From Sphingobacterium sp. T2 (lineage in GTDB: Bacteria > Bacteroidota > Bacteroidia > Sphingobacteriales > Sphingobacteriaceae), in the NCBI RefSeq assembly GCF_000814685.1, contig NZ_JXAC01000023.1:1-36571 (forward strand): a DNA stretch of 36,571 nucleotides, in the 5' to 3' direction. Every line of letters begins with the position of its first letter. The stretch's first letter is position 1. Position numbers and translations under genes: made by a program. Below, one piece after another: positions 1-36,571 of the stretch. The notes below the pieces were generated by a model, which had not been told where the DNA came from, made no database searches, and saw only the letters and a list, made by a program, of their open reading frames with translations.

Positions 1-577
1 TCACGTTCTATGTTGTCCATCCACACTAAGGCATCCATCCAGTTAGCCTCCACCGAAAGTGGATATTCCTCGAATCCAGAATTCAGATATGTTTTTTCCT
101 GGTTGTTCCGGACACTGCATAGCCATCACTCCCGGAACATTTCCTGCTAGGGCGTTGGTAATACTGGAAGTAGGGTTGGATTTAAGGTCATTGACATTTA
201 CGGAGCTTACGGCCCCTGTAGTTACCAATTTCTTTTGTGTTCCTGTTCCTGTTACGACTACTTCTTCGAGCACACTAGCTTCAGCTTCTTCTAATACTAT
301 GTTCAGCGTTTTTTGATTCACAAGAAGCACCTCTTGCCTCTTGTATCCAATAAAATTGAAGACTACTAGTTTTATATTGTTCGACCTTAATCTTGAATTG
401 TCCTTTGGCATCAGATACAGTTCCTAAGCCGGGCGCATCTTTGATAAAGATGCTGACGCCTTGCAAAGGTTTCTGGTTTTGGTCTGTCACCACACCGGTC
501 AATTCAAACTTCTCTTGCGCGTAAAGTTGAAAAGTGCAGAGCAACAGTAATATATAGAGTACAAAAGTGCTTTTCAT
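1..577 (-). CDS. SusC/RagA-family TonB-dependent outer membrane receptor, N-terminal part, frameshifted
   Basis: This is the first ~190 residues of a SusC-type receptor that imports glycan fragments across the outer membrane; the rest lies beyond the left edge. The start at 577 gives a signal peptide ending near LYAQ, then a carboxypeptidase-D-like domain (GVVTDQNQKPLQGVSI, then FNFIGYKRQEV), the TonB-box-like stretch EEVVVTGTG, and the start of the plug domain (NALAGNVPGVMAMQ, then FWIRGISTFGG). Two frame changes interrupt it: one near 375-385, after GQFKIKV, and one near 44-48, after ISTFGG, where the other frame continues as ANWMDALVWMDNIER. Both joins restore SusC-like sequence, so indels in the assembly are likelier than true decay. 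It starts 23 bases after the IPT/TIG-NHL gene on the same strand, so the two are probably one operon, with SusD expected to follow outside the window. The family is certain; the substrate is not visible. Confidence 0.88.
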
Positions 578-600
578 ATGATTCTTAGGTTAAAGAATTA

Positions 601-2047
601 TTAATCGATTTCTTCCAACGCTATTTTTCGGATACGGTGATTCATATAATCTCCAATATAGAAGGCGCCTTCTTCTTCGTTGTATGCTATTCCTGTAGGT
701 CTGTCGAAGCGGGCTTCCTGTCTGAGGTCTCCATCCACATAGCCGTAAGGGTTATTGTTGAGACTGGAGCTTCCTCGTCCAGCAAAGGTGGTTACGTTGC
801 CTTCAGGGGTTAGTATACGCACGCAGTGGTTGAGCTGGTCGGTGAAATAGAAATCATATTGATCGGGTTTCCCTGCAGCTACATAGTCCGGATTCTTGAC
901 GAATACTCCTTGATAGGGTTGGTTAAGTCGTGCGGAAGAGCCTACACCGTCCGCATAGCCGGGGCCTCTTACCTGTCCACAGACCAAATAGGGTTGGTTG
1001 AATCTTTTTTTCTCCCAATTATAATCTACACGAAGGATGTAGGATTGGTTGATAACTACTATATAAGCATAATTACCTGTAGGATGAATGATGATTTTGT
1101 ATTCCCATTGTGGGTCGTGGACAACGAAAAGTTGCTCAAAATCTTTTACTCCCAGTCCCGACTCAAAGTATTTGTTGAGGTCAAAGCGGAAAAACTGTCC
1201 TTTTTCATAGCTGTTGAAATATAGCTCACCGTTGACAGGGTGTACGGAAGCACCATTACACTGCTTATAGGTGGTTAATACCTCTCGATCTTGCCAGTTT
1301 CTGTCACGCGATAGTCTATAGGTCGCACGGTCATTTTCGCCACCACGGTCTTCGGCCACAATCATATACTTGTGATCTAGGGTGGAAGTCTACACTGCGA
1401 GGTCTATCTAGATCGGATCGTACCTTAGTCACGGTGCTGTCTTCAAAGTTGAAGAGATACAATCCATTATTAAAGTCAAACACAGCCCAAAGATGTTTGG
1501 GATTGGCTGGGTCGAATTTGAAAAAGGATTGATTCCAAAAACCGCTAGCCATCTTGTTTGGATCAGAATCTTTGAACTTACCATCTTTCCAAGGTTCATC
1601 ACCGCGTTCGTTGCGGTAACCTATAACTGTGGAAACGACCATTTTGCGTTCATATTGAAAGCGTGTTGTAGCTTTTCCTACTACCTTGTTGTCTTTAGGC
1701 CCCACACGCACCTCAATATCACCGCTGAAGGCTTTGCGTGGTACAAGACAATACAAAGCATCACCAGTGGAACTAATTACTTTTGCTTCCTTACCTCCAA
1801 TCAGCACCGTTATCATAGACGGGTCCGTTCCAAAATTTTTACCGTAGATGATTAAGCGCTGTCCCATTCCTCCCGATTTAGGTTGAAAGTCTTCGACAAC
1901 AACGGGCTGCATGGGGTCGAAAGGTACAGAGGAAGAAGTCGTGTTCTGTTCTTCCGATTTACATGACCATAGTCCTAAAATCCATATGAATAATACTATG
2001 TATTTACGAGAACTATGAGTTACATTGAACATATCATTGTTTCTCAT
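601..2047 (-). CDS. IPT/TIG-domain and NHL-repeat lipoprotein, PUL-associated, one frameshift
   Basis: A probable surface lipoprotein of ~480 residues. The N-terminus has a hydrophobic segment ending LGLWSC followed by KSEEQ; acidic residues right after the lipid-carrying Cys often mark surface export in Bacteroidota. An IPT/TIG immunoglobulin-like domain follows (VVVEDFQPKSGGMGQRLIIYG, then GDIEVRVGP), and then a beta-propeller of NHL type (HPTGNYAYIVV, FYFTDQLNHCVRILTPEG, GVTFAG-like turns, YIGDYMNHRIRKI). The frame changes near 1376 in a CCC run: removing one C joins SVDFH to LDHKYMIVAED and restores a continuous protein. Such proteins are commonly encoded beside SusC/SusD pairs, where they may bind glycan or act as an accessory to the transporter; this role is inferred. 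The gene lies immediately upstream of susC in the same direction. Confidence 0.82.
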
Positions 2048-2390
2048 ATATCTTATAATTGGTTATCACTAGTCATTCAATAGATAGGATATCGAATGTG
2101 CGTTCTGTAATGTTTACAATTGGTTACCGACAGATTATATCGGGATATAATTATTTCTTTTGCGTTACAGTTTATTTAAAATACTTATAGCTAAAATGTC
2201 TTTGTGCTAGGATTTATAATTGATTACTCAAATTTAAAGTTAATAATGAAAGAGAGATGAGAGGCAAATTTTCTCATTAGAGAGTTATTTTGTTTCAAAT
2301 ATCTTAGCAAAATAATGCTTATTTTTATATTCCACATTCGGTTAACCAAATACGATTTAGCAGGATAGTAAACCTTAAATATATTTTATT
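2048..2390. promoter_or_regulatory. Divergent intergenic region between the IPT/TIG-susC unit and the GH76 gene
   Basis: A 343-base A+T-rich stretch separates two divergent transcription units and should hold both promoters. I see no open frame of note. It contains an 18-base inverted repeat (ATTATATC, GG, GATATAAT) at 2134-2151 and three copies of an AATTGRTTA sequence at 2057-2065, 2118-2126 and 2218-2226. No exact TAnnTTTG element with a properly spaced -33 TTTG was found by eye, so promoter positions are not assigned. An HTCS response-regulator site is plausible here but not demonstrated. Confidence 0.5.
2134..2151. repeat. 18-base inverted repeat in the divergent PUL promoter region
   Basis: The arms ATTATATC and GATATAAT are perfect reverse complements around a GG centre. 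The size, symmetry and position, ~85 bases upstream of the IPT/TIG-NHL start, suit a dimeric regulator site. No protein can be assigned from the sequence alone. Confidence 0.45.
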
Positions 2391-3813
2391 ATGAAATTGA
2401 GCGTTCGTATCGCCCGCAGGTGGTTGTATGGTCTCCTTTGCTTAGCAACAATTGGATTATCTTCTTTTAATTTAAGTGATAAAAAATTAAATAGTAGTAT
2501 ATCAGTTGATGATTTCTATCGAGGCGCAAATCTTTATGATAAGGCTTGAAGCACTTTTTTGTCTCAGAACAATTTATAATGTATAGATACTATAATCCAT
2601 TTGAACAGGTACGGGGAGGAGAGAAGGCGAGTGTATGGATGTACACCTCTGCCATAGAAGCCACAAACTCTTTATTAAGGGCTTTATATAAGCATAAAGA
2701 TTCTATCTCTATTCGTAAAGTTGCTTATTATGAAGGCCTTTTAGAAAAGCTGTATGACAATGCTGCTTATTATCTGGGGACTTTCACATATACTTCTTTT
2801 ACACAGACCAAAGAATGGACGGTTTATGCGGTCAATAGGGCAGAAGAAAAAGGAAAAGCCAATGTGACGGGTATATTGAATGTATACGACGATCAAATGT
2901 GGTTGGTACGTGAACTCCTTGAGTCATATGATTTGACACAGAATAGCAAATATCTAGAGCAGGCCGAATATCTTACAGCATATGTTTTAGACGGTTGGGA
3001 TGCTACTCGCGATGAAGAAGGAAACGAACATGGAGGAATATCATGGGGGCCGGGCTATGTGACAAAACATGCATGCAGCAATGGGCCTATGATCAGTGCT
3101 CTGGTCTGGCTACATGAACTATATAAGAAAAAGAACGATAAGGATAGTCTATAGATATATCGATTCGAGAGACAGAAAGACTCGGAAAGTAAAGAAGCTT
3201 CTTAAGAGAGACTATTATTTAATGTTTGCTAAGAAAATTTATCATTGGCAGAAAGGACATTTATTGAATGACCAAGGTGTTTATTGGGATATGATGGGGC
3301 AATGTTCGCCGGATTGTCAGATTCGTTATGAAGAGGTAGGAGGACAGAGATATAGGGGGCACACACAATTGTTGAAGGCAACAGGAAAGCCATACTCTTA
3401 CAATTCAGGGACCATGCTTTCCGGAGCCGTCGATCTTTATCGGGCGACTAAGCAAAAAGATTATCTAGACGATGCTAAGGCTCTGGCAAAAGCTAGTTTC
3501 CTTTATTTTGACAAAGGCAGACAAGCAGCTCAAAGGGTACTATTCTTTTCCTACGGATGGTTTTAACAATTGGTTTCATACCGTACTGCTAAAAGGCTAT
3601 ACAGCTTTGCTGCCCTACGATCCTTCGGTATTAACATATGTGCAGGCTTTTCGGGTAAACCTCAACTATGCTTATTCTAATTATTATAAGGATGGGATAC
3701 TGCCTAGGGATTTATTAGGCGGCTGGGATAAGGATTCCCGGAAGAACAATGTAGAAGGCATGTTTATGTTTTCGTATGTAACCCAATATGCGTTGTTTGC
3801 CACTTATCTTTAG
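2391..3813 (+). CDS. Glycoside hydrolase family 76 (alpha-1,6-mannanase-like), three frameshifts
   Basis: The ATG at 2391 opens a secreted protein (basic start MKLSVRIARR, hydrophobic LLCLATIGL). Reading across three frame changes gives a typical GH76 alpha/alpha-barrel of ~470 residues. The hallmark is NVYDDQMWLVREL near 2880-2920, whose adjacent Asp pair matches the GH76 catalytic residues. Other family-like stretches are SNGPMISALVWLHELY, IYHWQKGHLLNDQGVYWDMM, YSYNSGTMLSGAVDLYRA and DGFNNWFHTVLLKGY. Breaks lie near 2545 (after NLYDKA), near 3148 (after KNDKDS) and near 3530 (after FDKGRQ). GH76 enzymes are known to cleave alpha-1,6-mannan backbones of fungal or bacterial glycans. The gene is divergent from the IPT/TIG-susC unit and converges on the HTCS gene 14 bases downstream. 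Three breaks in one gene make true pseudogenization possible, but the same kind of break occurs throughout the window. Confidence 0.82.
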
Positions 3814-3827
3814 TCAGGTATAGCCTG

Positions 3828-4591
3828 TTATGATTTTTTGTTTTGAAATTCACTAGGCGTAATACCAAACTGTTTTTGAAAGTTTCGCGAAAAATGCTGT
3901 GCCGAGCTATAACCGAGCATATTGGATATTTCGTATATCTTAAGGTTACCTTGGGCAAGTAATTCGGCGGCTCTGCGCAGTCTTGTGAGATTAATCAACT
4001 CATTGGGTGAAAGGCTGGACACTACATTTATCTTTCTGTAGAGGGTAGGACGGCTCATACAAAGGATATCAGCCATTTTATCCACGTTGAATTGGGGATT
4101 GTCTAAGTTTTGGAGTATGATTTCTTCGATTTTTTTGAGAAACTCCTTGTCATTTTGATTTTGGCCAATCTGTTGTATTTGCGAAGTAGGATTTTTAATG
4201 AAGAATTCTTTGATGCGGGTTCTGTTTTTCAGAAGACTGGCCAGCTGTGCTCTTAGAAAGGCTAATGAAAATGGCTTTTCAATATAGCGTCCGCGCCCTG
4301 TTCAAGACCTTTGATTTTGGATTCCAGTGTGTTTTTTGCTGTAAGCAGGACGATAGGTATATGTGCTAAGCTCATGTTGGATTTTACCTTTTCGCAAAAC
4401 TCAAAGCCATCCATCTCGGGCATCATCACATCGCTGATTACGAGGTCGAAGTTTTCCTGTTCCATCAAGGTGTATGCATCTACCGCACTTGTACATTTGG
4501 TGATATTATAATCTTCTGCCAAGTCGTCGGCAATAAATTCCAATAATTCGACATGGTCGTCTATCAACAAGAGATTAGCTTTCGTATTCAT
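3828..4591 (-). CDS. Receiver and AraC-type DNA-binding part of the HTCS regulator, frameshifted
   Basis: The output half of the hybrid regulator. The receiver domain starts NLLLIDDHVELLEF; the phosphoacceptor is Asp54 of this frame in VISDVMMPEMDG. The frame breaks near 4290 after EQGADA; the other frame continues YIEKPFSLAFL, restoring the conserved KPF lysine, then runs without a stop to an AraC-family double helix-turn-helix (VDKMADILCMSRPTLYRKI, then YEISNMLGYSSAQHFSRNF, then FGITPSEF). The frame opens with an ATG overlapping the last 17 bases of the sensor gene. Most HTCS proteins are a single chain, so the sensor/receiver break could be another indel; a genuine separate response regulator, translationally coupled to the kinase, is the alternative. 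It should bind promoters of this locus, such as 2048-2390 and 7740-7956. Confidence 0.85.
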
Positions 4592-7500
4592 AGATATGAG
4601 TTTGGTTTAGTGGTAGTACTAAAGTAAAGGTATTCAAATTTTTATTATCTACTTCATATTTTAACGTTCCGTGGAGTTTAAGTGCCAAGGATTGGCTTAA
4701 TGCTAAGCCCAAGCCGCTTCCCGGAATGCTTTTGCTTCGTTGCAATCTGCTGAAGGGTTCAAAAATATAGGCTCTATCATCTGGAGGAATGACCTTTCCG
4801 TCGTTTTTTATCGTGAGAATCAATGACTCTCGCTTGTCATCTTGCTGCAGTACTACTTCAATATACGCATGTGAATATTTCAGAGCGTTGTTCAATAGAT
4901 TTGTGCAAATTTTTTCATAAGCTTCTACATCTATATAGCATTCCAGATGTTGAGGAATGGAAGAGCGCAGGGTTTTATTTTGAGATTCCAACGTTACCTT
5001 AAAATCGGTTATTATATCTTGGGTAAGCAGACCTATATTTTTTTTCTCAAATTTGAATTTGAATGCCTTATTGTCTACCTTTCTGAAGTCCAACAATTGG
5101 TTGCTCAATTCTATTAGCCTCTCTGTGTTGTTTTGAATTGTTTGGAGTAATTTGTCCGTCACGGGATTAGCAGGAATTTTCAGGATTAACTTCTCCAAAG
5201 GTGCTTTTATCAGGGTTAACGGCGTTCTGATTTCATGTACCACATCGGTATAGAAGTCCATTTTAGCTTGATAGAGTTGCTGTTCACGAAGGTTTTGGAT
5301 TTTCAGCAGGTGTTGCTGGTTTCTTTGTTTGACTTTCTCTTTGAAGTGATAAGCTATAAATGCTATCAGCCCGATGAACAGAAGAGCATATATGATAAAG
5401 GCAGGTATACTAGCCCAGAAAGGAGGTAAAATTTTTATTTTCAGTGTTCGTATAGAAGAGATGGGGTTGCCGTTAGGGTCTTCTGCTTTCACGACAAACT
5501 CATAAGTTCCGGGCAATACTTTGGTAAAATGTGCTCTGTTGGCTTGCGTCACTGTCACCCAATCCGTATTGACGCCTACAAGTTTGTAGCTATAACGTAT
5601 GGACTTAGGAGCATCATACTGTAAGGCCGTAAAATCCAAACTAAAGGATGATTGATCGTATTTCAATACCACTTCATCCGTAAAGAGAATGGATTGTGTG
5701 AGAACAGTGTTTTCTGTTCTGAGGTCTATTTCTTTGTTATTTACCAATAGTTTGGTAATGAAAATCGGCGTGTTTGGGTTGTAATTGATTTTGTTAAGCT
5801 TTTCGGGAGAGAAGCGTATTAACCCGTTTATGGTGCCAAAATAAAAGGTACCTTCTCCATCATCGAATGCTGAATTATAGTTGAACTGTATAGCAGGTAG
5901 CCCGGATTCTAAGTTAAACAGGCGATGATGTTGTGTTGAAGGGTTATAGCGTATTAATCCTTTGGAAGTACTAATCCAAAGGTTGCCTTGTCGATCCTCT
6001 AGGATAGCCAGTACAATTTTGCTGGGAAGATGGAGGCTCACCGCTTTCAGCTGATGCTTCCCACTTTTATCTTTGATGATTCTTGCCACTCCTCCCTCTG
6101 TGGCTACCCATATCGTGCCTTTACGATCTTGAAATAGGCAGTTAATCTTATTGTTAGGTAAAGAATTATCTTGCTGTGGGTCATGCACAAAATGTATGTG
6201 CCCCGGACTGTCGGGATTATACATGTAAATACCGTCTCTCCAGGTGCCAAGCCATATGTTTCCTTCCCAATCTTCCGTAATAGTGGTATAGGAATTATTC
6301 AAGGGAACGTTGGTAATCTCTTGGAAGGTGTTGGATTTATGATCGAACTTATAGTGTCCTTGCGTAGAAGCAACCAACACTTCTCCCTTACGGTTTGTGT
6401 AGAAATAGTATAAAAAGTTGCTTTTCAGGCCGGAATTGTTCTTACCATCGGGTTCGATGTGGGTGACAACCCTTTTCTTATTGGTATCGAAGATGTCCAT
6501 GCCATATACAAAGGTGCCTAGCAATATTTTTTCGTCCAGTGGAAGTAACCCATGAATATTATTGTTGGTGAGAGCAGCATTGTGTTCGCTATAGTTTTCA
6601 ATTTCTCCTGTCGAGGGATTTAATTTGCTAAGCCCTCCGTTTTCAGTTCCTAGCCATATATTGCCTTGCTTGTCTTTCGCTATGATACGTACTACAGTAC
6701 CTAAAAGCTGCCCCCCTTGTTTGGAAGACATGAATTTCTCGATGAGGTTGTTGTTTTCATTATAATAATTGACGCCACCAAAGTAGGTTGTTAGCCAGAT
6801 GCCGCCATCCCTGTCTTTAACGATACTGTAGAGCGCGTTGTCCGAAATTCCCCAAGGGTTGTCTTCCGACTTGCGGATATTGGTAATTTTTTTTGTATCC
6901 GTATGATAAATAAACAATCCCGATTCGGTGGCAAACCAGTATTCGTGGTCGTTCTTTATAAGGATATCACGCACATATAAGAATTGATTCAGCTGCTGTA
7001 ATCCTAAAAACCAATCGACTTTTTTGTCATATAAGGTTAATCGGGCAACCCCGGCCTTTGCCGTGCCGATGATAAGGTTACCGTCCTTATCTTCCGTTAT
7101 TTTTTGGATGCTGTACCAATCTGAGTTGCCGTAAAGTTTTGAAAAGTCAATGATTTCGGTATAGCAACCTTTATCGCTGACGGCGAAAATCTGTCCACTT
7201 ATGGTTCCTAAAAATATTTGTCCATTTTTCCCGCAGTGAAGAGCCGTGGCCGAAATACGGTTATGGATTCTTTCGGTAGCGTTTTTTTGTGGTATATGAT
7301 GATGAACTATACCATCAGCAATAAACCAAATAGTATTATGGTTATCAATGACGATGACAGGCACATCCGCATTTGCAAATTCTTTGTTTAGCAACCGGAA
7401 AGATTCTTTGAATGGATTGTAGATGTATATACCTTGGTCCGTGCCTATCCAGATATTTTTATGCTCATCTTCAACCAAAGAAATGATGTTGTTGGCTATG

Positions 7501-7739
7501 GTGTTTCTTACCTCATTGAGAATGTCAAAATGTTTGAAATTGTTGCCATCGAAACGGTCCAGACCATCCTTTGTTCCAAACCATAGAAAACCAAAGCTGT
7601 CTTGCATACTGCAGATAACCGTATTGTTGGATAGCCCGTCGTTTATCTGATAACGGTTGAAATAATAGGGCTGGGCTTTACCGTGCGGTAAACATCCCAA
7701 GAATATGACCCAACAAAACCATATCTTTAGTCTGTACAT
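4575..7739 (-). CDS. HTCS sensor: periplasmic two-propeller sensor with histidine kinase
   Basis: A 1054-residue sensor kinase. A signal peptide ends near HGKAQ. About 700 residues of repeated two-component-regulator propeller motifs follow (for example NTVICSMQDSFGFLWFGT, GGIWLTTYFGGVNYY, GNIWLGTENGGLSKL), forming the two beta-propellers that bind oligosaccharide in the periplasm. A Y_Y_Y domain (PGTYEFVVKAEDPNGN) and one membrane segment (FWASIPAFIIYALLFIGLIA) come next. The cytoplasmic kinase has the phosphorylated His at about residue 835 (DVVHEIRTPLTLIKAP), the N-box (CTNLLNNALKYS) and the ATP lid glycines (GSGLGLALSQ). HTCS proteins are known to activate adjacent polysaccharide loci on binding a specific breakdown product. 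It is divergent from the GH127-GH2-glutaminase operon, its likely target. The receiver/AraC part lies in a different frame directly downstream. Confidence 0.93.
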   Translation of the reverse strand: MYRLKIWFCWVIFLGCLPHGKAQPYYFNRYQINDGLSNNTVICSMQDSFGFLWFGTKDGLDRFDGNNFKHFDILNEVRNTIANNIISLVEDEHKNIWIGTDQGIYIYNPFKESFRLLNKEFANADVPVIVIDNHNTIWFIADGIVHHHIPQKNATERIHNRISATALHCGKNGQIFLGTISGQIFAVSDKGCYTEIIDFSKLYGNSDWYSIQKITEDKDGNLIIGTAKAGVARLTLYDKKVDWFLGLQQLNQFLYVRDILIKNDHEYWFATESGLFIYHTDTKKITNIRKSEDNPWGISDNALYSIVKDRDGGIWLTTYFGGVNYYNENNNLIEKFMSSKQGGQLLGTVVRIIAKDKQGNIWLGTENGGLSKLNPSTGEIENYSEHNAALTNNNIHGLLPLDEKILLGTFVYGMDIFDTNKKRVVTHIEPDGKNNSGLKSNFLYYFYTNRKGEVLVASTQGHYKFDHKSNTFQEITNVPLNNSYTTITEDWEGNIWLGTWRDGIYMYNPDSPGHIHFVHDPQQDNSLPNNKINCLFQDRKGTIWVATEGGVARIIKDKSGKHQLKAVSLHLPSKIVLAILEDRQGNLWISTSKGLIRYNPSTQHHRLFNLESGLPAIQFNYNSAFDDGEGTFYFGTINGLIRFSPEKLNKINYNPNTPIFITKLLVNNKEIDLRTENTVLTQSILFTDEVVLKYDQSSFSLDFTALQYDAPKSIRYSYKLVGVNTDWVTVTQANRAHFTKVLPGTYEFVVKAEDPNGNPISSIRTLKIKILPPFWASIPAFIIYALLFIGLIAFIAYHFKEKVKQRNQQHLLKIQNLREQQLYQAKMDFYTDVVHEIRTPLTLIKAPLEKLILKIPANPVTDKLLQTIQNNTERLIELSNQLLDFRKVDNKAFKFKFEKKNIGLLTQDIITDFKVTLESQNKTLRSSIPQHLECYIDVEAYEKICTNLLNNALKYSHAYIEVVLQQDDKRESLILTIKNDGKVIPPDDRAYIFEPFSRLQRSKSIPGSGLGLALSQSLALKLHGTLKYEVDNKNLNTFTLVLPLNQTHIYEYES

Positions 7740-7956
7740 CTATCTGGCTGTTGATTTATAATTGGTGATAAACTTTTTCTTCGTGATGTCTATTATTTCA
7801 AAAATAGATAATCCTTTTAATTAAAAAAGGAATTGCAAGGATAAAAACGTATTGATACAAAAAGATATTTTTTTGAGATAAAATGCTATTTTTCCTTGCT
7901 AATGGCTGATTATCTTTGATAAACAATAGAGATACTAATTATAAACCTTTCTATCC
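7740..7956. promoter_or_regulatory. Divergent promoter region between the HTCS gene and the GH127 operon
   Basis: This 217-base A+T-rich gap must hold promoters for both directions. On the plus strand TATCTTTG at 7911-7918 matches the Bacteroidota -7 element TAnnTTTG and lies about 40 bases before the GH127 start; the -33 element is weak (T-rich near 7887-7891). An imperfect inverted repeat (AATCCTTTT and AAAAGGAATT) lies around 7810-7833 and could be a regulator site. On the minus side a CACCAATT leader sequence sits 21 bases before the HTCS ATG. Confidence 0.5.
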
Positions 7957-10002
7957 ATGCTAAGACTTACATTTTTAAGTGTATTTATGGTCCTTGTTTG
8001 TGCTGTAAGCCGGGGTCAGCAGGAAAGTGCTGAGTCGGTTTATGCGTTGCCTATTACCCCTACAAATGTCAATTATGTCAACAACAAGGCTCCATTACGT
8101 AAAAATGTTTTGATTAAACTTCCGGTAGGAAGTATACGTCCGGCAGGATGGTTAGGAAGATACCTAGAATTACAGCGGGATGGCTTGACAGGAAAGCTTG
8201 GAGAGATTAGTGCTTGGCTTAATAAGAAAAATAACGCTTGGCTCAGCAAGGACGGCACGGGCGATTACGGCTGGGAGGAAGTACCTTATTGGTTAAAAGG
8301 ATATGCCCATTTAGGCTATATCCTGAGAGATGAGCAGATACTAAAGGAGGCGCAAATATGGATAGAAGGTGCTTTGAACAGCCAGCGACCAGATGGTTAT
8401 TTCGGACCTCTAATTTTAAAACATAACAAGCCGGACCTCTGGGGCAACATGATCATGCTATGGTGCCTGCAATCGTATTATGAATATAGCGGAGACCAAC
8501 GTGTGATAACGCTGATGACCAGATATTTTAAATGGCAGCATAGTCTTCCGGATAGTTTTTTCTTGAAAGATTATTGGGAAAATAGTCGAGGAGGAGACAA
8601 TCTTCTTTCGGTATATTGGCTTTACAACAGAACGGAAGGTAATGAGTGGCTGCTAGAACTGGCAGATAAGATTCATCGCAATACGGCCAATTGGAGAAAG
8701 CATAACGATCTTCCCAATTGGCATAATGTCAACATAGCTCAAGGCTTTCGTGAGCCGGCGACTTATTTTCTGAAAAGTCATGCCCAAGAAGACCTGTTGG
8801 CGACCTATCGTAACTTTAATTTTGTCAGGGAGATTTTCGGACAGGTGCCGGGAGGTATGTTTGGCGCCGATGAGAATGCCCGTCCGGGATACACGGATCC
8901 ACGTCAAGGCGTAGAAACCTGTGGAATGGTAGAACAGATGGCTTCCGACGAAATTTTGTTGGGAATAACGGGAGATCCGTTTTGGGCAGACCATGCGGAG
9001 GAGGTGGCCTTCAACACCTATCCTGCTGCGGTAACAGCAGACTTTAAAGCCCTAAGGTATATCACTAGTCCTAATATGACTATCAGCGACAGCCGCAATC
9101 ACGCTCCAGGTATAGAAAATAGTGGCCCTTTCCTGATGATGAATCCTTTCAGTTCGAGGTGTTGCCAACATAATCACAGTCAAGGATGGCCCTATTATGC
9201 CGAACATCTTTATATGGCGACGAATGATAATGGCATCGCAGTGGTGCTGTATGCGGCTTCGACAGTTAATGTCAAAGTAGCTCGACAAGAGGAAATTCAG
9301 ATAAAGCAAATATCCAACTATCCTTTTGAGGAAAGCATCCGCTTTGAAGTGATAACCAAAGGAAAGAGAGTAAATTTTCCTCTTTACCTTCGCATCCCCC
9401 AATGGGCTCAAAATCCTCAGGTGTCGGTCAATGGTAAAGTCTATAGTGTGAGAGAGGGAGCCAAATATTTTAAGGTTGATCGTGCATGGCAGGATGGCGA
9501 TAAAGTGATAGTTCATTTGCCAATGCATATCACCTTCAACAGGTGGGAAAAGAATAAAAAATCGGTAAGTATAAGCCGTGGCCCTTTAACCTATTCACTC
9601 AAGATCAAAGAAGAGTATGTACCCAAAGACAGTAAATCTTCGGCCATAGGGGACTCGCGATGGCAGGAAGATGCCGACGCCAGTAAATGGCCTTCCTACG
9701 AAATCCTACCCGGCAGCGAATGGAACTTCGGTATTGTGGAAAGTGAGCTGCAAAATGTCCATAAGCTCAAAGTCGTAACACGCGAATGGCCAAAAGATTC
9801 CTTTCCTTTTGAGGCGGATGCTGTACCTATATCCATCTTTGTGAAGGCCAAGCAACTAAAGGAATGGGGTATAGACCGTTATGGTCTTACGGCAGAACTG
9901 CCGGAAAGTCCTATCGTTACAGAAACCAAAGAACAACTTATAGAACTCATACCTATGGGAGCAGCACGCCTCAGAGTATCTGCATTCCCGGTAGTCAACT
10001 AA
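7957..10002 (+). CDS. GH127-like (DUF1680) beta-L-arabinofuranosidase-family enzyme, secreted
   Basis: An intact 681-residue protein with an N-terminal signal peptide (ending near SRGQ). The catalytic alpha/alpha-barrel spans roughly residues 45-430 and beta-sandwich domains follow. Family signatures include GWEEVPYWLKGYAHLGYIL and, near residues 320-322 and 402-403, ETC and CC. These match Glu338/Cys340 and Cys417/Cys418 of the B. longum enzyme HypBA1, where they bind zinc and supply the Cys nucleophile; Glu306 could be the acid/base, but I align that only loosely. The family removes beta-L-arabinofuranose or related residues from plant glycans or glycoproteins; members close to this type may act on other sugars, so the substrate is open. 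It is the first gene of a three-gene plus-strand operon (25 bases to the GH2 gene) driven from 7740-7956. Confidence 0.85.
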   Translation: MLRLTFLSVFMVLVCAVSRGQQESAESVYALPITPTNVNYVNNKAPLRKNVLIKLPVGSIRPAGWLGRYLELQRDGLTGKLGEISAWLNKKNNAWLSKDGTGDYGWEEVPYWLKGYAHLGYILRDEQILKEAQIWIEGALNSQRPDGYFGPLILKHNKPDLWGNMIMLWCLQSYYEYSGDQRVITLMTRYFKWQHSLPDSFFLKDYWENSRGGDNLLSVYWLYNRTEGNEWLLELADKIHRNTANWRKHNDLPNWHNVNIAQGFREPATYFLKSHAQEDLLATYRNFNFVREIFGQVPGGMFGADENARPGYTDPRQGVETCGMVEQMASDEILLGITGDPFWADHAEEVAFNTYPAAVTADFKALRYITSPNMTISDSRNHAPGIENSGPFLMMNPFSSRCCQHNHSQGWPYYAEHLYMATNDNGIAVVLYAASTVNVKVARQEEIQIKQISNYPFEESIRFEVITKGKRVNFPLYLRIPQWAQNPQVSVNGKVYSVREGAKYFKVDRAWQDGDKVIVHLPMHITFNRWEKNKKSVSISRGPLTYSLKIKEEYVPKDSKSSAIGDSRWQEDADASKWPSYEILPGSEWNFGIVESELQNVHKLKVVTREWPKDSFPFEADAVPISIFVKAKQLKEWGIDRYGLTAELPESPIVTETKEQLIELIPMGAARLRVSAFPVVN

Positions 10003-10026
10003 CATTATTACAATTAAAGTATTCAG

Positions 10027-11858
10027 ATGAAAAAGAAGATTTTATTAGCATGTTTATTGCTGGCTTCGCAGTTCTCTTTTGCCCAGGATTGGAAGCCTGC
10101 AGGATCCAAAATTATGACCTCTTGGGGGGAAAAGGTGAACCCCGAAAATCCTCATCCGGAATATCCAAGACCTATGTTGGTCAGAGAAAACAATTGGCAA
10201 AACCTTAATGGATTGTGGAATTACGCCATCACTGATGCCGACAGAACAGCATTTCCGGAACAGTGGGAGGGTAAAATCCTAGTGCCTTTTGCCGTAGAAT
10301 CGGCCTGTCAGGGGTAGGTAAAATTGTAGGGAAAGACAAAGCTTTATGGTACCACCGTACAATAACCTTGAACAAGAATGTCAATAAAGATAATATACTC
10401 TTACATTTTGGTGCTGTAGACTGGCGCTGTGACGTCTATGTCAACGGCAAGCATGTAGGAACGCATGAGGGCGGCTTTGATCCTTTTACCATGGATATTA
10501 CTTCCTTTGTGAAGAAGGGTGCTAAACAGGATATAATATTAAAAGTATGGGATCCAACCGACGATGGTCCTCAACCTCGTGGTAAGCAGATAAAAAATCC
10601 GCATGGTATATGGTATACCCCAGTTACTGGAATATGGCAAACGGTATGGGTCGAGAGTGTGCCTAAATCCTATATTGTTAAGACCAAGCATACTCCGCAA
10701 TTTGATGCAAAGAAACTGACTGTAGAGTCTTTCGTCACCAATGAAAATGCAGGTGACCAGATAAAGGTAGTGGTGCTCGACGGACAACAAGAGATTACGC
10801 AAAAGACAGGTACTGTCAATACCGCTTTGGAAATCGATGTGCCTAATCTTCAGGCTTGGTCTCCTTCTAATCCTAAGCTGTATGATTTGGAAATACTACT
10901 GCTTCGAAAAGGTAAGGTTATAGACAAAGCCAAAAGCTATTTCGCGATGCGCAAAATTTCGATGCAGAAAGATGCAAACGGCATTCAACGTATGATGCTT
11001 AACAATGAATTTGTCTTTCAGTTTGGACCTTTAGACCAAGGATGGTGGCCGGATGGTTTGCATACAGCACCATCGGACGAGGCATTGAAATTCGATGTTA
11101 TCAAAACTAAAGAAATGGGATTCAACATGATCCGCAAGCATATAAAGGTGGAACCTGCACGCTGGTATCGTCATTGCGACAGCGTAGGAATATTGGTATG
11201 GCAGGATATGCCAAGTGGAGATTTAGGAGGTAATGCTTGGGATATGCAGCCGGGAAAAATTTCTGGAAATAACAGAGATAAGCAACGTTCGCCGGAATCT
11301 GAAAGCTACTATCGTAAGGAATGGAAAAATATTATGGAGTCCTTACACAATTATCCGTCAATTGTCGTGTGGGTGCCTTTCAATGAAGCTTGGGGACAAT
11401 TCAAAACCAAAGAGATTACGGAGTGGACCATGAACTTCGATACATCACGTCTGGTAAACAGTGCCAGCGGCGGAAACTTTATGTATACAGGACATATCCT
11501 TGACATTCACAATTATCCTGATGCGGCTATGCCTGACCCACACGTCTTTGGCGATAAGCAGATCTTGGCTCTTGGAGAGTTTGGTGGATTAGGACTGCCT
11601 GTGGAAGGTCATACATGGCAACAAAAAGACAATTGGGGTTACCAGACCTTCAAAAATAAAGAAGAATTATTTAATCGCTATAAACAGCTGATCGATAAGC
11701 TGGATAAATTAATTCCTATGGGGCTTTCTGCGGCCGTGTATACGCAGACTACGGACGTAGAGGTAGAAACCAATGGCTTGATGACATACGACAGAAAGGT
11801 AGTTAAAATTCCTGAAAGTGAGCTATTTAAAGTGCATAGTAAATTATACAAACATTAA
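10027..11858 (+). CDS. Glycoside hydrolase family 2 enzyme (beta-galactosidase/glucuronidase-like), one frameshift
   Basis: A secreted GH2 enzyme of about 610 residues; the signal peptide ends at FSFAQ. A sugar-binding jelly-roll domain (NLNGLWNYAI, then LLHFGAVDWRCDVYVNG) is followed by an immunoglobulin-like domain and a TIM barrel. The acid/base Glu is in VPFNEAWGQF (codon 11385-11387) and the likely nucleophile in LALGEFGG (codon 11577-11579), both as expected for GH2. The frame breaks near 10311: a missing C in a CC run turns ESALSGVGK into ESACQG and stop; the next frame continues to 11858. The chain is short for GH2, lacking the extra C-terminal domains of large beta-galactosidases. 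It lies 25 bases after the GH127-like gene and 33 bases before the glutaminase-like gene, so the three are probably co-transcribed. Linkage and sugar specificity cannot be read from the sequence. Confidence 0.86.
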
Positions 11859-11890
11859 AACCTAAACCGGTCTCAAGATTAAATGATATC

Positions 11891-14368
11891 ATGAATTTTA
11901 AATTGAAAATTACACTTGTAGCTATCTTTTTGTGTGCTTTTTTAGGGGTATCAGCACAAAGGCAGGCAAACAGAAATGAGCTTCGTGCTCCTGCCTTTCC
12001 GCTGATAACCATTGATCCTAATACCAGTGCTTGGTCCTATAGTGATAACCTATACGATGATGCAGTGCGTCATTGGACAGGTAAGCCTTTTCCGCTCTTG
12101 GGAGTACTGAAAGTCGACGGCGTAGCATATAGATTTATGGGAAAGGAAGATATTGAGCTGGAAGCCATCGCCAAAATGGCGGAACAGGCTGGGTGGTCCG
12201 CAAAATTTACGATGCAAGAACCTTCCGCCGACTGGATGAATGTTGACTTTTCGGATGAAGGATGGAAAAGAGGAGAAGCTCCTTTCGGAACAAAGGATAA
12301 AGAGCCTGCAGCCAAAACAGATTGGCGGGAACCAAAAATATGGGTACGTAGGGAGTTTTACCTGAATGAGGATTTGCAGGGGAAACCTGTCTACGTGGAG
12401 TTTACCCACGATGATGATGCCATTATCTATGTAAATGGAATAGAAGTGGCCAACACCGGACAAGCGACAGGAAAAAATAGAAGGGTAAAACTGCCAGAAG
12501 CTGCAGTAAAAACTCTTAAAAAGGGCAAAAATGTGCTAGCCGGATACTGTTATAACCGCGTAGCTAATGGTTATTTCGATTTCGGACTATATACAGAAAA
12601 GAAGAATAGTGTGATATTTCCTCAGGCAGCCAAACAGTTGTCAGTAAATGTGCAGGCCACACAAACGCACTACGAGTTCGATTGTGGCCCCGTACGCCTT
12701 GAGGTTTCTTTTATAGCACCTCTATTGCTGGAAAATCTGGATTTGGTGTCTCGTCCTGTAAACTATTTGGCCTACACAGTGAAATCCTTAGACGGGAAAA
12801 AACACCAGGTACAGCTGTATGTGGAAGCCTCTACTAACTGGGCGCTAAACCATCCTCTGCAAGAGTCCACGTTGGCACAATATAAGTCTGGAGGATTGGC
12901 ATATGTTAAGACTGGTAGCAAAAGTCAGGAAATCCTCGGCAAGAAGGGGGATGATCTCCGTATAGATTGGGGATATTTTTATATGGCTGCCGATGCTTCC
13001 AAGACAAGAACCGCCACAGGAGATGGACTAACCTTACGCTCGGCATTTATGAATGACAACAAACTGGACTCTTCAGATAAAGGAAGACAGCTGGTCTTAA
13101 CGCAAAACTTTGCGGTGAGTAAAAGCTATTCCGACAAGATCCTGTTGGGATATGATGATATATATTCTATTCAGTACTTCGGACAGAATTTAAGGCCCTA
13201 TTGGAATAGAAATGAAGATAGCTCTATAGAGAAACAATTCGAAGCTGCCCATAAAGAATTTGCAACATTAAAGACCGCTTGTGAAAAGTTTGATGTGGAG
13301 TTGTGGAACACGGCCATGCGTGTAGGCGGCAAAGAATATGCATCGTTGACAGCGCTCGCCTACCGTCAGTCTATTGCTGCCCATAAACTTGTAAAAGCTC
13401 CTAATGGTGATTTGCTGTGGCTTTCCAAAGAGAATGACAGCAATGGCTCTATAGGTACTGTGGATGTGACATATCCTTCAGCTCCTCTATATTTATATTA
13501 TAATCCTGAGCTGGCTAAAGGCTTACTCAACCACATATTTTACTATAGTGAAAGCAAGCGGTGGAAAAAGCCTTTTGCGGCGCATGATGTCGGCACTTAT
13601 CCGCTTGCCAATGGACAGACCTATGGGGGTGATATGCCTGTGGAAGAGTCCGGAAATATGGTTATCCTGACCTATGCGATAGCGCGCATGGAGCAGAATG
13701 CCGAATATGCCAGAAAACATTGGGAAGTATTGACCACCTGGACAGACTATCTTGTCGAACATGGACAGGATCCCGACAACCAGCTGTGTACGGATGACTT
13801 CGCAGGCCATTTTGCCCATAATGCCAACCTTTCTGTAAAAGCTATTGTAGCCATAGCTGCTTACGGTCATCTTGCCAAAATGTTGGGAATGAATGATGTG
13901 GCGAAAAAATATATAGCTAAAGCCAAAGAGATGGCTTCAATATGGAAAGTGATGGCGGCAGATGGCGACCACTATAAGCTTACCTTCGATAAGTCCGGGA
14001 CCTGGAGCCAAAAGTATAATCTGGTCTGGGATAAGATTTTAGGGATGCATATTTTTGATGAAGACATCATTCAGACGGAAATCCAATATTATCTTACCAA
14101 ACAAAATAAGTATGGTCTGCCTTTGGATAACAGACGTACTTACACGAAGACAGATTGGATTATGTGGACCGCTACCATGGCTGAAGACATAGATACTTTC
14201 CGGAAGTTTATCACTCCAGTATATAACTTTATGCATGAGACCACAGACCGTCTGCCCATGTCGGATTGGATTTATACGGATAAGCCAGTTCGTGCCGGCT
14301 TTAAAGCCCGTTCGGTAGTGGGGGGCTATTTCATCAAAATGCTAGAAGAAAAAATCAATAAACAATAA
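11891..14368 (+). CDS. Glutaminase A-like protein (DUF4964/DUF5127/DUF4965/DUF1793 architecture), secreted
   Basis: An intact 825-residue secreted protein (signal peptide ending LGVSAQ). The order of parts looks like DUF4964 (residues ~25-85, APAFPLITIDPNTSAWS), a jelly-roll insert (~100-235, EFTHDDDAIIYVNGIEV) resembling a GH2-type galactose-binding domain, DUF5127 (~250-480), DUF4965 (~480-650, HDVGTYPLANGQ) and an alpha-barrel DUF1793-like C-terminus (CTDDFAGHFAHNANLSVKA, SWKVMAADGDHYKLTF-like). Databases call this family glutaminase A after a fungal enzyme. In Bacteroidota the genes occur in polysaccharide loci, so a glycosidase role on the alpha-barrel is at least as likely here. It is the last gene of the GH127-GH2 operon and is followed by a strong terminator at 14392-14425. 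Confidence 0.8.
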   Translation: MNFKLKITLVAIFLCAFLGVSAQRQANRNELRAPAFPLITIDPNTSAWSYSDNLYDDAVRHWTGKPFPLLGVLKVDGVAYRFMGKEDIELEAIAKMAEQAGWSAKFTMQEPSADWMNVDFSDEGWKRGEAPFGTKDKEPAAKTDWREPKIWVRREFYLNEDLQGKPVYVEFTHDDDAIIYVNGIEVANTGQATGKNRRVKLPEAAVKTLKKGKNVLAGYCYNRVANGYFDFGLYTEKKNSVIFPQAAKQLSVNVQATQTHYEFDCGPVRLEVSFIAPLLLENLDLVSRPVNYLAYTVKSLDGKKHQVQLYVEASTNWALNHPLQESTLAQYKSGGLAYVKTGSKSQEILGKKGDDLRIDWGYFYMAADASKTRTATGDGLTLRSAFMNDNKLDSSDKGRQLVLTQNFAVSKSYSDKILLGYDDIYSIQYFGQNLRPYWNRNEDSSIEKQFEAAHKEFATLKTACEKFDVELWNTAMRVGGKEYASLTALAYRQSIAAHKLVKAPNGDLLWLSKENDSNGSIGTVDVTYPSAPLYLYYNPELAKGLLNHIFYYSESKRWKKPFAAHDVGTYPLANGQTYGGDMPVEESGNMVILTYAIARMEQNAEYARKHWEVLTTWTDYLVEHGQDPDNQLCTDDFAGHFAHNANLSVKAIVAIAAYGHLAKMLGMNDVAKKYIAKAKEMASIWKVMAADGDHYKLTFDKSGTWSQKYNLVWDKILGMHIFDEDIIQTEIQYYLTKQNKYGLPLDNRRTYTKTDWIMWTATMAEDIDTFRKFITPVYNFMHETTDRLPMSDWIYTDKPVRAGFKARSVVGGYFIKMLEEKINKQ

Positions 14369-14391
14369 TAAATTTAACTAGCTTTGGGTAG

Positions 14392-14425
14392 GTAACCTCA
14401 TCAATTGGATGAGGTTACTTTTTTT
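14392..14425 (+). terminator. Intrinsic terminator of the GH127-GH2-glutaminase operon
   Basis: An 11-base perfect stem (GTAACCTCATC paired with GATGAGGTTAC) closes a 5-base loop and runs into a T7 tract. It lies 24 bases after the stop of the glutaminase-like gene. Confidence 0.85.
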
Positions 14426-14486
14426 ATTGTTTTATAACAAACAATTTGAGAGTTCGAATTGTTATACCAAAAATATTATTCAATTT

Positions 14487-15995
14487 ATGGATATTCATGT
14501 TCGATTGCTTTCGAAAAAGGATTATGCTGATTTGCGGAAATCCATGTCGAAGGCATATCATGGTATTGGAGGGATATGGTCTAAGGAAAATATTGTAGAC
14601 CTTATAGATATCTTTCCTGAAGGTCAGTTTTGTGTGGAGGCCAATGGCCATGTCGTAGCTTGTGCGCTCTCCATAATAATAGATTCCAAAAAAACGTCTA
14701 TTGAAGATTCTTATTTGGAAATCACGGATGATGGAAAGTTTACCAAGCACGACTACAACGGTGATACGCTGTACGGCATAGAGGTGTTCGTACATCCGGA
14801 TTATCGTTCCCTACGACTCGGTAGAAGATTGTACGATAGCCGCAAGGAGCTTTGTGAGCAGATGAACCTCAAAGGCATAGTTGCCGGAGGACGTATTCCA
14901 AACTACTATAATTATGCGGATGAGATGAGTCCGCGCGTATATATCGAAAAGGTAAAACGTAAGGAAATATATGACCCTACACTTACCTTTCAGCTGTCTA
15001 ATGATTTCCATGTGAAGAAAATCCTTAAGAATTATCTTCCCGGAGATTCGGAATCCAAAGAATTTGCCACCCTCCTGGAGTGGAACAACATTTATTACGA
15101 CCCTAATGCCAGGGCTAGTTCAGCTACGAAACAAACCATTCGTTTGGGGTTAGTGCAGTGGCAGATGCGTCTTTTCGAAGATTTGGAAGATTTCTACGAC
15201 CAAGTGGAGTTCTTTGTGGATGCGGTGAGTGATTATGGTGCCGACTTTATTATGTTTCCGGAATTTTTTAATACTCCGCTGATGCGCCCTTATAACGACC
15301 TTCCGGAGAGGATGGCCATGGAAAAGCTTGCCGGCTTCACTAAAGAAATTTCGGAGCGTATTTCTAAGTTTGCCGTCTCTTATAACGTAAATATCATTGC
15401 AGGCTCTATGCCCCTTTACGAACGCGGAAAACTATATAATGCCAGCTACTTGTGTCATCGTAATGGGCATGTAGACCAGTACCGTAAGATACATATTACG
15501 CCAAATGAACTCAAATATTATGGAATGGTGGGAGGTAACGAAGTCAATGTGTTCGATACTGACTGTGGCAAGATCGGTTTATTGATTTGTTATGATGTAG
15601 AATTTCCGGAGTTAGGACGTATCTTGGCAGAACAGGGGATGAAAATACTTTTTGTTCCTTATATGACCGATACGCAGAATGGATATATGCGTGTACGGCA
15701 TTGTGCACAGGCCAGAGCCATTGAAAATGAATGCTATGTGGCTATTGCCGGTTCTGTGGGCAACCTGCCGCATGTCAACAATATGGATATTCAATATTCA
15801 CAGTCAGCGGTGTTTACGCCTTCGGATTTTGCCTTTCCGAATAATGCGGTGAAGGCGGAGGCTACCCCTAATGCCGAAATGGTGTTGATCGCTGACGTAG
15901 ATTTATATGCTTTGCGCGACCTGCATGAATATGGGACGGTACAAAATCTCAAAGACCGCCGTAAGGATTTATATTCTGTAAAACTGTTGAAATAG
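14487..15995 (+). CDS. GNAT acetyltransferase-nitrilase fusion (carbon-nitrogen hydrolase)
   Basis: A 502-residue cytoplasmic two-domain protein. Residues ~1-200 are a GNAT domain (YGIEVFVHPDYRSLRLGRRL carries the acetyl-CoA loop) and ~217-500 a nitrilase-superfamily domain. The Glu-Lys-Cys triad is visible as Glu259 (FPEFF), Lys334 (YRKIHITP) and Cys368 (LLICYDVEFPE). The fusion is known in Bacteroidota and some other bacteria; its substrate is not established, and amide hydrolysis coupled to N-acylation is only an inference. I chose the ATG at 14487 because it begins the GNAT fold; an upstream in-frame start at 14409 would overlap the terminator hairpin and add a low-quality 26-residue extension. 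The gene stands alone and ends at the bidirectional terminator at 15999-16017, facing asnA. Confidence 0.9.
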   Translation: MDIHVRLLSKKDYADLRKSMSKAYHGIGGIWSKENIVDLIDIFPEGQFCVEANGHVVACALSIIIDSKKTSIEDSYLEITDDGKFTKHDYNGDTLYGIEVFVHPDYRSLRLGRRLYDSRKELCEQMNLKGIVAGGRIPNYYNYADEMSPRVYIEKVKRKEIYDPTLTFQLSNDFHVKKILKNYLPGDSESKEFATLLEWNNIYYDPNARASSATKQTIRLGLVQWQMRLFEDLEDFYDQVEFFVDAVSDYGADFIMFPEFFNTPLMRPYNDLPERMAMEKLAGFTKEISERISKFAVSYNVNIIAGSMPLYERGKLYNASYLCHRNGHVDQYRKIHITPNELKYYGMVGGNEVNVFDTDCGKIGLLICYDVEFPELGRILAEQGMKILFVPYMTDTQNGYMRVRHCAQARAIENECYVAIAGSVGNLPHVNNMDIQYSQSAVFTPSDFAFPNNAVKAEATPNAEMVLIADVDLYALRDLHEYGTVQNLKDRRKDLYSVKLLK

Positions 15996-15998
15996 AAT

Positions 15999-16017
15999 GA
16001 GCTGCCATAGGCAGCTC
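15999..16017. terminator. Terminator hairpin between the nitrilase fusion and asnA
   Basis: An 8-base stem (GAGCTGCC paired with GGCAGCTC) with a 3-base ATA loop sits just after the nitrilase stop and just after the asnA stop on the other strand. T-rich sequence follows on the plus side (TTCTTAT), so it mainly serves the plus-strand gene and may end both. Confidence 0.7.
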
Positions 16018-16020
16018 TTC

Positions 16021-17026
16021 TTATAATAGGTATATATTTTCTTCCGTCAATTTTTTCTTTTTATGTTCGTCCCAAATGCTTACCTGCACTTCCCCGATGT
16101 GGGATAGTTTCAACATAAACATGCATACGCGCGATTGGCCAATCCCTCCACCTACAGATTCTGTGAGTTGATCAGTCAATAGCATCTGATGAAAGGCTAA
16201 TGAGGCTCTTTCCGGACAGTTACGTATTTCAAGTTGTCGCTGAAGGGCTTTCTTATCCACTCGTATTCCCATAGAAGACAGTTCGAATGCACTTTGGATC
16301 ACGGGGTTCCATACCAATATGTCCCCATTAAGTCCTTCGTAGCCCTCTTCGTTCGGTGTACTCCAGTCGTCGTAGTCGGCAGCACGCCCGTCGTGGGCAA
16401 AACCATTGGAGAGCACTCCTCCAATACCATAGATGAATACCGCGCCATAAGCTTTTGCAATCTCATTTTCGCGCTCTTTAGGTGTCAGATCGGGATAACG
16501 TTGCAACAGCTCCTCGGAGGAGATAAAAGTAATGTCTTCCGGTAGTAACGGCTTTCAGATGTGGGTATTGGGCTTCTACATCTTTTTCTGTCTGCACCAG
16601 ACATTGATAGATGGCTTTGACTGTCTGCTTCAGATAGCTTAGGTTTCTATTTTCCGGCAAGATTACTTTCTCCCAGTCCCATTGGTCTACATATATGGAA
16701 TGTATAGGAGAGTAATCCTCGTCAGGACGCAAAGCACGCATGTCGGTGATAATACCTTCACCCGGTTCTAATTCCAGTTCTTTTAGACGAATGCGCTTCC
16801 ATTTGGCTAATGAATGGACCACTACGGCACGCTGCTCGTTCAATGCTTTGATAGGGAATGATACCGGTCTTTCAATGCCATTAAGGTCATCGTTGATACC
16901 CGTGCCATCTAAGACAATTAAGGGTGATGAAATAGGAATTAGGTTTAGTGCTTTTTTTAGATATGTCGAAAAAGTATCCTTTACAAATGTTATAGCCTGC
17001 TCTCTTTTTAATAAATCTCTGCTCAT
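16021..17026 (-). CDS. asnA: Aspartate-ammonia ligase (asparagine synthetase A), one frameshift
   Basis: AsnA makes asparagine from aspartate, ammonia and ATP in the cytoplasm. The whole gene codes for ~335 residues, the usual size for the family. Recognisable stretches are the N-terminal [34 protein letters not shown], the nucleotide-binding region [20 protein letters not shown] with QWDWEK, and the C-terminal [12 protein letters not shown] and [11 protein letters not shown]. The frame breaks near 16546, after PHLKAV: removing one base of the GTTA stretch leads directly to [19 protein letters not shown]. As this is a housekeeping enzyme and both halves are well conserved, an assembly indel is much likelier than loss. 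It is monocistronic, between two hairpin terminators, with an AACCAATT-type leader 16 bases before the ATG. Confidence 0.93.
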
Positions 17027-17128
17027 TCAGTTATTAAATCTAATTGGTTATCTTTTGTGATAAATTGTAATAAAATTAATACAATATCAATCAAAATAAT
17101 AATTGTAAAAAGTTTTTGTTGTGAATAT

Positions 17129-17168
17129 AAAAAACAAGGAGCTGCATATATGCAGCTCCTTGTTTTTT
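17129..17168. terminator. Bidirectional terminator downstream of the iscA-like gene
   Basis: A 14-base perfect stem (CAAGGAGCTGCATA and its complement) flanked by A6 and T6 runs forms a nearly 20-base palindrome. It ends the minus-strand nifS-iscA unit before the asnA promoter region. Confidence 0.88.
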
Positions 17169-17183
17169 ATATTTTGTTGCTGC

Positions 17184-17510
17184 TTAAACGGAAAAACTTT
17201 CACCACATGCACATGTTCTTGTAGCATTTGGGTTGTGGAATTCAAATCCTTTTCCATTTAAGCCGTCAGAATAATCTAATTCTGTTCCTGCCAGATAGAG
17301 ATATGATTTTATGTCGAGGCATATTTTTATGCCTTTGTCTTCAAAGATCTGATCGCCTTGTTTTTGTTCGTTGTCAAATTTAAGGTCGTAAGAAAGTCCG
17401 GAACATCCGCCACTCACCACGGCAACACGCACGAAATAGTTATCGTCGTACTGCTCGTCCTTCATAATCTGGAGGATTCTTTCTTTCGCTTTTTCTGTTA
17501 CGGTAACCAT
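17184..17510 (-). CDS. HesB/IscA/SufA-family A-type iron-sulfur carrier protein
   Basis: A 108-residue protein of the A-type carrier family, which passes Fe-S clusters or iron to target proteins. The three conserved cysteines are present: one in GGCSGLSY (residues ~35-42) and two in the C-terminal CAC of RTCACGESF. The ATG at 17510 gives the usual family length and start (MVTVTEKAKERIL); a longer reading to 17558 adds a poor 16-residue extension. It follows the nifS-like gene on the same strand after 82 bases, so the sulfur donor and the carrier are probably co-expressed. I cannot decide between IscA, SufA and ErpA from the sequence, so no symbol is given. Confidence 0.92.
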   Translation of the reverse strand: MVTVTEKAKERILQIMKDEQYDDNYFVRVAVVSGGCSGLSYDLKFDNEQKQGDQIFEDKGIKICLDIKSYLYLAGTELDYSDGLNGKGFEFHNPNATRTCACGESFSV

Positions 17511-17592
17511 AATTGTTAATCTTTTAAGATTGAAACAAAGTTCGTAAATAATTTGCAACGGACAATAGCAAAAGGTATTAATTTTGTCATTT

Positions 17593-18761
17593 TTATAAGA
17601 GGTTGGCCTTATACATCTGCCAGATTGGAGAGCTGTTTCGGATAGATTGTACTGCCATTTTTATCTTTTCAATGGCGCTGTCGAGCTCCTCTTTTGTGGT
17701 ATATTTGGAAAGACTGAAGCGTATACTGCACAGCGCGTCTTCGGCATCTACGCCCATAGCTGTAAGTACATGGGAAGGGTCTCTATCTCCCGACACACAT
17801 GCCGAACCCGATGATATAGCTATGTCAGGCAATTTGCTCATCAACTCCACACTCCGTACATATTTGAAAAGAATGTTGCTGGTGTTGCAAAGTCTTGGTA
17901 CATGCGCTGCATGTATAGTCGTCTCCTCAATCTCGTCAGTAAGTCTGTTTTCGAAATACTTTCTTTTCGCTTCGATATCACCGGGGGTGGCCTCACTGAG
18001 CATTTCAAAAGCTTTGCCCATACCCGCTATTGCAGCAGTGTTGTATGTTCCGCCACGCAGACTATTTTCCTGTTTACCACCTGTGATGAGAGGTTCAATC
18101 TGTATGGGACGGGACTTGCGTCGAATGTAAACACCACCGATACCTTTGGGACCGTGTAGTTTATGAGCACTAAAGCAACATACATCTATGCCCGAATCAC
18201 CATAGGTGAAGGGTAGTTTGCCTATAGCCTGCGTCGTGTCGCTAAAAAAGATAACCTTCCGCTGGGTGGCTATCTTGGCGATTTCCTCAACGGGATGTAT
18301 TACACCGGTTTCATTATTGGCATGCATGAAGCACATCAATATGGTGTCTGAGGTTATGGAACGTTCCAATCTTCGAGAGAAATATTCCCATCTTTATCTA
18401 AGGAAAGATAAGATATCCGGGCTCCTTTTTTCTGTAAAGCTTCCAAGGTGGATAGTACCGCTTTGTGTTCCGCTTTGGTAGTAATGATATGTTTTCCTAG
18501 ATGTTGATATCTCTCCCAGATTCCCCGTAATACCATATTAATGGACTCTGTCGCGCCACTGGTAAAGAAAATTTCCTTTGTCGATACTCCAAAATATGTG
18601 GCAATCTGTTTTCTGGCGGTTTCCACAGCATGGTTGGCCGCACGTCCTAGTCTGTGCTGCAAGCTGGAAGCATTGCCATAGTCCTCCTTCAGGTAGGGAA
18701 GCATAGTGTCCAATACAGCATCATCCACCCGTGTGGTAGCATTATTGTCCAGATAAATCAT
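17593..18761 (-). CDS. Cysteine desulfurase (NifS/IscS family), one frameshift
   Basis: A PLP enzyme that takes sulfur from cysteine for Fe-S clusters and thiolated tRNA. The joined product is ~389 residues, normal for the family. The start MIYLDNNATTRVDDAVLDTM is typical. The PLP-binding lysine is in CFSAHKLHGPKGIG and the persulfide-carrying cysteine in SSGSACVSGDRDPSHV; NNETG and GSLRGGT-like (NSLRGGTYN) motifs are also present. The long loop around the active Cys fits the NifS/IscS subgroup rather than SufS. The frame breaks near 18367: adding one T to a TT run turns SLEDWNVP-stop into SLEDLERSITSD and continues the protein. It is the first gene of a two-gene unit with the iscA-like carrier and is divergent from the MscS gene. 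Confidence 0.92.
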
Positions 18762-18844
18762 ACGATAAAGTTATCTAAAAACTAGGTATTATTCATTTGA
18801 AAGTTGTATATTCTTCGGATACAGAAAATTAATAGCAAGACTTT

Positions 18845-19681
18845 ATGGAAAATTATGAAGGAAGAATTGAAAAATTAATAGACCTCTTAGTATTAAAAGT
18901 GCCGGAGATAATTGCGGGTCTATTAATTCTAATTATTGGCCGATACGTTATTAGCTTGATTTTAAAGATTGTAAAATCCAGGTTTGAGAAAAGGAATATC
19001 GATATTTCTATTCGAGGGTTTATTCTCAGTTTGTTAAAGTTTGTATGTTATACGCTTTTAATTCTAACCGTTGCTAGTACAGTAGGTATACAGACGACAT
19101 CCTTTATAGCGGTATTGTCTGCTTTTGGCTTAGCGGTAGGGCTGGCATTGCAAGGAAGTCTATCCAATTTCGCGGGAGGGGTTTTGATACTTTTATTCCG
19201 CCCCTTTGAAATTGGTGATTATATCGATAGTGAAAACGGCGCTAGTGGGACGGTGGAAAAGATTGATTTGTTATACACCATTCTTAGGGACGCCAATGGC
19301 ATAAGTGTATTCAGTCCGAACGGCACATTGGCCAATTCTGTAATCAAGAATTATACAAAAATTACTTCAAGAAGATTTGAAATTGTTATAAGGATAGGAT
19401 ACGATGATAATATTAAAGTCGCTCGAGAAGCGATTCTCCAAATTCTTCATGCAGAAAAATCAATTTTGAAAAAACCGGCTCCAATAGTATTTGTGGGTTC
19501 TCTAGGGGACAGCTCAGTAAACTTGACGGTACGGGGTTGGATAAGCCGTGATGAATATTGGGATATATACAATCATCTTCAGGAGAAAATTAAAATGGCT
19601 CTTGATGAAAGAGGCATCACAATTCCTTATCCGCAAACGGAAATGCATATCAAAAATCTGCCAAAAGATATAGCCGGTTAA
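18845..19681 (+). CDS. Small-conductance mechanosensitive channel, MscS family
   Basis: A 278-residue inner-membrane channel that opens under membrane tension to release solutes in hypo-osmotic shock. It has three hydrophobic segments: ~17-37 (PEIIAGLLILIIGRYVISL), ~56-80 and the pore helix ~88-120 containing the Gly/Ala-rich GLAVGLALQGSLSNFAGG, followed by LFRPFEIGDYI, a signature of the MscS beta domain. Length and layout match the minimal MscS channel. The reading frame is intact. Its TAA overlaps by two bases the stop codon of the small convergent gene on the minus strand (19678-19824). It is divergent from the nifS-like gene across an 83-base gap. Confidence 0.93.
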   Translation: MENYEGRIEKLIDLLVLKVPEIIAGLLILIIGRYVISLILKIVKSRFEKRNIDISIRGFILSLLKFVCYTLLILTVASTVGIQTTSFIAVLSAFGLAVGLALQGSLSNFAGGVLILLFRPFEIGDYIDSENGASGTVEKIDLLYTILRDANGISVFSPNGTLANSVIKNYTKITSRRFEIVIRIGYDDNIKVAREAILQILHAEKSILKKPAPIVFVGSLGDSSVNLTVRGWISRDEYWDIYNHLQEKIKMALDERGITIPYPQTEMHIKNLPKDIAG

Positions 19682-19824
19682 TCCAAGGAACGGGTAAGTA
19701 CATAGTAACGGTATGCTACTATCGCTAGTTGAAACTTAGATAATTTGGAAGGGTCTTTTTTGCTGTATTTAGGTAAGACCGCCTTATTGAAAGCATTTAG
19801 GATTTTGAAAAGTTTCTTCTTCAT
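19678..19824 (-). CDS. Small basic 48-residue protein, function unknown
   Basis: A short frame of 48 codons starting ATG at 19824 encodes a Lys-rich protein: MKKKLFKILNAFNKAVLPKY, then the central KDPSKLSKFQ and the C-terminal AYRYYVLTRSLD. It looks like a real protein rather than chance: an amphipathic basic N-terminus, a P-x-Y stretch and an aromatic C-terminal helix. From memory, ~47-50-residue proteins with the same pattern (LPxY, KLSK, RYxV at the end) recur in Sphingobacteriaceae and flavobacteria and have sometimes been labelled SsrA-binding protein, although they lack the SmpB fold. The stop overlaps the MscS stop on the opposite strand. It is transcribed alone between MscS and the glpT terminator. 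No function can be given. Confidence 0.7.
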   Translation of the reverse strand: MKKKLFKILNAFNKAVLPKYSKKDPSKLSKFQLAIVAYRYYVLTRSLD

Positions 19825-19853
19825 AAGTTCTGACTTGTGATATCTAATTTAAC

Positions 19854-19888
19854 AAAAAAGTCTTGTGATATGTTCACAAGACTTTTTT
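19854..19888. terminator. Terminator downstream of glpT
   Basis: A 15-base stem (AAAAAAGTCTTGTGA paired with TCACAAGACTTTTTT) closes a 5-base loop. A and T runs on both sides allow termination in either direction; it lies 35 bases past the restored stop of glpT on the minus strand. Confidence 0.85.
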
Positions 19889-19922
19889 TGGAATATTAAG
19901 GAATATATATTTTGGTTAAACC

Positions 19923-21259
19923 TTATGCATTAAGGATTTCTTTTTCTTTTTTCCATGTAAAGGCGGTGAATACAATCGCTAGGATAGAGGAAGCTAAAAT
20001 CACTTCGAAGGAAATATCCCAACCTTTGTTGTCTACCAACCTCCAAGGGCCGCATTGGCCAACATATCTCCGATGAAATAGCCGAAGAGGCCTGTAAGCC
20101 CAGCAGCGGTACCTGCAGCTTTCTTAGGAACGAGATCTAGGGCCTGCACGCCGATAAGCATCACCGGACCGTAGATCAAGAAGCCTATAGCCCAAAGAGC
20201 AATATTGATAATCCATGGTGAAGAGCCTGGCGTAACCCAATAAAAGAATACGGCGATGAAGGTGGCTGCCATGAAGATAATGGTAACAGGAGCACGACGA
20301 CCCTGAAACAGCTTATCACTCATGATACCACAAAGGATAGTGCCAGGAATTGCGGCAAGCTCATAGATAGAGGCTGCCCATGCGGCCTCCGATGACGAAT
20401 AGCCTTTGGCCTCCTGCAAAAAGGTAGGAGCCCAGTTGACAATACCGTTTCTTACCAGGTAAACAAATGCATTGGCTATAGCGATAAACCAAAGCATCTT
20501 ATTGTTGAAAACATATTTGAAGAAAATTTCTTTGGCAGTAAGCTCCTGTTCTTGGGACTCTTCATAGCTCTTCGGATAGTCGTTTTTGTATTTCTCGATA
20601 GGAGGTAAGCCACAAGACTGTGGGGTGTCTCTTACCGTTAGTACCGCAATAATGGCGAAAAGGATAGCCACTAAGCCCGGAAAATACAGTCTAGCTTGCC
20701 AATCAACAAATAATTCTACCCCGAGGATGGCTAAGGGGCCTACCAAGAAACCTCCTACGTTGTGCGCTAGGTTCCATATAGACATAGTCGTACCGCGTTC
20801 CTTGATCGAAAACCAGTGTACTACCACACGACCACATGGAGGCCAGCCCATCCCTTGGAACCATCCGTTAAGGAATAGAAGGATGAACATGACTAGTACG
20901 GAAGAGGTGGCGAAGGATGAAAATCCCATGAAAATCATCGTCAGCGATGATAATACAAGACCCAGAGCCAAGAAATAACGGGCATTGCTTCGGTCAGAAA
21001 CATTTCCCATCACAAATTTACTTATCCCATATGCAATGGATATGGCTGACATGGCTAAGCCCAGCTCCGCCTTGGAATAGCCTAAAGAATCTTGTAAATC
21101 TTTGACAGCAAAAGAGAAGTTCTTACGAACAAAATAATAAGCCGCATATCCTAAGAAAATGCCTATGAAAACTTGAATTCTCAGCTTTCTGTATTCTGGA
21201 TCTATACGGTGTTCTGGTAATAATTCTTTGTGTTTTGGTGGTTTTAAAAATCCTAACAT
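19923..21259 (-). CDS. glpT: Glycerol-3-phosphate transporter (MFS, GlpT-type), one frameshift near the 3' end
   Basis: An inner-membrane antiporter exchanging G3P for phosphate, ~445 residues with twelve predicted membrane segments. The N-terminus carries PEYRKLRIQVFIGIFLGYAA and YYFVRKNFSFAVKDL; YGISKFVMGNVSDRSNAR is the conserved loop 2-3 of organophosphate transporters; NGWFQGMGWPPCGR and GTAAGLTGLFGY are also family-typical. A stop at 20033 looks premature: adding one T near 20037 turns ALGGW-stop into LVDNKGWDISFEVIL and continues through a last membrane helix to EKEILNA at 19923. The gene follows glpQ by 14 bases, so GlpQ-released G3P is imported by the same operon. UhpT/PgtP-like hexose-phosphate transport is a less likely alternative; the context decides for G3P. 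Confidence 0.9.
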
Positions 21260-21273
21260 GTTATCTTCTGTTC

Positions 21274-22186
21274 TTAAAATAAATTAGGGTAATCACTAAT
21301 AATTCCGTCTACGTTCAATGCTTTTAGCTTCTCTATTTCTTCTTTAGTATTTACGGTCCAAGGAAGAACTTTTATACCCATGGCATGGGCATCTTTTACG
21401 AATTGCTCGGTTACGATTTTGTAATTAGGGCTGATAATGAAAGGTTTGAAACCTAACTCCTCTACCAACTCTTTAACTGTCTTGGTGTTTTTGGCGTCGA
21501 TAAGATAGGATGTACGAACTGTTGGATATTGTTTGTTTATATATTGGATAGTACGTTTATCAAAAGACTGTATAACTGTTCTCTTGTCTATTGCCTTTAT
21601 CCAAAATGATTTTTAATATCAGGTCCGAAAATTCTTTTGGCTCAGGATGTGCCACATTGTCCTTCTTCTCATTACTTTTAGTCTCGATATTGTAAAACAT
21701 CTTCTTGCCTTTGGAAGCAGCATATTTTTCTGCTTCGTCAATAAGATCTGATAGAAGAGCAATCTTTGTCGAAATTTTTCGCTGTTGAGGGAAATCCACA
21801 TTGCCTTTTAACCCCAAGTCGAACTGCTGAAGTTGCTCGTAGGTGTAATTATAGATCAATCCTTTATTGTCTTTTCCCTTTAATTCTGATCCATCACTGT
21901 AGGTCACGAATTTAGGATTGAGGAAATCATCGTGGTAAACTACTACTTTTTTGTCCTTTGTGATGTTGGTCGAATCCATCTCCAAGGTGGTGACGATAGG
22001 GAAGTCTATAGACATTTTCATACCGCCGATGGAGTTTTCAGGATATAAGCCTCTACCACCACGGTGAGCTTCGTAAGAAAATTTAGGGAAGTCCACATAA
22101 GTATTACGCTCTTTTTTTACTGCACACGATGTGGAGGCAAGTATCAAAGAAACAATTGCTAATGATATTTTTAAAGGTTTACGCAT
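21274..22186 (-). CDS. glpQ: Glycerophosphodiester phosphodiesterase, lipoprotein (GlpQ-type), one frameshift
   Basis: Hydrolyses glycerophosphodiesters to G3P and an alcohol outside the cytoplasm. The start at 22186 (MRKPLKISLAIVS) gives a lipoprotein signal peptide ending ASTSC; an upstream ATG at 22219 is possible but spoils the peptide. The TIM-barrel GDPD signatures are present: EAHRGGRGLYPENS with the catalytic His-Arg, LEMDSTNITKDKKVVVYHDD (the metal-binding Glu-x-Asp and second catalytic His), FYNIETKS and, at the end, LPWTVNTKEEI and VDGIISDYP. The frame breaks near 21598 after KIILDK; the next frame reads AIDKRTVIQSFDKRTIQY and goes on to 21274. Its product feeds glpT, which starts 14 bases downstream. 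Confidence 0.9.
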
Positions 22187-22220
22187 AGATACAGATTTAA
22201 GTGTTCTAATATACATCAAT

Positions 22221-22262
22221 AAAAAAGAATAAACATACGATGAAAGTATGTTTATTCTTTTT
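22221..22262. terminator. Terminator between the metallophosphoesterase gene and glpQ
   Basis: A 12-base stem (GAATAAACATAC paired with GTATGTTTATTC) with a 7-base loop, an A6 run on the left and a T5 run on the right. It suggests glpQ-glpT has its own promoter or is transcribed through incomplete termination. Confidence 0.78.
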
Positions 22263-22264
22263 CG

Positions 22265-24256
22265 TTATTTCATTGCCGTATTAAACGTCTTTGGTCGGGT
22301 CATCGTCTCCTGATATTTATTGCCGTATTCATCTTCCACCGTAATTTCTATGGTCGATGTAGGCTGGATGCCGTAACCAAAAATAAGTGTGACGTGTTGT
22401 TCGTAACAAAATCCGATGTAGGGGCCGCATTGGCATTCAAACGCTTCAGCTCATAAGAGATAATATGAAGTGGGTCTTTCTTATTCACGCGGCTAACGGT
22501 AAGGTTGTTGCCGTTTTCTTTCACGGTAATTTTCCAGTTTGGCTGATAACCCCATACATTGATTAGGATTTGGTTTTTGTCATTTACGACAGCATATTCT
22601 CCTGCATATTCGGCAACTTGCGACTTATAAGTGGCATTGGCATTAGGAGCGAAGGCGTCCGCTGTGATATGAACTTTGTTAAGATCGTATGCTCTGAACT
22701 GATAGTTCTTATCGAAGCCTATGCTCTTGTAGTAGAATCTAAGGTCTTTGCCGCTATTTTCCATGACGCCATATCCTCCGGGACTGCCATCCTTGCTGAT
22801 ATGGTTGTCGGCATAGCCGGAGCGACCTGTCCACCACCATGTAGCACATATCGCTGCGATATTGTATTCTGTCACGTTGGTGTTAGTACTGTTATTAGGC
22901 AGAATTCTGTAATTGTAGTGGGTATGACCACTAACTACTTTCACGTTTTCGAAGCCCGAAAGTGCGGACATGAAAGCATTGTAATTGGTAAGTCGGCTTG
23001 AATATACGTTGTTCACATTAGGGACGTTGTGCAGCGGAATGTGCATCACCACCACTATTGGCGTGGACTTATCGGTGATAGTGGCAAGGTCTGCTTTTAA
23101 CCAGTCTATCTGATTTTGGGTTAATGTGGCATTATAGTTTCTGCTGCCTATAATTCCTAGACCACCGCCAGTGTTGATGTATATGATATTATCCAATACG
23201 ATATAGTGTACCTTACCTAGATTGAAAGAATAGTAGGTAGGGCCGAAATTTTCACGGAAAGGTTTTTCAGAAAGGAAATCGTTTGCCACATAGGGGTCAT
23301 TGTCGTGATTTCCCATAGCATGGAATATCGGAAAGTTAAAATCCTTGATAAGGTTCTTAAACTCCCTTAATCCAAAATTGTTGGAGTACCAATACAGATC
23401 CCATGTCTGGTCACCTACAGTAATGGCATAGAATTTTTTGTTTTGTCCCTTTACTTGATTAGCTAGCGTGTTTATATCGTTTACAAAACCGTTTCTGAAT
23501 TGTGCAATGTCGTCGTTTCTGTTGGCGATATGCATGTCTGCCAAGAACGCTACGACATGATTTTCATTGTTGGCAGGGATAAGTTCGAAATCTACAAGAT
23601 CTATTTTCTCCTTGCTAGAAGAGATAGGCTTGTAGAATTGAGGAATGGAATTTGTCACGGCAACTTCGTAATTGGAAGGTATAGATACGAAGACAAATCC
23701 ATTAGTTTTGTTGGATGAAAGGTAATAGATACCATTTTCGTCCGTGGTGGTCACCGTCTCTCCGTCCGACACGACTACGTTTGGCACTCCTTTGCCTTGG
23801 CTATATACCGATCCTTTTATGTTCATTCCTTGCTTATCCGGAATATTGGCGTTAAAAACAATAGTAATGGTTGTTTCGCCGAGAAGTTTACTCTTATTGT
23901 CGCGTTGTATATATATTTCGTATGTATCAGCAGGAATGTTGTCTTTGGTTTCGACTACAATCTCATTGTCCTTGAGCTGTTTTATGGTGAATATATATTG
24001 TTGAGAAGAATTCCTTTTTTTTCAGCAATATGACGTCGTTTTTTTCAAATCCTTTTCCTCCAATGGTGAATGTTTTGCTGTTGTCAATAAGGTAGGAAGA
24101 AGCTAAGGACAACTCGGTAATGGTTATAGGCTTTCCTGTTTCATCTGTAGGAGGGGTAGTAGTGGATGAACCGCCGTCTTTGCTACAGGAGAGAAATAAG
24201 GTTCCGAAAGTCAGCAGGAAGATGCTTAAAACGTGTATGAAAAAACGTGTCTTCAT
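22265..24256 (-). CDS. Calcineurin-like metallophosphoesterase lipoprotein, two frameshifts
   Basis: A secreted phosphoesterase of ~660 residues. The N-terminus is a lipoprotein signal (LTFGTLFLSC, then SKDGG), followed by an IPT-like beta domain (TITELSLASSYLIDNSKTFT), a MetallophosN-type carboxypeptidase-regulatory domain (IKGSVYSQGKGVPNVVVSDG), the phosphoesterase core and a C-terminal beta domain. All metal motifs are visible: FLADMHIA, TVGDQTWD, AMGNHDND, VVMHIPLH and VSGHTHYNYR. Breaks: an 8-T run at 24015-24022 (one base too long; LLKKRNSSQQYIFTIKQ then joins) and near 22397 (after SDFVT; the next frame reads EQHVTLIFGYGIQPTS and ends at 22265). Placed inside the glp region, it probably releases phosphate or glycerol from a phosphorylated compound outside the cell; the exact substrate is unknown. 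Confidence 0.85.
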
Positions 24257-24331
24257 AATTGGTGTTAGTTAGGGTTAAAAATAGCTATCAGCCAGCTTGC
24301 GCTGACTGATAGCTTGATATAGGTTGCAAGT

Positions 24332-24964
24332 TTAGTTGTTCTCGAAGTATTGATAGATTGCAAAATCATCAACTCCCAAACGTCCGTTGGAAACGGTGTT
24401 GTTACTTGTTCCTAAGCCCAACTTGTTGATTCGGAAACGAACAGGCTGTTTGATATTCATCATGAATACGGCTTGTTTAGGCGTCTGACTTTGCGAGGTG
24501 GGGTGTGCGTCGCTGATAGGATCTCCTATACGATGCCATGTCTGTCCTTGATCTACCGAATACTCCAATTGGAATGTACAAGATTGATCCGTATAGTAGG
24601 AACCATACCAGAAGGTAACTTTCGAGGCACCATTAGGCACGTCGAAGTTCATCTGTGCCAACGCACTATACGAAAGGTTTTGCTGGAACCGTAAGGCCTG
24701 TTTTCCTGACACTATACGATCACGACCTGCAGTCTCTCCTTGAATAACATAATATAAGTACCAAGTTCCTGTAGACATGGTCAACAAATTTTGCGTAGCA
24801 CTTACGTTATAACTTGTTTTACCTTGATATGGCTCCTCGAAAGTTTCTGGCCATCCTGGATACAGCTTACCCGAAGGATACAGCATGTCTTCAAATTTTT
24901 GTAGACGTAATTCAGGTCCTTCTTGAGACGCAATTACTACCCCTTGGAACGTAGGTCTAATTGT
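24332..24964 (-). CDS. Secreted beta-sandwich protein fragment, 5'-truncated (no credible start)
   Basis: An open frame of 211 codons with no signal peptide. The only internal ATG, at 24886, would begin inside a conserved-looking stretch, since codons upstream of it (RPTFQGVVIASQEGPELRLQ) also read as real protein up to a TAA at 24965. The C-terminal ~170 residues look like a jelly-roll domain (SKVTFWYGSYYTDQSCTFQL, SVDQGQTWHRIGD, FRINKLGLG, GRLGVDDFAIY) of the type found in Bacteroidota secreted DUF5689/choice-of-anchor proteins; that naming is tentative. It sits between glpF and the metallophosphoesterase, whose partner it may be. Either the 5' part was deleted (by loss or misassembly) or the frame is broken in sequence I cannot recognise as coding. 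Confidence 0.6.
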   Translation of the reverse strand, partial: TIRPTFQGVVIASQEGPELRLQKFEDMLYPSGKLYPGWPETFEEPYQGKTSYNVSATQNLLTMSTGTWYLYYVIQGETAGRDRIVSGKQALRFQQNLSYSALAQMNFDVPNGASKVTFWYGSYYTDQSCTFQLEYSVDQGQTWHRIGDPISDAHPTSQSQTPKQAVFMMNIKQPVRFRINKLGLGTSNNTVSNGRLGVDDFAIYQYFENN

Positions 24965-24990
24965 TTATTTTTGTGCGAAAGTGCAAAGCC

Positions 24991-25018
24991 AATATTAGCA
25001 TAATGTTATGCTAATATT
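24991..25018. repeat. 28-base inverted repeat downstream of glpF
   Basis: Perfect 13-base arms (AATATTAGCATAA and TTATGCTAATATT) flank a 2-base centre. It lies between the glpF stop and the truncated gene. The stem is A+T-rich and no T run follows on the minus strand, so it makes a poor terminator and could equally be an operator. Confidence 0.6.
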
Positions 25019-25088
25019 AAGCTATAATATTTGGTTATCCTTTTGGTTTTAGTTATCTGTTTGTTTTAAATGTCTTTTATTCCCTCCT

Positions 25089-25823
25089 TTATTTAATTAT
25101 TGCCGAGTATAGAAGTGTTGCTAGAGCTGCTCCCAACATAGGACCTATTACCGGTACCCAAGCATATTCCGCATTGAAAGAAGCCTTGTTTTTTATAGGC
25201 AGCAAGGCGTGAATAATGCGAGGTCCTAAATCCCTTGCCGGATTTATAGCATAACCGGTAGTTCCGCCTAAAGATAAGCCTATGGCCCACACCAAGAATG
25301 CTACAGGCAGCGCTCCTATAGAGCCTAAACCTATAGTTGTTGGGGTGTCTTGATTAAGCGTAGCGTCCTGGAAATTTAGAATCGTGAAAATTAGTACAAA
25401 AGTACCTAACGTTTCACTCAACAAATTTCTAGGAAGATTTTTTATAGCTGGAGCAGTACAGAAGACAGCTTGTTTGGCATGCATATTCTCTGTCTGATCG
25501 AAATGGTCTTTGTACATAGCCCATACGAAAAACGCTCCTGTCATGGCACCAGCAAATTGAGCTGCCATATACTGAAGAGCTGTGCTGAAATCCATCTCTC
25601 CCCTCATGAGCACAGAAAGGGTTACTGCACAGTTAAGGTGAGCTCCACTATATGGAGCGGCTATGTTTACGCCCACAAACACGGCGAGAGCCCATGCTGT
25701 GGAGATAACTATCCAGCCGGAATCGTTTCCCTTGGTCTTGTTGAGTACTACGTTGGCCACAACACCTCCTCCCAAAAGAATCATTACGGCTGTACCAAGA
25801 TATTCTGCTAATATTGGTGTCAT
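25089..25823 (-). CDS. glpF: Glycerol facilitator, MIP/aquaglyceroporin family (variant first NPA box)
   Basis: A 244-residue inner-membrane channel for glycerol with six membrane segments and two half-helix loops. The second loop is canonical for glycerol channels (INPARDLGPR, residues ~193-202; Asp198 marks the glycerol-selective subgroup). The first reads SGAHLNCAVT, with Cys65 in place of the near-invariant Pro of NPA; the codon TGT differs from a Pro codon by at least two bases and the frame is intact, so it is not one of the indel artefacts. The gene follows glpK by 21 bases and glpD precedes glpK, giving glpD-glpK-glpF on the minus strand. Water permeation is also likely. Confidence is high for the family and good for glycerol because of the neighbours. 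Confidence 0.93.
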   Translation of the reverse strand: MTPILAEYLGTAVMILLGGGVVANVVLNKTKGNDSGWIVISTAWALAVFVGVNIAAPYSGAHLNCAVTLSVLMRGEMDFSTALQYMAAQFAGAMTGAFFVWAMYKDHFDQTENMHAKQAVFCTAPAIKNLPRNLLSETLGTFVLIFTILNFQDATLNQDTPTTIGLGSIGALPVAFLVWAIGLSLGGTTGYAINPARDLGPRIIHALLPIKNKASFNAEYAWVPVIGPMLGAALATLLYSAIIK

Positions 25824-25844
25824 AATTTCGTGGTTTTAAAATTA

Positions 25845-27344
25845 TTACTTGTAATTAGCCCAAAACTTTACAGTCTCGGTCGCTCGTTTCCATTCTTTCA
25901 ATGCAGCAGCATATTGTCCTTCGTCTTTGCGGAAATCAAAAACTTTGTCCTCTTTCCATAAAGTTTTCAATTCCTCGATATCCTTCCAAAAGCCTACTGC
26001 CAAGCCGGCCAAAAAGGCTGCTCCCATAGCTGTAGTTTCTGTCACGGCAGGACGTATAACTTTTGTCTGGACAATATCAGTTTGATATTGCATGAGGAAG
26101 TTGTTGTTGGTAGCACCTCCGTCGACCCGCAATTCCTGAATCTTACTTCCGGCATCATTTTCCATGGCTTTGAGGATGTCATAGGTCTGATAAGCAATGC
26201 TTTCCAGAGCCGCACGAGCGATATGAGCATCGTTGGAACCTCGCGATAGCCCTACGATGATGCCTCTGGCATTAGCATTCCAATGCGGAGCACCTAAACC
26301 TGAAAAAGCCGGCACAAGGTACACACCGTTGGTGTCCGATACACTTGTTGCCAGCTTTTCTACTTCAGCAGATGTTTTAATTATTCCCAGTTCATCTCTA
26401 AGCCATTGTACTACAGCACCACCAATGAAGATACTTCCCTCCAAAGCATAGTTTACCTGATCTCCTATTTTCCAGGCGACGGTAGTTACCAGCTTGTTTT
26501 TCGAGATGACCGGCCTATTTCCTACGTTCATCAACATGAAGCAGCCGGTACCATATGTGTTTTTCGCCATGCCTTGTTCGGTACAAAGCTGTCCGAATAA
26601 GGCGGCCTGCTGGTCTCCGGCAATGCCTGCAATAGGTATGTTGACGTTTCCTATTTCTAATGAGGTATGCCCGTAAAGTTCGGAACTGCTACACACTTGT
26701 GGCAGCATAGATTTTGGAACTTCAAAAAGTTCCAGCAACTCGTCATCCCATTCCAATGTGTGGATATTGAGTAGGAGGGAGCGAGAGGCGTTGGTCACGT
26801 CAGTGACATGCTTTTCTCCCTTGGTAAGGTTGTATACCAACCATGAATCTACGGTACCGAATGCCAGTTCTCCTCGGTCAGCCATTGCTTTGGCCCCTTC
26901 CACATTATTCAGTATCCAATGGATTTTGGATGCCGAGAAATAAGAGTCTATCAGCAATCCGGTCTTTTCCTGAATAAGTTTATCAAGGCCTCGATCTGCT
27001 ATAACTTTACAGTAGTCTGCGGTACGTCGGTCCTGCCAAACTATAGCATTGTATATCGGCTTTCCGGTTTTACGGTTCCATACAATAGTGGTCTCACGTT
27101 GATTGGTGATACCTATTCCTTTGATAGCTTCAAGCTTGACGTTAGCTTTCGCTATAACTTCGGTCATCACTGCTAGCTGCGTGGACCATATCTCTTGCGG
27201 ATCATGTTCTACCCACCCCGATTTAGGATAAATCTGAGTGAACTCCTTCTGCGCTATCTCTACAATTTCTCCCCTATGATTGAAGAGTATAGCTCGGGAG
27301 CTTGTGGTACCTTGATCTAAGGAAAGAATAAATTCTTTCTTCAT
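25845..27344 (-). CDS. glpK: Glycerol kinase
   Basis: A 499-residue FGGY-family kinase that phosphorylates glycerol to sn-glycerol-3-phosphate with ATP. The N-terminal phosphate-binding loop [28 protein letters not shown] (with the glycerol-binding Arg and the Trp-Gln-Asp stretch), [19 protein letters not shown] and the C-terminal [15 protein letters not shown] are all present and match GlpK closely; the length is the family standard. The frame is intact. It lies between glpD (42 bases upstream) and glpF (21 bases downstream), so entry, phosphorylation and oxidation of glycerol are one transcription unit. An ATAACCAAT leader sits 16 bases before the ATG. Confidence 0.97.
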
Positions 27345-27386
27345 ATCGTAATTTAGTTTATTGGTTATCTTTAATGTAATTGAACA

Positions 27387-28952
27387 CTAGAGCGTGTAAT
27401 TTGCTACTAGATTTTTATAGCTTTCAAGCTGTGCATCAATCCAAGCCTGATCTTTGCCCAACTCTTGAGCCATAAGCTGTGCCACACGTGGTGCAGCCTG
27501 CAATGATGCCTTAGCATCTAACAGTAAGAAGCGCACCCGTCTAGCCAAGAAGTCTTCCACATTGTAGATCATTTCGTTGCGGCAAGACCATATTACTTCT
27601 GCCTCAATAAATTCAAAGTCCGGATGTAATTTGTTGCCTAAGCTTGGATTTTCTTTTACCAATGCTTGGATCTTTTCTGCATCGCTGCCGTATACCTGCC
27701 AGTGTCCTGCTCTCTTTTCTGTAGAATAGCCGTGAATAGGCAGGTGGGTTGTCTTACAATCTTTAGGAATTAATTTTCCTACAGCAATAGCCATGTCTAC
27801 TGTTTCTTCGGCCATCTTGCGGTATGTTGTCCACTTACCTCCGGTGATGGTGATAAGATCTGAGTCGCTCTTTATTAGTTTGTGGTCGCGAGAGATCTCT
27901 TTTGTGCTGTTACCATCGTTATCCTTAGGTGCGGCCAAAGGTCTTAAACCCGCAAATACACTTAACACATCCTTACGTGTAGGAGGGTTTTCCAAATAGT
28001 CAGCAGCTGTATTAAGGATAAATTCAATTTCTTCTTCCAGAGGTCTTGGTTCTATTTTGTGTTCATTCAGCGGAGTGTCGGTAGTTCCCAACAATACTTT
28101 GTCATGCCATGGCACACCGAACAATACGCGGCCATCGCTGGTTTCGGGAATCATCAGTGCATCTTCCTTACCCAAGAATTTTTTATCAATTACGATGTGT
28201 GTACCTTGTGAAGGTCGAACCAAGTTTTTATGTGTAGCAGTGTCCAGCTTTAAGATATCATCCACGAAAATACCTGTCGCGTTGATGACAGCTTTTGCTT
28301 TTACAGTATATTTTTTGTTTGTATCTCTGTCAACGAATTCGATGCCTTCCACTTTACCTTCTCCGTTTTTGAGTATGCCTGTAACTTCAGCATAGTTTAA
28401 TATGGTAGCGCCATGTTCACACGCTGTTTGGCCCAAGTTTAATGCCAAGCGAGCATCGTCAAACTGACCATCAAAATATTGAATACCACCGATCAGATTC
28501 TTTTGGTTTACTTTCGGAAGCTTATTAATTACTTCTTTTTTGCTTAATAAAGTTGATTTCCCAATACGAAGTCTTCCGGCCAACCAATCATAAAGTTTCA
28601 GACCTATAAGGAATTTATATTTGCTGAATATATTATATGATGGAATGACAAAACCTTGTACAAATGAGACGTGAGGCGCATTTTTGAATATCAAACCACG
28701 TTCTTTCAACGCTGAAATCACTAATTTCACGTCTCCATTAGCCAAATAGCGGACCCCACCGTGTACTAGCTTTGTACTCTTACTTGATGTTCCTTTCGCA
28801 AAATCGTGTTTTTCAATAAGTAGTGTTTTATATCCACGCGAGGCAGCGTCTACGGCTATACCTAAGCCTGTAGCCCCACCACCTATAATCGCTATATCCC
28901 ATTCTTTGGTGTTTTCAATTGTAGATAAAGAATCGTTTCTGGTAAATTTCAT
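27387..28952 (-). CDS. glpD: FAD-dependent glycerol-3-phosphate dehydrogenase
   Basis: A 521-residue flavoprotein that oxidises G3P to dihydroxyacetone phosphate at the inner membrane and passes electrons to quinone. The N-terminal FAD site is DIAIIGGGATGLGIAVDAAS, followed by GTSSKSTKLVHGGVRYL, a GlpD signature; GVPWHDKVLLGTTDTPL and TGGKWTTYRKMAEE are further conserved blocks. The C-terminal ~120 residues form the DAO_C helical domain (EAEVIWSCRNEMIYNVEDFL, RRVRFLLLDA). It is the first gene of glpD-glpK-glpF and is divergent from the deoR-family regulator, across a 127-base region that carries inverted repeats. No frame problem. Confidence 0.96.
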   Translation of the reverse strand: MKFTRNDSLSTIENTKEWDIAIIGGGATGLGIAVDAASRGYKTLLIEKHDFAKGTSSKSTKLVHGGVRYLANGDVKLVISALKERGLIFKNAPHVSFVQGFVIPSYNIFSKYKFLIGLKLYDWLAGRLRIGKSTLLSKKEVINKLPKVNQKNLIGGIQYFDGQFDDARLALNLGQTACEHGATILNYAEVTGILKNGEGKVEGIEFVDRDTNKKYTVKAKAVINATGIFVDDILKLDTATHKNLVRPSQGTHIVIDKKFLGKEDALMIPETSDGRVLFGVPWHDKVLLGTTDTPLNEHKIEPRPLEEEIEFILNTAADYLENPPTRKDVLSVFAGLRPLAAPKDNDGNSTKEISRDHKLIKSDSDLITITGGKWTTYRKMAEETVDMAIAVGKLIPKDCKTTHLPIHGYSTEKRAGHWQVYGSDAEKIQALVKENPSLGNKLHPDFEFIEAEVIWSCRNEMIYNVEDFLARRVRFLLLDAKASLQAAPRVAQLMAQELGKDQAWIDAQLESYKNLVANYTL

Positions 28953-29079
28953 AGCAAAATGATTGTATTGTCTTTCGATTTTAAAGTAAAATTAGAAAAA
29001 AATGAAAATAAACGAAAGAAAATGAAGATAATATTTTTTATTTTGGTTTGCTAGTCTATTTTATATTATATTAGACTAT
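28953..29079. promoter_or_regulatory. Divergent glpD/glpR-like promoter region with candidate operators
   Basis: This gap must carry the promoter of glpD on the minus strand and of the regulator on the plus strand. Two inverted copies of a CGAAAG half-site occur: CTTTCG at 28972-28977 and CGAAAG at 29013-29018, each within an AAWCGAAAGA context. A second inverted repeat (TAGTCTA at 29052-29058, TAGACTA at 29072-29078) ends one base before the regulator's ATG. DeoR-family proteins bind repeated or inverted sites, so autoregulation and control of glpD are likely; binding is inferred, not shown. Confidence 0.5.
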
Positions 29080-29848
29080 ATGAATAATGTCGAACGTCAC
29101 CAGCATATTATAAGGTTAGTAAACAAAAAAGGCCATGTTTCCGTAGTGGAACTGTGCGATATCTTGGGAGTTTCTTCTGTAACAATCCGTAAGGATTTGC
29201 AGTTTTTGGAAGACTCAGGTCTGGTGTACCGCACACACGGTGGAGTCACCAAGCAAAATCCCTATCAGACCGATAGGCCGGTAATAGAGAAAGAAGAAAA
29301 TCCATGAGAAAGAGAAGCAGGCTATAGCCAGGGCGGCATCCAAATTTGTAACTGCAAACGATTCAATCATCATAGGGTCGGGAACTACCACGCAGTTCTT
29401 GGCTAGGGAAATAGTGCCGCAGGGCCATCTTACCGTCGTGACGTCGGCATTGAATGTGACTTTTGAATTGCTTAAGCATGCCAATGTGGAAGTGATACAG
29501 CTCGGGGGCTCTGTACGACACACTTCTTCTTCGGTGACGGGACTTTATGCGATGCAGATTCTGGACCAGTTTTACTGCTCCAAGCTGTTTCTTGGTGTAG
29601 ACGGTATCGATTTGGAATATGGTATATCGACCACCAGCGCTCAGGAAGCCCTACTCAACCAAAAGATGATTTCTGTAGCCCATCAAGTTATTGTCCTTGC
29701 TGACTCTAGTAAATTTGGGCGTAAAAGTTTCGGAAAGATAACGGATTATTCGCAGATAGATGTCATCATCAGCGACGACATACCGAAGCCTTATTTGGAC
29801 CGATTTGATTCTTTAGGGATTCAGACTATCATTTGTGGAAAAGGATAA
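29080..29848 (+). CDS. DeoR-family transcriptional regulator (GlpR-like), one frameshift
   Basis: A ~255-residue repressor. The N-terminal winged helix-turn-helix is classic DeoR: RHQHIIRLVNKKGHVSVVEL, then LGVSSVTIRKDLQFLEDSGL and YRTHGGV. The C-terminal sensor domain (DeoRC, ISOCOT fold) follows, with IIIGSGTTTQFLA, LTVVTSALNV, VIQLGGSVR, KLFLGVDGID and VLADSSKFG, the usual sugar-phosphate-binding motifs. The frame breaks near 29297: dropping one A turns IEKEENP-stop into EKEKIHEKEKQAIARAASKF. Being divergent from glpD-glpK-glpF, it probably responds to G3P or a related phosphate. A symbol is withheld because the inducer is inferred from context only. Confidence 0.88.
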
Positions 29849-29861
29849 TGCGGCACTTCAT

Positions 29862-29902
29862 AAACACAAAAAGCGAAGGAATTTCCTTCGCTTTTTGTGT
29901 TT
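29862..29902. terminator. Bidirectional terminator between the DeoR-family gene and the FadL-type gene
   Basis: A perfect 19-base stem (AAACACAAAAAGCGAAGGA and its complement) closes a 3-base loop. The A-rich and T-rich flanks are part of the stem, so it can stop transcription from both converging genes. Confidence 0.88.
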
Positions 29903-29917
29903 ATATCTTTATGGATA

Positions 29918-31477
29918 TTAGAATTTTGTTCCTATGGTAATTAAAGCGTTTGTTTTATTGTGCTTTAAGTTGGCGATAGGCTCATAAATTCCTCTGTCTA
30001 TCCAGAAATTACTTAAAGTATAAGGAGCCACACTATAAGAATTATAGTTGTGAACCACTGCGAAATCCAGATAAGCCGAATTACTCAACTTAATTCCTAG
30101 TCCCAAGCTTGCATTAAGGTTGGTCTCTTCGGAGCCTTTGAATGCGTTGCCGAAGTAGTTGAATCCGGCGCGGCCACTAAGAATATTATTAAATAGATAT
30201 TCTCCTCCGAGTCTAAGATTCCAAGTACCTTTCAACGATTCTTTAATGCCATTATTAATTTCTCCATACACATCCGCTCCATATTTTACAGAATAAGTGG
30301 TGGTATTATATGCCACGTATTCTATTTCTGCAGTCAAAAGGCCTCTGCTGTGAAATTTGGTAGCTCCCACAGAAAATTTCCACGGAGTATTCATGTAATA
30401 TTCGCTTTGGCTTGAATACAGGTTGGATTCATAAGAACTTAAAGGTGTGGAAGAGGTGGCATCTTCGTAAAAATCCACATCAGTAAAAGCTTCAGTTGAC
30501 TCATTAATGGTAAGCCAAGTAGGTGTTGTAACTGTCAAACCTAAATTGATGTCCGCGGTAGGTTTATAGATTAAGCCTAATTTGAAATCTATACCTTTGC
30601 CTTCTGTGTTTTGCCAATACTCGTCGTATAGCTCATAATTCTTGTCACCAAAACGTTTGTAAGTGTTCGAATTAGGATCTGCAAATGGTGAGTCCGGATT
30701 GTCTTGGGCTACTTCATTAGCACGTTTAGTCCATCCGTATTCTTCGAAAACTTTCGTTTTATCGTATTGAAAGAAGGAAGTACGAATACTCGCTCCTATA
30801 TACAGATTATTGTTGTAATTGGCTCCTAAACTAATAGCTATATTGCTGTGTGCTCCTTTTGTGAAAAGATCATTGTATTGAACTTTATTGTCTTTTTCCA
30901 CCGCAAGAGGGAAATACCTATTTTCTGGATTTGCAAAAAGTTCTACCAGATTAGAATTTTTAAAGTCTGAACGGAAGGTGGCGTCGTCTTCCATTAGGTC
31001 CGTAAGACTATTCACATAGGAAGATTCATTGTTTACCCCGGAGTATTGTAACGTATTGTTGAAATTTTGCTTTCTGTTATAGCTAATGCCGAAACCAAAG
31101 CTTTGCCAGCCTCTATAGTTCTTGATTTGATTAATGGTAGGTAGTGCGAGGACGACCCCAGCCTGGGAGATGCCGAAATGACCCTTTTTACTGGTTGAAT
31201 TAGAGCCTAGGAAGCTTGTTCCGTTACTGTTGTGCATATAATCGAATGTGATACTAGCATCCGACCGCGAAAAGAAGCCAAGACCTGCCGGGTTACCGTT
31301 GATGGAAGAAATGTCTCCACCAAGTGCGGTCTGGGCATTTCCTAACGCTTTAAAACGTGCTGAACCCGAGTTGTCATCTCGAGAAAAGGTAAAAGCATCG
31401 TCTACTGATTGTGCCCAAGAGGTCTGATAACCGGCCCCTAAAGATAAGGCTAGCAAAACAACGTTTTTGATGTTCAT
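29918..31477 (-). CDS. FadL/OmpP1/TodX-family outer membrane transport protein
   Basis: A 519-residue outer-membrane beta-barrel related to the fatty-acid channel FadL. The ATG at 31477 starts a clear signal peptide (MNIKNVVLLALSLGAGYQ, ending SWAQ). A conserved N-terminal plug follows: SVDDAFTFSRDDNSGSARFK and GNAQTALGGDISSINGNPAG, where NPAG is the FadL-family signature. The rest alternates short hydrophobic and polar stretches as expected of beta-strands, ending in ALITIGTKF with a terminal Phe. A longer reading to 31696 would run into the preceding lipoprotein gene and lacks a signal peptide. Substrates are likely hydrophobic molecules. It lies 79 bases downstream of the low-complexity lipoprotein gene and is probably co-transcribed with it. 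Confidence 0.9.
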   Translation of the reverse strand: MNIKNVVLLALSLGAGYQTSWAQSVDDAFTFSRDDNSGSARFKALGNAQTALGGDISSINGNPAGLGFFSRSDASITFDYMHNSNGTSFLGSNSTSKKGHFGISQAGVVLALPTINQIKNYRGWQSFGFGISYNRKQNFNNTLQYSGVNNESSYVNSLTDLMEDDATFRSDFKNSNLVELFANPENRYFPLAVEKDNKVQYNDLFTKGAHSNIAISLGANYNNNLYIGASIRTSFFQYDKTKVFEEYGWTKRANEVAQDNPDSPFADPNSNTYKRFGDKNYELYDEYWQNTEGKGIDFKLGLIYKPTADINLGLTVTTPTWLTINESTEAFTDVDFYEDATSSTPLSSYESNLYSSQSEYYMNTPWKFSVGATKFHSRGLLTAEIEYVAYNTTTYSVKYGADVYGEINNGIKESLKGTWNLRLGGEYLFNNILSGRAGFNYFGNAFKGSEETNLNASLGLGIKLSNSAYLDFAVVHNYNSYSVAPYTLSNFWIDRGIYEPIANLKHNKTNALITIGTKF

Positions 31478-31556
31478 ATTTTTTTTACGTAGATATAATG
31501 AAGTATTTAACAGCCAGATGCAATAGATCTGGCTGTCTTTATCATATAGTAGATTA

Positions 31557-32633
31557 TTATCTTCTTGTCGATCTAGACGAAGAGCCCGATGAAGAAGAGC
31601 TTGAGGAGCTTCTTCCGGAACTAGAAGAGGTAGAGCTAGACGAACCTCCTGTAGAGCGTGATGTAGGGGTGTAGGTAGGTCTGCTATCCGAGCCATTGCT
31701 TGAACGGCTTGGAGGTGTCGTAGGTCTTACACTTCTGTCTGGCGTAGTGCTTCTTGAGCTACCTGACGTCGTAGATCTGTTTGAACTGCTTCTGTCCGAA
31801 GTGGTACTTCTTGGTGTAGTCGTACTTCTATCCGATACTGTTCTGGAAGTCGTCGAACGACCTTCTGAACTTCTGGACGATACGCTTCTGTTTACAGTAC
31901 CCTCGTTACGGCGTGTAGAGCGTGAGGTAGTGACGATACGACCGTTTTGATCTCTATTCACACTGCGTGATACGGTAGCACGATTAGAGGACGTTGTGCC
32001 ACGACGGTTGTTGACAGTCAAACGAGTGTCGTAATTTCCTCTGTTGAGCGATCGTGTAGAATGGTAGGTAGGTCTTGTTACTACATGGCTATATCCAGGT
32101 CCGTAACCATAGCCATAATACGGATGTCCCCAATAGTTATAGTAGGAGTTATATCCCCAGTAAGAACCATAATAGTAAGGGTATCCCCAATTCCAATAGA
32201 ACGAATAGTAAGGATAAGACCATCCGAAGCCATACCATCCCGCATTCCATCTCCAGGAATTCCATGAATACCATCCTAATCCATAGCCCGGATATCCAAA
32301 CCAAGGATCAAAAAAGGGGTCGAAATAAGTAAAACCAGGAGCGGCATAGTAAAATCTGTTGATACGGTTAGCGTATTCCAGCTCTTCATATCCGTCCTCA
32401 TACTCTTCGTCAGAATATTCGTCAGCGTAATAGCTACTGTTATTTTGGTTATTGTATTCCTCATCCGAATAATAATAATCCGGACTTTGGTATACTGTTG
32501 GACGTTCAGCATTAGCTTGACGGTTATTATACACGTCATCCTTATAGGCAATCTGTCTGCTTGTAGAACAAGAGCTGATTGCCAAGGCTGCTGTTATCGC
32601 TAAACAACTTATTATGGTTCTCTTCGTTTTCAT
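31557..32633 (-). CDS. Low-complexity lipoprotein: aromatic/Gly-rich middle and Ser/Thr/Arg-rich tail
   Basis: A 358-residue protein with a lipoprotein signal peptide (MKTKRTIISCLAITAALAIS, lipid attachment at Cys22). Residues ~35-90 are rich in Tyr, Asp and Glu (YYADEYSDEEYEDGYEELEY), ~90-185 in Tyr, Trp, Gly and Pro (YYGSYWGYNSYYNYWG), and ~190-358 are almost only Ser, Thr, Arg, Pro and Gly, ending in long Ser runs and STRR. No catalytic motif can be seen. Composition suggests an extended, disordered envelope protein, perhaps tied to peptidoglycan or polysaccharide through its aromatic or basic parts. From memory, a similar gene occurs between FadL-type genes and proS in other Bacteroidota. 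The long antisense frames over it arise from its biased codons. Confidence 0.85.
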   Translation of the reverse strand: MKTKRTIISCLAITAALAISSCSTSRQIAYKDDVYNNRQANAERPTVYQSPDYYYSDEEYNNQNNSSYYADEYSDEEYEDGYEELEYANRINRFYYAAPGFTYFDPFFDPWFGYPGYGLGWYSWNSWRWNAGWYGFGWSYPYYSFYWNWGYPYYYGSYWGYNSYYNYWGHPYYGYGYGPGYSHVVTRPTYHSTRSLNRGNYDTRLTVNNRRGTTSSNRATVSRSVNRDQNGRIVTTSRSTRRNEGTVNRSVSSRSSEGRSTTSRTVSDRSTTTPRSTTSDRSSSNRSTTSGSSRSTTPDRSVRPTTPPSRSSNGSDSRPTYTPTSRSTGGSSSSTSSSSGRSSSSSSSSGSSSRSTRR

Positions 32634-32812
32634 GACACTTTATGGCTATGTGTATGGATAATCCAATGTCTTTTTATTAACTTAGACGCGGATTTTTGAA
32701 AAGGTTTAATCCTCGTTCAAAAATATAAATATTTTTTTCACTACCGCACTTTTTTTGGTTGCATAGTGACCTTTTTTCTGAAATACAGTCATTTAAATAA
32801 GCAAATAAGGAA

Positions 32813-34285
32813 ATGAGTAAAGGAATAACAAGCAGAAGTGAGGATTACTCACAGTGGTACAACGACTTGGTAATTAAGGCTGATTTGGCAGAATATTCAG
32901 CTGTACGGGGATGTATGGTCATCAAGCCTTATGGATACGCTATTTGGGAGAGAATGCAGTCCATCTTGGATAAGCGTTTTAAGGAGACGGGACATAGCAA
33001 TGCTTATTTTCCTTTATTTATTCCTAAATCCTTTTTTTCTAAAGAGGCTTCCCACGTAGAAGGTTTTGCTACAGAGTGTGCTGTGGTGACACACTACCGT
33101 CTTAAGAATGACGGCACCGGTAATATCGTGGTGGATGAAGATGCCAAGCTGGAAGAAGAACTTATCGTGCGCCCAACATCAGAGACTATCATCTGGAATA
33201 CCTATAAAGGGTGGATAGAGTCCTACCGTGACCTTCCTATTCTAGTGAACCAATGGGCCAATGTGGTGCGTTGGGAGATGCGTACGCGACTATTCTTGCG
33301 TACAGCCGAGTTTCTATGGCAGGAGGGACATACAGCACATGCTACCGCGGAAGAAGCTATAGCTGAAGCCAAACAGATGTTGGAAGTATATGCCGAGTTT
33401 GCCGAAAAAACATTGGCAGTACCTGTTATCCGTGGTCGCAAGACTGAAAACGAACGTTTTGCCGGAGCGTTGGAAACGTTCACTATCGAGGCATTGATGC
33501 AGGACGGTAAAGCCTTACAGGCCGGAACATCCCACTTCTTGGGGCAAAATTTTGCCAAAGCTTTCGACGTAAAATTCACTTCTAAAGAAGGCAAACAAGA
33601 GTATGTATGGGCAACCTCATGGGGTGTTTCTACGCGTCTGATGGGAGCTTTGATTATGGCGCATTCGGACGACAAAGGGTTGGTATTGCCTCCACGTCTG
33701 GCTCCAATACAAGTGGTTATTGTGCCTATTTACAAAACTGACGAAGAGAAGGCTAATATTGACGCTTATGTAGAAAAGTTGTCGGCAGAACTGAAGGCCA
33801 ACGATATTTCGGTTAAGTATGATGACCGTGATACACAACGTCCTGGATTTAAGTTTGCCGAATGGGAGCTTAAAGGGGTGCCTCTGCGTGTGGCTATCGG
33901 TGCTCGCGATATGCAGAATGGTACGGTAGAACTAGCACGTCGTGACACGCAAACCAAGGAAACGGTGTCGCAGGAAGGTCTGAGCACACGAATCGTGGCT
34001 CTTCTTCAGGAAATCCAAGAAACGATTTACCAAAAGGCTCTTAAGTTCCGTGATGAGCATATCACAGAAGTAAACTCTTACGAAGAGTTTAAGGAAGTGT
34101 TGGAAACCAAAGGGGGCTTTATCTCTTGTCATTGGGATGGTACAGTAGAAACGGAAAAACGTGTAAAAGAAGAAACCAAAGCTACCACCCGATGTATTCC
34201 TTTAGACTTCCAAGAGGAAGAGGGAGTATGTATTTTCACTGGCAAGCCTTCGAAAGGTCGTGTGTTATTCGCCAAAGCTTATTAA
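32813..34285 (+). CDS. proS: Prolyl-tRNA synthetase, archaeal/eukaryote-like short form
   Basis: A 490-residue class II synthetase that charges tRNA-Pro. Visible class II and ProRS features are the N-terminal [66 protein letters not shown] (motif 2) and [20 protein letters not shown] (motif 3), followed by the anticodon-binding domain ([20 protein letters not shown]) and the C-terminal zinc-type domain that ends in the terminal Tyr of VLFAKAY. The absence of the large editing insertion identifies the archaeal/eukaryal-type ProRS, which is usual in Bacteroidota. The frame is intact. A purine-rich AAGGAA stretch lies just before the ATG. It is divergent from the lipoprotein-fadL unit. Confidence 0.97.
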
Positions 34286-34311
34286 TAAATATATCTTTAC
34301 GATATTGGGAA

Positions 34312-34339
34312 GAGCAAAGAATTTTTCTTTGCTCTTTTT
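34312..34339 (+). terminator. Terminator downstream of proS
   Basis: A 9-base stem (GAGCAAAGA paired with TCTTTGCTC) with a 5-base loop runs into T5. It lies 26 bases after the proS stop and just upstream of the Rossmann-fold gene. Confidence 0.85.
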
Positions 34340-34354
34340 GTTTAACTTCGTCAT

Positions 34355-35203
34355 ATGAAAATTCTGATATTAGGTTGCGGATGGGTAGGAGAAGAGGTTG
34401 CCAAAAGCTATAAGAAAGACGGGGTGGATGTTTATGTGACATGCACTTCCGAAGAGAAGAGACAGCGTCTTGCCGCTATGGGGTGGAACACTGCTGTGGT
34501 CGACTTCGACCAAGAGGAAAGAATTCCTCATTTTCCGGCAAAATTTGATTTCGTATTAAATAGTATTCCCGCGAGTTCCAGAAGTTCGGAAGAAAAGGTG
34601 TTTGCCCGATTTCGAAGAGTAAGGAAGTTTTTGGAGGCTATTTCATTTCGCAAGCAGATTTTTCTGAGTTCGGTAGGTATTTATCCGGATGAGGATGGCG
34701 TTTTTGAGGAATCCTATTCCGAAAAATTAAACTTGCGTTTACTTGGCGCGGAGCAGTTTGTATCCTTAAACAATACAGTGATTTATAGGTTGGGAGGGCT
34801 GTTTGGCAAAGAGCGCATTTTTGCCAAATACTTTCAGCACAAGATATGTACGACGGGAGAGCAACCGGCCAACTTTGTACACGTGGATGACGTGGTCAGG
34901 CTTATTTTATCAGGTTTTGAGAGCGAGTTGAAATCTACCCTTTACAATATCGTGGCCCCCGAACATCCGAAGAAAAAGGAAGTCATCCTGGCTTCAGCGA
35001 AAAAATATGGATTTGCTTTGCCTTCTTCTTTGGTGGCGGACCCATCTTTTCAGAAGATAGTCGATGGTTCTGCTATAGTACGTGATTTGAATTACAGTTA
35101 TATCTTTCCGTCTTCCTTTAAATTTTTAGTGTCATGTTGGATTTTAACCTCAAAGAGTTTTTGGATAAGAAGGTCCTCCAGTACAATCGTCCAGGCTTTA
35201 TAG
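34355..35203 (+). CDS. NAD(P)-dependent epimerase/dehydratase-like Rossmann-fold protein; 3' end doubtful
   Basis: About 255 residues of a short-chain dehydrogenase/epimerase-like protein. The N-terminal nucleotide-binding loop is ILILGCGWVGEEVAKSY (GxGxxG), with FDFVLNSIPASSR, IFLSSVGIYPDEDGV, VIYRLGGLFGKER and FVHVDDVVRLIL as matching later blocks. It resembles the YeeZ-like members of the family; the substrate is unknown. The frame as read runs to 35203 and overlaps the next gene by 70 bases with a poor C-terminus (VSCWILTSKSFWIRR). The protein probably ends near 35121 or 35129, where stops occur in the other two frames just before the next ATG, so another indel is likely around 35105-35118. 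It may be co-transcribed with the TIGR02757 gene. Confidence 0.78.
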   Translation: MKILILGCGWVGEEVAKSYKKDGVDVYVTCTSEEKRQRLAAMGWNTAVVDFDQEERIPHFPAKFDFVLNSIPASSRSSEEKVFARFRRVRKFLEAISFRKQIFLSSVGIYPDEDGVFEESYSEKLNLRLLGAEQFVSLNNTVIYRLGGLFGKERIFAKYFQHKICTTGEQPANFVHVDDVVRLILSGFESELKSTLYNIVAPEHPKKKEVILASAKKYGFALPSSLVADPSFQKIVDGSAIVRDLNYSYIFPSSFKFLVSCWILTSKSFWIRRSSSTIVQAL

Positions 35204-35917
35204 ACCATGATCCGGTTTGTATTCCTCATCTGTTTGAGAGAAAGCAGGATATAGAGATTATGGGTTTTTTTGCCGCGGTGTTGGCTTGGGGACAGCGCAA
35301 GACCATTATCAATAAGTGTAGAGAGCTTGTGGAGCGTATGGAAGGGCAACCTTATGAATTTATTCTTACCCACAGAGAAGAAGATCTTAAGAGGCTTTTA
35401 GGGTTCAAACATCGTACGTTCAATGATACAGACTTGCTATATTTCGTTTCTTTCTTTCGTTATCATTATAGTCGTTTTGAGTCATTGGAAGATTGCTTTT
35501 CTCATAGGTCAGGAAGATGTGGCGCCAGACGCTATTTCAATTGAAAAGGCTTTGAACGAATTTAAAAATTACTTTTTCTCCTTGCCGGATTATCCTTTGC
35601 GTACCAAGAAACATATCAGTTCTCCAGCACAGAAATCTACCTGCAAGCGATTGAACATGTTTTTGCGCTGGATGGTCAGACATGACGAGCAGGGAGTGGA
35701 TTTCGGTATTTGGAAAAGGATATCTCCTTCGCGGCTTATATGTCCATGTGATGTTCATGTGGAGCGTGTTGCACGAAAATTTCATCTCATAACCATGGAT
35801 AAGGTAACATGGAAGACCGCTGTAGAGCTCACGGACAACTTGTTACAGCTGGATGCCCAAGATCCGGTGAAATATGATTTTGCATTGTTTGGTCTGGGGG
35901 TAGAAGGAGAGATGTAG
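35134..35917 (+). CDS. TIGR02757 family protein (DUF2400), function unknown, one frameshift
   Basis: A conserved protein of ~260 residues belonging to a family found mostly in Bacteroidota and some other phyla. Recognisable parts are the N-terminal FLDKKVLQYNRPGFIDHDP, IEIMGFFAAVLAWGQRKTII, TFNDTDLLYFVSFFRYHY, STCKRLNMFLRWMVRHDEQG, and the C-terminal DPVKYDFALFGLGV. The frame breaks in the T4 run at 35497-35500: removing one T turns LEDCFSHRS into LEDCFLIGQEDVAPDAIS, and the protein continues to 35917. The function is unknown; the helical fold with a conserved Trp/Arg-rich block suggests a nucleic-acid or metabolite binder, which is inference. It lies directly after the Rossmann-fold gene. 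Confidence 0.85.
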
Positions 35918-35949
35918 TGAATGTATTCCTATAAATTAGAATAAGTGAG

Positions 35950-35985
35950 AAGAGCAGGCTTTTGTTGAAAATGCCTGCTCTTTTT
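35950..35985. terminator. Bidirectional terminator between the TIGR02757 gene and the GNAT gene
   Basis: A 9-base stem (AGAGCAGGC paired with GCCTGCTCT) around a 13-base loop, with T-rich sequence to the right. It lies between two convergent genes. Confidence 0.75.
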
Positions 35986-36419
35986 ATAATAATTTAAACA
36001 TTTCTCTATGAGGGCCTATACCTGGGATATCGAATTCGTCCGACATGTATTCGAATCCCAGCGATTCGATAAAAAGGAAAAGCGACCGTTCGGGCGTTGA
36101 ACCAAAGATAGTCTATGTCCAGTTGTTTTTTCAGGTGGTCTATGGCTGCGTTTAGCAATTCGGCAGCATAACCTTTCCTTCGGTGGTCAGGATGTGTGGC
36201 CATACCGCGGAGTCTGTATGCCGGTTTTGGCAGCTTTCCGTGGTCCTCCTTCATGCAGGTTAGAATACATACTAACTGATTGTTGTCATCGAAGTATCCG
36301 AGATGGAAGGTGGTAGGCAAGAGGTCGTGTTCGAAAAGGCATTGTTCCTCCGGCAGTCCGTTTCGGAGTACCAAGGAACGTAGAGGTAAAGTTTGCTCGG
36401 GACGTATAAAACGTATCAT
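35984..36419 (-). CDS. GNAT-family N-acetyltransferase, one frameshift
   Basis: A ~145-residue acetyltransferase. The start [19 protein letters not shown] leads into the GNAT fold; the acetyl-CoA loop is [19 protein letters not shown] (the R-x-x-G-x-A pattern), and [13 protein letters not shown] matches the later helix and strand. The frame breaks near 36078: removing one C from TATCGAATCG turns FYRIAGIR into [20 protein letters not shown] and the protein ends KLL at 35984. The acceptor substrate is unknown. Its ATG overlaps the gap stop codon (ATGA at 36416-36419), so it is translationally coupled to gap. Confidence 0.87.
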
Positions 36420-36571
36420 CTGGTGCTTAATATAGCTAAAATGTCAACTAATCTGTTAGAGTACCCAAATTCATTGTCATACCAGCCTACAACTTTCACT
36501 AGCCCACCTACTATAGAGGTAAGCTTGGCATCAAAGATGCAGGAGTAAGGGTTATTGATGATATCCACCGA
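36416..36571 (-). CDS. gap: Glyceraldehyde-3-phosphate dehydrogenase, C-terminal end (partial)
   Basis: The last 51 codons of a GAPDH gene that enters from the right edge. The signature [19 protein letters not shown] is unmistakable, and [18 protein letters not shown] is the strand region before it. GAPDH oxidises glyceraldehyde-3-phosphate with NAD(P) and phosphate in glycolysis. The TGA overlaps the ATG of the GNAT gene. Because only the tail is present, cofactor preference and the active-site Cys cannot be checked. Confidence 0.93.

Follow-up and report, generated by a model that had tools for sequence, protein, structure and literature searches.

A candidate polysaccharide utilisation locus for furanose-ended alpha-mannan in Sphingobacterium sp. 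T2

What glycan is served by a gene cluster that combines a GH76 enzyme, a distant GH127-like protein (GH127L), a GH2 enzyme and a glutaminase A-like protein (GtaA)? We addressed this question in a 36,571-nucleotide stretch of Sphingobacterium sp. T2 DNA (the window, always at its full length). A first-pass annotation had offered two solutions: (i) two loci that abut, or (ii) a single locus for a mixed glycan. The four-enzyme set that it named is real, each member being confirmed by Pfam, and the genes are divergently arranged as it described.

Locus organisation

The features of the window are as follows.

46 to 553, minus strand: SusC/TonB-dependent transporter, N-terminal part, frameshifted; remainder on contig C26
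601 to 2047, minus strand: TIG-NHL gene, putative surface lipoprotein (IPT/TIG-NHL); a single gene split by a frameshift near 1384
601 to 1365, minus strand: NHL domain (Pfam)
1331 to 2047, minus strand: TIG domain (Pfam)
2391 to 3813, plus strand: GH76, presumed endo-alpha-1,6-mannanase, start ATG, in three frames (Pfam, tblastn)
2546 to 3154, plus strand: GH76 Pfam domain fragment (PF03663)
3831 to 4591 (aligned part), minus strand: response regulator with AraC-type HTH, in two frames (Response_reg Pfam, tblastn)
4575 to 7739, minus strand: sensor histidine kinase, 1054 aa, with Reg_prop propeller, Y_Y_Y, HisKA and HATPase_c (Pfam)
7740 to 7956, no strand: divergent intergenic region between kinase and GH operon, presumed promoter region from position alone
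7957 to 10002, plus strand: GH127L, distant DUF1680 (GH127/GH146-like) protein, catalytic and middle domains (PF07944, PF20736)
10027 to 11858, plus strand: GH2, furanosidase group (GH2_18-like), ATG at 10027, one frameshift
10368 to 11858, plus strand: GH2 Pfam-matched ORF
11891 to 14368, plus strand: GtaA-like protein, DUF4964-DUF5127-six-hairpin (GtaA_6_Hairpin; Pfam)
14487 to 15995, plus strand: GNAT-nitrilase protein, flanking gene (Pfam; tblastn, aa 1-502)

The SusC gene runs off the window. Residues 9-69 and 58-177 of the S. composti SusC were matched in two frames by tblastn, and contig C26 (locus L095) carries the rest of SusC, a SusD 77% identical to that of S. composti, and a BT_3044-like protein. 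The end of C26 overlaps window positions 1-316 by blastn (96% identity, 8 gaps); exact matching of the first 20-60 window bases to C26 found nothing. The SusD that had been expected to the left of the window is therefore present on an overlapping contig, and the adjacent SusC and SusD that mark a SusC/SusD-type polysaccharide utilisation locus (PUL) lie together with glycan-degrading enzymes and a sensor-regulator. TIG-NHL likewise has an intact S. composti orthologue (483 aa, 65-77% identity by tblastn).

Comparison with S. composti proteins shows frameshifts in five of the eight window genes of the locus (SusC, TIG-NHL, GH76 twice, the response regulator and GH2) and in four of the seven flanking genes compared. 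We considered gene decay and rejected it, since the flanks are affected about equally and the two overlapping contig ends disagree with each other; for the same reasons, errors in the sequence seem the likely cause of the frameshifts.

The regulator had been annotated as one HTCS, in which a single protein would carry the kinase, the receiver and the AraC HTH. It is really a kinase and a separate AraC-type response regulator, whose genes overlap slightly in the window and whose S. composti counterparts are separate intact proteins (the kinase 63% identical; the regulator 263 aa, with Response_reg and AraC-HTH, HTH_18).

The order SusD-SusC-TIGNHL / GH76 / RR-HK / GH127L-GH2-GtaA is intact in S. 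composti (G163) and in genomes G190 and G053, and the GH76-to-GtaA portion is present at a contig start in S. alimentarium (G169), as far as that contig reaches. Because this order is conserved across Sphingobacterium relatives, the block from SusCD to GtaA is one locus, and the suggestion that two loci abut is not supported. An ordinary alpha-mannan unit (SusCD, TIG-NHL, GH76) next to a GH127L-GH2-GtaA operon, with nothing but position linking both to one regulator, would fit two observations: the trio, or part of it, is found in many loci that lack GH76 and GH92, and it is found beside other SusCD types. Against such a pair of loci, which we consider improbable, stand the conserved order, the direct succession of GtaA, GH76 and GH127L in loci L137 and L148, and the window-type SusC that accompanies GtaA/GH127L and GH92 in Bacteroidales. 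The GNAT-nitrilase gene follows GtaA in four Sphingobacterium genomes; it is a conserved flank and probably not part of the locus.

Enzymes of the locus

Against a PF03663 cut-off of 25.9 bits, the window GH76 fragment scored 34.1 and the intact S. composti orthologue 73.5; residues 54-469 of the latter were matched by tblastn over three frames of the window. The window GH76 contains the Asp-Asp motif YDDQMW, which we take to occupy the catalytic position of the Asp pair in structure 6shm; the title of 6shm, an inactive D136A and D137A variant, points to that pair as catalytic.

GH92 and GH125 within the locus are the hallmark of yeast-mannan PULs, and those of B. thetaiotaomicron are built around them, with GH76 and SusCD logic. 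The window has GH76 and the SusCD logic in common with these, but neither GH92 nor GH125 was found among the 26 window ORFs scanned or in a scan of three of the six ORFs of C26 (SusC pieces and SusD make up the remainder); it has instead GH127L, a GH2_18-like enzyme and GtaA. The reported absence of GH92 and GH125 holds for the scanned window ORFs, and elsewhere in the genome GH92 is present on four other contigs. Structures of the GH76 protein BT2949 were among the matches of a fold comparison.

The window GH2 carries the NE acid/base and GEFGG motifs. Three sets of PDB entries stood far above the rest for this protein: 7sf2 (698 bits with the intact S. composti GH2), 9j6n/9j6m (beta-D-galactofuranosidase 2; 451 bits for 9j6n) and 7xyr (300 bits). 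When the 496-aa fragment from the window was the query, the score had dropped to 74 bits by the fifth rank. 9J6M has been placed in GH2_18 and 7XYR in GH2_19, a group to which alpha-L-Araf and beta-D-Galf activities are specific and whose specificity determinants are given there as unknown (PMC12243196); no subfamily for 7sf2 was found there. These sequence matches place the window GH2 in the furanose-specific GH2_18/19 group. Its closest named relative, from Streptomyces sp. JHA19 (9j6m/9j6n), frees galactose from A. fumigatus galactomannan (PMC4560423), whereas the Sphingobacterium protein is nearer still to 7sf2, whose molecule name states no activity.

GH127L shares its fold with GH127 and GH146 enzymes (Z 23.5-31.1; next match 14.6), although structure-based identity is low: 14-21% to GH127 (HypBA1, Ara127N) and 16-17% to GH146 (BT0349, Bll3HypBA1). 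E320, C322, C402 and C403 are invariant in 34 of 34 sequences and align with the E..C plus CC zinc-thiolate residues of those enzymes, so that from the alignment they are presumed to be the zinc/nucleophile residues; D305/E306 are candidates for the acid/base. Both the fold and the residues of the Cys3-Glu zinc site by which clan GH-P (GH127/GH146) is defined (PMC10850190) are therefore found in GH127L. It scored 97 bits against the aceric acid hydrolase model NF049879, far below the 950-bit cut-off.

The overall fold of GtaA is that of GH116/GH52-like beta-glycosidases (GH116: Z 29.5, rmsd 3.9 over 617 aa; GH52: Z 26.9, rmsd 3.5 over 594 aa), with the exo-beta-D-arabinanase ExoMA2 at Z 27.0. 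The likeness comes through the fold alone, as no GH116 or GH52 chain was among the matches listed for a GtaA profile against PDB sequences. From the modelled fold, GtaA is a probable retaining beta-glycosidase. E514 and D635/D636 are at least 90% conserved and, on this conservation and the motifs of GH116, are candidate catalytic residues; GtaA and GH116 aligned poorly as profiles (probability 9%). The six-hairpin domain is PF16335, which we take to be the former DUF4965. The idea that the glutaminase-like protein is itself a glycosidase agrees with this fold and had already been proposed with assay data in 2022: a Streptomyces homologue showed weak beta-galactosidase activity, glutaminase activity was not detected, and HHpred also indicated GH116 and GH52 for GtaA / DUF4964-5127-4965-1793 proteins (PMC9668830). 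The Sphingobacterium GtaA has DUF4964, DUF5127 and the six-hairpin domain in common with those proteins, and differs as a bacterial PUL member.

Co-occurrence across Bacteroidota

We counted the partners of GH127L in 80 Bacteroidota loci. GH2 was present in 40, GtaA in 39 and GH43 in 37; mannan enzymes were present in 25 (GH92 in 15, GH76 in 9, GH125 in 5). None of these six families was found in 21 loci, nine of which had less than 10 kb of sequence. Outside Sphingobacterium, some or all of the block partners recur in single loci with GH92, GH76 or GH125, and all 13 of the 22 GH92/GH76 proteins there that were checked by Pfam were upheld. In 6 of the 69 loci outside Sphingobacterium there is a SusC of the window type (at least 50% identity), and five of these six also have GH92 or GH76. 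Mannan enzymes were associated with GtaA (18/23 versus 16/46, Fisher p 0.0009) and not significantly with GH2 (12/23 versus 17/46, p 0.30), in counts of loci that are not phylogenetically independent. GtaA matches (E <= 1e-80) number one to three per genome in 99 of 201 family genomes, so that GtaA should seldom lie within about 20 kb of GH127L by chance.

As a control, we used 33 of the 34 GH127L places at 55-77% identity (all but G148, which a contig end truncates) together with 13 of the 53 more distant ones. GtaA was absent from the 11 control loci at 35-42% identity, where GH2 occurred twice, and the two most distant (class C, distant-paralogue) loci had neither, one of them having GH76; the stretches were 10-32 kb, with eight close ones above 20 kb, and the two sets are thus matched only approximately. 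Aldose 1-epimerase was found in 21 of the 80 loci, and galactokinase in L118 and L131, both in favour of galactomannan.

Some of these data suggest an arabinofuranose-bearing glycan, the main rival to galactomannan, on which GH2 would act as an alpha-L-arabinofuranosidase, GH127L as a beta-L-arabinofuranosidase and GH76 on a mannose part or another linkage. Most GH127/GH146 relatives with a solved structure bear the name beta-L-arabinofuranosidase, and GH2_18/19 also holds alpha-L-arabinofuranosidases. The GH43 partners of relatives are nearest to endo-1,5-alpha-L-arabinanases, and an AraR-like NUDIX regulator adjoins some GH127L genes, in loci with GH31/GH97. Among 126 unassigned neighbours (at least 280 aa, within 5 kb of GH127L) there were at least one GH53, two alpha-rhamnosidases, three alpha-fucosidases, two GH20 and two chondroitinase B proteins; of these, GH53 and the alpha-rhamnosidases fit an arabinofuranose target. 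Apart from the names of the GH127/GH146 relatives, these points, the plant- and other-glycan families included, count against galactomannan, as do the 55 of 80 loci that show no mannan enzyme, the 21 with none of the six families, the lack of a significant association between GH2 and mannan enzymes, the class C locus with GH76, and L194, which keeps GH76, GH2 and GtaA without GH127L. However, the best 25 of 84 and best 25 of 92 neighbour families (the survey's two halves) held no GH51 and no arabinan signature, with no family above three members; the closest named GH2 relative is a beta-D-galactofuranosidase, and mannan enzymes recur, with Pfam-checked genes in Bacteroidales. For these last two reasons the plant arabinose/galactose reading of the first-pass annotation is less favoured, and we regard an arabinofuranose target as possible, if on the unlikely side.

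Discussion

The cluster is a conserved one in which known enzymes are paired with two poorly understood proteins, GH127L and GtaA. With moderate confidence we read it as a PUL for alpha-mannan with furanose-ended side chains, most likely fungal-type galactomannan bearing D-galactofuranose (Galf). Of the two first-pass options, the mixed glycan is the one supported, made up of alpha-mannan and a furanose. Working from gene content and order, family and fold assignments, motifs and co-occurrence, we infer substrates, localisation and an order of steps. The kinase/AraC pair would sense a released oligosaccharide; GH76 would cut the alpha-1,6-mannan backbone; and SusC/SusD, TIG-NHL and the BT_3044-like protein would capture and import the pieces. 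In the periplasm, GH2 would remove beta-D-Galf and GH127L a 1,2-cis furanose, alpha-D-Galf being equivalent in stereochemistry to beta-L-Araf; GtaA would remove a further beta-linked sugar, leaving mannose to be finished by GH92 enzymes encoded elsewhere. Fungal mannan is on record as carrying alpha-Galf (PMC5583699; PMC10154615).

Among known systems, an alpha-mannan-inducible PUL of Salegentibacter sp. (PMC9213526) is likewise an alpha-mannan-type Bacteroidota locus, and its GH76 together with a GH2 and a GH43 speaks for our reading. That GH2 and GH43 were, however, described as nearest to alpha-L-arabinofuranosidases, which counts against galactomannan. The locus differs in its six GH92 and its GH125, and the terms GH127 and glutaminase are absent from the main text of that paper. 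No Bacteroidota locus assigned to galactofuranose-bearing mannan was among the matches listed in the open-licence literature.

The actinobacterial cell wall combines alpha-1,6-mannan with D-Galf and D-Araf. A target of that kind (lipomannan/arabinogalactan with mannose, D-Galf and D-Araf) would suit the match of GtaA to ExoMA2, and gut Bacteroidetes do degrade mycobacterial galactan (PMC10115798). That study names GH182 as a galactofuranosidase family and GH172 and GH183 as D-arabinan families; the latter two did not occur among the annotations examined, and we consider this target highly improbable.

A bolder form of the galactomannan reading makes GH127L a new alpha-D-galactofuranosidase with a zinc-bound cysteine nucleophile, in a Bacteroidota-wide toolkit with GH2 and GtaA for Galf-capped fungal mannan. 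We put this forward tentatively and think it rather unlikely as a whole; were it true, the large GtaA family would gain a natural substrate class. If the galactomannan reading itself is right, the locus would tie one substrate to both a distant clade of DUF1680 proteins and the 'glutaminase A' family, make the function of GtaA proteins directly testable, and supply candidate tools to strip fungal galactomannan, which serves as a diagnostic antigen, of its galactofuranose.

A conserved locus that continues across two contigs

The window is the entire contig C146 of a 3.04-Mb draft assembly in 326 contigs. Pfam searches bore out the enzyme set proposed by the first-pass annotation: GH76, a distant DUF1680 protein of GH127/GH146 type (GH127L), GH2, and a 'glutaminase A'-like protein (GtaA), together with a Reg_prop kinase. 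The same annotation placed the set under one HTCS, which is inexact because the kinase and the AraC-type response regulator are separate proteins. The closest named relatives of GH127L are from Sphingobacterium. The left end of the window enters SusC, and a second contig of the draft, C26, overlaps window positions 1-316 (96% identity, 8 gaps). C26 holds the remaining SusC, a SusD (77% identical to that of S. composti), and a BT_3044-like protein; beyond these lie DUF3467 and M42 peptidase genes, and the S. composti locus has the same border genes (79% and 94% identity).

The order DUF4973-SusD-SusC-TIGNHL / GH76 / RR-HK / GH127L-GH2-GtaA (TIGNHL, IPT/TIG-NHL protein; RR and HK, response regulator and sensor histidine kinase) is intact in S. 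composti and in genomes G190 and G053, and S. alimentarium carries GH76 through GtaA at the start of a contig. Variants in other Sphingobacterium add an aldose epimerase, GH43, and a second SusCD. One locus (L194, genome G193) has GH76, RR, HK, epimerase, GH2, GtaA, GH43, TIGNHL, and SusCD without GH127L, which is either natural loss or a state before its gain.

The draft assembly is error-rich, and bases conflict where C146 overlaps C26 (L095). Compared with S. composti proteins, we counted 10 frameshifts over ~22 kb within and outside the locus (window 46-22186). Within it, they interrupt SusC, TIG-NHL, GH76, the response regulator, and GH2. The locus frameshifts point to probable sequence error, since genes outside the locus are broken too (AsnA, an aminotransferase, an MFS transporter, and a GDPD gene) and the kinase, GH127L, and GtaA are whole.

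The rest of the window includes an ordinary-looking glycerol/phospholipid cluster and a pair of ORFs that had no Pfam match at 1e-5 and are possibly one frameshifted gene.

Other features of the window
21277-28952, glycerol/phospholipid cluster: GDPD phosphodiesterase, calcineurin-like phosphoesterase, MIP channel, FGGY kinase, FAD-dependent oxidoreductase with glycerophosphate-oxidase C-terminal domain
29918-32633, two overlapping minus-strand ORFs of 592 and 358 aa

GtaA and GH2 resemble glycosidases

The AlphaFold2 model of GtaA (pLDDT 79.7, pTM 0.79) matched the folds of GH116 (Z 29.5), the exo-beta-D-arabinanase ExoMA2 (27.0), and GH52 (26.9). According to PMC9668830, a glycosidase probe labels a fungal member of the GtaA family, and a homologue from Streptomyces shows weak beta-galactosidase activity but no detected glutaminase activity. 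The earlier suggestion that the glutaminase-like protein is a glycosidase fits both the fold and that report, in which this reading of GtaA-type proteins is already published. A GH127L-GtaA pair is likewise present in a Sphingobacteriaceae MAG from lichen (L169).

The intact S. composti orthologue of GH2 matched 7sf2 (698 bits), 9j6n (beta-D-galactofuranosidase 2, 451), and 7xyr (300); with the window fragment as query, the sequence ranked after these scored 74 bits. The GH2 motifs NE and GEFGG are present. PMC4560423 describes the JHA19 GH2 enzyme (ORF1110) as galactofuranose (Galf)-specific and as freeing galactose from A. fumigatus galactomannan, and according to PMC12243196 the GH2 group of this enzyme also contains alpha-L-arabinofuranosidases.

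Neighbourhoods of GH127L

A GH127-like match (E <= 1e-50, paralogues counted) occurs in 72 of 201 genomes of the family sample. Of the 34 loci with 55-77% GH127L identity, 33 were compared (window excluded): 23 have GH2 close by, 21 have GtaA, 17 have SusC, and 11 have GH43 (one cluster); at paralogue loci (35-42% identity, n=11) the counts are GH2 2/11 and GtaA 0/11. We also examined named loci from a wider set of genomes, taking the best 80 of the 571 that were confirmed; these include the S. composti locus that supplied our reference proteins (L100). Here GH2 was found in 40, GtaA in 39, GH43 in 37, aldose epimerase in 21, and any mannan enzyme in 25 (GH92 15, GH76 9, GH125 5), and 21 loci had no GH2, GtaA, GH43, or mannan enzymes. 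By genus-level groups drawn from these 80 (n=47), the counts were 19 for GH2, 22 for GtaA, 18 for GH43, and 15 for mannan enzymes. Pfam confirmed all 13 GH92/GH76 proteins run, out of 22 outside Sphingobacterium; GH125 rests on a Pfam match in L121, with four further loci added through clustering. Mannan enzymes were associated with GtaA (18/23 versus 16/46, p 0.0009) and showed no clear association with GH2 (12/23 versus 17/46, p 0.30), kinship of loci being ignored in both comparisons.

Two other proteins recur in the 80 loci. A ~360-390-aa protein with weak GH10/mannanase-like matches only (GH10x, 16/80) may belong to the set as another uncharacterised enzyme, and a cluster in 6/80 (L123, L131, L137, L167, L172, and L173) has BNR repeats in the tested member (L137).

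Example of GH10x
L047:6714-7889 (-), protein with weak GH10 and mannanase-like matches

Substrate of the locus

GH76 with GH92/GH125 means alpha-mannan, and the GH2 group means a furanose. Once the aldose epimerase and the galactokinase present in L118 and L131 are counted in, Galf on mannan is the simplest fit. Beta-Galf is described on Aspergillus galactomannan (PMC4560423), alpha-Galf(1->6)Man and alpha-Galf(1->2)Man in fungi (PMC5583699), and alpha-galactofuranose among fungal alpha-mannan decorations (PMC10154615).

Part of the evidence counts against this reading. The GH2 group takes in alpha-L-arabinofuranosidases, the GH43 of relatives is closest to endo-arabinanases, and the GH2 and GH43 of a Salegentibacter alpha-mannan PUL are described as nearest alpha-L-arabinofuranosidases (PMC9213526). 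The GtaA-GH127L pair of L064, L065, and L067 stands next to an AraR-like NUDIX regulator, GH31, GH97, and an MFS transporter; the families were identified in L064 and carried over to the other two by clustering. This setting may hint at arabinose or another sugar. One GH53 and two alpha-rhamnosidases also occur among the neighbours, and 55 of the best 80 loci have no mannan enzyme. In view of these points, the Galf-mannan substrate is inferred; the genes present, their order, and their folds are what the analysis shows. A PUL is a known kind of system, and furanosidase-like GH2/GH43 genes in an alpha-mannan PUL were reported before in Salegentibacter (PMC9213526); among the matches listed from open-licence literature, we found none assigning the GH127-like/GtaA/GH2 set to Galf-bearing mannan.

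A putative role for GH127L

The AlphaFold2 model of GH127L (mean pLDDT 84.2) matched GH127/GH146 structures at Z 23.5-31.1, with the next fold at 14.6; identity in these comparisons was 14-21% to GH127 and 16-17% to GH146. PMC10850190 describes a Cys3-Glu zinc site, and the residues that align to it in GH127L, E320, C322, C402, and C403, are invariant in 34/34 sequences. D305 and E306, also invariant, are candidates for the acid/base. The NCBIfam aceric acid hydrolase model scored 97 bits on GH127L, below its cut-off of 950. Because beta-L-arabinofuranose and alpha-D-Galf have the same ring stereochemistry, our guess is that GH127L may be an alpha-D-galactofuranosidase.
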